Of a stretch of DNA of 64,000 bases, positions 1 to 64,000 are shown in pieces. The DNA comes from Eucommia ulmoides (Eukaryota; Streptophyta; Magnoliopsida; Garryales; Eucommiaceae). The notes under the pieces were generated by a model. The model saw only the letters and a program-made list of their open reading frames with translations, made no database searches and was not told the DNA's origin. The position numbers and the translations under genes were made by a program. The stretch lies in contig CM028326.1 of assembly GCA_016647705.1 (NCBI GenBank), positions 19,219,401 to 19,283,400 on the forward strand, read 5' to 3'. The first letter of the stretch is position 1. Each line of letters starts with the position of its first letter.

Positions 1-139
1 ATTCTTTCTTTCATTCCATAACAGCCAAACAAGATAATGGAATAATTATTTCATTCACAATTCCATTCCATTCTTTCTCTCATTCAATTACTTTTTTCAT
101 TACATTCCATCCTCATTCCATTCCGTCCAACCAAACATG
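1..139. repeat. Edge of a dispersed A/T-rich repeat (MITE-like)
   Basis: The stretch repeats the words ATTCCATTCC and CATTCCAT and ends with CCGTCCAACCAAACATG. The reverse complement therefore opens with CATGTTTGGTTGGACGG, a wording often seen at the ends of small plant DNA transposons. A related sequence (GTTTGGTTGGAGGTAATGGAATT) occurs at 54769 in intron 1 of the SPARK gene. The left end lies outside the window, so class and length cannot be decided. No coding capacity is seen. Confidence 0.3.
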
Positions 140-155
140 CCGTGAGGGTATAATC

Positions 156-590
156 CTAACGGACTCTTTTTTTGGTCAAAATATCAGTACAACAATTAGT
201 TTCACGAGTAGCAAAGTGAATGATGTAATTCTTTAATAGCAGTAAACTCTTCCACATCTCAATAAACTCTTTAAATCTATAATTTTCTAGATATGGGTTA
301 TTGATTAAAGAGACAGTTTCTGCTGAATCAATATCAATCTGAACTCTAGAAAAATCTCTACTCGTTGAAATTTTGATTTCTTCAACAATACTCCTGAGTC
401 CTGAGTTTCGCTTCCAAATCTGTACAGCAATCAATATGACCATAGAATCATATCTTACAAGCACCCAAATGATCTCTTAACAGACCGCCAAAGCCACCTA
501 TGCCTTGATCACCTTTCGCACTTCTATCTGTATTAAGCTTGAGGAAACCTGTTTTAGGAGGAAATAAAAAACGGAGGGTCTTTTAAAGTC
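156..590 (-). pseudogene. LINE ORF2 RNase H-like domain (RVT_3 type), broken
   Basis: The minus strand encodes, with stops and a frameshift, a start like GFLKLNTDRSAKGDQGIGG at about 530-590. This matches the KLNTDGS...G.AG opening of the RNase H-like domain at the end of plant LINE ORF2. It continues with VQIDIDSAETVSLINN and finishes IIHFATRETNCCTDILTKK at 156-215, matching the usual H..RE.N..AD.LAK ending. In the element it would remove RNA from the RNA-DNA hybrid. It cannot be expressed as one protein. Domain identity is from motif recognition. Confidence 0.75.
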
Positions 591-779
591 ATTTAGAAAA
601 TTTGGCCCCAAGAAAGATTTAGAGAACTCTTGAGAGAAGTTTGCAATTCTCGCCAGAGTTGAGTTAGGAGAATTACACACTATCTTAATAACCTCTTTAT
701 TTCTATATTTCCAAATTTCCCAAATGGTAGCAATAAAAATATAATAGACATGATTGAAAATACTACATTTAAGTTTGTT

Positions 780-1447
780 TTTTATCGAAACCCAAATATC
801 AAAGGAAGATGTATTGTACCTAAAACTAAACGTATTAACTGTATCCCAAATAAGGCTAGTTTTGGGACAAGTATGAATGACATGCTCGATAGTTTCAATT
901 TCCCCATTGCATCTTTAGCAAATGCTAGAAATATTAGCACCACGAGAAGCACCAAAAGAATTTGTAACAAGTCTTTTATGAAAAAATTTCAAAAGAAGAA
1001 TTTAAGATTTTGAGGGATTTTAAGTTTTCAAATCCAACACCAACCATTATTAGGCACAAGAACTTCATTATTCAGGTTGTCTAACTTATAAGCCGAATTT
1101 ATGGAAAATATACGAGAATTATCAAGCATCCAAAGGAGTTTATCAATAAGATTAAAGACATGAGGCTGAATATTCTCGATTTTCATCTCAGTATTATAAT
1201 CAATTAAATGTAAAATAGAATTGAGAAACCAAGAACCATTGTCATCAACAATATCTGTCACTTTAAGATCCATGGAATTTTGGAGATCATGATAACCCAG
1301 GGGTTCATTCTCTACACCACCAATCCGACTAAAGATTAATAGTAGTATCATTCCCAATTTTCCATTTGGTTAAGGTATCCTTCACAGAAATGATACTTCT
1401 CCAAATATGGGAACTACTATTAATCTTTCTCCAAGTGTTAAGATTAT
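780..1447 (-). pseudogene. LINE ORF2 linker and zinc-binding RT domain (zf-RVT), broken
   Basis: The linker part at 1028-1357 contains KLLWMLDNSRIFSINSAYKL, corresponding to the W....G.FSVKSAY block found between the RT and the zinc-binding domain of plant LINEs. Downstream on the minus strand (about 782-940) the frame reads SIC-stop-RCNG followed by ETIEHVIHTCPKTSLIWDTV. This is the C..C....E...H....CP....W pattern of zf-RVT. One in-frame stop lies between the two first cysteines. The domain ends close to the solo LTR insertion at 1448. Confidence 0.75.
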
Positions 1448-2366
1448 TGTAATATCCCGTTTTATAAAAGTTTAATATTTTTGGATTTAGTTTATAAATT
1501 CATGGTATAAGTAAATATTTGATAATTTTGGAGAGATAAGTATAATTATTGGGTCTAATATGAATTAACTTATAATTATAAGGTGTAAAGTGTAATTTTG
1601 AAATTCTTAGTGGTTAAGCAAACAATGTTGGAAAAAAAAAAAAAAAAAAGAAAAGAAAGAAAGGAGAATCAGCCACCACACACACACATATATAAATCTA
1701 TTGATATTAAGGATGAAAAAAAAAAAAAAAAAAAAAAAAGGGGGAAAGGATGTCATTAGCCTTCCTATTATATATGTATTCATATATAAGGTTGCAGGAA
1801 CTTTTGGGATATACACCCACATATATTATATATTTTTTGATTGCCGTGGATTTGACCGAGAAAAGAATATCGACTCGGATTTTGGCTTCGAATTACGGGT
1901 AAAATTTCTAACTCTTTTAATATATATATTTAATTTTTCTATTGCGTGATTTATGCTATTATTGTTGTTAAATTTTTACTGTTAAATTTTATGAAATAAT
2001 TATGACTATGCGAAAATTATGTGAAAATCATGTCAATGTTTTTAATTGTCGCATTAATTAAATGCACGTATTAGAGGAGTTGAAGTTCTACTGAGCGTTG
2101 GTTCACGATCTCACAGTTTTGATTACAAGGTCGGTGCTCACGAAACGGCGACAAGAATTTCATTTAAATTTATATTTAATTTGTAATAATTGTATTTATT
2201 ATTTACCGTTATAAAAATTGATTCAATAAATCGACAAATTATAATTGTCGCCGTCGCATTATAAAAATTCTCAAATTTATGTAATAAAATATTAATTGTT
2301 TGATTTTAGTATTAATTCTCCAAAGGGAGAAATCTAGTAACGGCCCTGGGAAACTGGGTCATTACA
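1448..2366 (+). mobile_element. Solo LTR (family TGTAAYAYCCCG), perfect 5-bp target duplication
   Basis: The element begins TGTAATATCCCG and ends GGGTCATTACA, so it has TG...CA ends inside short TGTAA/TTACA inverted termini. It is flanked by the direct duplication ATTAT (1443-1447 and 2367-2371). It is related to the LTR at 42256-43224: both start TGTAAYAYCCCG and both end with a GGGAAAC..GGTC.TTACA block. No internal region follows, so this is a solo LTR left by recombination between two LTRs. It lies in the LINE ORF2 and is therefore younger than that LINE. Two poly(A)-rich runs (about 1630-1650 and 1717-1739) lie inside; the apparent ORFs across them are low-complexity. Confidence 0.9.
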
Positions 2367-2371
2367 ATTAT

Positions 2372-2996
2372 TCTCAATAAAATATTTGTTGCGAATAACC
2401 CTAGCCTACAAGCCTTGATCATTATTAGCAATTTTTCAACCAAGTTTAACTAAAAAAAGTTATTATTATTAGTTCTCGCTTTTCTAATTCTCAAGCCTCC
2501 CACACCTTTATTGAGGCAAACTTTATCCCAATTTAGCAAATGGTATTTTTTCAAATCGTCCCTATCACCCCCATAAAAAATAACGGTTAATCTGATTAAT
2601 CTTATCACAAAATTTAAGCGGGATAGGGATAATTTGCATAAAATAATTAGGAATCGTAGCAGTGACTGATTTAATTAAGATAGTTCTCCTAGCTATAGAT
2701 AATATGTTAGTCTTCCACTTGGAAAGTCTAGCTTGAATTTTCTGAATCACATGATGGACATGAGAATTATTTAATCTCCCATGGCCTAAGGGAAAGCCAA
2801 GGTAGACACCAAGATCCTTAGTTAGCCCAATATTCAGGTAATTACTAATATCTCTCGTTTTCTAACGGGGAATGCAAGAGACCACAACAAGCTTAGATTT
2901 CGAAAAATTAATTTTTTGCCCTGAGATATTAGCAAAAAAATTTAAAAAATTTAGAATATTAGAAACTTGAGCATCATTAACTTAGCAAAAAGAATA
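2372..2996 (-). pseudogene. LINE reverse transcriptase, C-terminal half, broken
   Basis: The minus strand begins at 2996 with LILFAK and, after a one-base shift, NDAQV: the residues just after the FADD active site of plant LINE RTs. It continues with ANISGQKINFSKSK, YLGFPLG, KIQARLSKWKTNILSIAR, TLIKSV and NRYFLWG, all blocks of this family in the usual order. An in-frame stop follows the SCIPR block. The catalytic FADD itself is lost at the junction with element E1. Confidence 0.8.
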
Positions 2997-3464
2997 AGAT
3001 TGTTGATCCTGAGATTTTGATAGACAATTAAGTGTTGATGTTTTTTTTGAAATTAACGTGTTTATTAAGTGTTTTAGTTTAAAGAGTTTTATTCAAAATA
3101 CTATCATGAAGTAATTATGAAGGATGTAAATATGGACATTAAGAGATTGAAGATTTTGAAGAATTAGGTAAAAACAACTCAAATCTTTTTTACTCTTAAT
3201 GTATCCTGATTAGAATCACACATGACACGAATTAAATGATTTATATTCATGTGTGTTTAAATTAAGGTCTTAATTATAATTCAAATATTTTCTCTAATGT
3301 GAAATTGAAAAAGGAAAATTGAGCTAAGCAAGATCAGTGTTTAAAATTGATTATTAGTGTCAATTTAGTTAACCGAGAAAAGAAATCGGTTAAAGGGTTG
3401 AAAATTTCGAAGATTGAAGTTGAAATAAATTGAGGAGAAAATGTTCCAGCAACAATCGGTCAAC

Positions 3465-3770
3465 TGACCAAAAAGGTTCGGTCAATCGATGGGCAATGGC
3501 TGGAAAATAAATGTCTCTGAATCAATCGATCAACCGATGACTGAAAGCTAAAATCCTTGTATCGATCCGTTAACTGACCATTGATGATTGGTCAACCGAC
3601 CAGGGTCGAAATTAGGCCTGAGAATGCATCCTATATCGATCGGTCAATCGACCCATGGTGGATCGATCAACCAACCTATGTTTTAGCAAAAGCTGGGATA
3701 CATCTTGTATCTATCAGTTGACCGATGGGCAAAGGTCAGTCAACTGATTGGGCCGTTTCAGATTTCGAGG
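3465..3770 (+). promoter_or_regulatory. Cluster of GGTCAACY / TTGACY (W-box-like) motifs in the E1 LTR
   Basis: The stretch repeats imperfect palindromes such as GGTCAACTGACC, GGTCAACCGACC and GTTGACCGATGG. At least four contain the W-box core TTGAC[C/T] on one strand or the other. W-boxes are the binding sites of plant WRKY factors. Whether they act here is inference; the motif density is what is seen. Confidence 0.4.
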
Positions 3771-3982
3771 ATTTTCAAGATTTGATCAAAACTAGCCATT
3801 AACTAGCCATTATTTGCTTACCTGAATGAAATATCTTAAGGATTTAGATATATTAATGATATGTTACTCATATTTGGATATTCCTATTGTTGGCCCGGTG
3901 ATCTACCCAATAGGGGGTAAATTTGGTAGTTATAAAAATTAAAACAAATTATCAACTTATAACACTTGAAAATATAAATAAT

Positions 3983-5302
3983 TAATTTTATCCTAAATTA
4001 ATTATTATCTTTTATAACAACGGATATGTGTTATTTAAACTAGGTATGAAAATAAATAAAGTAAAATTGCAGTACACCACGATGTATACTGGTTCACTAA
4101 GTTACTCTTGGCTAATTTAGTTCTCTGAGCCCCACGGAGAGTCGCCCCCATTGAACTCAAGATTCATTTCCTAGGTAGGAACTAAACCTTTACAAAATAA
4201 TTATTTTCACAGGCTCAGAATCAACCTTTACAATTTTCTTTTCCGAGGCTCAAGAATAACCTTATCTTTTTACCAAGTTCAAGACTAATCTAATCCTTTC
4301 ACAGCCTAAGGATCAAACTTAATTCTTTTTTACCTTAGGCTAAGGATCAAATCTCATAAAAACCACTCTAAGTATCATTTTCATCCATAAGGAAGAAACC
4401 ATTACAATTCACACAATTTCAATTCTAATCAAGAAGAATTAGCCCTATCTTTTTTCACAGAAAAAAATAACCTAATCTTTTTATACTTTAGGAAAATATT
4501 AAACCTCAATCTCTTTACACGAAGAGATTGAAAACCAACTACCCCTGATTATATATTTTCAATAATATCTAATCCGTACACAACTCACCAATTACACAAA
4601 TTGATAAGTTTTCCCACTTGGAACTTCTACTACCTCAAATTAAATTTTATCTTAAATTAATTATTATCTTTTATAACAACGGATATGCGTTATTTAAACT
4701 AGGTGTGAAAATAAATAAAGTAAAATTGCAGCACACCACGATGTATACCGGTTCACTAAGTTACTCTTGGCTAATCTAGTTCTCTGAGCCCTACGGAGAG
4801 TCGCACCCATTGAACTCAAGATTCATTTCCCAAGTAGGAACTAAACCTTTACAAAATGATTCTTTTCACAGGCTCAGAATCAACCTTTACAATTTTCTTT
4901 TCCGAGACTCAAGAATAACCTTATCTTTTTACCAAGTTCAAGACTAATCTAATCCTTTCACAGCCTAAGGATCAAACTTAATTCTTTTTTACCTTAGGCT
5001 AAGGATCAAACCTCATAAAAACCACTCTAAGTATCATTTTCATCCATAAGGAGGAAACCATTACAATTCACACAATTTCAATTCTAATCAAGAAGAATTA
5101 GCCCTATCTTTTTTCACGGAAAAAAAAAAAAACCTAATCTTTTTATACTTTAGGAAAATATTAAACCTCAATCTCTTTACACGAAGAGATTGAAACCCAA
5201 CTACCCCTGATTAGATATTTTCAATAATATCTAATCCGTACACAACTCACCAATTACACAAATTGATAAGTTTTCCCACTTGGAGCTTCTAATACCTCAA
5301 AT
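3983..5302. repeat. Tandem duplication of about 659 bp inside the solo LTR
   Basis: Two adjacent copies (about 3983-4641 and 4642-5302) share nearly all of their sequence; for example GGATATGTGTTATTTAAACT at 4022 recurs with one change at 4681, 659 bases later. The copies differ by scattered substitutions and a longer A-run near 5114 in the second. The junction lies at CTCAAATTAA, which is present at both unit ends. Unequal recombination or slippage at this short repeat is the simplest origin. Confidence 0.9.
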
Positions 5303-6149
5303 TAATTTAAACTCAATTAATATCCTCATAAATACTAATGATAGAAATAAAGTGAGAAATTGGAAATCTGATTCTAAAATAAGTGGGTAGCATACAATTT
5401 AGCACGTAATCAGATTTTTACCAAAAATCGTTTTAAAATATTTTCAAACAATTTAAAGTTTAGAAAAACGATTTCAAATATCAAAACTCCAAGCAATGAA
5501 TAATAATATCAAATAGCAATAAAAAATACAAGCTTGGAACGATCTCACCAGGATACCACCAAATGAATGAAAATTGAATCGCAATGAAACTTTAGATTGG
5601 TGATAACAACAATTTCAGCACACTTCTTCAAGAAGTTTTCTCAAAGATAATCTCACAATACTCTTAGTATAACTTCAGAATAATAACTCTTAGAAAGCTC
5701 AATAACTAAATAACTCTTGAAAGAATAATTAATTGCGATCTATTTTAAATGAAAAACGCAGTTCTATTTAAATAGATTTGAAACAAACCCTCCAACGGCT
5801 AGTTTCTACATGTCATGACACTTAATTACTCATATAGACCCTATATATTGATATGACTTAATCATGATTCAATTTACTTAATTATAACTTTCAAAACATT
5901 CAATTTAGCTCCTCAAATAATATCACATTCTCAAATCGATAGAATAGAAAGTATTAAACGTACTTAATTGAGAATCACATCAAATATGTGTACCATATCT
6001 ATAGGGATACTTAAATAAGAATGATATATCTATAAAATATTCAAATCCCCATAATCTCTCCAAGATATCAACCAAAAAACGGTTACCTTTTTATCAAATC
6101 CACGAAATCCTCAAATCTAGAAACAGACCCATCAGTTGATCGACCAAAC

Positions 6150-6445
6150 ATCACCAGTTGACCGATCGATTCAGGTTGTAGCCTAAGCCAAAATTACTCG
6201 TCAATCGGTCGACCGATCCTACATATATCGGTTGACCGATCGATTTAGGATGCTCCCGAGGTTCTCGACCATGGTCGGTCGACTAATCATTCATGATCTG
6301 TTGACTGATCGATTCAGAGAGTTCATGTATCAGCCATAGGTCAACCGATCTCTCCGTAGTTGGTTGATCAATCAATCTAGAGACTCCTCCATTTTCCAGC
6401 TCCTTCGAGTCGGTTGACCGATCTTCCCAAGTCAGTTGACCAATC
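6150..6445 (-). promoter_or_regulatory. Dense W-box-like palindrome cluster in the nested LTR
   Basis: Six TTGAC[C/T] cores occur in under 300 bases (near 6157, 6231, 6301, 6339, 6413 and 6436), most inside the palindrome TCGGTTGACCGATC. Corresponding diverged clusters lie at about 10930-11180 and 16880-17130 in the two LTRs of E2. This suggests that the palindrome array is an old, family-wide LTR feature, as expected for an enhancer, but binding by WRKY factors is inferred only. Confidence 0.4.
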
Positions 6446-8457
6446 AATGCTGGAACAACTTTACTTTAGTTCATTTCAACTCCAATCTTCTACGTTTTTT
6501 ACCTTTTAGCCAATTTCTTTTCTCAGTTAATTTAATTGACACTTTTAATCAATTTTAAACTCAATCTTCTACGTTTTCGACCCTTTAACCGATTATTTTG
6601 CTCGGTTAATTTAATTGACATTTTTAATCAAGTTTAAACACTAATCTTTCTGAGGTCAATATTTTTTCTTCAATTTTACATTGGAGCAAATATGTTAACT
6701 AATTAGGATCCTAATAAAAACACACATAAATATAAATTCATTTTTGTGTCATGTGTGATCTTAATTGGGATACATTAAGAGTAAAACTTAACCTGAGTTG
6801 TTTTCACCTAGATTCTTCAAAATATTCATTCTCTTAATGCTTGTCTCTTTGTTAGTTTTTTGCATATTTAACCATCTTCAACAATTTCTTCATGATAATC
6901 ATCAATGGAACTTTTACACTGAAACACTCAATAAACTCGTTAGTTCCACCAAAAACATCAACATTTGATTGTCCATCAAAATCTTAGGATCAACCCCTAT
7001 AGATATGGTACATAAAATATTGGTGTTTCTCAATTAAGTACATTTAATACTTCCTATATATTTGATTTAAGATTGAGAATTAATTTAGGGACTTAGTTAA
7101 ATATTTAAAAACCATATTTAAGTGAATTGGACTAGAATTAAATGGAATTGATATATGGGGCCTATATGTATATTTAATTGTTATATCTTGAGGGAACTAG
7201 CCGTTAGAGAACCTATTTCAAATCAGCTTAAATAGACTTGGGAATTTCGCATATCAATATATCACTTCTATTAAGAACTAATTGGTCATGAGCTTTCTAA
7301 GAGTCGTTATTCTGATATTTTCTTGAGAGATCATTGTGAGATCATTTTGTGAGAAAAAATCTTGAGTTAAAGTGCTAAGTATTTTGGCGTCACCAATCTA
7401 AGCTGTCTTGCGATTCATATTCAATTTTTCGATGTTATCTTCGTGAGATCGTTCCAAGCTTTTGTTCTTAATTGTGATTTTATATTATTATTGGTTGTTT
7501 GGATATAAAATCTCTGTGAAATCATTTTTTTGAACTTTAAAGAGCATAAAAAGTTTAAAACGATTTTTGTGATAATCTGATTACATAATTATTTTTGTGC
7601 TGCTCACACTTTATATAATTAGATATTAAATTCTTCACATAAAACCTATCACTAGTAAACTCGGGACATTAATTGAGTTAAATTTATTTGAGGTGGTAGA
7701 AGCTCTGAGTGAGAATAAATTCATTAATTCTTATAATTGGTGAGTTTGTGCGGATTAGATACTATTGGGAGTATCTAGTTAGGGGTAGTTTGGGTTTCAA
7801 TCTCTTCTGGTAAAGAGATTAAGGTTTAATGTTTACCTATTGCATAAAAAGGTTAGGTTACTCTTTTTCCTTGAAAAGAGTTAGGCTTGATTCTTCCTAA
7901 TTAGAATTAATTATGTGTGAATTGTAACGATTCTATCCTTACCGGTGAAAAGGATACTTCGAGTGTTTTTTGGTAAAGTTTGATTCTTAATCTAAGGTAT
8001 AAAAGGATTAGGTTGTCATTCTTTCTATAATAGAATTAGGTTAGTCTTTAGTCTGATAAAAAAAATAGAGGTTATTCCTTAACCTATGTAAAGGGTATTG
8101 TGAATGTTGATTATGAGCTTGTGAAAAAAAATCATTGTGTAAATGTTTGGTTCCTACCTGTTAAAGGGATCAAATGGTTTAGTGGATGTGAATCTCCGTG
8201 AGGCTCGAAGGACGAGATTAGCCAAGAATAGTTTGGTGAACTAGGAAATATCCTTCTGTACTGCTTTATTTACTTCATTATAATTTATTGTTTAGGTGTA
8301 CACCTAGATTAAATACACTTATCCGCTGCATTATAAAGATAATAATTGGTTTAGGGTAAATTGATTATTTGATTATTTAAGTGTTGAAAAAGATTAAATT
8401 TTTTACAACTACCCAATTCACCCACCCCCTTCTTAAGTAGCTTACTAGGCCAACAAT

Positions 8458-8469
8458 TGGTATCAGAGT
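8458..8469 (+). other. Primer-binding site of E1 (initiator tRNA-Met type)
   Basis: TGGTATCAGAGT follows the 5' LTR end after two bases. It is complementary to the 3' end of plant initiator methionine tRNA (consensus TGGTATCAGAGC), with the last base changed. It fixes the right end of the 5' LTR and the plus orientation of E1. Confidence 0.85.
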
Positions 8470-8514
8470 TGGTTTTAGCTCGACATAGCTCACAGCCTAG
8501 CTAAACACGATCAC

Positions 8515-9483
8515 ATGGAGTGCACTGATTCTGATATTATTTATACTATTGTTGAGTCTCCCACTTCTTCCGATAGTCATTGTTCTGCTCGTGAGAATGG
8601 TAGAATTCATGATGATGAGAATGTAGATAAGACTATTGAGATGCTTATTGCCCCTTAACTATATTTTTTAAAAATAGAATTTTAAACTTGGGCAAAAGAT
8701 TGCAACCCTTGAAAATAAGAAGTTTAATACTGTCAAATCTCTTAAGAAAAAGAATTTGGACAAATATTTTGAAACTGTTGAATTTACAAATACTTTATCT
8801 GAAATTGGTAAGTTGTATGAAAAAATAGAGTCTCTTGAAGATGAGAATGAGGTTCTAAAAAATGATATTTATGATCTTCAACAGAATGATTTTAAAACGA
8901 AAAATCTTGAAACTTTAAATGAGGCCTTGAGCATTGAGTTGAAAAATGTAAGATGCAAGCTTGATAGGGTTCGTGTGAAAATTTATTTTGTTGAAAATAA
9001 GTGCCAAATTCTTAAGAATGATCTTGAATTTATGCATAAGAATAATTTTGTTCTATAGGCAAACGTTAGCACAACGGAGCGGTTACTTGAAAAGATGCAA
9101 AAGGAGCTTGATAAAGTAATGAATAAATTCTAAAATATTGAAAGAACTAAACTTATTGAAAATCCAATAGTCGCTAAAGCTTTCCTTCATTATCACCAAC
9201 AATATCGTGCTCCCGTGCAAAACAATGACTATCCGAAGAGACATACTAATAATGCTAAATCTTTCTATTGTGGGAAGTATGGTTATTTTGAAAAATCTTA
9301 TTATTTATTACATGGTTACCCTATCGGATCTAAAAATAACTGGATACCCAAAAGAGAAAACTTGTATGTTGGTACAAATCGAAGATTCAAGCAAACACGA
9401 GGATACAATGTATATTACATGCCGACGAGAAAGTCAAGATTCAATGTACCTAAGAGGAAGAACCAGGTTGAGCAAAACGAAAG
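8515..9483 (+). pseudogene. E1 gag-like ORF, N-terminal and central part, broken
   Basis: The reading frame starts at ATG 8515 (MECTDSDIIYTIVESPTSS), soon hits a stop at about 8656, and continues in another frame. At 8756-9058 it encodes a charged, heptad-rich coiled coil (KIESLEDENEVLKNDIYDL). Further on, around 9257-9330, lies SFYCGKYGYFEKSYYLLHGYP, a degenerate CCHC zinc knuckle: only one of the expected cysteines is kept and the histidine is replaced. It ends at the E2 insertion (9484) and resumes at 17565. The gag role is inferred from position after the primer-binding site, the coiled coil and the knuckle. Confidence 0.7.
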
Positions 9484-11624
9484 TGTTGGCCCAGTGAGCT
9501 ACCCAAGAGGGGGGGTGAATTGGGTAGTATTAAAAATATCAAAGTTTATAACACTTCAAAAATCAAACAATTAATTTTAATCTAAAATTAATTATTATCT
9601 TTATAGCAGTGGATATGTGTTATCTACTAGGTGCACACCAAACAATAATATAAGTAAAATAAATAAAGCAGCACACCAGAAATTTATAATGGTTCACCAA
9701 GTTACTCTTGGTTAATCCAGTCATCCGAGTCCCACAGAGAGTCATACTCACTAAACTCAAGATCCCTTTAAAGGTAGGAACCAAATTCTCACAAAGATTC
9801 TTTTACAGGCTCAGAATCAACATTTACAAATTTCTTTTCACAAACTTAGGAATAACCTCTACTTTTTACAGGCTCAAGAATAACCTAATTCTTTTTTAAA
9901 TTAAGGCCAAAAAAATCTAAACTTCTCAAATACTCCAAATATCCGTTTACCCCGTAAGGATTGAACCATTACAAAATTCTCATAAAATAATTTAATTCAG
10001 GAAGAATTACTACCTCAATCTCTTTACAAGAAGAGACTGAAACCAGTTATCCTTAGATTAAATACTCCCAACAATATTCAATCTGTCACTCAACTCACAA
10101 ATTAAAAATTGACAAGTGATTTTTCTCACCCGAAACTTCTACCACTCTAGATAAATTAGAACTCAATTAATATTCCAAAACAAGCGATAAAAAAATAATA
10201 TATTCAAAATCTGATTTTAAACAAAATGGGTAGCACGTAATTGAGCACGTAATCACATTGGTTCAAGAAATTGTTTCAAAAATATTTGTCAATCAAAAAA
10301 TAATTTCTAAAGATCAAATTCCAAATATAATCAAGCAATACTAAATAGAAAGTAATTTGAAAATATCTCACCCGGAATCCACCGAAAGAAAAATTATAGC
10401 AATGTCACTTCAGATTCGATAGCAGTAATGATCCACAACAAATAATTCTCAAGAATAACTCTTAGAAAAGCTCTCATAATTCTCAATATGATTTCTCTTA
10501 GAAAAGCTCAGTATAATACTCTTGATCTCTCTAACTGGAATGAAAAACGTAGGTCTATATAAATGAGAATGAAATAAGTTCTCTAACGGCTAGTTTTCAC
10601 TTGTTATGACACTTAATTGCTCTTATAGGCCCCTTATATCATTAAGACTTCATCCTAGTTCAAATCACTTAATTATAGCTTTTAAACTTCTCAATTAAGA
10701 CCCCCAAATATTTTTCAATCACAATTAAATAGGATAGAAAGAATTACATGTACCAAATTGAGAAATATTCAAACTTAATGAACCAAATCTATGGAAATAT
10801 CATAATATATGTTTCATATCTCAAATAACATTAAATCCCTAATATATCTCGTGAATCCTAACAAAAAACCGGCTAGTAACGGCTACTTTTAGAATAAAAT
10901 CTAGAATTCTATAATATCCTGAAACAGACCTAAAAATTGACAGACCAAGATCACCTGTTGACCGATCAAGTCAGAAAGTATCCAATCTAAAAATTTTGTG
11001 CCATCGGTCGACCTATCTGTCTACCTAGAGATTCAGAGAGTTCTATTTCTGATCACAAGTCGACCGCTCTGTCGACTTATAGATATAGAGAGTTCATATT
11101 TAAGCACAGGTTAACCAACCTATTGATCGAGAGATACAAAGACTTTTCTTTCCATGCTCTGGTCGACTTACCTATTGACTTATAGATGTTAGAACACTTC
11201 TCTCAATTCGTTTTTAATCAATTTTTATTGACGTTTTCGCTCCTTTAACCAATTTCTTTTCTCGGTTAGCTCCACTAAATACTTAAATTCAATTTTAATC
11301 AATTATTAATTTCTTTTTCAATTACACATATGAGCAAATAATTTAGCTAATTAGGATTCTATTCTATTAAAAACACACATATTTATAAAAATTATTGAAA
11401 AATCTTTTTGTGTCGTGTGTGATCCTAATTGGGATATTAAGAGTTGAAATTTAACCTAGGTTGTTTTCCCTAGATTCTTCAAAATTTTCAACCTCTTAAT
11501 CCTTCAACATCTTTGTCATCATATCTTCGTCGTTTGGAACTAATAAACTGAAACACTTAATCAAATCGTTAGTTCCACCAAAAACATCAACCTTTAATTG
11601 TCCATCAAAATATTAGGATCAATA
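9484..11624 (-). repeat. 3' LTR of E2
   Basis: On the plus strand it begins TGTTGGCCCAGTGAGC and ends TTAGGATCAATA, the last motif being the decayed inverse of TGTTGATCC. It aligns along its whole length with the 5' LTR at 15501, with scattered substitutions and indels (for example about 50 bases around 9640-9690 are absent from the other LTR). The divergence suggests an old insertion. Confidence 0.85.
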
Positions 11625-11638
11625 ATCTCTCCCTTTTT
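11625..11638 (-). other. Polypurine tract of E2
   Basis: On the minus strand the bases next to the 3' LTR read CAAAAAGGGAGAGAT. A purine-rich tract in this position primes plus-strand DNA synthesis in LTR retrotransposons. Its location agrees with the inferred LTR edge and orientation. Confidence 0.6.
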
Positions 11639-12204
11639 GATGATGACAATTAACTTTGATGTTTTCTTCAAAACAATAATATAGCCACACTCCCCCTGAA
11701 ACTGAGGACGGGTTTTATAACTTATTTATGCATAGTAATGAAGATATTCATAAAAAAAATCAACAAGACACAAATATAAAATTAAACTCCCCCTTAAGAT
11801 ATTCAATAAAACATCAACTAATTCTCCCCTTTTGTCATCTCAAAAAAAATTTGGGGAGATGGGAACACACAAGAACTCTACTCTAGGCTATCATATAAAA
11901 TACTTTGAAAGAATAAACCTAAAGTAATTAAATCAGAATATTTATATATATAACTCTTTAAAAAACACATTAAATCAATCCATAAAATCAACTTTATGCA
12001 TTAAAATCATTTTCGATAAATACCATGTGGATCATCATTAGGGATAAAAAATCTAACTAAGTAGATCAAGTCTAGCTAATCCATCAAAATTCATACACTA
12101 GAAGTCAAGTTTCACCAAAATCCTAAATTAGATATTACAGACCGAAATAGTAAATGTGGTACTTGTCTCAATAACAAATTTAAAGAGAGAATAAAAGATA
12201 AAGT
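11639..12204 (-). other. Non-coding 3' interior of E2
   Basis: This A/T-rich stretch between the second ORF and the polypurine tract has no open frame of note. Additional pyrimidine-rich tracts (ACTCCCCCTGAAAC near 11690, AACTCCCCCTTAAG near 11785 and TCTCCCCTTTTGTC near 11822) read as purine tracts on the element's coding strand. Confidence 0.5.
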
Positions 12205-13494
12205 CTAATAAGGGCTCTGTCTAGAAAAGTGATAATAAATTCCCATCGGACTAGTGGCTCGCTGTTGAGGATACTGAACTCCTGGCTGAACAATTGGTCT
12301 TCGAGTCATTTGTTGATAAAACAGCATTGATGGTCCTACTCTAGATGGCCCTGCAGCAGTTGGTCCTCCAAATGACTGTTGTGCTCCAAACATAGGATGT
12401 CCTGTAAAGTGTGGTTGAGCATTGTACTGCTGCTGGTATCCGTGATAAGATAACAACATAAACTAAAACATTTATTCCAGATTCCTGGTGATTTTCCTAA
12501 ATCCAGCTTCCATGTTCATATTCATTTGGACCATTTTATTTTCTAACCCAGTCATCTGATCATCCATTAGATCCACATGTACCCTTAGGTCATCAATTTG
12601 ATCATGAAGAAAATCCATCTTCTAATCTATGCTCATTTTTTCTTCATTATCTTTTTCCTCGCCCACAGCCTGCACTCTTTGCCTTTTTCTGATTTCTCTT
12701 CTTTACCCATCTATTTCCTTTGTACTCATATCTCATTAATGAAGCATTACCCACATTAATCCATCCGGGTGTGATTGTCATGATATTTTCTTCATCATAA
12801 TCAGTTTCAACTCCAAAGTGATCAAACAACCTTTGGAGTACATCAGCATAGGGTAATACTCCAAAGGGCTTCTAAACATGATACTTTATGTGGTCCATCA
12901 TGATATGAGCTAGATCTAATTTTCTTCCTTTAACAATCTCATTCATCAAATAAAGGTCAAAGTCATTTACATTAGCATGACTTCCCCCTCTAGGCACAAC
13001 CGTATAGGTTAGCACCAAATGAAGGAATAAATGCTTAAGAGATAATGATCCTACTTTATCTCCCTCTAAGTCAAATTTCTCAACAATTGCCATTCTATTG
13101 AAATTATCAAAAGCCATTGAGGGGTATTGTACGGAACTACGTCTCCTTTAAGTATTTCCAAAATATCGCATAATAACCCCCTATTAAACCGGATTTATTT
13201 TCCTTTAACATATGATGAAATTTCAATATTATTGTAAGTGAGATTGATATAGAACATTCTCACCCACACCAGCATCCACTCATTCCTTTGGGTGACAAAA
13301 TCGATCCACCCCAAATTTCTAAAATATCCTTCAATATCAATATTTTTCTCTTTCAAACTAACAAAATCTATAGGTTTGCAACCTAAAATCTTTCGGTTTA
13401 CAAACCCTTCATTATATTTTTTCTCATCCCCTTCCTTTCGAAAAACTTCATTGTCGCACGTAACCCTTTGAGCACGATTCTTGATTTTAGGCAT
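12205..13494 (-). pseudogene. E2 second ORF, 'putative plant transposon protein'-like, broken
   Basis: The frame starts MPKIKNRAQRVTCDNE at 13494 and runs, with a stop after the VKGK block and later shifts, to about 12205. Blocks recognised are DIEGYFRNLGWIDFV, WVRMFYINL, VPRGGSHANVNDFDLYL, GRKLDLAHIMMDHI and KPFGVLPYADVLQRLFDHFGV. The RGG..(15-20)..G+++...+M..H order resembles the plant protein family annotated as Transposase_32/putative plant transposon protein (PF20167). A lysine-rich segment, a short coiled coil and a Q/P-rich C-terminus (12205-12459) follow. Function is unknown; the family name does not prove transposase activity. The same ORF, more decayed, lies at 22311-22973 in E1, so it belongs to the element. 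Confidence 0.55.
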
Positions 13495-14125
13495 TTTTCA
13501 CACAAATTTAAAAAAAATCAACCAAAATAACTCAAGAGATTAAGCCTAAACATAGAACCAACCGAAACCCTAGAAATCAGAGAGAACCAACCTTTTTTCG
13601 CGAGAAATAAGTCACCAAATCTCAGATCCAAGCCTTAGACCTTCAGATTCAACCCAAAAATCTTCTAATACAAGCCGAAATGAACTAATTTCGTGAAGTT
13701 TATGCTTGAACAAACTTGGGAGAAGAAGGTATTTAGAGAAAAAAAGGTTTTAGTTTCGGACAAAATGAAAGAAACGGGTAAGGGGTATTTATATCCCGTA
13801 ATGACTAGTAGACTGCCAACTTAGAGGCAGTCGACAGATAAATGCAGCGTGTCACTTTCTATTCCAACCTACTACTGTCGGTTAACTCATAAATCATTAT
13901 AAGTTGACTATCCATTCTGAGCTGATTGATTTTTAGTGCATTTAAACCCTAATTTGATAAACTTAGCTCAATTTGTTTTTACCTCTTATTTTGATCCACA
14001 TATAGTTTTAAAAAAACAAAATTACTCACGCATTTAAACACACACACACACACACATGTATCACAAACATCTAAATTTCAAAATGGACAAGCTCAGTCTC
14101 CCTAACAAAATTAATAAACTTAAAC
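13495..14125 (-). other. Spacer between the two E2 ORFs
   Basis: No coding sequence is seen. The right half contains a (CA)n tract near 14041-14056. The centre has diverged copies of the GTCGGTTAAC palindrome that is better kept at 21905-22025 in E1. The left part reads on the minus strand as a pyrimidine-rich leader before the ATG at 13494, matching the sequence before the ATG at 22311 in E1. This suggests that the second ORF had its own promoter and leader. Confidence 0.4.
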
Positions 14126-15443
14126 TTAAAAAAAAATTGACATACCTGGATCATCTTTGGGAGCAAATGGTGTGTGTACCTTTGGTGGATTACTAATTTC
14201 TGACTTGGAATCCTTTGACTTCACTAATACTTGATTTTTCTCCTTAGTTTTTTCCTTCTTAGGAATGGCAATTTTCTGAACTGATTCAGTAAGAACTTCT
14301 TTGCCTTTGTTTGGTGCTTCAAGCTGCTTTGGTACAACTTTGTAAATGAATTTTTTCTTGTACTGGTATCTTGCCGTTTGTTGTAGATAAGCTTTGTCAG
14401 CTCTCACATATTGAGCTTGTTATTTCCGTACTCTTCTATTTGGCACGTGTTAATTCTTCTTATTTGGTACATTGAACCTCGGTTCCTTCTTTGGCAAGGC
14501 ATATTCATTGTACATTCTTGTATGTTCAAATCTCCTTTCCGGCACGTAGTATTCATTATACCTTTGTCTAAATCTCTGATTGGTACATGCACCAAATTTT
14601 TTTCTTTTTGACATCCAGTTGTTTCTGGATCCAACAGGGTAACCATGTAATAAATAACAAGACTTTTCATAATGACCAAATTTACCACAATAAAAATACT
14701 TAATACTGTTAGCACACCTCTTCGAATAGTCGTGTTTCGTACGGGAGCATAATATTATTTGCGATTTTGAGAAATAGCTTTAGTAACTATTGGTTTTTCG
14801 ATAGATTTAGTACTCTCAACATCCTTGAATTTATCCATTGCCTGTTTAAGCTCTTTTTAAGTCTTCTCAAATAACCGTTCATTGGTACTAACGTTTACCT
14901 GTAGACAAAAAAAAATTTATGCATAAATTCAAGATCATTATTAAGAATTTGGCACTCATTTTCAGTAGAATGAATTTTCACACGATTTCTATCAAGCTTA
15001 CACCTTGTATTGTCCAATTCAATACTCAAGGCCTCATTCAAGGTTTCAAGATTTTTCCTTTTAAATTCATTATGTTGAAAATCATAAAAATCATTTTTCA
15101 AAACTTCAATCTCATCCTCAAGAGACTCAATTTTCTCACACAACTTACTAATTTCAGATAAAGCATTTTTAAACTCAACAGTTTCAAAATATTTGTCCAA
15201 ATTCTTTTTCTTGAGAAATTTGATAGTACTAAACTTTTTATTTTCAAGAGTTGCAATTTTTTGCTCTAATTTAAAATTCTCTTTTCCAAAAACATACGTA
15301 AGAGCAATAAGAATCTCCATAGCCTTATCTGTATTCTCATCATTGCAAATTATATCAATCTCACGATTAGAACAATGACTATTAGAAGAAGTAGAATCAA
15401 AAGTAATACACATAACTTCATAATCAAGACACTCTATGTGATC
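14126..15443 (-). pseudogene. E2 gag-like ORF, broken
   Basis: The codon matching the E1 start ATG is ATA here (15443), so the first usable ATG is at 15413. A 172-codon open frame to 14895 encodes a long coiled coil (KIESLEDEIEVLKNDFYDF, LETLNEALSIELDNTRCKL). After a frameshift come the zinc-knuckle-like FYCGKFGHYEKSCYLLHGYP (about 14640-14700), which keeps C, H and C but has Tyr for the first Cys, and a basic tail. The C-terminus (14126-14407) ends NPPKVHT..APKDDPGM, matching the E1 copy at 21650-21700. It is a structural nucleic-acid-binding protein by inference. Confidence 0.7.
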
Positions 15444-15486
15444 GTGTTTAGCTATACTGTGAAGTATATCTATCGAGCTAAAATCA

Positions 15487-15498
15487 GCTCTGGTGCCA
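15487..15498 (-). other. Primer-binding site of E2
   Basis: On the minus strand TGGCACCAGAGC follows the 5' LTR end after two bases. It equals the initiator-Met site TGGTATCAGAGC with two transitions, as expected from mutation after insertion. Confidence 0.75.
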
Positions 15499-15500
15499 AT

Positions 15501-17564
15501 TGTTAGCCCAGTGAACTACCCAAGAGGGGGTGAATTGGGTAGTATTAAAAATATCAGAGTTTATAACACTTCAATAATCAAACAATTAATTTTATCCTAA
15601 AATTAATTATTATCTTTATAGTGGCAGATATGTGTTATCTATTAGGTGCACACCAGAAATTTATACTAGTTTACCAAACTACTTTTGGCTAATCCAGTCT
15701 TCCAAGCCTCATGGAGAGTCGCACCCACTAAACTCAAGATCCCTTTAAAGGTAGGAACCAAACCCTCATAAAGATTCTTTTACAGGCTCAGAATTAACCT
15801 TTACAAATTCATTTTCATAGGTTTAGAAATAACCTCTACTTTTTATAGGCTCAAGAATAACCTAATTCTTTTTTAAACTAAGGCTAAAGAATCAAAACCT
15901 CTTAAACACTCCAAATATCTTTTTACCCGGTAAGGATTGAACCATTACAAAATTATCACAAAAACAATTCAATTCAAGAAGAATTAATACCTTAATCTCT
16001 TTATAGGAAGAGACTGAAACTAGCTACCCTTAGATTAAATACTCCCAACAGTATTCAATCCGTCACTCAACTCACCAATTAAAAATTGACAAGTGATTTT
16101 TCTCACTCAAAACTTCTACCACCCCAGATAAATTAGAACTCAATTAATATCCCAAAACTAGGAATAAAAAAGTGAGATATTCAAAATCTAATTTTAAACA
16201 AAAATGGGTAGCATGTAATCAGATTGGTTCAAGGAATTGTTTCAAAAATATTTTTCAATCAAAAAATAATTTCTAAAGATCAAAATCCAAATATAATTAA
16301 GCAATACTAAATAGAAAGTAATTTGGAAAGATCTCACCCGGAATAGCAATGTCACTTCAGATTCAGTAGCAGTAATGATCCACAATAAATAATTCTCAAG
16401 AATAATTCTTAGAAAAGCTCTCACAATTCTTAATATGATTTCTCTTATAAAAGCTCAGTATAATACTCTTGATCTCTCTAACTGATATGAAAAACGCAGG
16501 TCTATATAAATGAGAATGAAATAAGCTCTCTGATGGCTAGTTCTTACTTGTTATGACACTTAATTGCTCTTATAGACCTCTTATATCATTAAGACTTCAT
16601 CCTGGTTCAAATCACTTAATTATAGCTTTTAAACTTCTCAATTAAGTCCCCCAAATATTTTTCAATCACAATTAAATAGGATAGAAAGAATTACATGTAC
16701 CAAATTGAGAAATATTCAAACTTAATAAATCAAATCAATAGGAATATCATAATATATGTTGCATATCTCAAATAACATTAAATCCCTAATATATCTCATG
16801 AATCCTAACAAAAAACCGGCTAGTAATGGCTACTTTGAGAATAAAATCCAGAATTCTATAATATCCTGAAACAGTCCTATAAGTCGACAGACCAAGATCA
16901 CCTGTCGACCGATCGATTCAGGAAGTATCCAAGCCAAAATTTCTGTGTCATCAGTCGACCTATCTATCGACCTAGAGATTCAGAGAGTTCTATTTTTTAT
17001 GACAAGTCGACCGCTCTATCGACTTATAGATATAGAGAGTTCATATTTAAGCACAAGTCGACCTACCTGTTGATCGAGAAATACAAGGACTTTTCTTTCT
17101 ATACTCTAGTCAACCTACCTGTCGACTTATAGATGCTGGAACACTTCTCTTAATTCATTTTTAATCAATTTTTATTAACATTTTTGCCCCTTTAACCAAT
17201 TTCTTTTCTCGGTTAGCTCCACTAAATACTTAAATTTAATTTTAATTAATTATTAATTTCTTTTTCAATTACACATATGAGCAAATAATTTAGTTAATTA
17301 GGATCCTATTAAAAACACATATTTATAAAAATCATTAAAAAATATTTTTGTGTCGTGTGTGATCCTAATTGGGATATTAAGAGTTAAAATTTAACCTAAG
17401 TTGTTTTCCCTAGGTTCTTCAAAATTTTCAACCTCTTAATCCTCCAACATCTTTGTCATCATATCTTCATCGTTTGGAACTAATAAACTGAAACACTTAA
17501 TTAAACCGTTAGTTCCACCAAAAACATCAACCTTTAATTGTCCATCAAAATTTTAAGATCAACA
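15501..17564 (-). repeat. 5' LTR of E2
   Basis: On the plus strand it begins TGTTAGCCCAGTGAAC and ends TTAAGATCAACA, so the element-strand start TGTTGATC is intact. It holds the diverged GTCGACC/GGTCGAC palindrome cluster at about 16880-17130, which in other copies reads GGTCAACC. It is 2064 bp, against 2141 bp for the 3' LTR. Confidence 0.85.
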
Positions 17565-17698
17565 GGAAGGATCAAAGAGCAACGAGTTAGTTACATGAAA
17601 TCCAACAAACCGTATTCTCAACAAATAACGAGATATCAATACAAGAAAAGAACTATATACAAAGTGGTGGCAAAGCAAATGAGGAAAAACTGCTCAAA
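17565..17698 (+). pseudogene. E1 gag-like ORF, fragment between E2 and the hAT insertion
   Basis: The plus strand continues the gag frame with QQITRYQYKKRTIYKVVAKQ, matching QQTARYQYKKKFIYKVVPKQ in E2 (about 14315-14375). It ends at the hAT element; the next part, KAPNKDKE, lies at 21517. This proves that E2 and the hAT element inserted separately into one gag gene. Confidence 0.75.
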
Positions 17699-18636
17699 TA
17701 GAAGTGAAATAAATAACTGTCGCCCCGATCCGACCTGCTCGGTTTTGGTTGAAATTATTAATATTTTTTTTGCTTCAGGCCCGACCCGTCCACCTCGAAA
17801 ATATAAGGTATTCGGATCAGGTATGTTCTTATCCCTGTCCGATAGACCGAAACCCAACCAAGTATGTCTTAAATTACCAAAATATCCCCCCTATATACAT
17901 ACCCATAACCCTAATCTAATCACTCACTCCCTCAATAGCCACCGCCCCTCTCGATCTCTATTTTCTCTTTGAGTGTTCTCTTGATCTCTCTTTTCGTTCT
18001 TTACCAATCATGTTCCAACCTCTGGGCTCCGGTCAAGATCGCTTGAATCGCTTCTGCCATGGCCAAGATCGCTTCCTCAACAGAGAAGATCGCTTTCGTC
18101 TAAGTATTTGGTCCGGTTCTGTAAGTTTGTAATTAGGGTTTTTAATTTTTTATTTGTTTGATTCTTTAGAACTGTTAGTTTAGTGTTTACAGTTTACAAT
18201 TTTTGTTCAGTTTTTGTTCTCCGCTTAGGTCTGATTTTGTTCTCTATGTTTTCTCTTTCATCTCCCCATTCCCTGTATTTTCTCTGCTAGCTTCTTGGTG
18301 ACTTTCTGACTCAAAAGTCTACTTGCAGCTCCATTAATTGTTTAGGTAAGTTTTATTTTCTTAGATCGTTTGTTGATGTGCAGCCAAGACTTTCTGATGT
18401 GTTTATGCATTGTTGGTTGATTTGATTTGACTATTATGTGATTAACATGCTTAAATTAGATATGTTTACTGTTTATGCATTGTTGATTGAACAGTTGTAA
18501 ATGAGTATTTTTCTTTTTAATTTCAACATATTTATTAGAGTACCAAATAATAAACATACCAAAAAATAAAAAAAACAAAGAAGAAATCAATTCCAGAATT
18601 AATTTTTGTATACTTACTTTTTTGTTAGATTGTTAA

Positions 18637-20748
18637 ATGGTTGAGCACGATAAAGAGCATGCGAAAGATACTACTTCTGAAAAGCCACCAATTGCACGCA
18701 ACGAGCCTAGCGGCAGGAAACGGTCTTATGTTTGCAACCATTTCATTGTCGTAAACCCACTTAAGACTGACCCCAAAAAACAACTTGTAATCATTGTTCG
18801 GTCACATATTACTATCATACCAAAAGGCATGGAATGGGGTCAATTAAGTATCATTTGGAGTACAAATGCAAGGAATATCAGTCTACTATACGAGACCCAT
18901 CTCAAACCACACTAGGTTTTAAACCAAAAGATGAATCGATAGTGGAAAGTTCTATTGGGAGTTTGACAGCAATAAAATTTAGTGTTGAGGACTGTCGTAG
19001 GGCTTTGGCTGAGATGTTAATTATAGACGAGTTGCCTTTCCGTCATGTTGAGGGTGAGGAGTTTCGTAGCTTTTTGCGTGTTTTTGGTCCTAAATGGACC
19101 AAAATTCCGTCTCGTATTACAATTGCTAAAAATTGTTTTGAGATTTATTCGAGAGAGAGAAAGAAATTAAAAAATGCTCTTCAAGGTCAAAGAGTTTGTC
19201 TCACTACAGACACATGGACTTCGACCCAAAATTTAAATCACATGTGTCTCACGGCATATTTCATTGATAGTGAATGGAATATGCATAAGAGAATTCTTAA
19301 CTTTTGCATAGTGGAAAGTCACAAAGGTGAGGTACTCGGTAAAATAATTGAGATGAGTTCGCTGAATTGGGGGATAAGCAATATTCTCACAGTCACTGTT
19401 GATAATTCTAGTTCGAATAATGTTGTAATTCAATACTTGAAAAGAAAAACTAAGGATAGAGTTGGTACAATTTTAGAGCATGAGTTCTTGCACGTGAGAT
19501 GTTGTGCTCATATTTTAAATCTTATTGTCCGTGATAATTTGAAAGAAATGGATGAATCCATTGTGAAGGTAAGAAATGTTGTTCGTTATGTGAGGTCTTC
19601 TCAACAACGAATGCAAAATTTAAGCTATGCTCAGAGATAGAAAAGATTGAGTGTAAAGCGCAAGTATGTTTAAATGTGCCCACAAGGTAGAACTATACAT
19701 ACTTGATGTTAAAGAGAGTAGAAAAATTCCAAAAAATATTTAGCCAGTTGGAAGAAGAAAAAGATACAAATTTTCTTCCTAGTATCACAGAAGAAAATGA
19801 TAATGAGATAGATGAAGAGATTAGTAGGAGATCGAAGAGAACACCTTTAGGGCCTCTCGAAAGGGAGGATTGGGATAAGGTTCAGTTATTCACCAAATTT
19901 CTTAAAGTTTTCTATGATACTACCGTTCATTTGTTGGGCCCTAGACATATAACTTGCAATGATTTTTTTTCTGGATTATGTTCATATCCAAGATACAATT
20001 GAGGAAGAATGTAATAGGGGTGCACCTTACTTGAGCTTAGTGGCGCAAAACATGAAAACTAAATTCGACATGTATTGGGGAAAATTTGAGAAGATGAATT
20101 TGTTGTTCTTTGTCGGGTTGGTTCTTGATCAACGTTTCAAGTTGATTTATGTTGAATATTGTTTTGGATCATTATTTGACTATGTGAAAGCTAATGAGAT
20201 GACTAACAAGGTGAAGTCCGTTCTTTTTCGTTTATATGATTCATATTTCACGCTTCATTACGTAATGGGGGTACTTCTAACAATCCAAGGTCAAGTCAAC
20301 CATTGGAGCAAGAGGTATCTAGTAGTGGCCTAATGGATCGAAAGGAATGAGGTTTTTGGGGTATAAGCAACACTTGGAGAGGGTAGGCACACTAGAAAAC
20401 CAAAATGAGGTAGACCGGTATCTTGTGGAGAGGATGGAAGAAAATGTAGAAGGGTTTGATGTATTAGCTTGGTGGAAATTGAATACCCCTAGATATCATA
20501 TTCTTTCTATTCTTGCACGGCATGTTCTTGCAATGCTCATGTCTATCGTCGCCTTAGAATCGGTATTTAGCACAGGGGGTCGCATACTAGATCCTTTTCG
20601 GAGTTCTCTATCACCAAAAACGGCAGAGGCTTTTATTTGTGCTCAAGATTGGCTTCGTTCTTCAACGAATGAAATTAGCCTTAGGGAAGCAATGGATGAT
20701 GTTGAAGTATTCGAGAATCTTACTTCAGGCATTTTTAAATTATTTTAA
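18637..20748 (+). pseudogene. hAT transposase (BED finger to hATC dimerisation domain), broken
   Basis: A BED-type finger (TCNHCSVTYYYH...HLEYKC) is found after a frameshift near 18780. Catalytic-core blocks follow: TTDTWTSTQNLNHMCLTAYF (about 19202-19260), TVDNSSSNNVV (19393) and HVRCCAHILNLIVRDNL (19491). The C-terminal hATC dimerisation domain at 20347-20748 has DRYLVE, FDVLAWWKLNTPRYHILS, ESVFSTGGRILDPFRSSLSP and ICAQDWLRS. This is the RICESLEEPER/Ac-like type. Breaks include frameshifts near 18780, 19612, 19975 and 20300, and a stop in place of the Trp of the PTRWN block near 19687. It would have cut and joined the ends of its own family; it is dead. Confidence 0.85.
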
Positions 20749-21237
20749 TTTCTATTTATTTTTCATTTATTTTTGTTCATCTAATTATTAATAATCTTCT
20801 CAATTTATGTTGTAGGGATTGCGGATGATGGCAACATTGATGAGCCGGTGGTTGTTGAAGTTTAGAATTTGTTATTTTTGCTTTGTTTTGGTAAGTGGTA
20901 TTGTTGTTTTGGTCTTCTTAGTTTTCCAATGTTGGCCTAATTTGTTAATGGCTTGGTAGTTTTCTTGATGAGCCAGTGGTTGTTGAAGTTTAGAATTTGT
21001 TATTTTTGTTTTGGTTTAGTGATTGGTATTGTTGTTTCGGTGTTCTTAGTTTCTTGTTATTGTTGGCCTAATTTGTTATTGGTTTGGTAGTGTTCTTAAT
21101 TTGTCATCTTGTTTTTTTATTTGTAATTTTTGAAGTTATTGTTGTGTTTTAATTATAAATTTGTTGAATGAAATTAACAATTTTGTAAGTTGTTGGCCAA
21201 ATACAATGATCTTTTCTATAATAAATTGAACAGCTCG

Positions 21238-21238
<1 letters not shown>

Positions 21239-21268
<30 letters not shown>
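21239..21268 (+). repeat. Poly(A) run
   Basis: An uninterrupted A-run of about 29 bases follows AACAGCTCG in the 3' part of the hAT element. Open frames across it on both strands are low-complexity artefacts. Confidence 0.9.
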
Positions 21269-21270
<2 letters not shown>

Positions 21271-21516
21271 CCCAAAAAACAAGCCCAAAATGCCTGCACA
21301 GCCAACATGTTGGATTTAAAAAACAGTAAAGCCCATAAGCCCAAACTCGTAATCCGCCCATGGCACTGCGAAACCTGTAGGCCTGAAACCCAAAAAAATA
21401 TTCAAGGTTTCGAGGGTCGGATCGATCAGGTTACTCGACCCAAATACCCTGATCGGTCAGCCCAGAAAAACCCCAAACCCGGACCCGCCAGACTGATATT
21501 CTCCCCTAAGCTCAAA

Positions 21517-21770
21517 GCACCAAACAAAGACAAGGAAATTATCATTAAATCAATCCCAAAAAGTGCCAATACGAGAAAGGAGGAAATTAAAGTGACAAAT
21601 CAAGGAAAAGGAAAAATAGTGGATTCAAAGGACACAAAGCTTGAAATCAGTAATCCACCAAAGGTACACACACTAATTGCTCCCAAGGATGATCCAGGTA
21701 TGTTAAATTTTTTAAAGTTCAAGTATATTAATTTTGTTAGGGAGACCGATCCTTCATATTTCGAAAATTA
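21517..21770 (+). pseudogene. E1 gag-like ORF, C-terminal part
   Basis: The frame resumes with KAPNKDKE and ends NPPKVHTLIAPKDDPGM plus about 20 further residues before the stop near 21769. The matching E2 end is at 14126-14370. The NPPKVHT..APKDDPGM block is the best-kept part of the ORF in both copies, suggesting that it mattered for function. A lysine-rich stretch lies before it. Confidence 0.7.
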
Positions 21771-22310
21771 GATATTTATGATGTGGGTGTGAGTGTGTGG
21801 GTGTAAAAATATTTTTTAAATAATGTATGTGGATCAAAATAAGAGGTAAAAATTGAGCTAAGTGGATCAATTAGGGCTGAAATACACAAAAAGGCGTGCC
21901 TAGACTATACTGTCAATCAACCGACAAGGAGGCTGTCGGTCAACCGACAATTACAGGCCTGCAAAAGTTCCAGGCGCTGTAATGCTCGGTCAACCGACCC
22001 CCAAATGGTCGGTCAACCTACTGTTACGGGATTTATATCCCCTAACCCATTTATTTTAGCCCATTTCAGTTTTGAAACCCTTTATCTCCAAAAACCTTTC
22101 ATCTCCCAAGTATTTTTATCCTAAATCTTCACGAAATCGACACATTTTGGCTTGGATCTAAAGATCTAGGGCTCGGATCTATGATTTGGAAACCCATTGC
22201 TTTGAAATAAGATTGGTTCTTCTCTCTTTCCTCTAGGGTTTCGGTTTGGACTTCATATGAGTTAGATTTTTTGAGTTTTCTTGGTTGGTTGTTCATTAAA
22301 TCGTGAGAAA
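21771..22310 (+). promoter_or_regulatory. Spacer between the E1 ORFs with TCGGTCAACCGAC palindromes
   Basis: No gene is seen. GTCAATCAACCGAC, GTCGGTCAACCGAC, CTCGGTCAACCGACC and GTCGGTCAACC lie within 21910-22020, the same palindrome that is dense in the family's LTRs. Three of the four keep the W-box core. They lie about 300 bases before the ATG of the second ORF and are followed by a pyrimidine-rich leader, so an internal promoter is plausible. Confidence 0.4.
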
Positions 22311-22973
22311 AATGCCTAGAATTAAGTTACCAGCTACCCTAAGAGAAACATTTGACAAAACTCACTTTAGGAACAAGGAGGATGAACTAAAATATAAATT
22401 GGAATTCGCTAATTGAAAGGTTGTGTGTTGCAAACCCATATATTTCAATGGTCTGAAAAAGAAAAATCTTGATATTGAACATTATTACCTTGGGTTGGAC
22501 CAATTTTGTCACTTCAAATAATAAGTGGATGGCAATTTGGGTAAGGATGTTTTATAGCAACCTTAGATTTGATGATGTTTATATGACATATTTTGTTAAG
22601 GGAAAATAAATTAGGGCATTTCTGAGCGAGATTTTGAAGTTGGAAAGAGAAGATGTGTTTCCCTTCAATACCCCTCATTAGCTTTCAAGAAACTCAAGAA
22701 ACTTTAATAGAAAAGAAATTGCAGAAAAGTTTGATTTGGATGGAGACAAAGCGGGATCATTATCACTTGAGCACCGTCTCATTCATTTTGTGATCTCATA
22801 GACAATTGTTCCTAGAGGGGGAAGTCATGCAAATGTAAATGACTTTGATCTATATTTGTTGAATGAGATTGTCGAGGGAGGAAATTAGACTTAGCTTATA
22901 TTATGATTGACCACATGAAATACCATCTGTAGAAACCCTCTAGAGTATTACCCTATGCCGATACGCTTTAGGT
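22311..22973 (+). pseudogene. E1 second ORF ('putative plant transposon protein'-like), truncated
   Basis: From ATG 22311 the frame reads MPRIKLPATLRETFDKTHF and, through at least four stops and shifts, follows the E2 ORF: CKPIYFNGLKKKNLDIEHYY, VRMFYSNL, FDLDGDKAGSLSLEHRL, VPRGGSHANVNDFDLYLLNE, MIDHMKYHL and VLPYADTL. It stops at 22973 where LINE sequence starts; the corresponding E2 ORF runs on for about 220 residues. The missing end, the E1 3' LTR and the middle of the LINE were probably lost in one deletion. Confidence 0.6.
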
Positions 22974-22978
22974 AAGAT

Positions 22979-23074
22979 CAAAATATCAGGTTTATGAAAC
23001 ATAAAAATATCTTTAAATGTTGATTTGAAAACAGGGTTACCAATACCTCTACAGTTCCAAAAAATGATTTTCAT
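22979..23074 (-). pseudogene. LINE ORF2 endonuclease, first ~30 residues
   Basis: The minus strand reads MKIIFWNCRGIGNPVFKSTF and then HKPDILIL. MK...WNCRG.GNP is the start of the apurinic-type endonuclease of plant L1 elements, and the Asn in WNCRG is a catalytic-site residue. The frame is cut at the junction with E1. Confidence 0.8.
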
Positions 23075-23222
23075 GGGACTAAGATTTAAAAGGGTTAGGG
23101 TCAGATCCATGTCATGAGTTCTTAGGAGGAATTTGCACCTCCGGAGACTCAACTTCCATGCTCGTAATGGTTCCATCAACACCTCCAAGACTGGGGGTGG
23201 AAGTGGTTTCATCTCTAACACA

Positions 23223-23864
23223 CTGACTGCCAGTCAGGCATCTTTCTACAACCAAATTATTTTGAGAAGATTTTCCAAAATCTAGGATTTTTGGTTCACT
23301 ATAATCTGAAATAATAACTTGAACTGGAGGTGGAGAAGATGTCAGGGAAGAAAAGGAGCGAGATGGATCAGAAGGGAGAGGAAAATGTGAGAAAGGGGAG
23401 AGACATGGAAATTTGTTTAGGATGAAGTACCAGCAACATCCATATTTCTGTTGAAAGAAAATAGGTATGCATTAGCCGAAGCAATTTTAGGCATGAGAAT
23501 AATTCCAAAAGCAGTAGAGGCCGTTGGAGTGGTAACCAAAGAAACAACCCACATGGGGGAATCTTTTAAAGCAACAGACAAGGTGGGAACATATCCCAAA
23601 AAAGTAGGGGAAATATTCTTTCCCAGGCTGGAATTAGGTACAGCTGTATTAGGGATGGATTTAGAATTAGAATTAGAATTCCTATGTCTAGCATAATTTT
23701 TCATAGTGGGCTTTTGTTTTTGAAATGGGCCATCTTTCTTAGTATTGGGCTTGAAAATTAGATTTAAACTCAGGTTGGGATGGAGTTATAAAATTAGGAG
23801 TGGGATCACTTCTAAGGTTTTTTTCCCCTGTTTAGCGCAACCTCAACATTCCCATATTTGTGAA
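23223..23864 (-). pseudogene. LINE ORF1 C-terminal region, broken
   Basis: The minus strand contains the low-complexity basic peptide GFKPN, KKDGPFQKQKPTMKNYARHR, NSNSNSKS and further Ser/Pro/Thr-rich sequence. Upstream of the hAT copy, at about 24840-24896, it reads LVKRTRKFNSNKVNPNG and KFIHKYGNVEVAL. An SW(L/M)LV-R basic block followed by a disordered tail is usual for LINE ORF1 after the zinc knuckle. The knuckle itself is not in the window. Identification rests mainly on position directly before ORF2. Confidence 0.5.
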
Positions 23865-24827
23865 TAGGGGTGTGCACTGGTCAGGTGGGATAAAAAATGG
23901 TTGTATGCGACACCCAACCCAAACAATGTCGGGTGAAGAAATTTTGGCCCGATTTCAACCGATGGTGCGCTGGAAATCGATCATGGGCGGGTTTGTTGGA
24001 TTACGGTCGGGTACGGTCAGTGGAGTGGAAAATCAAATTTGTGAACATTAAACATTGTAGTTGCAGTAAAGAATAAGATAAATAAAGAAGAAGATGAATC
24101 AAAACAAAAGAAGAAACAAAGTATCATATGAACTTTGAGTTTAAATCATCACATGACTCCATTGATGTTAATGTGTTCAAGATAAAATCAAACAGAAATC
24201 AAAACTCTAAATAAGCAAATAAGTAAACATCAAACAAAAGATGAGAAGACACTAATAAAACTCACTGTCGATCCGTCGGTGCTAATCCGTTGCTGTCTCT
24301 CACTGTCACAGGTTTACAGCCAAAGTTGATATGGAGAATAGCCTAAGAGATTTGAACTTTTCGAGAATAGCCAAAGAGATTTGAACTTTTTGAGAATATA
24401 CGAAGAGAATTGAAATTTTCGAGAATAGCAGAAGTTGATCCGTTAATGCTAGTCGATTTGGAGAATAGCTGAAGAGATTTGAACTTTTCAAGATGTAGAG
24501 AATAAATAAATGCGAAGATTAATGAAGATTAAAGAAGCGACCTTTCATCTGGATGAAGAAGAGCTAATAAGGTTCTGGTTACGATACAAATGCAATGAAT
24601 GAGGGATGAAATAAAGCAAAACCCTAGCCTTTAAGGTGTGTACTTCAGTTGGATTGGGTACTTGGCTGGATTTAGATCAAAACCCGTCACCCGATCTGAC
24701 AACCTAAAAATCTGGAAAAAAAATCACCCAATCCGACCGTAAATGAACAGTACATCTGATTTATGCGAGTGAGGGTCAGGCAGGTCACTCGGTTGGGGTC
24801 GGTTATTGCTGGCCATGCACACCTCTA
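23865..24827. mobile_element. Non-autonomous hAT element, perfect 8-bp TSD
   Basis: The element starts TAGGGGTGTGCACTGG and ends GCCATGCACACCTCTA, giving inverted ends TAGRGGTGTGCA. It is flanked by TTTGTGAA at 23857-23864 and 24828-24835, a perfect 8-bp duplication. The subterminal regions contain repeated GGTCGG/CCGACC words, as in the larger hAT element at 17699, which may be a relative. It has no transposase. The middle contains three imperfect repeats of about 35-60 bases around GAGAATAGC...AAGAGATTTGAACTTTT (24330-24505). Confidence 0.9.
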
Positions 24828-24896
24828 TTTGTGAATGAATTTATTATACACTTTAGTAGGCCCATTAGGATTAACTTTATTGGAATTAAACTTTCT

Positions 24897-25655
24897 CGTT
24901 CGTTTAACTAGCAACCAAGACAAAGTATTCTCAAGCTACCTTCCAGATGTTCCGTACTTTGCTGACTGCATTCTTGGTCGAGAATTTCAACATTAAATGG
25001 TATTTCGATATTATAGCCCTCAACGCATTTAAGCAAGGTCTTCTGATGATGACATTGTATACTTACTGGCAGACCACTACCATGAGTCGCGCATCAAATG
25101 TCAAGTGCTTCGGCTCCGTCCCCGCTATGAGTTGGAGCATGATACAATTAAGACGATTTACTGTTTGCCTTGAAACCAACCAAATGAGTTATTATTGATT
25201 CAATTAGTCACAGTCAATCCCCATTTTATTGAATGCTACTAAGTAGAATATCTCTGCTGAGCTATCGTTGTTGACAAACACTCATCCTACGTTGTAATTT
25301 GAAATCTGTAACGTGACCACCAAAGCATCAACATGGTGTGTGTGAACCCTGTGTAGGTCTTTATCTATGAAGATGATAGCTTTTCTTTCTATGATGGCTC
25401 ATTTGGACACCTGGAACACATAATCCTTGGCCCAACATTTGCCTTTTCCAGCGTGTGCCTTGTGCTCGAACTTGGTTAATCCTCCCAAGGAAAATCTAAC
25501 ATGGATTGTATGCATGTCTCCTCGGACTTCAGGCCTCTCTCTTTCTTTATCAGGGCGTAGGTCATCCTGCTCTCTTTTGGTCGTGAACCTTTTCAAGTGG
25601 TCCCATCTTATCAATTGTTTGATCTCGTTCTTTAGATTGTAATAAGCCTTTTGAA
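24897..25655 (-). pseudogene. Tat-like Ty3/gypsy: end of gag and protease, broken
   Basis: The minus strand begins YNLKNEIKQLI at about 25645, the block after the gag zinc finger, then LKRFTTKRE and MHTI (25399-25614). The protease follows with stops: AIIFIDKDLHRVHT, DALVV, a VFVNNDSSAEIF block corresponding to the LVDNGSSADIL active site, YNVIIRRPCLN for YNLILGRP.LN, and KVRNIWKVA-stop-EYFV at the left edge. Asp, Ser and Ser of the active site remain, but the Gly is replaced. No reverse transcriptase follows; the element is truncated at the LINE junction. It is the continuation of the gag at 34058-38230. Confidence 0.75.
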
Positions 25656-26760
25656 GAGTATTATAAAGAAGTCATACCTTTCTGGTTTCTTAAGGTAAGA
25701 TTTGGGATTGGCAATAACTTAATAAACTTTGCATTCATACATCTCTAATATTTGACGCACCATAAACATACTAGGTTAAAAGAAGTATGGAAGGAATATT
25801 TAATCTTCAATACAATGTCATCTACTTCCTTTTATATTAGCCACTTATATCTCCCTACCTGTGGAAACAAATGTAAACTATTATCCACCAACAAAATTTG
25901 CATTCCTATATGATATTGATATAATTATAAAGGTAAAAATTAAAAAACAAGATGCACCAAAAACTTACTTGGTTATCAAAAATATGTCATAAACAATTAA
26001 TTAAGGGACTCCAATCCCAAAACTCAAAAAACGAAAGTAGAATAAAAACATAGAAACAACAATCCTGTGAATTCAAACAATACAGAATTGAAGGTTATTA
26101 ATAAACGTTGTAAACCATAAAATGAATGAAAATAAGCTTCCATAAAATTCACATACCCCAAGCAACCGTGCATTCTTCGTTTATGGCACTAGTTTGATTA
26201 ACTTGGCACTCGATACCTAATCCATCAAGTTCGAAACTCAAATTAAATTGCACTAATCACATGAGAAACAAAAAAAAAAAAAAAAAAATATCTATAGACT
26301 ATGTAAAGACAAACAAAATTAGAGGGGGGAAACTCACAGAGATCCTAGACATGGCTCATGCACATTGCGCAGTTATTCATAATGATATTCATTTCCAAAT
26401 ATGCAAGGACTAATTTATAATTGGCTATAAAATAAAACATAACAATGTTAAATATATGCCAAGATATAAAACTTTACTACTTAAAAGTCTTAAGAAATAA
26501 ATTTACAGAAACATAAATAACAAAATTTTACACGCAATCGTTATTAATAATAAGAAAATAATTATAACAATTTAGGAAATAATCTTAAATAGATTATAAT
26601 GTTAAGAGAGAAAGAGGGAGAGCGAATAAGTTAACTAAAAAAATACAATTACAATTTGATTAGACTCCAATGTAATCATTATCACAATCTCATAAATCAT
26701 CAAAAGTCAGTTTGTCTATCATGTGAACTTGCATAATATAAGTCTATTGAAGAATGCTAT
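25656..26760 (-). pseudogene. Array unit 1: RBX1 exons A, B and LACS exon
   Basis: Exon A (26338-26388) reads NNCAMC followed by a stop, with donor GTGAGT. Exon B (26157-26216) is the best copy of that exon: IECQVNQTSAINEEC then TVAWG, against RBX1 IECQ.NQASAT.EECTVAWG. Its acceptor is decayed to TTAG but its donor GTATGT is kept. The split Cys codon (T in exon A, GT in exon B) would be restored by splicing. Exon L (25772-25858) is degraded, with a stop. The unit ends at the gag frame. Confidence 0.8.
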
Positions 26761-29224
26761 AAGGCAGTCACCCAAGGCAATATTTTGGGATCGGAAAGAA
26801 ATCAATAAACTTTGCATTCATACCTCTCTGATTTCCAAAGCACCATAAACTTACTTGGTTAACATAAATATGGAAGGAATTTCTGACCTTCAATACAATA
26901 TTATATAATTCCTTACATGTTAGCCACTCATATCACCCTACCTGAAAAAACAAAGGTAAACAACTATTTACCGATAAACCTTGCATTCATTATAATATTG
27001 ATATAATTGTTAAGGTAAAATTAAACAACGAAAGCTAATGTTTTGTAAACTTACTTGGTTCACAAATATATGGAATAAATAATTTATCAAGGGCCGCCAA
27101 TCCTAAAAAACTCTAAAAATAAAAGTAGAATCAAAACCAAGAAACAAATATCCTGGAAAATCAAACAGTATAGAATTTAAAGTTATTAATAAACATAGTA
27201 ATCAATAAAATGAATAAAAGTAAACTTTTATAAAATACACATACTCCAAGCCAATGTACATTCCTTGTTTGTGGTATTGGCTTTGTTTGCTTAGCACTCG
27301 ATGCCTAATCCCTCAAGTTAGAAACTCAAATTAAAGTATACTAATCACATAAGAAACAACAAATAAACAATTCCATAGATTGTGTACAGATTTAAGAAAA
27401 CTACTAAATTAGAAAAAGAAAAACTCTCAGAAATGCATGATGTGGTTCTTGGAAATCGCTTAGTTATTGATGAGTGGTTTATTTACCAACAAATCAAGTA
27501 TTTTTAAATTCAAATATTTGTGTGTTTTTAAGTACTTTTGTTAGTTTAATGTGTTTTTGTATTATTTTATAGGTTTTTGAATAAATGGGTGAAAAGATGC
27601 AAATTCTATACAGGTATAGTAACTTTAAGATCAATTTTAAACACAATTAAATCCTATTTTGGAACATCTCAAAACATGGAAGTTGTATATCTATGTCTTA
27701 GCTTTCCATAGGTTTTTAAATCACCTCAATCGGAATTTGGACGAGAAAGTTACGGGAAAAAGAAGAAAGAGTGTCATCACTGCGGTGGTCAAATGTCAGT
27801 AGGCCTACTGATTTCCCACCATTGCAGCGGTGATTCCCATCGCTACAGTGGTCTAACACCAAGTTGCAAAGATATTTTGGGATATTTTTGAGATATTTTG
27901 GATCCCTCATATTAGGCCTTCTTCCCCAACACTTAGGGCACATTTTTGGGAGCTCCAAACCATATCAACCAAGAGGAGATCACAAATCCAAGAAGAAAAA
28001 TGATCTTCAACCGGTTTTAGCGTCGATTCTTCAGAAAACGGCTAGTCTCCTTTGTTTCTCTCTTTATTTCTTAGTTTGGTTGATTGTTTTGATTATGTTT
28101 AGCTTGTTTCTAGTTTAATATAGGGCTATGGCCATGTGTAACTAAACATATATTGTTTTGGGCTTGATGTAGTTCATGAAAACGTGCTTTGAATAAATTG
28201 ATATTTTGTTAACGGTTGTTTATCTTTATCCAATTGTGTTTACTGTTCTTCCACTTCCATTATATGCTTGTTATAATATATTGAGAATACGGGGTTTGAC
28301 ACTCGGGAGAGGTAACCCCACATTCGGACTAGGGTTTAAATACAACGTGACGATCTAATGACTCGGGAGAGTATTAGAAAGTATGCGATCCGTGAGGTTG
28401 GGGCGAGACTCATGTGATCAGTATCATATAGACTCTAGATGAGGACGTCGATATTGACCCGGAGTTACATATTCATTCACTTTACACTCGGGAGAGGTAG
28501 TGAGTGAGATTTCGATACCTAGATTGTCGGATAATGTGAATGCCGATAGTGTAAACTAGATTGAATCGAGCACGATTAAGTGAACAAAGTTAATCCCTAG
28601 ACAATAGTTTCTCATTAACGTCATAGTAGTACTATAGTTCAATAATTAATTTAGTTTAGCTTATAAATATTATAAAAACCCTAATTTGAGTCATCTAGAT
28701 AAAGGTAGGTTATGACAATCGCGATACTTAGCAACGATCTAATCCAATCCTTATGGATACGACAACCCTTACTCTTCCAACTATACTAAAACTTAACCCG
28801 TACACTTGCGGTGAAAGTAGTGACGTAATATTCCGCTACCAATTTTTCACAACGATATCTGCATCAAAAAATACAAGGACCAATTTATAATTGGCTACAA
28901 AAATAAAACATAACACTGGTAAATCCAGGCTAAGATATAAAATTTTCCTGGTGAAAATTTTCAAGAAGTAAAATTGCAGGAATAGAAAAAGTAAAATATG
29001 ACACGTAAGCATAATCAAGAGTAAAAAAATAACAATCACATTTTAGAAAATACTTTTAAATAAAGTAGAATGTCAAGAGAGAAAGAGGGAAAGAATAAGT
29101 AAACAAAAAAATTATAATTACAATTTAATTAGATAACATTGTAATGATTATAACAATCTTATAAATCACAAAAGTTAGTTAGTTTATCACGTGAACTTAA
29201 AATAAGTTTATTGAAGAATCTTAT
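26761..29224 (-). pseudogene. Array unit 2: exons A (split by a solo LTR), B and LACS
   Basis: Exon A is cut by the solo LTR 27468-28841 into 28847-28858 and 27430-27467. Upstream of it the acceptor TTTTTTGATGCAG is clean and is followed by ATATCGTTGTG, encoding the DIVV of RBX1. Exon B is at 27245-27304. Exon L is at 26855-26941 with a GTAAG donor. Removing the LTR gives a unit of about 1.09 kb. Confidence 0.75.
27468..28841 (+). mobile_element. Solo LTR in exon A of array unit 2
   Basis: The insertion begins TGATGAGTGGTTTATTT and ends TTCCGCTACCA, so it has TG...CA ends. The flanks GTTAT and ATTTT agree at 3 of 5 bases, a decayed duplication. The 3' part (CCTTATGGATACGACAACCC, then CTTAACCCGTACACTTGCGG) has the wording common near the ends of plant gypsy LTRs. 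Three copies of ACTCGGGAGAG lie at about 28302, 28363 and 28487. No ORF or primer-binding site is present. Comparison with other units shows that nothing else was lost. Confidence 0.65.
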
Positions 29225-30267
29225 AAGGCAGTCACCCAAGGTAAGATTTTAGGATTGGAAAGAACTCAATAAACTTTACATTCAAACCTCTATGATATCC
29301 AAAGTACTATAAACTTACTTGGTTAATAGAAGTATAGAAGAAATTTCTGACCTTCAATACAATATCATATAATTTCTTACATGTTAGCCACTAATATCTC
29401 TCTACCTGCAGAAAAAAAAGGTAAACAACTATCCACCAATAAACTTTGTATTCCTTGTGATGTTGATATAATTGTCAAGGTAAAATTAAACAACGAGAAC
29501 CAATGTTCCGAAAGCTTACCCGGTTAACAAATATATGGAATAATTAATTCATTAAGGGTTGCTAATCCTATAAAACTCTAAAAACGAAAGTAGAATGAAA
29601 AACATGAAACAACTATCATGGGAACTCGAACAATACAGAATTGAATGTTATTAAAAATAAGCTTCTATAAAATAAACATACCCTAAGCCAATGTGCATTT
29701 CTCATTTGTAGAACTGGCTTGGTTAACTAGGCACTTGACACCTAATCCATCAAGTTCGAAATTCAAATTAAAATGCACTAGTCACAAAAGAAATAACAAA
29801 TAAATAATTCTATAAACAATGTAATGATTTTCACAAAACAAAACTAGAGCGGAACTACAGAAATCCATGATGTGCTTCCTGCAATCGCGTAGTTATTCAC
29901 CACGATATCCACTTCTAAATGCATGGACTGATTTATAATTGGCAACAAAATAAAACATAACAATGTTAAATACATGCAAATATATAACACTTCACTACTG
30001 AAAAATTTTAATAAATAAAATTTCTGAAATATAAATAGTAAAATCATAATCAAGAATAAAAAAAATAATTATCGCAATTTAGGAAATACTTTTAAATAGA
30101 GTAGAATGTTAAGAGAGAAAGAAGGAGAACGAATAAATTAACCAAAAAAATACTATTACAATTTGATTAGATTAAATTGTAATGATTATCACAAATTCAT
30201 AAATCACAAAAAGTTCAGTAGTCTATCACATAAACTTCCATAACATAAGTTTATTGAAAAATGTTAT
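29225..30267 (-). pseudogene. Array unit 3: exons A, B and LACS
   Basis: Exon A (29858-29908) encodes DIVVNNYAI, with the first RING Cys changed to Tyr. Exon B is at 29682-29741. Exon L (29319-29405) keeps acceptor CTGCAG and donor GTAAG. At 1043 bases it is the shortest full unit. Confidence 0.75.
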
Positions 30268-31346
30268 AAGACAATCACTCAAGGTAAGATTTCGAAATCG
30301 AAAAAAATTCAATAAACTTTGCATTCATACCTCTCTGATATCCAATGCACCATAAACATACTTAGTTAATAAAAGTATGGAAGGAATCTTTGACCTTCAA
30401 TACAACATCATATAATTCCTTGTAGGTTAGCCACTACCTGTAGAAACAAAGGCAAACAACTATTCACCAATAAACTTTGCATTCCTTCTGATATTGATAT
30501 AATTGTTAAGGTAACATTAAACAACAAAAGCCAATGTTTCAAAAACTTACTTAGTTAACAAATATATGAAATAAATAATTAATTAAGGGCCATCAATCCT
30601 AAAAAAACTCTAAAAACAAAAGTAGAATCAAAATAAAGAAACAACTATCCTGGAAACTCAAACAGTACAGAATTGAAGTTTATGAATAAACATAGTAATT
30701 AACAAAATGAATGAAAATAAGTTTCTATAAAATACACATACCCGAAACCAACGTGGATTCCACATCTGTGACACTGGTTTTGTTAGCTTGGCACTTGATA
30801 CCTAATCCATCAAGTTCGATACTCAAATTAAAGTGCACTAATCACATAAAAAATAATAAACAAACAATTCTATAGACTATGTACATATTTTTAAAAAACA
30901 AAATTAGAGTAGAAAACTCAGTGAGATCCATAATGTGGTTCTTGCAAATCGCCCAGTTATTCGCCATGGTATCCTCTTCCAAAAATGCAAGGATGGATTT
31001 ATAATTGGTTTCAAAATAAAACATAACAATATTAAATATAAGCGAAGATATAAAACTTCACTACTGAAAAGTTTTAAGAAATAAAATTTCAGAAATATAA
31101 ATTGCAAAATACTATACATAAATCAAAATCAAGAGTAAGAAAATAATTATCACAATTTACGAAATACTCTTAAATAGAGTAGAACGTTAAAAGTGAAAGA
31201 GTGAGAACAAATAAGTTAACAAAAAAAGTACAATTACAATTTGATTAGATTACATTATAATCATTATCACAATCTCATAAATTATAAAAAGTTGGTTTGT
31301 CTATCATGTGAACTTTGCATAAAATAAGTCTATTGGAGAACGCTAT
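30268..31346 (-). pseudogene. Array unit 4: exons A, B and LACS
   Basis: Exon A (30921-30972) encodes NNWAICKNHIMDL: one RING Cys is Trp, the rest matches RBX1. Its donor is lost (CTGAGT). Exon B is at 30742-30801. Exon L (30362-30437) has lost 11 bases before its acceptor. Confidence 0.75.
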
Positions 31347-32450
31347 AAGGTAGCCACCCAAGTAAGATTTTGGGATCGGAAAGAAATCAATAAACTTTGC
31401 ATTCATACCTTTTTGATTTCCAACGCACCATAAACTTACTTGGTTAATAGAAGTATGTAAGGAATCTCTGACCTTCAATACAATATCATATAATTCCTTG
31501 TATGTGAGCCACTCATATCTCCTTACCTGCAGAAACAAAGGTAAACAACTAACTACCAATAAATTTTGCATTCCTTATGATAATTATATAATTGTCAAGG
31601 TAAAATTAAACAACGAAAGCAGATGTTCTGAAAATTTATTTGGTTAACAAATATATAGAATAAATAATTAATTAAAGACCATCAATCTTAAAATTGTCTA
31701 AAAACAAAAGTAGAATAAAAACAAGAAAATAACTATCCTGCGAACTCAAACAGTACAGAATTGAAGTTTATTAATAAAAATAGTAATGAACAAAATGAAT
31801 GAAAATAAACTTCTATAAAATAAACATACCCGAAGCCAACATGCATTTCTCATTTGTGGAACTTGCTTGGTTAGCTTGGCAATCGATACCTAATCTATCA
31901 AGTTCGATACTCAAATTAAAATGCACTAATCACCTAAGAAACAACCAAAAAACAATTCTATAAACTATGTACAGATTTTACGGGAAAAAAAAAAAATCAA
32001 AGTAAAACAATTCTATAAACTATGTATTTAACGCACAGAGATCTATGATATGGTTCCTACAAATCGCACAGTAATTTACAATGATATCCACCTTCGAAAA
32101 TGCAAGGATCGATTTATAATTAGCTACAAAATAAAATATAATAATGTTAAATACATGTGAAGCTATAAAACTTCACTGATGAAAAGTTTTAAGAAATAAA
32201 ATTTTAGAAATATAAATAGCAAAATATTATACATAAATCATAATCAAGAGTAAGAAATTTAAGAAATACTCTTAAATAGAGTAGAATGTTAAAAGAAAAA
32301 AAAAAGACCGAATATGTTAACAAAAAGTAAAAGTACAATTACAATTTGATTAGATTATATTATAATTATTATCAGAATCTCATAAATCACAAAACGTTGG
32401 TTAGTCTACCACATGAACTTGTATAAAATAAGTCCATTGAAGAACGCTAT
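31347..32450 (-). pseudogene. Array unit 5: best-kept exons A and LACS
   Basis: Exon A (32037-32088) reads DIIVNYCAICRNHIIDL, nearly the RBX1 sequence DIVVDNCAICRNHIMDL, with a GT donor. Exon B is at 31830-31889. Exon L (31440-31526) reads YEWLTYKELYDIVLKV and then RDSLHTSINQ, bounded by CTGCAG and GTAAGT. It matches the YVWLTYKEVYD.VLK.G.S...GV stretch near the N-terminus of plant long-chain acyl-CoA synthetases. Confidence 0.8.
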
Positions 32451-33523
32451 AAGGCAATCACCCAAGGTAAGATTTTGGGATCGAAAAGAACTCAATAAAG
32501 TTTGCATTCTTATCTCTCTTATATCTAACTCATCGTAAATTTAATTGGTTAACAGAAGCATGCAAGGATTCTCTAACCTTCAATATAATATCATATAATT
32601 TCTTGTATGTTAGCTAATCATATCTCCCTACCTACAGAAATAAAGGTAAACAACTATTCACCAATAAACTTTTCATTCTTTATGATATTGATATAATTGT
32701 CAAGATAAAATTAATCAATGAAAGTCGATATTCCGAAAACTTACTTGGTTAACAAATATATAAAATAAATAATTAATTAAGGGTCGTCACTCCAAAAAAA
32801 AACTTTAAAAACAAAAGTAGAATAAAAACCAAGAAACAATAATCTTGAGAACTCAAACAATACAGAATTGAAGGTTATTAACAAATATAGTAATCAACAA
32901 AATGAATGAAAATACGTTTCTATAAAATACACATACCCCAAGCTAATGTGCATTCCTCGTTTGTGGCACTAGCTTGCTTAGCTTGGCACTCGATATCAAA
33001 TTCGAAACTCAAGTTAAAGTGCACTAATCAAATAAGAAAAAACAAGCAAACAATTCTATAGGCTATGTACATATTTTTGGAAAATAAAATTACAGTGGAA
33101 AACTCATACAGATCCATGCTATGGTTCTTGCAAATCGTGCAGCTATTTACAACGATATCTGCTTCTAAAAATGCATGGATCGATTATAATTGGCTATAAA
33201 ATAAAACATAACAATGTTAAATACATGCGAAGATATAAAACTTCACTACTGAGAAGTTTTAAGAAGTAAAAAAATATAAATAGCAAAATAGTATACGTTA
33301 ATCATAATTAAGAGTAAGAAATTAATTATCACAATTTAGGAAATACTCTTAAACAGAGTAGAATGTGAAAAGAGAAAGAGAAAGAGTGAATAAGTTAACA
33401 AAAAAGTACAATTACAATTTGAATATATTACATTGTAATGATTATCATAATTTCATAAATCACAAAACGTTGGTAAGTCTATCACGTGAACTTACATAAA
33501 ATAACTCTATTAAAGAATGCTAT
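32451..33523 (-). pseudogene. Array unit 6: exons A, B and LACS
   Basis: Exon A (33109-33159) reads DIVVNSCTICKNHSMDL with both RING cysteines kept; its donor has changed to AT. Exon B (32937-32996) reads [11 protein letters not shown] at its core in consensus. Exon L (32545-32631) has lost its donor (TTTAA on the plus strand). Confidence 0.75.
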
Positions 33524-34057
33524 AAGGTAGTCATCCAATGTAAGATTTTGGGATCGGAAAGAACGCAATAAACTTTGCATTCATACCTCTCTGATATCCA
33601 ATGCACCACAGACTTACTTGGTTAACAGAAGTATGGAAGGAATCTCTGACCTTCAATACAATATCATATAATTCCTTACATATTAACCACTCATATCTCC
33701 CTACCTACAGAAACAAACATAAACAACGATCCACCAATAAATTTTGCATTCCTTGTGATATTGATAACGAAAGCCGATGTTCCAAAAACTTACTTGGTTA
33801 CCAAATTTATGGAATAATTAATTAATTAAGGGCCGCCAACCCTAAAAATTCTAAAAAAATAAAAGCAAAATCAAAACCAAGAAACAACTATCCTGGGAAC
33901 TCAAACAGTACAAAATTGAAGTTAATTAATAAATGTAGTAATCAACACATTCCTCGTTTATGGTATTGGCTTCGTTTGCTTAGCACTCGATAAGTAATCC
34001 TTCAAATTTAAAACTTAAATTAAAGTGCACTGGTCACATAAGAAACATCAAAAAAAT
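33524..34057 (-). pseudogene. Array unit 7 (partial): truncated exon B and LACS
   Basis: Only about half of a unit is present. Exon B (about 33949-33993) breaks off after the EEC codons and joins directly to downstream intron sequence, so part of the unit is deleted. Exon L (33618-33704) keeps its GTAAG donor. Exon A is absent: the array starts in the intron between A and B. Confidence 0.7.
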
Positions 34058-34547
34058 AATTGTTATCCGTGGGATGACCGTAAACCAGTTAAAAATCATA
34101 CTACTTGTTCGAGTTTGTCGCTTTTCCCCAATTCTGCAAGGGCTGGGGACACTTGACCAACTTCTTATCTCATATCTGCATCATGATTGTTCCTAATTGG
34201 GCATTGAGGGGTATGAATTTTGTGAAGCATAAGTAGATCCGTTCCTCTAGGCTTCTTATCAGCTCCACCCCTCTTTATCTCATTTTTTTCTTTTTTTAAC
34301 CGGGAGTCATCTTGACCGGGTTTGTTGTAGCTTGGCTCCTCAGACTTTCTTTCCTCGTTAAGGTCTTCTTCATCTTCATCTCAGGCCCAGTATACATCTT
34401 CTGCCACAATGAACTCGGTGAACAACGCAAAGGTACCCCCCCAAGTCTTTGCCATGTCGTATAGTAATGAACATTTCTTTACCCCTGCCATTAGAGATGA
34501 TACTTCCATTTCATCATTCAGTTCCTCTACTTGATCTAACTCATGGA
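34058..34547 (-). pseudogene. Tat-like gypsy gag, central part to zinc finger, broken
   Basis: On the minus strand the gag reads, through shifts, SLMAGVKKCSLLYDMAK, FTEFIVAEDVYWA, a Lys/Arg/Glu-rich stretch, TPLNAQLGTIMMQI, KKLVKCPQPLQNWGKATNSNK and YGHPTDN at 34058-34090. The TPLN....I......L..P...... order followed by GH.TD is standard for Tat-lineage gag. The zinc-finger remainder is on the far side of the tandem array. The right end is the solo LTR at 34553. Confidence 0.7.
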
Positions 34548-34552
34548 AAAAC

Positions 34553-37219
34553 TGTTACCCCCCACCCCGGACACCCGTCACCTATGGGGCCGGCGTGATG
34601 TCGACACGACATCCTCTTAGGGACAAACCAACTAGAAAACGACAATAGACAATTATAATTATACAATCACCAAAATCAGGCTATAAACATTTTCTCTAAC
34701 TAGGGACACACCCGTTCCTGAATTTTTAATAACAAAAAAATAAAAATAAAAAAAATAAAAACAACAATGAACCTCTCCTAGGTTCGCCTCAGGCAGGATC
34801 TCCCAAAAATACTCCCTCGCTATACCAATGCCGGACTCCACCCAGTGCCAGTAAGGGACTGACACCTAGCTATTTCACCTGCGAGTGTACTGCCTTCTTA
34901 ATAAAAATATTTTTTACATAATAATACATTTTAAATAATACATCATTTAAATATGGATCAAGCATAAGTATCTAGATGTCACATAGCGTGTAAAAGTCTT
35001 CATAATATATGTAGTGAAAATAAAGCAATATATATATAAGTTCCATTTCAAAACTATCTAGTATAAATATCATACTGATCATCACAATAAATAATAAATC
35101 ACCCAGTATAAATAAACATCACATCTCAAACCACCACTCCACCACAACACACACTGGCTAGCCATAGTGATCATTTTAACCTCACGATCGGGAGTTGCAA
35201 CGGTACCGTAACATTCGTAGAAATGCCTTCTTACGAAATATCCACACCCCTTTTGGGGAGAAATATAATTCACACCTCTTACGGGGAGAAACATAATCCA
35301 CACCCCTTACGGGGAGAAATATAATCCACTCCTATCTAACGAAAATTATTTTTAAGCCTTCTTTTAGAAACCAACACAATTCCAAAAACCTGCTTGATCC
35401 ATATCATTTATGAAATCATACAGTGTAAGTAAACACATATGTCATCATATATATATACAGAAAATAGTTTAGCAAGAAGACAGTACACTCATCTCGCTTC
35501 TTGTGCTACAATAACAGCACCGTCCAAAGCCTACCAGGATGCTGGCGTTTGCGAACCTAGTAATGATAGGGCCTAAATTAATATTTTATGCAAAATAATC
35601 AAATCGTGCAATGCAGACCCTAAGTTCCGAAATTTTCCATTTCCCACATTTTACTTATGAAAATTACTGTTTCGGGTAATTTTTATTTCATTAAAATAAT
35701 TGCATAAAATTTAGTAATACACACGGTCCCAATTTATCATTCCGATTTCGAAATTTTGATGTTAGAATTCAATTCAATAAACTGAAATAAACTTAACGGA
35801 AAACGTTACTCATTCCGAATTGTTCACGGGCCGTGAAATAGGTTGTTAATTTTTTTGGGGGTGGTTTGCGCAATTTTTTTTTTTTTTTTTTTTTTCTTTC
35901 CCTTCTTTTTTTTTTTTTTTTTTTTTTTTCCTGTTTCTGTTTTCTGTTTGTGCTCCGTCGCCGACACCATCACCGGCCGACCAGCCCCCCTGCCGGTGAT
36001 GCACCAGCTACCATAACCGTTTCCAGCAACACACCCATGCACACACATACACACACTGATCAACACACTACACACATACCTACACTGTCCTTCACTCCCG
36101 TCACCGGCCGAACTGGGTAAAACACACACACAGGCATAACACTGAACCGGAACGCCCACACACACGATTGTCAAGGGTCGACGGACGACGACCCAAACAA
36201 CACTCCAGCATACCCACCTTCTACCGTATTGAACAAAAACAGAGGACGCCACAAGCATGCACCGCCGTAGTGATGACACACACCGTCGGCCACGCCGTGG
36301 CGACGATCGCTCATGTATGCAGTCGAGGCAACACACACATACACACGCTACATGAAACAAGAATCGGAACACATACACTCCATCGAAACGCTACCGTCGG
36401 ACGAAACCGAAACCCACCGGCGATCCTATCGCCGATCACATACGCATGCATGCACACACCTACTAGAATGATTAACTAAATATGTATAAGTACTCACCAG
36501 ATCAAAGATCCTCGACAAGCTGAACAACTGAACCCAACGTTCGCTCACCGGCGATGCACCCGTCACGCCGTCGACGACCCACCCCACCGACCGAACCACT
36601 TCCGCTCTCCCCTGAAACTGACGAAAACACCTCCATGATCATGCATACGAGCAATAGACATGACCACCCTGCCGAAGGAACACCGACTCAAGGAAGTCCA
36701 ATCACTTCTTTTGTGCTCCGGTCCTCTCTCTCTCTCTCTAGAATTTTTTCTAATTTCAAACTTAATGGGGGTTGTTTGATCAATGTACACGCACAAATAT
36801 GTATATATCGCATGGATTAAGTGGTGGAAAATGCTCCTAGCCTGCCACGTTGCCTTTCTGTTCTTCTCCCTTCCGGCGGTCTCACATGCACGGCGTCTGC
36901 GTGTGTATATATATATATATGTTTAAAAAAAAATTGTTAAATTACTCTTTTCCCCCTCTAATTCCTTAAAGTATTCTTTTTTAGTTCAATTTAACATTTA
37001 TAAGTTTCTGAAATTGTAATTTGATCCCTAACATTTTCAATTTTTGATTTCTAATTAGCAATTCGCATCCCAAGTTGAGAGTAATGTTTTTAAATTTACA
37101 AATTTGACCCCCCCAAGTTTTGATTTGAGTTCTTAATCAATAAAAAATTTTACCTAAAATTTTCTAATGCTCTAAAATGCAACTATTTATGACGTACGTT
37201 TTACGATTTAGGTTTTACA
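34553..37219. mobile_element. Solo LTR, 2.67 kb, perfect AAAAC target duplication
   Basis: It begins TGTTACCCCCCACCCCGG and ends TTTAGGTTTTACA, flanked by AAAAC at 34548-34552 and 37220-37224. The gag reading frame of the host gypsy element continues across it. Inside are A/T-rich sequence, two long T-runs (about 35874-35895 and 35906-35929), a GC-richer stretch with many CACA words (36000-36460) and (TA)n near 36905-36920. ORFs there on both strands are low-complexity and not supported as genes. Orientation cannot be fixed without an internal region. Confidence 0.85.
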
Positions 37220-37224
37220 AAAAC

Positions 37225-38230
37225 CTTGAGGAAAGCTTCCAAACTCTTGCCTTACTTTTACCTTGTTAACATAAGATGTTACGCGTTTTTAACCCGTCGC
37301 TTATTGCTTTACGAACCTGTATGTAAAGGTAATGTTAAAATATTTTCAAATGAATAAAAAATACTCGACTTCAATGCCTTATACCATTTCCTGGTCATCT
37401 GGCCAAGGTCACTTGAAATGCTTGGCACTTTGTCGTGTTTGACGCTCTGCGTAGATCCATGTGAGCATGGTAAGTGTCGAGGTGCTTTACCTACTCGGAG
37501 TAACCTTGATACATCTCGATCGACGGTGGGAGTTTGAAGTTTGCTGAAAGTTTCTTGCGTAATACCCAAGCAGTAAATGACGAAATATTTCTCTTCATGA
37601 TCTCGTAGATGTTGGGCTCATTCTTTCCAATTTGCCCATGTTTCTAGTGAATGGTGTTAACATGCTCCCATAGGTCTTGATCGACTTGTCAGTAAGGGTT
37701 GAATTCTTAGCCAAAATATCGAGGAAGCTTTCATAGAGAGTGAAGGAACATTCCAAGACACGTCAAGAGTATTGCCTACTGCTCGAGTAAGGTGTGTTTC
37801 GTTTCTCAGAGCGGGCGCTTTGTTGCTTCCATCTTTCATTTGTGTCAATAACGCATGCCAAACGTAAGTGCACAATAGGTGTTCTTTCTAACAATAGGAC
37901 ATCGGGATCGCTTCAGTTATTCTGAATTCCTCGACAAAATTTATGTATTTCTCTCTGTATTATCTCCAATACTTAATAAAGATTATGTTGATCTCGATGA
38001 TACTCATATTCTTAGCATTGTTCTCACTGTATTCTTTGCCTTTCGCCGACGATCACTGGTGCTTTACTATGTGGGACCACATACCTTTGCAGAACAGGTG
38101 GTGGTGGGGGCAACTAGTTTCAACCAGACTGTCTAACCAGACATTGAACATTCTGAGATAGATCACGAATCTCCCTCATCAGCTCTATGAGGAGTGCAGG
38201 CCATTCCCTAGAGAGGCCAACCTCACGGTC
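37225..38230 (-). pseudogene. Tat-like gypsy gag, N-terminal part, broken
   Basis: The minus strand reads LPPSIEMYQGYSE-stop-VKHL, DTYHAHMDLRRASNTTKC, QAFQVTLAR and ARVWKLSSRF. This matches the gag pattern P.I..Y.G..DP..HL..Y...M.L.GAS....CRAF..TL.G.A..W. Upstream, LIREIRDLSQNVQCLV at about 38130-38190 is probably the N-terminal helix region. Stops and frameshifts are frequent. The gag would have formed the virus-like particle. Confidence 0.65.
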
Positions 38231-38337
38231 ATACATATAAAAATGGTTATCTCTTGCTCTCCTGATCGTTCATTATTATCCCAGACCTCAAAGTAACCAT
38301 AAATGTTGTTAATAGTGATTTGAAAGGCAATTAGTTT

Positions 38338-38357
38338 TTCCCATAGATGGCACCAAT
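38338..38357 (-). other. Primer-binding region of the Tat-like element
   Basis: The minus strand reads ATTGGTGCCATCTATGGGAA, corresponding to the TTTGGCGCCGTCTGTGGGAA sequence found directly after the 5' LTR of many plant Tat-lineage elements. It places the 5' LTR to the right and gag to the left, in agreement with the gag frames. Confidence 0.65.
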
Positions 38358-39020
38358 AAGATAAAGCCTAAAATTGGTTTGTCATATACGATACTTTGGG
38401 ATTAGGAATAATGAGTTTCTTTCAGCTCATATTACTCTCCCAACTCAAGTTCTTGCAAAGTAATGCACCGTGGGAGGGTCTGCCAGCGTTGCACCTCTAG
38501 TATGAGAATTAGTAGACTATTTTGAGAAAATTTTGACAGAGTATGGACTAAGAAAATGTGTACATACCTGGATAGATGGTATTTGTAGACGAGGAAAGGC
38601 TTGTTTGACAAGTCTTCCCCACATCTTGACCTATCACTATTAATGTGGCAACAATAACATGATTAGGAATTAAGGAGCCATTACTTAGAGAATGATAACA
38701 TATCTTTCCACATTAGGCGAAATACATTACAACTATTCTTGAGCCAGAATTGCAGCGGCACCATGTCTTAGGATCATAACTCTAATTGGAGAAAAATACT
38801 GAGGCTGGAGAAACCGCATTCTCTAGTCGGGTTAATGTTGAAGTCATCTTATTTGGGGTGTAGCGTTACTTGGGATGGCGCCCATCCTAGTAGGTATGTT
38901 AGCTGACTTAGGACGTTCCGTAACTCTTCATGCCTGTCGCATGTCTGTGGACAAGTGGCAATGATCTAAATCCTACTTGGATTTCCTCGTATCAAAGTTT
39001 ATAATTATACCTTGGTGATA
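38358..39020 (-). repeat. Probable 5' LTR of the Tat-like element, outer end unclear
   Basis: This non-coding stretch lies immediately outside the primer-binding region. No second copy is in the window (the 3' end of the element is deleted), so its right boundary cannot be fixed by comparison. It has no ORF and no other recognisable feature. Confidence 0.4.
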
Positions 39021-39217
39021 GGTCCTTGTTCATTTTTGTAATATATATAAAAACAAAATGATAAATTATATGAGTTAATAATTCTCAATTTTCTCATTTT
39101 TCTTTACTAATTAAAAATTAAAAATAAATATTAAATAATCTTCTTTCTTTTTAAATCCCTTCCACCAAACAACATTAAAAAAATATATGATTTTAATAAA
39201 ATAAAATAATATGATTT

Positions 39218-39600
39218 TGGGCAAATTACAGTTTTGGTCCTCATATTTGCACACTTTTTTTCATTTGGCCCTCTAATTATTTTTTTTGTCAAAGTGGTCC
39301 TCGTATTTGCAGTTGTTTTTTTAAGTGGCCTTTTCATAAAAAAATAGGCGTTAAATTGTGACGGATTTAAGGTATGTGACTTGCAAATGAAAATTTTAGG
39401 GGTAGAAAAATAATTTTTTTGGGTAAATTACAATTTTGGTCCTAGTATTTGCACCCGTTTTTTCATTTGGCTCTCCAATTTTATTTTATTTTGTCAAAGT
39501 GGTCCTCGTATTTGCAACCCTTTTTTTAAGTGGCCCTTCCATAAAAAATAGGCGTTAATTATAACAAATTTGTGGAATATGACTTGTATATGCAACCGAA
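39218..39600 (+). repeat. Tandem pair of ~200-bp repeats
   Basis: Two adjacent copies start GGGCAAATTACAGTTTTGGT (39219) and GGGTAAATTACAATTTTGGT (39421). Both continue with CATTTGGC.CTC.AAT, TTTGTCAAAGTGGTCCTCGT and AAAAATAGGCGTTAA. The GGGTAAATTACA..TTGGTCC wording is common in dispersed small plant repeats. Nothing coding is seen. Confidence 0.8.
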
Positions 39601-39870
39601 CCCTTACATGGATTGCCTACATATCTCGAATTAGAATTAGGTCATCAAGTGGTTCGTTTTGGTTAGGGTAGAAGATATGGTCTATTATTAGAGATATGAC
39701 CGAACCCTTATGGGTTGCCTATGTACTTTGGGTGGTTACCAAAGATCAGGTCGAATGTAGTTCATTTTTGTTAAGTTGAAAATTGGGTTCATTATTAAAG
39801 GTGTGACCAAACCCTTATGGGTTGCCTATGTACTTCAGGTGGTTACCAAAAATCAAGTCGGGCGTAGTTC
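39594..39870 (+). repeat. Three copies of a ~105-bp repeat (ACCGAACCCTTATGGGTTGCC)
   Basis: Copies start near 39595, 39698 and 39806. Each holds AACCCTTA.(T/G)G(A/G)TTGCCTA followed by a GTGGTTACCAAA-type block. The array is imperfect. It lies at the left side of a stretch (39600-42255) that has no coding sequence. Confidence 0.7.
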
Positions 39871-40002
39871 AGTCCAGTTATGTTTGAAAAGGCTAGGTTA
39901 TTTTTCGTTAAAAATTTGGTTTGTTTTAGTTAATGAATGGTTTGTTTTAGTTAATTTCAGTTGATTATTAGTTAGTTTTGGTTGATTATCAGTTAGTCTT
40001 GG

Positions 40003-40190
40003 TTGTGAACAACCTGAATCACAACCTTAATTAACTATTTATTAACAATTTTTAGAATTGTGAACAACCTAAATCACAACCCGAATTAAGTTTATTAACA
40101 GTTTTTAGAGTTGTAAACAACCTGAATCACAACCCTAACATAGTTTATTAATAGCTTTTGGAGTTGTGAACAACCTGAATCACAACCCTA
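40003..40190 (+). repeat. Minisatellite: four copies of GTGAACAACCTGAATCACAACC
   Basis: Units of about 60 bases each consist of a GTGAACAACCTGAATCACAA block followed by an A/T-rich part with TTTATTAA.AG.TTTT. Four consecutive copies are recognisable. No function is visible. Confidence 0.8.
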
Positions 40191-40424
40191 ATATATACAT
40201 AACAACCCTTTGATTTTGTCAAAAACCGTAAACAAACTCCTTTGTTTTGGTTAGTTTAGCGTTAATGTGTGAGTTGTTAGTTAAAAGCGAAAAGAAATAC
40301 CATATATTTGTGCCAGTCCTACTTGTAACTAAGGAAAACGGAAAGGTTTTTGAAGAAGAATCACACATATCCCTGAAGGAATAAAGGCTCTCATTTTATC
40401 CCGAATTCTTAGCCACAAGGGTCT

Positions 40425-40428
<4 letters not shown>

Positions 40429-40455
<27 letters not shown>

Positions 40456-40456
40456 G
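40429..40456. repeat. (AT)n microsatellite
   Basis: A run of alternating A and T, about 28 bases long, follows TCTACCGAT. Confidence 0.9.
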
Positions 40457-40847
40457 GTGTTTTGTTTAGTTAAAAAGAAAAGAAATACGATGTTCTTGGG
40501 GGAATCGTATAGCCCATGCACAACTCATGGTGTGATAGAAGTTTTGTTTGAATCCTCACATGTTCTTAACATGTTCTTGGATAATTTGATATTTTTGAAT
40601 GTCTTTGAATGTTCTTGATATGCTTGAAGTGGTTTTGTATGATTTGACCTTAGTTTGGTTGTTATAGTTAAAATTAGGTGTTTGTTTGATATTCTTGACA
40701 AAATCAAAAGCTTGTTTGGTTGTTTTATGGGTTTATGTGTTATGTACATGAAAGTAAAGTGTGTTATCTAATTATCCTACTATATACAAGCAATATGCAC
40801 AAGATTAACCAAAGATCATAGGGTGTTTTATAGAAACATACCTACTT

Positions 40848-41080
40848 AGGGGATGTGGTATTCCCTAAGTGTTTACCTCATTCTCCTCCTTGATCTTCTT
40901 GGTCGGTGGTTGTCGATTCCTCGAGTTCTTAGCCAAGAACCCAAGAACACCCTACTTAGGGGATGTGGTCATCCTTGAGTAGCTAGTCTCCCTTCCTCCT
41001 TAACCCTCTTTGGTTGGTGTTCATCGGTGATCGTTGATCCTTAGAGTTCTTATTTGAAGAACTTCAAGAACACCTTCTAC
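40848..41080 (+). repeat. Two copies of a ~115-bp repeat with CCTACTTAGGGGATGTGGT
   Basis: The first copy starts CCTACTTAGGGGATGTGGTA (40851) and the second CCTACTTAGGGGATGTGGTC (40951). Both run through CTCCTCCTT, TTGGT.GGTG and GAGTTCTTA to AAGAACACC. Confidence 0.75.
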
Positions 41081-41207
41081 GATAGGATTTCGGTAGAATA
41101 ACGACGTGTTATTTGAGAAATATACTTGAAAAGCCTAGGACCCGAGAGAGTTGATTGAGTTTAGAGAGAAAAGTTAGGCCTTCAAGACTTACAAAAATGA
41201 GAGGGGT

Positions 41208-41224
41208 AGCCTTGTATTTATAGA
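41208..41224 (-). promoter_or_regulatory. TATA-box-like promoter core on the minus strand
   Basis: The minus strand reads GGTCTATAAATACAAGGC, followed by a C/T-rich stretch (CTCTCATTTTTG) and a possible leader. A TATAAATA box with pyrimidine-rich downstream sequence is typical of plant genes and LTR promoters. No gene lies downstream on this strand, so it may be the promoter of an unrecognised LTR covering part of 39.6-42.2 kb. Confidence 0.35.
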
Positions 41225-41360
41225 CCTGGGGGCTTGCGTATTGGCCAATGCGCAAGCTAATCTAGGTTTTTTTGTGGGTAGTGTTTAGCCTAGGGTACTA
41301 CTTATCTTTCTTTGGTTTTGTTTGGCTTGGAAAAAATTTAGGATGGGAAGTGAGATTCTC

Positions 41361-41389
41361 AAAGATTTGGTAATCATTACCAAATCTTT
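41361..41389. repeat. Perfect 14-bp-arm inverted repeat with 1-base loop
   Basis: AAAGATTTGGTAAT, one C, then ATTACCAAATCTTT form a perfect palindrome. A third copy of the arm (AAAGATTTGGTAAT) follows at 41392, and diverged AATCATTAC words continue to 41440. Confidence 0.9.
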
Positions 41390-41449
41390 TCAAAGATTTG
41401 GTAATAATTGATAATCATTACTAATGATTGGAAATCATTACTACTCATT

Positions 41450-42255
41450 TTCTCTTCTCCAATCAAAATCCTTGCACATGGGTGCATTTATGACTTGATG
41501 TGATAGAGTCGGTTCGGTTTAGGGGCTAAGTACTAGTTAGATCCACTATTTTGGTTTGGTCGTTATAAATGCATCCAAGGTTCATTGTGTCTAGTCCTTA
41601 GGTGCCACTTTGCATTTAATGCAAAGTGATGAGTCATGAATTGGAGTGTACTCCTACGGTTGGATTCGGATGAAATCGGGTTAACTTACCTTGTAACCGA
41701 TGGTTGGTTTCTAACTTCCTAGTTAACCCTAAGATATTTTGGTGAAAATATCTACATCCTTTGAACCTAGCCATTCCATGTCATCCCAAACATTTAATAT
41801 TTGATGGTATGTGCATTTAATGCATTGCTTGAAGGCCACTCATCGGGTTTGGTTTTGGTAACGGGTCGTCACGATTCAAGGTTTTCTGTTGGTTATAAGA
41901 TATTTTGCTTAAAATATCTAGATACCTTGAATATGGTATTGAGATGTCATCTCAAGCATTTAATGGTTGATGGAATGGGTATTCAATGCTCATTGATTGC
42001 CTTAAATAAGTGGCAAACTGAATTGGTTTAGTTTCGATAACGGTTGGTTGTACCCTAAGTGTCTTGGTTTTCCTTCCTTAGCCATTTGGTAGGCAACTTC
42101 TAGGAAGGCTCCTTAATCATTATAAGGCTTGATTTGTGAGCCTTAAATGATGTCTAGGCCCTTGATTGCTTGGGCCTATGGTGGTTTGTCAAGACTACTT
42201 GGATTTGGTGTAAATCCAAGTCAAACCCAATCCTTAAATCACCTTATGATTTAGG
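41450..42255. other. Non-coding stretch without recognised features
   Basis: No ORF with recognisable similarity is seen. Two loosely similar halves (around 41600-41790 and 41800-41960) share TGCATTTAATGCA-type words and KATATTTTG...AAAATATCTA. They may be an old duplication. Confidence 0.4.
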
Positions 42256-43224
42256 TGTAACACCCCGAGAAATTCATATTTTTGAAAATATTATATTATA
42301 TAAGTTTAATATTTTGGGATTGTTTTTTAAATTTATGGTATAAATAAAATTTAATAATTTTTGGGGGTTAAATGTTAATTTTAAATTGATTTTTAAAGTT
42401 TTAGGACTATTTTGTTATTTAAATTATACTTTTAAGAGTTTTGGAATGTAATTAATATTTTTATTTTTATTTTAAGAGGAATTTAAATATAAATAATGAT
42501 AAAATAATATAAAATTATTATGCATGCATAATTGCATATATATGAATTAGACAAGTGTCATTATGCATACATAATTGTATATATATAAATTATACACATA
42601 TTTGCTTGGGAGAGATAAAATAAGGTTATCAACTTAAAAGCATATATATGTGTATGTGTGTGTGTGTTAACAAACAAGTGGGAGGATTACATTTTAAATA
42701 TTTTTTTTTGGCGAAAATATAATATTTCTGTTTGAATTTCGACTTCGAATTTCAGGTAGAATTTATGATTCTTTTAATATATGTATTTAATCTCTCCACG
42801 TATTGTGTGGTTTATTTTATTACTATTATAATTGTTATTTTGCATGAGATATTATGATCACGTATTATATAAAAATTATGTGGGAAACATACCTATGTAT
42901 TTATTTGTTGTGTTAACTAGATACACGTATTAGAGGGATTGAAATTATACTGAGTCCTGACTTACAACCCCACAGTTTTGATTGCAAGGGCCAATGAAAA
43001 TGGTGTTGCGAATAAGATTTTATTTAAATTTTTATTTAATTTGTAATAATTTTATTTATTATTTACCATTGTAAAATTGACTCGATAATTCAATAATTAT
43101 AATTATCGCCATTGTTTGTAAAATTTCTCAGGTTTTAATAAAATGAAATATTGGATATTTAGTTTTAGTTTTAATTCTCTTTGGGAAAAATCGCGTGGCG
43201 GCCTTGGGAAACCAGGTCGTTACA
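42256..43224 (+). mobile_element. LTR of the TGTAACACCCCG family, with primer-binding site
   Basis: It begins TGTAACACCCCGAG and ends CCAGGTCGTTACA. It is the same family as the solo LTR at 1448-2366. A primer-binding site follows after three bases, so this is a 5' LTR in plus orientation. No 3' partner is found to the right, so the element is truncated. Confidence 0.8.
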
Positions 43225-43227
43225 AAG

Positions 43228-43239
43228 TGGTATCAGAGC
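43228..43239 (+). other. Primer-binding site (initiator tRNA-Met)
   Basis: TGGTATCAGAGC matches the complement of the plant initiator methionine tRNA 3' end exactly. Confidence 0.9.
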
Positions 43240-44650
43240 GGGTTTTGCGACTACCCTAGACTTCGGTTATGGTACCCATTACTCATAATAAGTGAAGTAA
43301 TACTTAAAAATAATAATTTTCGTATAACTTATTAATTAAAAAAAAAAAAATTGATTCTACTACAATGTACTTGGTTGTTTATTATTTTGATTAATGCAAC
43401 TTATCTATAGTAAGTAAAGTGAGGCAGGGTGAGTGTCGTGTTAGTCGTAGAACATAGGATAAATTATTGAAAGGATCGGTTCAAAAGGTATTTATTGTCT
43501 TCTATATAAATTATCAAATTATATTATCACATTAAATTGAAAAAAAAATTATTGATGAAAATAGACAATTTGATTTGTGTCTGTATTTTTAATCTGGTTT
43601 TTTATTTTCTTTGATTTTGATGTGTTATACGTAAGTTATTTATGTTGATTTTATTTTTTTAACTGTTTGGTTGTATTCTGTTAATGTGTTGATTGTTGAT
43701 TTTTAACTCTTTTTGTATACTGTTTTATTTTTATTATGGGTGTTAAATAATTGATAAATTTTGCTAAGTGGATCAAGTAAAAAAATTTAAGGTGGAAAAT
43801 GAATTTTTATTATCCTGCTATGCCATATTTGTCTCATAAGGAGGACAAGTCCTGCAAGATGTTGTTGGTCCTTACAAGAGGGCGTGTCCTGTATAATGCT
43901 ATGTTGTGACCTGACAAAATGGCAAGTCCTGCAGGTAATTGATTAATGTTGTTGTTGTCGTCGATGATGATTATTATTGTGATATGGTGATTTTTACCAC
44001 GCGTTATTGACTATTAATATAGTAGAGTTGAACATGATATTAACGATGTAATGTGGTGGAGTTGAATATAAAATTGATTATGATAAGTTGTGTTGAAACC
44101 TAACAGAAAGGCAAGTCTTGCAGGTGATAAAAATATGTTATTGGTTTGACAAAAGAAGTTGAATATGGAATTGATTATGATATGTTGTATTGAGACCTAA
44201 CAGGAGGACAAGTCCTGCAAATAGTTGATATGATAACTCCCGATCATGAGGTGAAACGATCATATGGCTAATAATGAAGTATGATATTTTATTATATAAA
44301 AGTGAATTAATCTGTTGATTTAAATTAGATTAGTCTATGATATTTTGTGGAATTTTGATATTTCTCATTGTGGTAACATATGTTAAAAATGAGTTTCGAT
44401 AAAAAATACTTGATTCATAAATTATTTTTGTATTTGGAAGACAATACACCAATAAAATATTCGGATAGATATTGGACCACTACTAGCGATAGGTAGTTGT
44501 TGAGACTTTTGGCGGACTTTATATATTAGTTTTATATATATTTTATGTTAATTTTTACTTTGAACCTAAACGATATTCTAGAAATTTAAGTGGATGAATT
44601 TTATGTAATATTTTATATACACGTCATGTGAGTATTGAATTTTTTAGACG
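43240..44650 (+). other. Coding-free interior of the truncated LTR element
   Basis: No ORF of any retrotransposon protein is recognised. At 43840-44225 there are four or five imperfect repeats of (A/G)CCT.ACA....GGCAAGTCCTGCA. The remainder is A/T-rich. The right end is undefined. Confidence 0.5.
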
Positions 44651-44653
44651 TAT

Positions 44654-45068
44654 TTATGTATTTGAGATGTATTTCGAACTAGCCCAACCAACAACTAGAG
44701 CCGCTAGAACTGCTCGTTTTTTATCAGAAGCTCCTTCTCCTAATGAGAATGCATTTTCTGGTTTGGTCTGGTATGGAATGAACTTATAATCTATAATCTG
44801 ATGATTGAGTCGATTGTGGGGTGGGGGGGGGGGGGGGGGGTTTGTTAAGGCCAAACCTTAGGATACTCAAATTGAATTTTTGAATTGTATTAGCATATCT
44901 TCTATTCTTCAACTCCCTTCACTTCAGCCAAACTCTTGAATGATCTTCGGAAACCATCTGGTGCATATGAATCAGAGGAACAAATAGTTCACAAAGTCCA
45001 ATTCCAGATTTAAATACCTCCTCAAGGAAGATACTTGTCATTGTCAAATGCCATGGTGTGTTTGAAAC
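44654..45068. other. Unidentified coding-like fragments
   Basis: Base composition is more balanced here than in the surroundings. On the plus strand 44665-44790 is open and ends at a stop (ELAQPTTRAARTARFLSEAP then SPNENAFSGL); the minus strand is open across the same bases. At 44932-45010 the plus strand reads LLNDLRKPSGAYESEEQIVH. I do not recognise either peptide. They may be decayed exons of a host gene; no splice structure is evident. A G-run of about 20 bases (44821-44840) separates them. Confidence 0.25.
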
Positions 45069-45071
45069 AAT

Positions 45072-45192
45072 AAAGTATCGTTTGGTTTCATGGAATTGGA
45101 GCGTCGGAATTGGAATTGGAATTGAAAATGAATCCAAGCAAATATCTAAAAATCCACGTGCGCTTATTTCATGCACCGAAACGCTACCTTAG
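45072..45192. mobile_element. Small MITE-like element (~120 bp)
   Basis: The left end AAAGTATCGTTTGGTTTCATGG and the reverse complement of the right end, TAAGGTAGCGTTTCGGTGCATG, are imperfect inverted repeats around a short core with GGAATTGGAATTGG repeats. It is non-coding. Confidence 0.5.
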
Positions 45193-45352
45193 GAGACTGC
45201 AAATTGATCAGGCGTTAATGTGGAACATTGCAGGACAGAAGACAATATTGTATTCAATTAGCCTCAGTCCTGCAATTTTTTATTGGACAACGCAAGTCTC
45301 CGACTGTAGGTTGGGAAGTTAAGTATTGCTGGTTATGGGCGACTAACACCTT

Positions 45353-45353
<1 letters not shown>

Positions 45354-45420
<67 letters not shown>
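45354..45420. repeat. (TA)n microsatellite, about 65 bases
   Basis: An uninterrupted alternating TA run. ORFs through it encode only Ile-Tyr repeats and are artefacts. Confidence 0.95.
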
Positions 45421-45426
<6 letters not shown>

Positions 45427-45596
45427 TGACATTCGAACTCAACCTTTCGGTGGACCATGAGCCTAAGCCTCGTAGTAATAGGGATTAGAACATTAGCCAC
45501 TCTATTATTTATTTATTTTTGGTGATTGACTAAGGATATTTGCAGACGCACATTTTAATTTCTAGTTCTGTATTGAAGTAAAGCGCTGTTGTTCAG

Positions 45597-45761
45597 GTGG
45601 TGAACATGATAAGATTTTTGGTGGACAGCTACAACAAACCAATTCCTGCAATTTTGGAGATTCCTTCGAAGGAACATCCATATGATCCCACTCATGATTC
45701 CGTTCTCTCACGAGTGAAGTACCTCTTTTCTGCTGAATCCGTCGCATCTGGAAGACGTTAA
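45597..45761 (+). pseudogene. Orphan final exon of V-type H+-ATPase subunit F
   Basis: After the acceptor TGTTGTTCAG the frame reads NMIRFLVDSYNKPIPAILEI, PSKEHPYDPTHDSVLSRVKY and LFSAESVASGRR, ending at TAA 45759-45761. This is the C-terminal 54 residues of plant V-ATPase subunit F, a small (about 130-residue) central-stalk protein of the proton pump that acidifies vacuole and endomembranes. The frame has no defect. The first 75 or so residues (usual start MANR..., GVGN, RRKTNYLIVD) are not found upstream; 42.2-44.6 kb is LTR element. Either upstream exons were lost or the fragment was copied here. If an upstream exon exists outside the part I could recognise, it would be a real gene end. 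Confidence 0.8.
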
Positions 45762-45868
45762 TCATATATATATATATGACAACTACTCATGTACAACTGA
45801 GGTTCATTTGTAGAAGAAGACAGTCTAGGTTGGAAAAAGCCCTTCTTGGTTGGAGAACAGAGTTCTAA

Positions 45869-47055
45869 GAGCATCTCCAACAGATGTTCCATAGGTGTGC
45901 CATCCTAGATATGATTCTTTTGAAGCAAAAAAACAACTTCAAAAACTGTGCTATATGGTGTACCAAAAATGGCAGGTCTGTTGTATCATATTTGGCACAG
46001 CCCTTCCCCTGTGCCATTTGACCGTTGGAGTAGCAACGGCTACTCCAACGGTCTGAAATTTCAAAACCATAGATGGTGAAAAAAAAAAAGATGAAGGAAC
46101 AAATGAGAAATGAAAATCGAACCAGGCCATCTTGATCTCCATCGCCTCAAAAAAGCAGTAGCCGTCGCCACCGTCGCCTCAATCACCGCCCTTAGCCGCC
46201 GCCTTCGCCATCGCCATCTCCATCTCCATCTCCGCCGTCGTCGCCTCAATCGCCGTTGTCGCCTCAATCGCAGCCGTAAGTCACTGCTTTCGCCATCGCT
46301 ATCTCCATCGATTGGTAGCCAAGGTCGATCGTCTTTCTCTCTTTCTCTTTCTCTCTATGTGTGTATTGTTTGATTTGTGAGCGTGAGCGTGAGATTTAGG
46401 GCAATCAAATTGAGGATGGGTTTATGGGCAAGTGGGCCGGTGGGTTATGAAAGCAGGGCTGAGTTAATGTTTTAGATAATTAGATTAGGAGATGGTTTGG
46501 GTTGATTTGGGCTGAAATGAATTGATTTGAGAATTAATTAATTTGTTTAATTGTTTTTTAATTTATGTTGAATTGATTAATTTGTTTAATTTTTTTTTTT
46601 AATGTTTAGTTGATTAGTTGATTAATTTGCACAAATTATTTAATTTATGTTGAATTGACTAATTTGCACATAATACTAATACAAGTTCAAATTCAAACTA
46701 CATGAAAAATACATAACACCCTTTGGTGGTTTAAAAAATTCAATGATTTGGCGGTAAAATTAAAATTGAAAATTTAATTTTTGCATTTTAGTTAATTATA
46801 TCCTTTGGCGGTTCAATTAAAATTTAAAATTTTAATTTTTACGTTTTAGTTTGAAATTAAAAACTAATGTTTAGCGGTTAAATTAAAATCCCAAAATTCA
46901 ATTAAATGAAGTTGTTAATTTTATTTTTTAATGAAGGAAAAATAAATGTTACATCCATTGGAGTACCTTTTTTTTTTAGGTGTGCCATTTGGCCTTTTAG
47001 TGTGCCATTTAGGCAAATGACACACCAAATTTTAGCATATCTCTTGGAGGTGCTC
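45869..47055. mobile_element. PIF/Harbinger-like MITE
   Basis: The left end is GAGCATCTCCAACAG; the reverse complement of the right end is GAGCACCTCCAAGAG. Flanks are TAA and AAA, near the 3-bp TAA/TTA duplication of PIF/Harbinger elements. GTGCCAT words repeat near both ends. Inside, 46135-46275 is a CGCC/CATCTC-rich low-complexity stretch open on both strands; its Arg- or Trp-Arg-rich ORFs are not supported as genes. No transposase is seen. Confidence 0.6.
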
Positions 47056-47058
47056 AAA

Positions 47059-48297
47059 GACGAATTTTTTCAAGATGGTTGCAATAATATGGGCCTAGGT
47101 TGGCCGCCGTCATTTTTATGTGCACTGGCAATAAATCTTTAGTACTAGAGTTTTGAGAATCATCTTCAGTTAAACATTACCATGCGGAAGTAATTATATT
47201 TTTAATGGTGATATTTACTTTGTAATTGTTTTTTTGTTGGGGATTTAGTTTGTAGATCCAATACTCAATTAATTATAGGGAAATTAACAAGTGTAGCTAA
47301 ATTAAGAATGTAATTACCAATTGATTCTAAGTGTTTAAATTTGAACCAAACGATCCCGTTGTCCAAAAAGTTTGAACCATTTAGTCCCAATTTCAAAATA
47401 CGCGGAAATTGATATGCATAATTTGTTCATGCGTGATCTGCGAGATTGAAATTTTCATATTGAAGTTTCATACAATATCATTTTATTAAAATTGAAATAA
47501 CTATTGTTATGCACATTTTTTTAAAATTCGTCTAAATAAAACCTCAAAATTATATCATATTCACTATTTTTTTTATTAGTTTCAGATTCATACATTTATA
47601 TTACATTCAATATGGTATTTCTAGAATTTTCAGTTTTCACATGCATATTACATTCAACTTGATACTTATAGAATTTTCAGTATTTACATTTGTGTTACAA
47701 AGTGTTACATTCAACATCCAAACTATCTTTATTATTTAATCATATTGCATTCAATATGTTCAACTAATTTGTATTATTATCAACATTAATTGATGTTACT
47801 TTTATTAACTTGGATGTTATATTCAACACTCACGGGGCATACAAATTATAGAGATATTATATATAATATTAACATCACAGTGAATGATGTATATAACATT
47901 CACATGCATCCTAATCTAGAACTAAAAAGAAAAGATTAATATATCATTTTGAAGATCATGATTTGTAGATCATTGTGGTGTAAAAAAATCATTGAATGAC
48001 AATTACAATTGAAATAAATTATATGTTTTGTTTTTAATTTCATTGGTAATTTATTACCATATTTTGTTCTGCGTTTTTAGGGGTGATCACACATATAGTA
48101 AATATATATTCATTCAAATCGCAAGATATGGAATTTAACCACTCATTTAATAAGGGTAAATTTGTCTGTAAAATATCAAGAGGACTGATCGGTGCAAACT
48201 AAATCTCTTGGGTTCATTCAGTAATTTTGTAAAATAGAATTGCTCTCCTAAAAACAAAAAACAAAACGGACCTACAAATGAAGTGAGCTCAACTATG
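47059..48297. other. A/T-rich stretch with nothing recognised
   Basis: No ORF, RNA gene, or transposon end is recognised. Short ATTACATTCAA.AT words recur between 47600 and 47840. Confidence 0.5.
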
Positions 48298-48302
48298 CAT
48301 AG

Positions 48303-48758
48303 TGTCACGGTTCGAGCTTTACGAGGCTAAAAAGCGGCCTGTGCGGCGCTAACTAGGGGATCGCCTAGTAGCAAGCCTAAATATCAGAGAATATCAAATA
48401 GTGGAACAGTTTTCAATAGCAACGAGTTTCTCTACAACAACACATGCCGGCAATGTAAAGAACAATACAATTACAATAACAACAACAATTGTATTATATC
48501 AAAGGCTACAAGGTGTGAAAGGCTTTAATGACTTCAAAAGCATGTCCTCCCATATAATACTTTAAGCAAAAAAATACAAGTGATAACAATAAATATCATT
48601 ATACTCGATGAGACATAATGAGGTCTTTTTACAAGAAATGAAGGAAATAAACTAAATTAAACTATATTACACTAAACTATTCTAGAAAACAAATGAAAAG
48701 TGTCACAAGTAAGCGACCATGTGCGAGAACAAGCATTGGACAAGCTTAGACTGTGACA
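48303..48758 (-). repeat. 3' LTR of the Galadriel-like element
   Basis: TGTCACGGTTCGAGC to GACTGTGACA, 456 bp. It is followed on the plus strand by TCCTCCCCCACTTG, which on the element strand is the purine tract CAAGTGGGGGAGGA. Confidence 0.9.
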
Positions 48759-48779
48759 TCCTCCCCCACTTGAGCAGTC

Positions 48780-51700
48780 GACGCCCTCGTAGACTTTATC
48801 TCGTTATATTCTTTGATGATGTCCACAAATGGCAACAAGTCTTCTGCTTTCTCCCAGCTAATCTATTCATCTCCAAGTCCCTTCCACCTTACCAAATATT
48901 CCTGATATTGTTGGCATGAGGCGCAGACCACCCTATCAGACAAAATCTCTTTTGCTTGTCGAACGACTGGAGGCCAGATGCTAATTTGGTGTCGAGAGGG
49001 GTGGTTACAAGTAAGGTCATCTTGATCGGCATGGAATGGTTTGAGGCAGCTGACATGAAACACAGGGTGAACTTTCTTCTATGTAGGCATCTCAACCATA
49101 TACGAGGCCTTACCAATTTTTTCAAGAACTGGAACAAGGCCTTCATACTTGCGAACTAGACGTTTGTCTACTCGGCGCAAGAAGTGAAGTTGTTCTGGCA
49201 CAAGCTTGATCATCACAAGATCTCCCGGGTGAAACTCTAGCAGTCTTCGTCCTTGGTCGACCCATTTTTCATCATCTTGGAAGCTTTCTCAAGATATGCT
49301 CTAGCAATTTCAGTGTTTTGCTCCTATTCCTTGGTGAAGTTGAAAGCCCTTGGAGACTTATCTTTATATGGCATACCCACTGAGTGGGGTAACAGTGGTT
49401 GCTGGCCTATAACAATCTCAAATGGACTTTTGTTGGTAGATGAGTTTTTGTGAGAATTGAAACAGAGTTGGGCTATGTCGAGCAACTGTACCCAATTTTT
49501 CTGGCTAGAATTGACATAATGGCGTAGGTACTCCTCCAGAAGTCCATTGAATCTCTCTGTCTAACCATCAATTTGGGGATGATAGCTTGAGGGGAGGTTG
49601 ATGGATGATCCGAGAAGCTTGAAAAGTTCAGTCCAAAAGGAACCAATAAATTGCTTATTTCGGTCACTGATGATACTCTTTGGGACACCAATACTTGATG
49701 ACATGTTTGAAGAACAAAGAGGCGGTGTCCTCAACAGAGCAGAACTTGGGTGTTGGAATAAATGTTGCTTACTTTGAGAATCGATCTACTACTACCAAAA
49801 TTCCACAAATGTCACTGACTTTTGGTGAATTTGTAATGAAATCCAGGGAGACGCTCTCCCATGGTTTGTAAGGAATTGGCAAGGGCTCCAACAAACCTGG
49901 GAGCTTAGCATTTTCAACCTTATCTTGTTGGCAAGTAAGACAAGCCTTTGTATAGTCCATCACTTCTTCACGCATTTGCGACCAATAGTATCCATATTTC
50001 AAGAGAGCCAATGTCCTCTACCATCCGGAGTGCCTAGCCCATGATGTATCATGGCACTCTTTAAGGAGAAGTTTTCGAAGTTCCCCGACCTTAGGCACAT
50101 ACAGTCGGTTACCCTTGGTGAACAACAAATCGTCTTCCACCCAGAATTGGCGGCACTTCTCTTCTGCTGCTAGCTTGAGTAGAGATCGGGCTAACGGGTC
50201 CTTGGCTAAGTTCACCTTTATCCTTTCCCTTAAGTCAGTGTTTAACTCACTCGTAGCAACATGAGCCAAAAACTTCATCATTGGAATCTCGGCCTTCCGA
50301 CTCAAGGCATCGGCAACTTGGTTGGTCCTACCAGCTTTGTATTTGAAGTCAAAGTCGAACTCTGTCAGTAGTTCCTGCCACCGAGCTTGTTTGGAGGTTA
50401 GCTTTGGTTGTGTTTGAAAGTGACTCACCGCAGTGTTGTCAATCTTGACAACAAATTTGGACCCCAATAAGTAATGTCTCCACCCTCGAAGGCAGGTACT
50501 ACGGCAATGAGCTCTTTCTCGTGAGCTGAATACTTTCTCTCAGTAGTATTCAATTTGCGACTCTCATAGGCCACTGGGTAATTGTCCTATAGAAGTACCC
50601 CACCTAAAGCAAAATCTGAAGCATTTGTCTGAACTTCAAAGGGTTTTAGCATATCTGGTAGAGCCAATACGGGGTCACTCATAACCGTTTTTTTCAAGTC
50701 TTTAAAATCAAATTGGCACTTCAAGGTCCAATCCCACTTTTTTTCCTTTTTCAATAGTTTTGTAAGAGGGGCACATCTCCGAGAAAACCCTTCAATGAAG
50801 CAGCGATAGTAGTTAGCCATTCCTAAGAAGAAACGTATCTCCTTTAGGTTGAAGGGTACCTTCCAATCTTGGATTGCTTTGATCTTATCAGTATCCATGT
50901 GGATTCTTCCTTTATCAATGATATGTCCTAGGAACTTGATACTGGTCTGAGCAAAAGAGCATTTTTCTTTCTTAACATACAACTCATTCTCCCGAAGTTT
51001 TTGAAATACCAATCCCAAGTGTTCGATATGCTCTCCCATTGTAGAGTTGTAGACGACAATGTCATCCAGATAGACGACCATGAACTTGTCAAGATAGTCA
51101 CGGAACACTTGATTCATCAGCGTGCAAAAGGTTGCAGGAGCATTCGTAAGCCCAAAAGGCATTACCAAAAACTCAAAAGAGCCATAACGCGTGACGCATG
51201 CCGTTTTTGCCTCATCTCCTTTGGTAATATGGACTTGGTAATATCCTGACCATAGGTTAAGTTTCATGAAATACTTGGCCCTCGTTAGCTGGTCGAACAA
51301 GTCGGCAATCAATGGAATCGGATACTTGTTCTTGATTGTGAGTTTGTTGAGGGCTCAATAGTTAACACACATTCGTAAGCTGCCATTGTGCTTCTTCTGG
51401 AATAGCACTGGAGAACCATAAGGAGATTTGGAGGGGCGTACCAAGCCAGAGTCCAACATTTCCGTAAGTTGTTTTCGTAATTCAGTAAGTTCTGGAAGAG
51501 ACATCTTGTAGGGTACACGAACGGGCGGTCATGCACCTGGAATGAGTTCAATCTGATGATCCACACCTCGCTGAAGGGGTAGGTTTCTTGGGAGTTTGGT
51601 TGGCATCACATCCTTAAAGTGATTCAGTAACTCCTTTATTACAATAGAGGTCATCCCCTCAAATGAATTATTTTCCTCAGCAAATACGGCCACAAACGTG

Positions 51701-52150
51701 GGCTCCCCTCGATGAACTCCTTTCTTGAATTGCATGGCCAAAAGGAACTTATCTGAAGTTGGTTGTTGAACAGAAAGGATCATGCACGATTTATCCCCCA
51801 TCACACGAAGAGAAGCAACAAATGGCATAGGGACTTATTTTGTCTCCCTAAAAAATTCCATCCCCAGTATGACATGAAAATCATCCATAGGGACCACTGT
51901 AAAGTTCGTTGTTCTATCCCATGAATGAATATTTACAGAGGCCCTTTTAGCTATCCCAACGATAGGACGCGCAGTAGAATTCACTGCTTTCATCCTACTA
52001 AATTCTTTCTCCAAGCGTAAGCCTAAGCGCGTTGCCTCGGTATCGGATATGAAGTTGTGTGTGGCCCCAATATCTACCACTGCTTGGGTATTCTTCCCAT
52101 TGATTTTTAGGTCCACGAACATGAGACCTTTGGGTAAGTCTTTCCGAGCG
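48780..52150 (-). pseudogene. Galadriel-like pol: protease, RT, RNase H, integrase, chromodomain, broken
   Basis: Protease (51835-52122): QAVVDIGATHNFISD, where the active-site DTG/DSG is DIG. RT (50587-51312): [15 protein letters not shown] and the active site YLDDIVVYN. RNase H: TNASDFALGGVLL near 50600, where the usual Asp is Asn. The frame then breaks near 50580, and LTSKQARWQELL and RTNQVADALSRKAE follow (50018-50467). Integrase (about 49450-50020): ACLTCQQDKVENAK, SLDFITNSPK and, in another frame, ISDRNKQFIGSFW and a TERFNGLLEEYLR block. The chromodomain (48820-49000) has ILSDRVV, YQEYLVRWKGLGDEE and SWEKAEDLLPF. In life it would read histone marks and guide integration. Stops and shifts make it inactive. 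Confidence 0.85.
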
Positions 52151-52199
52151 GGAGAAGTCTGTTATCTAACTGCATTAAGCATATGAACAACACTTATTC

Positions 52200-53354
52200 G
52201 TGTCTCATCTTATTTTTCTTCTTCTTCCTGATTATCTGAGTGGTCTACTTGGATCAATATTTGTAGAGTCGTCAAGGCGTGTTTGTGAGGACACTTCGAA
52301 ATCAGATGAAGACCTTTGCATAAAACACATGAAATAGAGAAACTTCTCTGGGTCTTGTTACCCCAAAATGGTGACCGATTGGTTGAATTGAAGGATTGCC
52401 TTGTGTTGGATGACTGACCTGAGTAGGGGGGCTGACCTTTATACTGGTTCTTCTACGAGGAGTTCGTATTTGGAGCTCCTCCATTCTTAGGCATCCCAAA
52501 TTTTTGAAATGGTCTCATATTCTTATCATTCCGATTTCCATTTCCATCATTTCGTCTCTCATTGTTGTTGGTAGACTCAGTAGAGTAGTCGACCAAGTGT
52601 TCGGCAGCAGATATTGCGACAGACAGATTCTGAGGCCGTTGTCTCTAAACCTTTTGCTATGTCCAATTCTTGAGACCATCAAGGAACCAAAACAATTTGT
52701 CCTCCTTTGACATTGAGCGAGTCTAACATGAGGCTTTGGAACTTTTTCACATAATCTGGTACATTTCCAATTTGCTTTAGTTCCCTCAATTGTCGTCGAG
52801 CCAGGTACTTGACATTTTTAGGGAGTAATTGGCCTTTCAATTCCTTCTTGAGACTTTCCCATATTCGATGGTGCATTCTCCTGCTTGGATATCTTGGTAT
52901 TTCGTTCGCCACCACAACTTGGCATCTCCGCTTATATACATGGTAGCAGTCGTCACCTTCGTGTCTTCGGCCATGGCCCGGGTAGCATGAAAATATTGTT
53001 CCATATCAAATAGAAAATTTTCTAGCTCCTTGGCGTCTCTTGTGCCGCCATAGGATTGAGGTTCGAGAACACGAACCCTCGAAGTTAGTTGATCGGGGTT
53101 TTTTGCAAGAGCCCAGTACACAATGTTCCTCAGTTCTTCTAGTTCGTCTTAGAGCTCCAAGACTGATTTTTCCATCTCAACATGATGGCCAGCGGATGTT
53201 GTGGCAACTTGGCCCATCCGTTCGATCAGGTGATCGATTTGGGATTATGAGACGTCCCCTCCCTATTAGCATTGGGGTTTTGAAGAAGAGATATAACAGC
53301 GTCGATGCGAGAAACGCTTTGTTCAAGGGCGTCGAGATAATCTTTAGTCATCAT
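52200..53354 (-). pseudogene. Galadriel-like gag, broken
   Basis: The likely start is ATG at 53354 (MMTKDYLDALEQSVSRIDA). The core reads LEPQSYGGTRDAKELENFLF, DMEQYFHA, TMYISGDAKLWWRTKYQD and WESLKKELKGQLLPKNVKYL, the usual plant chromovirus capsid blocks. Near 52320 is the CX2CX3HX4C knuckle CVLCKGLHLISKCP. Several frameshifts and stops separate the pieces. It would form the particle and bind the element RNA. Confidence 0.75.
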
Positions 53355-53407
53355 GGGTTTTAGCAATGTGGTCAGGCAACGGATCGCTTTGTTGCTCTGA
53401 TACCAAT

Positions 53408-53860
53408 TGCCACGGACCTAGCTTTTCAAGGCTGGAAAGCGACCCGTGCGACGTTAACTAGAGAATCTCCTAGTAAGCAAGTCTGAAGATCAGAGAATAT
53501 CAAATAGTGGAAGTAGTTTTCAATAGTAACGAGTTTTCCTACAACAACACATTCCGGTAATGTAGAGAAGAATACAATTACAATAACAACAATAATTGTA
53601 TTAATATTAAAGGTTACAAGGTATGAAAGACTTGAATAACTTTAAGAATATGTTATCCCACATAATACTTTAAACAAAAAAATATAAGTGACAACAATAT
53701 ATATTATTATGCTCAAGGAGACATAATGAGATTTTTTTACAAGAAGTTAAAGAAATAAATTAAATTATACTACACTAAACTATTCTAAAAAACAAATGAA
53801 AAATATCACGAGTAAGGTTATGTACAAGAATAATCACCGGTACAAGTTTAGAACTTGACA
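53408..53860 (-). repeat. 5' LTR of the Galadriel-like element
   Basis: TGCCACGGACCTAGC to TAGAACTTGACA, 453 bp, homologous to 48303-48758 along its length. The adjoining bases 53394-53405 read TGGTATCAGAGC on the minus strand, a perfect initiator-Met primer-binding site. Confidence 0.9.
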
Positions 53861-53865
53861 CATAG

Positions 53866-54434
53866 GCAGAGCACTTGGAATTGGAATAAAATATTAAAAT
53901 TGCGCTCGAAGAGTTCCATGGAAGCAATATCTTTCATTTCTTAAATAGGAAAATATACCCATAGAAGCAACCTCTTCAATTCATATGCAGAAGATTTCCT
54001 GCAATCGGGCGGTTCACATCTCTCTTCCGGCGCATCAAACGGGTCAAAACCCTTCTCTCTGCCCTTCACGGGGGAAACACAGGCCTATCTCACCAAGCAA
54101 ACTGACCATTTCCGCTTCCGTAAACCCGGAAAACGCCTGAGAAACCGCCAACTGCGTCCCACGTGACCATCCTTCCGTTGAAAGTCAGGCCTTTTCAGTG
54201 AGTAACTCCTCAATCTTGTGCGAGTGAATGAAATGGAGGAGGTGGGAAAAAGGTTGCAAAAGTCCATACCATTTGAAAAATGCCCCTTCTCTCTCGTATA
54301 CACAGATAATATATATGCGTGTATCATGTGCATACATATGTATCCGCACAGCATTTATCAGGAAATATTGTTCATTCAAATCATTCCTTCAAAACCCAAG
54401 TATTTGATCAGATTCTCAAAGCTTATAAGGCAAA
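53866..54434 (+). promoter_or_regulatory. Upstream region and leader of the SPARK gene
   Basis: No ORF or repeat is recognised between the chromovirus target site and the ATG at 54435. TATATATG-type A/T words near 54310 and a CCACGTGACC G-box-like site at 54160 are possible promoter elements. The chromovirus end lies about 575 bases before the start codon. Confidence 0.35.
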
Positions 54435-57400
54435 ATGGGCATGGGAAAATTGGGGAATCAAACTCTATTTCTCCTTCTTTTGCTGCTTTGTAAGTGTTCT
54501 AACATTCTCTACCTTTTTACACCTGTAAGTTGGGTTATTGTCAGTGTTTTTTAAGACATTTAGTTTGAATTATCTGTATGTTTAAGCTTGTTGTGTTGTG
54601 TTTGATGGTTCATTAAGATATCCCTGGCAATGCTTTGTGGTTAATGCAGCGTGGATTTTGGCATTCTGTCTAAATTTTGGAGTAGTGTCTATTCTTGTAT
54701 TTCTTTGTTGTACTATGATAGAATAGACCTTCTGTACCTACCCATTACATGGTTATAATCCTTGGACCGTGTTTGGTTGGAGGTAATGGAATTAAATTCC
54801 GAGAGAATAGAATCAAATTTTGAATGGACATCCATTAAAAAATTGGTTCCATTCCTTCGTGTAGGGTGGTCTTGGGCCCCTCTCAAGCCTAAAAATTAGC
54901 TCATGAGGTGAAGTTTTCCTTTACACTTATAACTTGACCACCAACCCCTTTCCACATCTAATGTAGGATAAACCCAAATATACCAGTGTTGGGGTGGTCT
55001 TGGGCCTATCTTAACCCCAAAAGCTAGCTTACGGGGTGAGGTTTTTCCTCACACTTATAATTTGACCACTAGCTCCTTTCACATCCGATGTGAGATAAAC
55101 CCAATAATCTCTCTCTCACACATCGAGCCTTTGGTCGGCTAACTCTCAACCAATCTCTCATTTTGTGCCTATTGGGCCAGAGTTGTCATAACTTAGGTTT
55201 TGATACCAGTGTAGAGTGAGCTCTAATACTAGTGTAGGGTGATCTTGGGCCTCTCTCATCATAAAAACTAGCTCGTGATGTGAGGTTTTCCCTCACACTT
55301 ATAACATGACCACCCGCCATTTTCACATTCGATGTTGGATAAACCCAATATTTCGGAATGTTATTATATTACCTTCAACCAAACAATGCCATTAGTCTAT
55401 TTTACTTTGTTTCCTTAAAACATATGACCATGTTTGGTGCAGTTTTAAATTCATCAAAGTGCAGCACATATAGAGGAGTAGCTAAAATTAAGCATGATGA
55501 GTTATCTTCTGATATCTCCCCGAGCGTGGACCCTCAACCACTTCTTCCTTCCCTGGCCCCTTCACCATTGATGCCGTTCATCAATTACACGGTACCAGTG
55601 TTATCAGGTAAAATCCAACGTCTTCTACACGTTATTAGAATGTCCATCATTCCCTGTCAAGCCCTTATGCTGCGTTTGGGTAATATATTTGAAGAGGAAT
55701 TTGATTTGGGAAAGCGATTTGTAAATTTTTCTTAAAAGACTTACTTAAGGAAAAATTCAAAAATCGTTTTCAAAATCAAATTTCTTCTTCAAATACCTCA
55801 CCCTTCTTTTACAAATTGCACTGAGATGAATGCATTATTGGCATAATTTCAAAGAAGTTATCACTTAGGCACCATTTGGTAAGTCTTTTTTTTTTAAAAG
55901 AAAAAATGACTTAATTTTAAAAGTAGCGTTTGTTTCGCACTTGAAAAAAATACTTTTAATAATAAGAAGGGTAAAGATGTGACTTTAAATATTTTTTTTT
56001 TCGAAAAACAAAAAACAGTTGCTTTTTATTTCATCGATTATGAAACTATAATAAATTGATGCAGATCAATAGATTAGGTTCTCGTCAACTACTTTTTTCA
56101 ATTTTTTATGATTTTTTTTTCTTTTTCTTTTGATTAAGAGATCATTTACAGGGATAATACGAAGATATTATCTTGATAGATCAAAGACAACTAAAACTGT
56201 GAATGGAATGGATTTGAGATAATGGAGGGGAATGTAATTGTATTCACCAAAACATTGAAGGAAAAATCCAAATTATAGCTATGAAATGAATAAAATACAA
56301 GTAGAATAAAGAAAATGAACTTTTAGGAATTCGAGAACCTGGTTTCTCCCAATTTACTTCTCAGAATTTTGGTACCGCCCCAATTTCCTTGACATGCTAT
56401 TTATTTAGGTTAGAAGATTCCTCTAACTAACTCTTCTAACAACCCAACTCACTAACAAACTCAACAACTTACCCCAACTAGCCAAGAATTTTCTCAACCC
56501 CTCTCAACCAACTTAGCCAAGTCATTTCTTTTACACACTTCTCTTTTTATTCCTCACATATGTATATTTGATAAGTGGCCTATCAATACCTCCCCTCGGA
56601 CTCTCACCTTGTCCTCAAGGTGAAAAGTAGGAAATTGAGTGTTCAAAAACTCAAACTCTTCCCACGATGCTTCAAAATCTGGGAGCTGCTTCTACTTGAT
56701 CAATACTTCTAGCTGTCCTTGCGCGTTGTAACGCATCCCTTCCACAGATTCAGATTCAACAAGTCACTCCATCTCGTCGGTAAGGATCTCAGGTAGAGGC
56801 TACACCCGGGTAGCATTTCCCACTACTTTTTTGAATATTGAAACATGGAAACACTGAATGAATGGAAGTAGTGGGAGGCAGGTCTAACTTGTATGCTACT
56901 GCTCCAACCCGAGATATCACTTGATAAGGGCTGAAAAACTTAGGTGACAACTTTTCATTGACTCTCCTTGCCAAGGACTTGTGACGATAAGGTCAGAGTT
57001 TCACATAAACCCAATCCCCTTCAGCAAACTCGACTTCTCGCCCCTTCTTATCTGCATAATCCTTCATGCGTTTCTGAGAACGCCTCAAATGGTATTTGAG
57101 TTCTTCCAAGATGTGGTCCCTCGCTTGAAGTTGAGTATCAACCTCAGACATAGGAGTGGAACCAGCTTCAAAACACAACAATGGTGGTGGATCACGGTTG
57201 TAGAGAGCTCAGAATGGAGTGGTGTGACTGTGTGAGTGGACGAATGAAATGAAGTGTTGTACCAATACTCCGCCCAAGGTAGCCACTTAACCCATTGCTT
57301 GGGTTGATCTCCAACAAAACATCACAAATAGGTCTTAATCCCACAGTTGACCACCTTAGTTTGCCCGTCTGTTTGCGGATGATAGGTCGTGCTACGCTTC

Positions 57401-60400
57401 AACGCTGTGCCTTGTAAACGGAACAACTCCGTCCAAAACTTATTGAGAAACACCTTATCATAATCAGAATCAATGGATTGTAGTACCCCCATGTAAGCGT
57501 ATCACTTCCTTCACGAACACTACAACAACATCTTGGGCATTGAAGGGGTGTTTTAGAGGGATAAAATGAGTGTATTTCGATAGGCGATCGACCACCATGA
57601 ATAAACAATTAAACCCCTCGGATTTAGGTAATCCTTCCACAAAATCCATGGATAAATCCTTAGAAACTTGGTCCGGAATAGGCAGTGGTTGCAGCAACCT
57701 TACTGGACTTGGGGCCACATGTGTATTCTGTTGACAAATCGAACATTTGGCCACAAAACACTGCACTTGTTTTCTCATACCACGCCAAAAAACATCATTT
57801 GACAGCCGTTGAAATAACTTTAGTACCCCAGAATGTCCTCCAACGTTTCCCCCGTGATACTCGTCCAACAATTGCGGAATTAAATTGCACTTCGACAGAA
57901 TGACCAGCCGTCCTTTGTATAACAAAGTTCCTTGCTGCACGTTGAAATCAAGGAACGAGTTTGACCCTGTAACACCTACTGCTTGACGGGTCCATAAATG
58001 GAGTCGGAATCAACCTCGTCTTACAGTTTTTCTCCGTGTGCACAGCATGAGACCGTGAGGACAGTAAGCTCACACCCTTCTTCTCTTCTTGATAAAGCTT
58101 CAGCCGCTTTGTTTTCACTTCCCGGTCGGTACTCGATGTCAAAGTTGTAGCCCCACAACTTTGAAACCCATTTATGGTGTTCATCAGACACCAACCATTG
58201 ATCAAGCAAGTATCGCAAACTCCGCTGGTTAGTACGAACAATGAATTTGCGTGCAATAGATAAGGTTTCCACTTTTGAACTGCTAAGACGATGACCATCA
58301 ACTTGCGCTCGTATACCGACTTAGCTCGCGCCCTTTGATTAAGAACTTGGCTGAAATACGCGATTGGCTGTTGATTTTGCATCAATACCGCACCAATGCC
58401 AAACCCTACAGTATCTGTCTCCACAACAAATGGTTGATGGAAATTTGGAAAGGCTAAGATGGGAACCGTTGTCATCGTCACCTTCAAAGCTTCAAATGCC
58501 CTTTGTGCCTCTTCATTCCACCCAAAACGATCTTTCTTCAGTTAGTTTGTGAGTGGTGCCGCCATATGACCATAATTCTTCACAACTTTGCAATAATACC
58601 CTGTTAAGCCCAAGAACCCTCGTATGGCTTTCAAGTTGGTCGGAGTTGGCCATTCCACCATGGCTTATATCTTCTTAGAGTCAGTTGCCACCTTTTTAGC
58701 CGACACTATATGATCCAAATACTCCAACTCTTCTTGTCCAAAAACGCACTTTTTGAGATTGACCACCAATGAATGAAGCTTCTGAATCTCCAAAACCGTC
58801 CTCAAATGTTCCAAATGCTCCTCCATAGATTTACTATTCACCAAAATGTCATCAAAAAACATCAACACAAACTTCCGAAGATACTTCTTAAATGCCTCAT
58901 TCATTACTGCTTGAAAGGTCGCCGGTGCGTTCATCAATCCAAAAGGCATCACAAGGAACTCATAGTGGCCTTCATGTTTCTTGAAAGCTGTCTTAGGCAC
59001 ATCACAAGGGCTCACTCTAATTTGATGATATCCCGACTTTAGATCCAATTTAAAGAAGAATCGTGCCCCATGTAATTCATCCAAGAGCTTCTCGATCACC
59101 GGAATAGGGAATTTGTTTGGAACGGTTACCCAGTTCAAAGCCCTATAGTCAACACAAAATCTCTAACTTCCATCTTTCTTCTTCACCAAAATGACGGGGC
59201 TTGAAAATGGACTATAGCTAGGCTGTATGATACCGACTGCAAACATGTCTTCTACCAAGCGCTCTATCTCGTCTTTTTGCACTTGTGAGTATCGGTATGG
59301 TCTCACACTCACTGGTTCAACCCTTTCTTTCAAAACAATGCAGTGATCTAGCTCCCTTTGAGGGGGTAATCTCCTCGGCTCCCTCACCATCTCTGGGTAT
59401 CCTTGTAACAGCTTGCCGAAAGCTTGAGGAACCTCCATAGCTACTTCTTCATCCCTGTTCCGTACTGCTAGTGACCCAAGTTCCAGCAAATACCTATGCC
59501 CTTCATGCTGTACGGTACGTATCATCGCTTTGAGCAAAATCTGCGTTTTGCATAGTTCCGATTCTCCCTTCAATGTTACCGTGGTTCGTACCAAGGAAAA
59601 TTTCATGGTCAAGGCTTTCCAATTCACTTGCATAACTCCCAATTTTGATAGTCATTGCATCCCCAAAATCACAACTTCTTTCCCTAATTCCAATGGTAGA
59701 AAATCTTCCACCACCTCTACTTTGGGAAGAGACAGCAACACTCCCTTGCAGATCCCATCGTTGCTCACCATTCCTCCTATTCCTATGATCACCTTGTACG
59801 CCTTGGTCGCCGTTATCGGTAAATTCAGCCGCTGTATTACATCTTTAGAGATGAAGTTATGCGATGCGCCGCAATCTACCAACTCCGTCACCATTTGTTG
59901 CCCAATTTCCCCTCACAACTTCATAGAATGTGGATCGGTGAAACCCATTACTGAGTTCATCGACAGTTCAACAACACCTTCCACCAGCTCAGGCCCTTCC
60001 TCTACCATATCTTCCTCTCCTGCTTCTTCGATTAAACCAGCATCATCTACAATCAAGACCTAGAGTTGTCGATTCTTACACACATGTCCAGGAGAGTATT
60101 TCTCTTCACGTCAAAAACATAATCCCCTCTCGCGACAGCTCATGAGTTCAGAGTTGGTGAACGGTCAGTAGGTCGATGATTTTCGTGTCGCCGACGTCTC
60201 CTCCGGTTGCGTCGTCCTTTGATCTGGTCCGGCGTGCACTGTAGTTGCCATCGATGGTGGTACGAAAGTGTTAGCAATTTTGGTCGTTGTCATCGCGAAA
60301 TTCATCGAAAACCTAGGGCTCGAATAAGTTGAACCCGACCCAGAACTCGAAGACTTGCTCCACGATCCATTGGACCCAGACCCGACCCGTGTGGCTTGTA

Positions 60401-63400
60401 GCACCCTGTTCTTATCTTCAATTAGTAAAGCAACTTCCATCATTTCCATCAAATTACTAGGTTTGAGTAGTTGCACCTCAGCTTTGATCGAAGGCTTCAA
60501 ACCATTGAGGTATGTACTCTCCAAAAGTTCATCCGATAGCCCCTTCAATGGTGACGCCAAGATCTCAAAGCGTTCCTGGTAATCTTCAACGATGGTTTCT
60601 TGACGTATGGACAAAAATTTCTCACAAAGGGACCCTTCTATGCTCTATCGAAATCGATGGAGAAAAACCAGCTTAAATTCGTTCCAGGTATGAAATCTGA
60701 GCTTATCTTCAACATATCGGTACCATGCTAGGGCTTTCCCTTCTATGTTCAGAACCACCCCTTTTAATCTCTCACCATCATTTATCTGGTTCATCGTGAA
60801 ATACCGTTCGGCTCTAAAAACCCATCCATCGGGATCAATCCCGGTGAAAATGGGCAGTTCCAATCTCTCATACGATCTATTCCCAAACACTTCTATTGTA
60901 ACTCCTCCTCCCATGGTCTGCGACTCCATAATCTCTGGCTACTTCTGCTTCTCCACAATCTTTAATGAAGAACTTGTGTCTTCCCTTCGAACCAATTGAT
61001 CTATCTTCGCCATCATAAGAGCACTTGTCTTCTCCAAGCCACCAATTCTGTGAACTTCAGTATGAACAGACTCGATCTCCTTTTGCCATTCCTCCTGGAC
61101 AAGGTCCATCTTCTCCTCCAATGCTTCAACCTTCTTTGGAGCTGTTTTATCCCAGAATAGTCACTGCTCTGATACCAATTGGATAGATTAAAGACAACTA
61201 AAACCGTGAATGGAATGGATTTGAGATAATGGAAGGGAATGTAATTGTATTCACCAAAACAATGAAGGACAAACACAAATTATAGCTATGAAATGAACAA
61301 AATACATGTAGAATAAAGAAAATGAACTTCCCGGAATTCGAGAATCTGGCTTCTCCCAATTTACTTCTTAGAATTTCGGTACCTCCCCAATTCCCCTGAC
61401 CTGCTATTTATTTAGGTTAGAAGATTCCTCTAACTAACTCTTCTAACAACCCAACTCGCTAGCAAACTCAACAACTTACCCCAACTAGCCAAAAACCTTC
61501 TCAACCCCTCTCAACCAACTTAGCCAAGTCATTTCTTCTACACACTTCTCTTCTTATTCCTCACATATGTATATTTGATATGTGGTCTATCATATCTGAA
61601 CACTATTAAACACGCTCTTGATTTTTTGTTTTTGCTTTCAAATAGAACTTTTTCTTTTTTTTAAGAAAAAGTACTTAAAAACGTGAACTGCCTCTGATAT
61701 GATGTTAGCTTATGCTTCATTTCTTCCTTCAGGACTTTGTTCATTAAACTTCACCGCTGCCAAAACATCATTGAGCATAACAGCAACCGATTGCTGGAAT
61801 TCACTTGCTCCATACCTAGCCGACACCATATGCTGCCCTCAGTTGGATGCAACCCTGCAGATTCTTATAGGGAAGTCAAGCATTTATTCACGGGAGCTGG
61901 CTTTAAACGCTACTCAAGCCAAACACTGCCTCTCTGACATTGAACGGATTCTCGAGGGTCAAGGTGCCAATGGAGACCTCCACAAGATATGCTCCATTTA
62001 CTCCTCTCACCTCACAAAAGGGTCTTGCCCCGTTATAGACACGAAGGAGATTGAAAAAATCGTGGATTCGTCTAGACTTCTTGATGCTTGTGAAGCGATT
62101 GATCCAGTTGATGAGTGTTGTAGCCATTTTTGCCAGAATGCAATATCGGATGCTGCTGAAAAAGTAGCTTCAAAGGGTTATGGAATGGTGAGTTTTGATG
62201 CATTTAGTGTATCGGGTGAACACTTGACTGAGATTAAAGATTGTAAGAGTATCGTCCTCAGATGGCTGGCAAGCAAACTCGATCCTTCTTCTGCAAATAA
62301 GCTTCTTAGAGGACTTTCTAGTTGCAACATAAACAATGGTAAGTGTCTGCGCATAATAAAATAAAAAGAGAATTTTTCTTACTCACCATTTGGTAACGTA
62401 TTTTTAAGTGCTTTCTAAAATAATAATAAAAAAATATAATTTTTTCTTCCAAAGAAAATTACTTTTAATTAACAAAAGCTAAAAATCTAAAATTTGGTGA
62501 TAATCTAGCAATAAATCTTAGGGCTTGTTTGATAATGCTTTAAATTTTAAGTGCTGAATTTTAAGTGTTGAAATTATAAATGTTAAATTTATTAAGTACT
62601 GAATATATTAAGTATTCAATTTTTTAATACTTTTAACTTCAAAAAAATTATCTTTGTACAAGTTTTTGTTCCTAAAATAATTTTTACCATTTTATTTTTC
62701 TAAAATATTCTCTCTCTATAATTCTCTCCCTATTTTTTCTCAATTAGTATTTTCTCCAACTATAATTTTTTGTATATAATTTTTTTTTTGTGAGATTTTA
62801 TATTATTTGTGTAAAATGTTGGTTGTGATAATTAGATATTCTATGATAGGAAATGATAAGTGCTAAAAATTAGGTGAATCACACATCACTTAAAATTTTG
62901 AACAATTTTTAAATGATGCTTTTATTTTAATTGATTGTTTAATTTTGTTATCAAACGCACTTAATTTGATAAGTACTTAATGTATTCAATTTTGGGTGAT
63001 TGCGTTATCAAACGGACCTTAGTTATTCTTCTGAATGATCTTTTAATTTAACAAAAAAATTTATAGATGATTGAAAAAAATTAGGTGAAGAGGTCCTAAT
63101 CGATTGAGCTCCATCAATTTCCTGTGATACAAAATTCGAAGAAACGAAAAGAAGAATCGAAAGTGTGTTTCATATTGTAAAGGATGATAATTTACTGTTA
63201 TCTCTATAAAAGATCACTTAATCTAAAAGCAATTTTATAGTGGGTTGAGAAAACTTAAGTGGAAAAGTCTTAGGTCCCGTTTGATAATACAATTAAACAC
63301 TTAGAACTGAATGCATTAAGTAGTTATCAAATTAAGGCATTGTTTGATAGTTTTTTGAATAAATAAAAGTAGTGTTTGTTTTGTGTTTTAAAAAAGTGCT

Positions 63401-64000
63401 TTTAAGAATCAAAAGAGTAAAAGTACTTTTCTTTAGAAGTAAAAAATAATTGCTTTTCATTTATTCAATCTTTATATTTTAAGAGATTGGTAAGTTTTCT
63501 CAACTCTCAATGAAATTCTATTGGATTAAGAGATTGGTTGTATGGATACTACTAAGATATCATCTGTATATTGCTGAAAAAGAAGCGCTACCAGATGGTG
63601 CCCCCGTCCTTTTTTGTTTTTGTTGGCTTTTAAAAAAGAAAAGTACTTAAATAAATAGTTACTAAAGGGTCTCCTAGCTTATTTGAGGCAATTACATCAA
63701 AAATTACTCCAAGTTATATAAGAAATCATGACATTTTCATCTGAGATGTACTCTTCCTCCCTTCCTTCTGTTGCCTGGTTCAGAATGTCCTCTTGCTCTT
63801 CCCGACACGACAAATGTCACAAGACAATGTGGGAATACGATTAACAACAAGAGGGATTGCTGCACTGCCATGGAGACTTATATTTCTAGCTTGCAAGAGC
63901 AGAGCTTCATCACCAATATGCAAGCTGTCAACTGTGCTGCGTTGCTTGGTCTGAAACTGCAGAAAGCTAATGTCTCCACCAATGTTTATAACCTTTGTCA
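54435..64000 (+). CDS. SPARK-domain GPI-anchored protein (At1g61900-like), 4 exons, 3'-incomplete
   Basis: Exons: 54435-54489, 55443-55607, 61733-62338, and 63784 to beyond the window; all introns are GT-AG and the frame is open throughout. Exon 1 gives a signal-peptide start, [18 protein letters not shown]. Exon 2 encodes a Ser/Pro-rich stretch ([20 protein letters not shown]). Exon 3 carries the SPARK domain: [68 protein letters not shown] and [16 protein letters not shown], with the conserved cysteines in place. Exon 4 begins [17 protein letters not shown] and is cut by the window end. Homologues are secreted and held on the cell surface by a GPI anchor; function is poorly known, and the anchor signal lies outside the window. 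The gene appears intact. Intron 2 (6.1 kb) contains an antisense chromovirus. Confidence 0.9.
54862..55355 (+). repeat. Three imperfect ~150-bp repeats in intron 1 of the SPARK gene
   Basis: Copies near 54865, 54990 and 55230 share GGTGGTCTTGGGCC, AAA..TAGCT.., GTGAGGTTTTCCCTCACACTTATAA, GACCACC and CA.ATGT.GGATAAACCCAA. They are dispersed-type repeat sequence and non-coding. Confidence 0.75.
56174..56585 (-). repeat. 3' LTR of the Reina-like element
   Basis: TGATAGATCAAAGAC to AAGTGGCCTATCA on the plus strand, with inverted TGATAG/CTATCA ends. The adjoining ATACCTCCCCTCGG is the purine tract on the element strand. Confidence 0.9.
56590..59900 (-). pseudogene. Reina-like pol: protease, RT, RNase H, integrase, chromodomain, broken
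   Basis: Protease (59652-59894): [14 protein letters not shown] (DCG for DSG/DTG). RT (58665-59642): [18 protein letters not shown], a stop, then [35 protein letters not shown] and the active site FFDDILV. RNase [16 protein letters not shown] (58340-58430) and [13 protein letters not shown]. Integrase (57470-57940): a zinc-binding HHCC region with H.....GGHSGV and CSICQQNTH, the first Asp block [14 protein letters not shown], then frameshifts. The chromodomain (56590-56790) has [18 protein letters not shown], a stop for Trp, then [11 protein letters not shown] and [11 protein letters not shown]. Inactive through at least eight breaks. Confidence 0.88.
60060..61110 (-). pseudogene. Reina-like gag, broken
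   Basis: It starts with a coiled coil ([20 protein letters not shown]) and has a stop after IVEKQK. It continues [55 protein letters not shown] and, after a frameshift near 60640, [20 protein letters not shown] and [16 protein letters not shown]. This is the capsid block of plant Reina/Tekay-type gag. A Ser-rich linker follows. Frames are long but interrupted. Confidence 0.8.
61180..61592 (-). repeat. 5' LTR of the Reina-like element
   Basis: TGGATAGATTAAAGAC to TGTGGTCTATCA, homologous to the 3' LTR. One extra G at the inner end disturbs the TGATAG terminus. The primer-binding site adjoins it after two bases. Confidence 0.9.
62521..63018. mobile_element. PIF/Harbinger-like MITE in intron 3, TTA target duplication
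   Basis: The left end GGGCTTGTTTGATAA and the reverse complement of the right end, GGTCCGTTTGATAA, form inverted repeats. TTA flanks both sides (62518-62520 and 63019-63021). It is A/T-rich and non-coding, with AAGTGCTGAATTTTAAGTG-type repeats at the left. Confidence 0.7.
63271..63668. mobile_element. Two small MITE-like repeats in intron 3
   Basis: A short sequence TAGGTCCCGTTTGATAATAC...GTTATCAAATTA (63271-63338) resembles the ends of the 62521 MITE joined with most of the middle deleted. From about 63340 (GGCATTGTTTGATAG) to 63668 (TTACTAAAGGGTC) is a second repeat related to the split repeat of intron 2. Neither is coding, and both lie clear of the exon 4 acceptor at 63783. Confidence 0.5.

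Follow-up and report, generated by a model that had tools for sequence, protein, structure and literature searches.

The present analysis asks how pieces of two host genes, RBX1 and LACS, came to be repeated head to tail in the genome of Eucommia ulmoides, and what the resulting array now is. The window analyzed was a stretch of 64,000 nt (GCA_016647705.1, CM028326.1, 19,219,401-19,283,400, forward strand). The reading that we consider probable is a dead, non-coding family derived from a Helitron-captured chimera, which was made tandem without the ends of the element, dispersed as blocks and expanded locally.

Layout of the array and its parent genes

The array extends from 25650 to 34063, with ends fixed by gag-like flanks, and its gene orientation is the minus strand, on which all units and exon remnants below lie. 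Head-to-tail units of about 1.08 kb, as proposed in a preliminary description, were confirmed with this refined extent, and serial amplification is supported by a unit spacing of 1043-1105 bp. Because the 8.4-kb extent includes a 1.37-kb insert, unit DNA amounts to about 7.0 kb, or about 6.5 units. These are U1 (25650..26738), U2 (26739..29202, split by the LTR-like insert), U3 (29203..30245), U4 (30246..31323), U5 (31324..32428), U6 (32429..33501) and the partial U7 (33502..34063). U1 is mostly tree row C2w_13427, the sole type I row of the window array, and U2 to U7 are type II; as the tree rows are cut about 165 bp off the unit limits, each unit was given the type of the row covering most of it. 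The units were aligned and a consensus built, as had been suggested; window units were 76.0-85.3% identical in pairs and 85.2-91.1% identical to the consensus, with a JC distance between units of about 0.2. Every full window unit holds the second and third RBX1 exons and the intron separating them, plus a LACS exon, and a third sequence occupies unit positions ~955-1086 and 1-170 (limits by eye). Rfam gave 0 matches at the gathering threshold.

The RBX1 exon 2 remnant (exon A) lies at 26338..26388 in U1, with further copies at 29859-29908, 30922-30972, 32037-32087 and 33108-33158 and a copy in U2 that is in two parts, 27429-27467 and about 28842-28859 (split by eye). The exon 3 remnant (exon B) lies at 26157..26216 in U1, at 27245-27304, 29682-29741, 30742-30801, 31830-31889 and 32937-32995 and, in part, at 33943-33993. 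Their identity as RBX1 was borne out by searches with the joined consensus exons, which matched RBX1 in PDB (best E 7.9e-20) and zf-rbx1 in Pfam (32.2 bits, cut-off 31). Exon A ends in T and exon B starts with GT, confirming that joining them restores the split Cys codon. A search of the host genome found the parent gene at C16:6.27 Mb (83%), with matching introns; intron 2, between A and B, and the start of intron 3 are present in the unit. An RBX1 gene on C6 was a weaker candidate parent (70%, unit 186-424) and was rejected.

The LACS exon 3 remnant, with six donor bases, lies at 25766..25858 in U1, and further copies at 26849-26941, 29313-29405, 30356-30437, 31434-31526, 32539-32631 and 33612-33704. 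That this third exon is LACS, as first described, was verified by the host's own parent gene at C16:52.09 Mb, whose introns match and to which the unit can be aligned from the last part of intron 2, across exon 3 and on into intron 3. A LACS gene on C6 scored 71, a value reached by 0 of 500 shuffles (best 41), and was dropped as parent since the C16 gene scores 131 over the same part of the unit. The exon boundary first described needed correction: GTCAGAG after 'LK' is no splice donor, and the exon runs past 'LK' (VRDSFHTSVNQ, vs VGASFHSCGVKQ in the parent) to the donor GTAAGT. A second short copy of the LACS exon end and intron precedes the LACS exon (unit ~597-690). Searches with the LACS 24-mer returned nothing from PDB at E<=10 and no Pfam family. 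Loci L044 and L045 had suggested that another captured gene, 'Y', lay between the RBX1 and LACS pieces; this was abandoned because the C16 LACS intron accounts for the shared part. Since both parents are in the same genome and their introns match those of the unit (RBX1 intron 2 and the start of 3; the end of LACS intron 2 and the start of 3), the pieces of both genes were captured as genomic DNA, and the description of a two-gene chimera taken from DNA is upheld.

Coding capacity and small-RNA potential

A coding RBX1-LACS fusion kept by selection is barely conceivable, even though the three exons are all in sense orientation, splice-site remnants survive and there is a mild deficit of nonsynonymous changes. 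This deficit, uncorrected for transition bias or other mutation bias, was 0.668 observed against an equal-rate expectation of 0.827 in exon A, 0.724 against 0.814 in exon B and 0.722 against 0.791 in the LACS exon (L). Joining B to L runs into TGA, in agreement with the earlier statement that no sensible fusion protein results, and in the exon rows 28 stop codons were counted and 12 rows were frameshifted; broken frames already refute a coding chimera for most window units. Change per site was 0.158 in A, 0.155 in B and 0.110 in L (34, 24 and 31 rows used, each of 48), compared with 0.109-0.123 in other unit parts. The captured exons are decayed, and a protein role is unlikely. The nonsynonymous deficit in A, B and L was counted against the reading of the array as a dead non-coding family.

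It had also been suggested that the array could give rise to small RNAs against RBX1 or LACS. A functional locus that dampens either gene in this way seems very improbable, and there is little in the sequence to support the array as a putative regulator. In the window array, exact matches were found for 0/91 RBX1-exon 21-mers (longest run 18) and 0/70 LACS-exon 21-mers (longest run 14), and no exact match of at least 18 nt links it to the LACS gene stretch; exon parts, moreover, evolve at the same pace as the rest or faster. In favor of such a locus, when introns are included the window array has four exact matches of at least 21 nt with the RBX1 gene, the longest being 26 nt across the exon 3 donor, and exon 21-mers do occur exactly in other arrays (RBX1: C12 8/91, C13 5/91, C10 5/91; LACS: C13 3/70). 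Reservoirs of siRNA from captured genes in maize elements are also reported in the available part of one source (PMC13317346).

Relatives elsewhere in the genome and routes of spread

The locus had been viewed as a single local array, which does not hold: arrays with two or more units side by side were found on six large contigs (C2, C5, C7, C10, C12, C13), and older single copies occur elsewhere in the genome. Head-to-tail units at these several loci are a satellite-like feature; the homogenisation and long arrays of satellites were not found, each array being a few units and identity being 82.4% within arrays (127 pairs) versus 81.4% between them (593 pairs; 41/57 rows). Trees were built from 37 of 57 unit rows and from 34 rows. 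All array units separated from the single copies and the RBX1 gene with support 94 (37/57 rows), and they fell into two types (I, support 90; II, support 79), both of which are present on 5/6 contigs; every C5 row used was of type II.

Units of different contigs paired in matching order in two cases, which shows that blocks of units were copied. Units 3740, 4565 and 6981 of C10 pair with 11135, 12240 and 14664 of C12, where support was 100 for the first pair in the 34-row tree (the pair is absent from the 37-row tree), 96-98 for the second and 97 for the third as a trio with C10a. Units 17760 and 18548 of C13 likewise pair with 7009 and 7704 of C7 (supports 97 and 100). Two strong unit pairs (98-100) also join C13 and C5, and their order differs between the contigs, which argues against a simple block copy there. 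A MULE-like insert of 1.32 kb at unit 655-663 is found in two units of C12 and in C10, and inserts at unit 738-742 of C12 and C13 are alike only in part and were left aside.

Spread of a single original array by polyploidy or large segmental duplication, instead of movement of blocks, we regard as rather unlikely. The C12 and C10 arrays have about 530 bp of 3′ flank in common and the C13 and C7 arrays about 240 bp of 5′ flank, and with this shared DNA beside units that match in order, the spread between these pairs may be plain segmental duplication. The window array is instead a clean insertion within a repeat copy, and its flanks (20001-25650 and 34064-40000) resemble none of the other array stretches retrieved beyond A/T runs. 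For the one nearby gene compared, which encodes a SPARK domain, the sole relatives, at C13:0.52 Mb and C3:12.5 Mb, are distant from all other arrays, although one gene is a weak test.

The single copies point to the agent of capture. Three of them (L021, L022, L024), a clade with support 100, end in a Helitron-type 3′ terminus with hairpin and target T, and when they were aligned with loci on C6 (14.1 Mb), C17 (34.7 Mb) and C8 (2.5 Mb) all six stopped at one common point followed by T. CTRR is kept in 4/6 (CTAG in C6 and C17, CTAA in C8 and L024) and replaced by TTAG in L021 and L022; 5/6 have an intact or near-intact hairpin, whereas that of L021 is decayed. L021 holds the whole chimera (unit 169-828), L022 has RBX1 and no more than the beginning of the LACS exon (204-740), and L024 lacks exon B (169-246 and 415-791). 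L021 and L022 start in common near GATGAACATC, not at TC, where L024 is unlike them, and in neither L021 nor L022 was a Helitron 5′ end found. Whether the units are themselves whole Helitrons inserted head to tail is very doubtful: these relatives, and the tandem Helitron arrays described for plants in the accessible text of PMC12628747, would favor it, but an nhmmer profile of five ends found no Helitron 3′ end in the window or array units at E up to 10, and this lack of 3′ ends led us to reject it for the window array. Only two array stretches (L019, L014) hold such an end, and in neither does it lie downstream of the array when read in gene orientation. By eye, neither hairpin nor CTRR stands between the LACS intron and the third sequence that follows it in the unit, which also counts against head-to-tail Helitrons.

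Insertion site, proposed origin and known systems

The window block lies inserted in a Ty3-type gag-like repeat, which shows neither target duplication nor visible loss. One half of this Ty3/gypsy gag-like sequence lies at 25400..25649 and the other at 34064..34287 (minus strand; frames by eye and from the joined flanks). Pfam reached no retrotransposon family with these flanks, so the gag identity rests on the by-eye frames and genome repeats. With 40 of 116 candidates scored, 38/39 other matches listed cross the joined flanks within 5 bases of the query length. For the C5 array 0/38 other matches listed did so (40 of 1993 candidates scored), since the sequence to its left belongs to a different, abundant repeat, and a clean empty site thus holds for the window array only. 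The window junctions show neither an A|T Helitron target with TC and CTRR ends (by eye) nor a target duplication, and no inverted repeat of at least 60 nt joins the array ends (shorter ones judged by eye). A Pack-MULE with terminal inverted repeats or an 8-9 bp duplication was rejected on these grounds and on the target length kept in 38/39 of the other matches listed. The insert within exon A of U2 (about 27468..28841, no strand assigned) is probably a solo LTR, with TG...CA ends by eye; its flanking 5-mers, GTTAT and ATTTT, are identical at 3/5, and its relatives are in or near the arrays on C10, C12 and C13.

RBX1 from exon 2 through intron 2 and exon 3 to the start of intron 3 was captured as DNA, and so was LACS exon 3 along with part of the intron on either side of it, each gene in sense; the ends of the single-copy relatives suggest that a Helitron lineage was the agent. 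What became tandem is an inner stretch of this chimera, which lacks the Helitron 3′ end and is joined to the third sequence, probably by way of a terminator-less circle or unequal crossing-over. Blocks of at least two units were copied between chromosomes in C10/C12 and C13/C7, and the same may hold for the window block, where both unit types occur. Its entry into the gag-like repeat was most likely by break repair, and since the type II units of the window group together, later local expansion by unequal crossing-over may have followed before the whole array decayed. A bolder version, in which a captured-gene satellite moves as multi-unit blocks that have no transposon ends, perhaps as circles of DNA pasted into breaks, and outlives its parent element, is offered tentatively, as less likely true than false. 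With parents, Helitron-ended single copies and arrays on six contigs all in one assembly, the path from capture to satellite can be traced stepwise; the case illustrates captured genes turning into satellite-like DNA, and is a testable one of tandem blocks that spread although they lack the ends of an element.

Serial amplification had been called a non-standard form, yet tandem amplification of Helitron pieces is already known in plants (Xiong et al. 2016, via PMC12628747). As far as the accessible part of that source goes, those truncated-Helitron arrays (Xiong, Dooner and Du 2016) likewise comprise several units without a 3′ terminator, later integrated elsewhere, for which a circle with a lost terminator was proposed, and in many of them the 5′ end is repeated and a single 3′ end retained (PMC12628747). 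The Eucommia units differ in that no Helitron end was found and that fragments of two host genes make up most of the unit. Satellite-like Helentron repeats of oyster likewise form short dispersed tandem arrays with a rolling-circle link, in one orientation to conserved element flanks, according to the portion of PMC7492417 available. In Eucommia, flanks differ between most arrays and the units show no element ends. Filler-DNA or patch insertion at plant double-strand-break repair yields kilobase inserts without target duplication and with short junction homology. The window insertion is similar, as it measures kilobases, left its target unduplicated and has short homology at a junction, but the patch is unlike filler DNA in being a tandem block of several units that has relatives on several chromosomes. 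Maize Helitron captures include introns and are in sense orientation, as in the Eucommia unit. They also bring together fragments from several host genes within a single element, and whereas the maize pieces are dispersed, as far as the available text of PMC13317346 describes them, those of Eucommia became the unit of a tandem family.

Structure and origin of the repeated unit

The array occupies positions 25650-34063 of the window (C2:19219401-19283400, plant DNA, in an assembly of 946.7 Mb) as a head-to-tail repeat of about 6.5 copies of a 1043-1105 bp unit, its second unit being interrupted by a 1.37-kb insert that is probably a solo LTR. Identity is 76.0-85.3% among these units and 85.2-91.1% to the unit consensus, a likeness well beyond chance. 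Short minisatellites occur at 24334-24434 (29-bp period) and 35240-35329 (28-bp period).

In the minus-strand consensus, exon A reads DIIVNNCAICKNHIMDLC and exon B contributes 20 protein letters; the two join through a split Cys codon, as the preliminary description held, and together they match RBX1 (best PDB E 7.9e-20; Pfam zf-rbx1). The third exon, exon 3 of LACS, matches host LACS genes, with no match in PDB and Pfam searches; the splice donor earlier placed after 'LK' actually falls within it. The RBX1 gene at C16:6273384-6276952, whose four exon pieces cover residues 1-106 of the 117-residue query, matches the unit at 82.6% from just 5′ of exon 2 through exon 3 into about 170 bp of intron 3, while a second RBX1 gene on contig C6 is more distant (70%). 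Similarity to the LACS gene at C16:52.09 Mb covers the end of intron 2, exon 3 (AGRYVWLSYKEVYDIVMKVGASFHSCGVKQ), and the following part of intron 3, ending, by eye, near unit position 955. Capture from genomic DNA had been proposed, to be abandoned if the introns differed from those of the host; the unit introns match the host genes, and the proposal is not refuted.

Change per site is 0.110-0.158 in the exon parts versus 0.109-0.123 in the remaining unit, and the exon copies carry 28 stops and 12 frameshifted rows (of 48 rows, 34 were used for exon A, 24 for B, and 31 for the LACS exon). Nonsynonymous changes fall slightly under the equal-rate expectation, a deficit that may reflect mutation bias. 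No exact 21-mer of RBX1 exons 2-3 (0/91) or LACS exon 3 (0/70) occurs in the window array; some are present in the arrays on C12, C13, and C10. With introns included, the window array and the RBX1 gene share four perfectly matching stretches of 21 nt or longer, one of which, the longest at 26 nt, spans the exon 3 donor.

Dispersed copies and their 3′ ends

A one-unit query gave at least 70 matches on at least 11 contigs, window array counted in, which is a lower bound as 24 candidates were scored. Two or more adjacent units form arrays on C2, C5, C7, C10, C12, and C13. Among single copies, L021 (C12:31.82 Mb) covers unit 169-828 at 75% identity to the consensus, L022 (C11:30.41 Mb), whose LACS exon is limited to its start, covers 204-740 at 81%, and L024 (C15:21.82 Mb) covers 169-246 and 415-791 at 76-77%, without exon B. 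Just ahead of the RBX1 piece of L021, at 3212-3456 of that locus, is a sharp-ended 245-bp repeat with many genome copies at 87-89%. The unit's third sequence also occurs singly, within unit ~890-1086 and 1-66, at loci on C9 (L025), C17 (L026), and C16 (L027).

When L021, L022, and L024 were aligned with three loci holding part of the same element (on C6, C17, and C8), the 3′ ends stopped at a common point in all six, with T next in each. Upstream is a CCCGTGCC-TTCA-GGCACGGG-type hairpin, decayed in L021, followed by TATAC; CTRR is retained in L024 and the C6, C17, and C8 loci, with TTAG instead in L021 and L022. By its motifs, this shared terminus is a Helitron-type 3′ end. No 5′ end was located.

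Insertion and copying of arrays

The window array is flanked by what appear, by eye, to be two halves of a gag-like frame, for which Pfam returned no family. Joined without the array, these flanks matched 39 other genome places among the matches listed (40 of 116 candidates scored), and 38 of the 39 cross the join at a length within 5 bases of the query's; the array is therefore a clean insertion without target duplication. Beside the left junction AATAAG.CT resembles the unit by eye, which suggests short homology there. For the C5 array, whose left flank is part of another abundant repeat, none of 38 other matches listed crosses the join (40 of 1993 candidates scored). Elsewhere in the window are Ty3/gypsy remnants at 50018-51354 and 57470-60644 (RVT_1, RNase H, and integrase zinc-binding, with Ty3 capsid and gag under the curated cut-off), a SPARK-domain frame at 61687-62364 with relatives on C13 (0.52 Mb) and C3 (12.5 Mb), and a 289-aa open frame at 18771-19640, resembling a hAT-type transposase, for which Pfam gave no family at E<=0.001.

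In a tree rooted on the RBX1 gene (37 of 57 unit rows), L021, L022, and L024 form a clade (support 100), and array units are split from the single copies and the RBX1 gene with support 94. Array units are of two types, I (support 90) and II (79), both found on five of six array contigs, with type II only on C5 among rows used. Identity within arrays (82.4%, 127 pairs) is barely above that between arrays (81.4%, 593 pairs; 41 of 57 rows). Units of C10 and C12 pair in matching order (one of three pairs only in a further tree of 34 rows), as do those of C13 and C7, and the units of C12 and C10 carry at position 655-663 a common 1.32-kb insert whose ends are inverted, so multi-unit blocks were copied at least for these two contig pairs. 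Segmental duplication may explain the copying in both, since the DNA adjoining the arrays is common to each pair. C13 and C5 have two strong unit pairs (98-100) whose order differs between contigs. The 1.32-kb element lies inside or beside array units at L011 and L012 (C12) and L018 and L019 (C10), and is MULE-like, with inverted ends of ~250 bp and an apparent 7-9 bp duplication. Of the rows of the window array, that of U1 is type I; the other six are type II and cluster together (support 89 with 34 rows, 72 with 37), which is most simply read as local expansion.

Comparison with known systems

Among the titles and abstract openings listed by the literature searches, no tandem family derived from a captured two-gene chimera was found, though one may exist in print, and the word "satellite" is absent from the main text of a 2026 review of plant gene capture (PMC13317346). 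Tandem arrays of truncated Helitrons have been attributed to a circle losing its terminator (Xiong et al. 2016, as summarised in a 2025 review, PMC12628747). Dispersed Helentron-borne repeats (PMC7492417) and Helitron circles (PMC4778049) agree with the truncated-Helitron picture.
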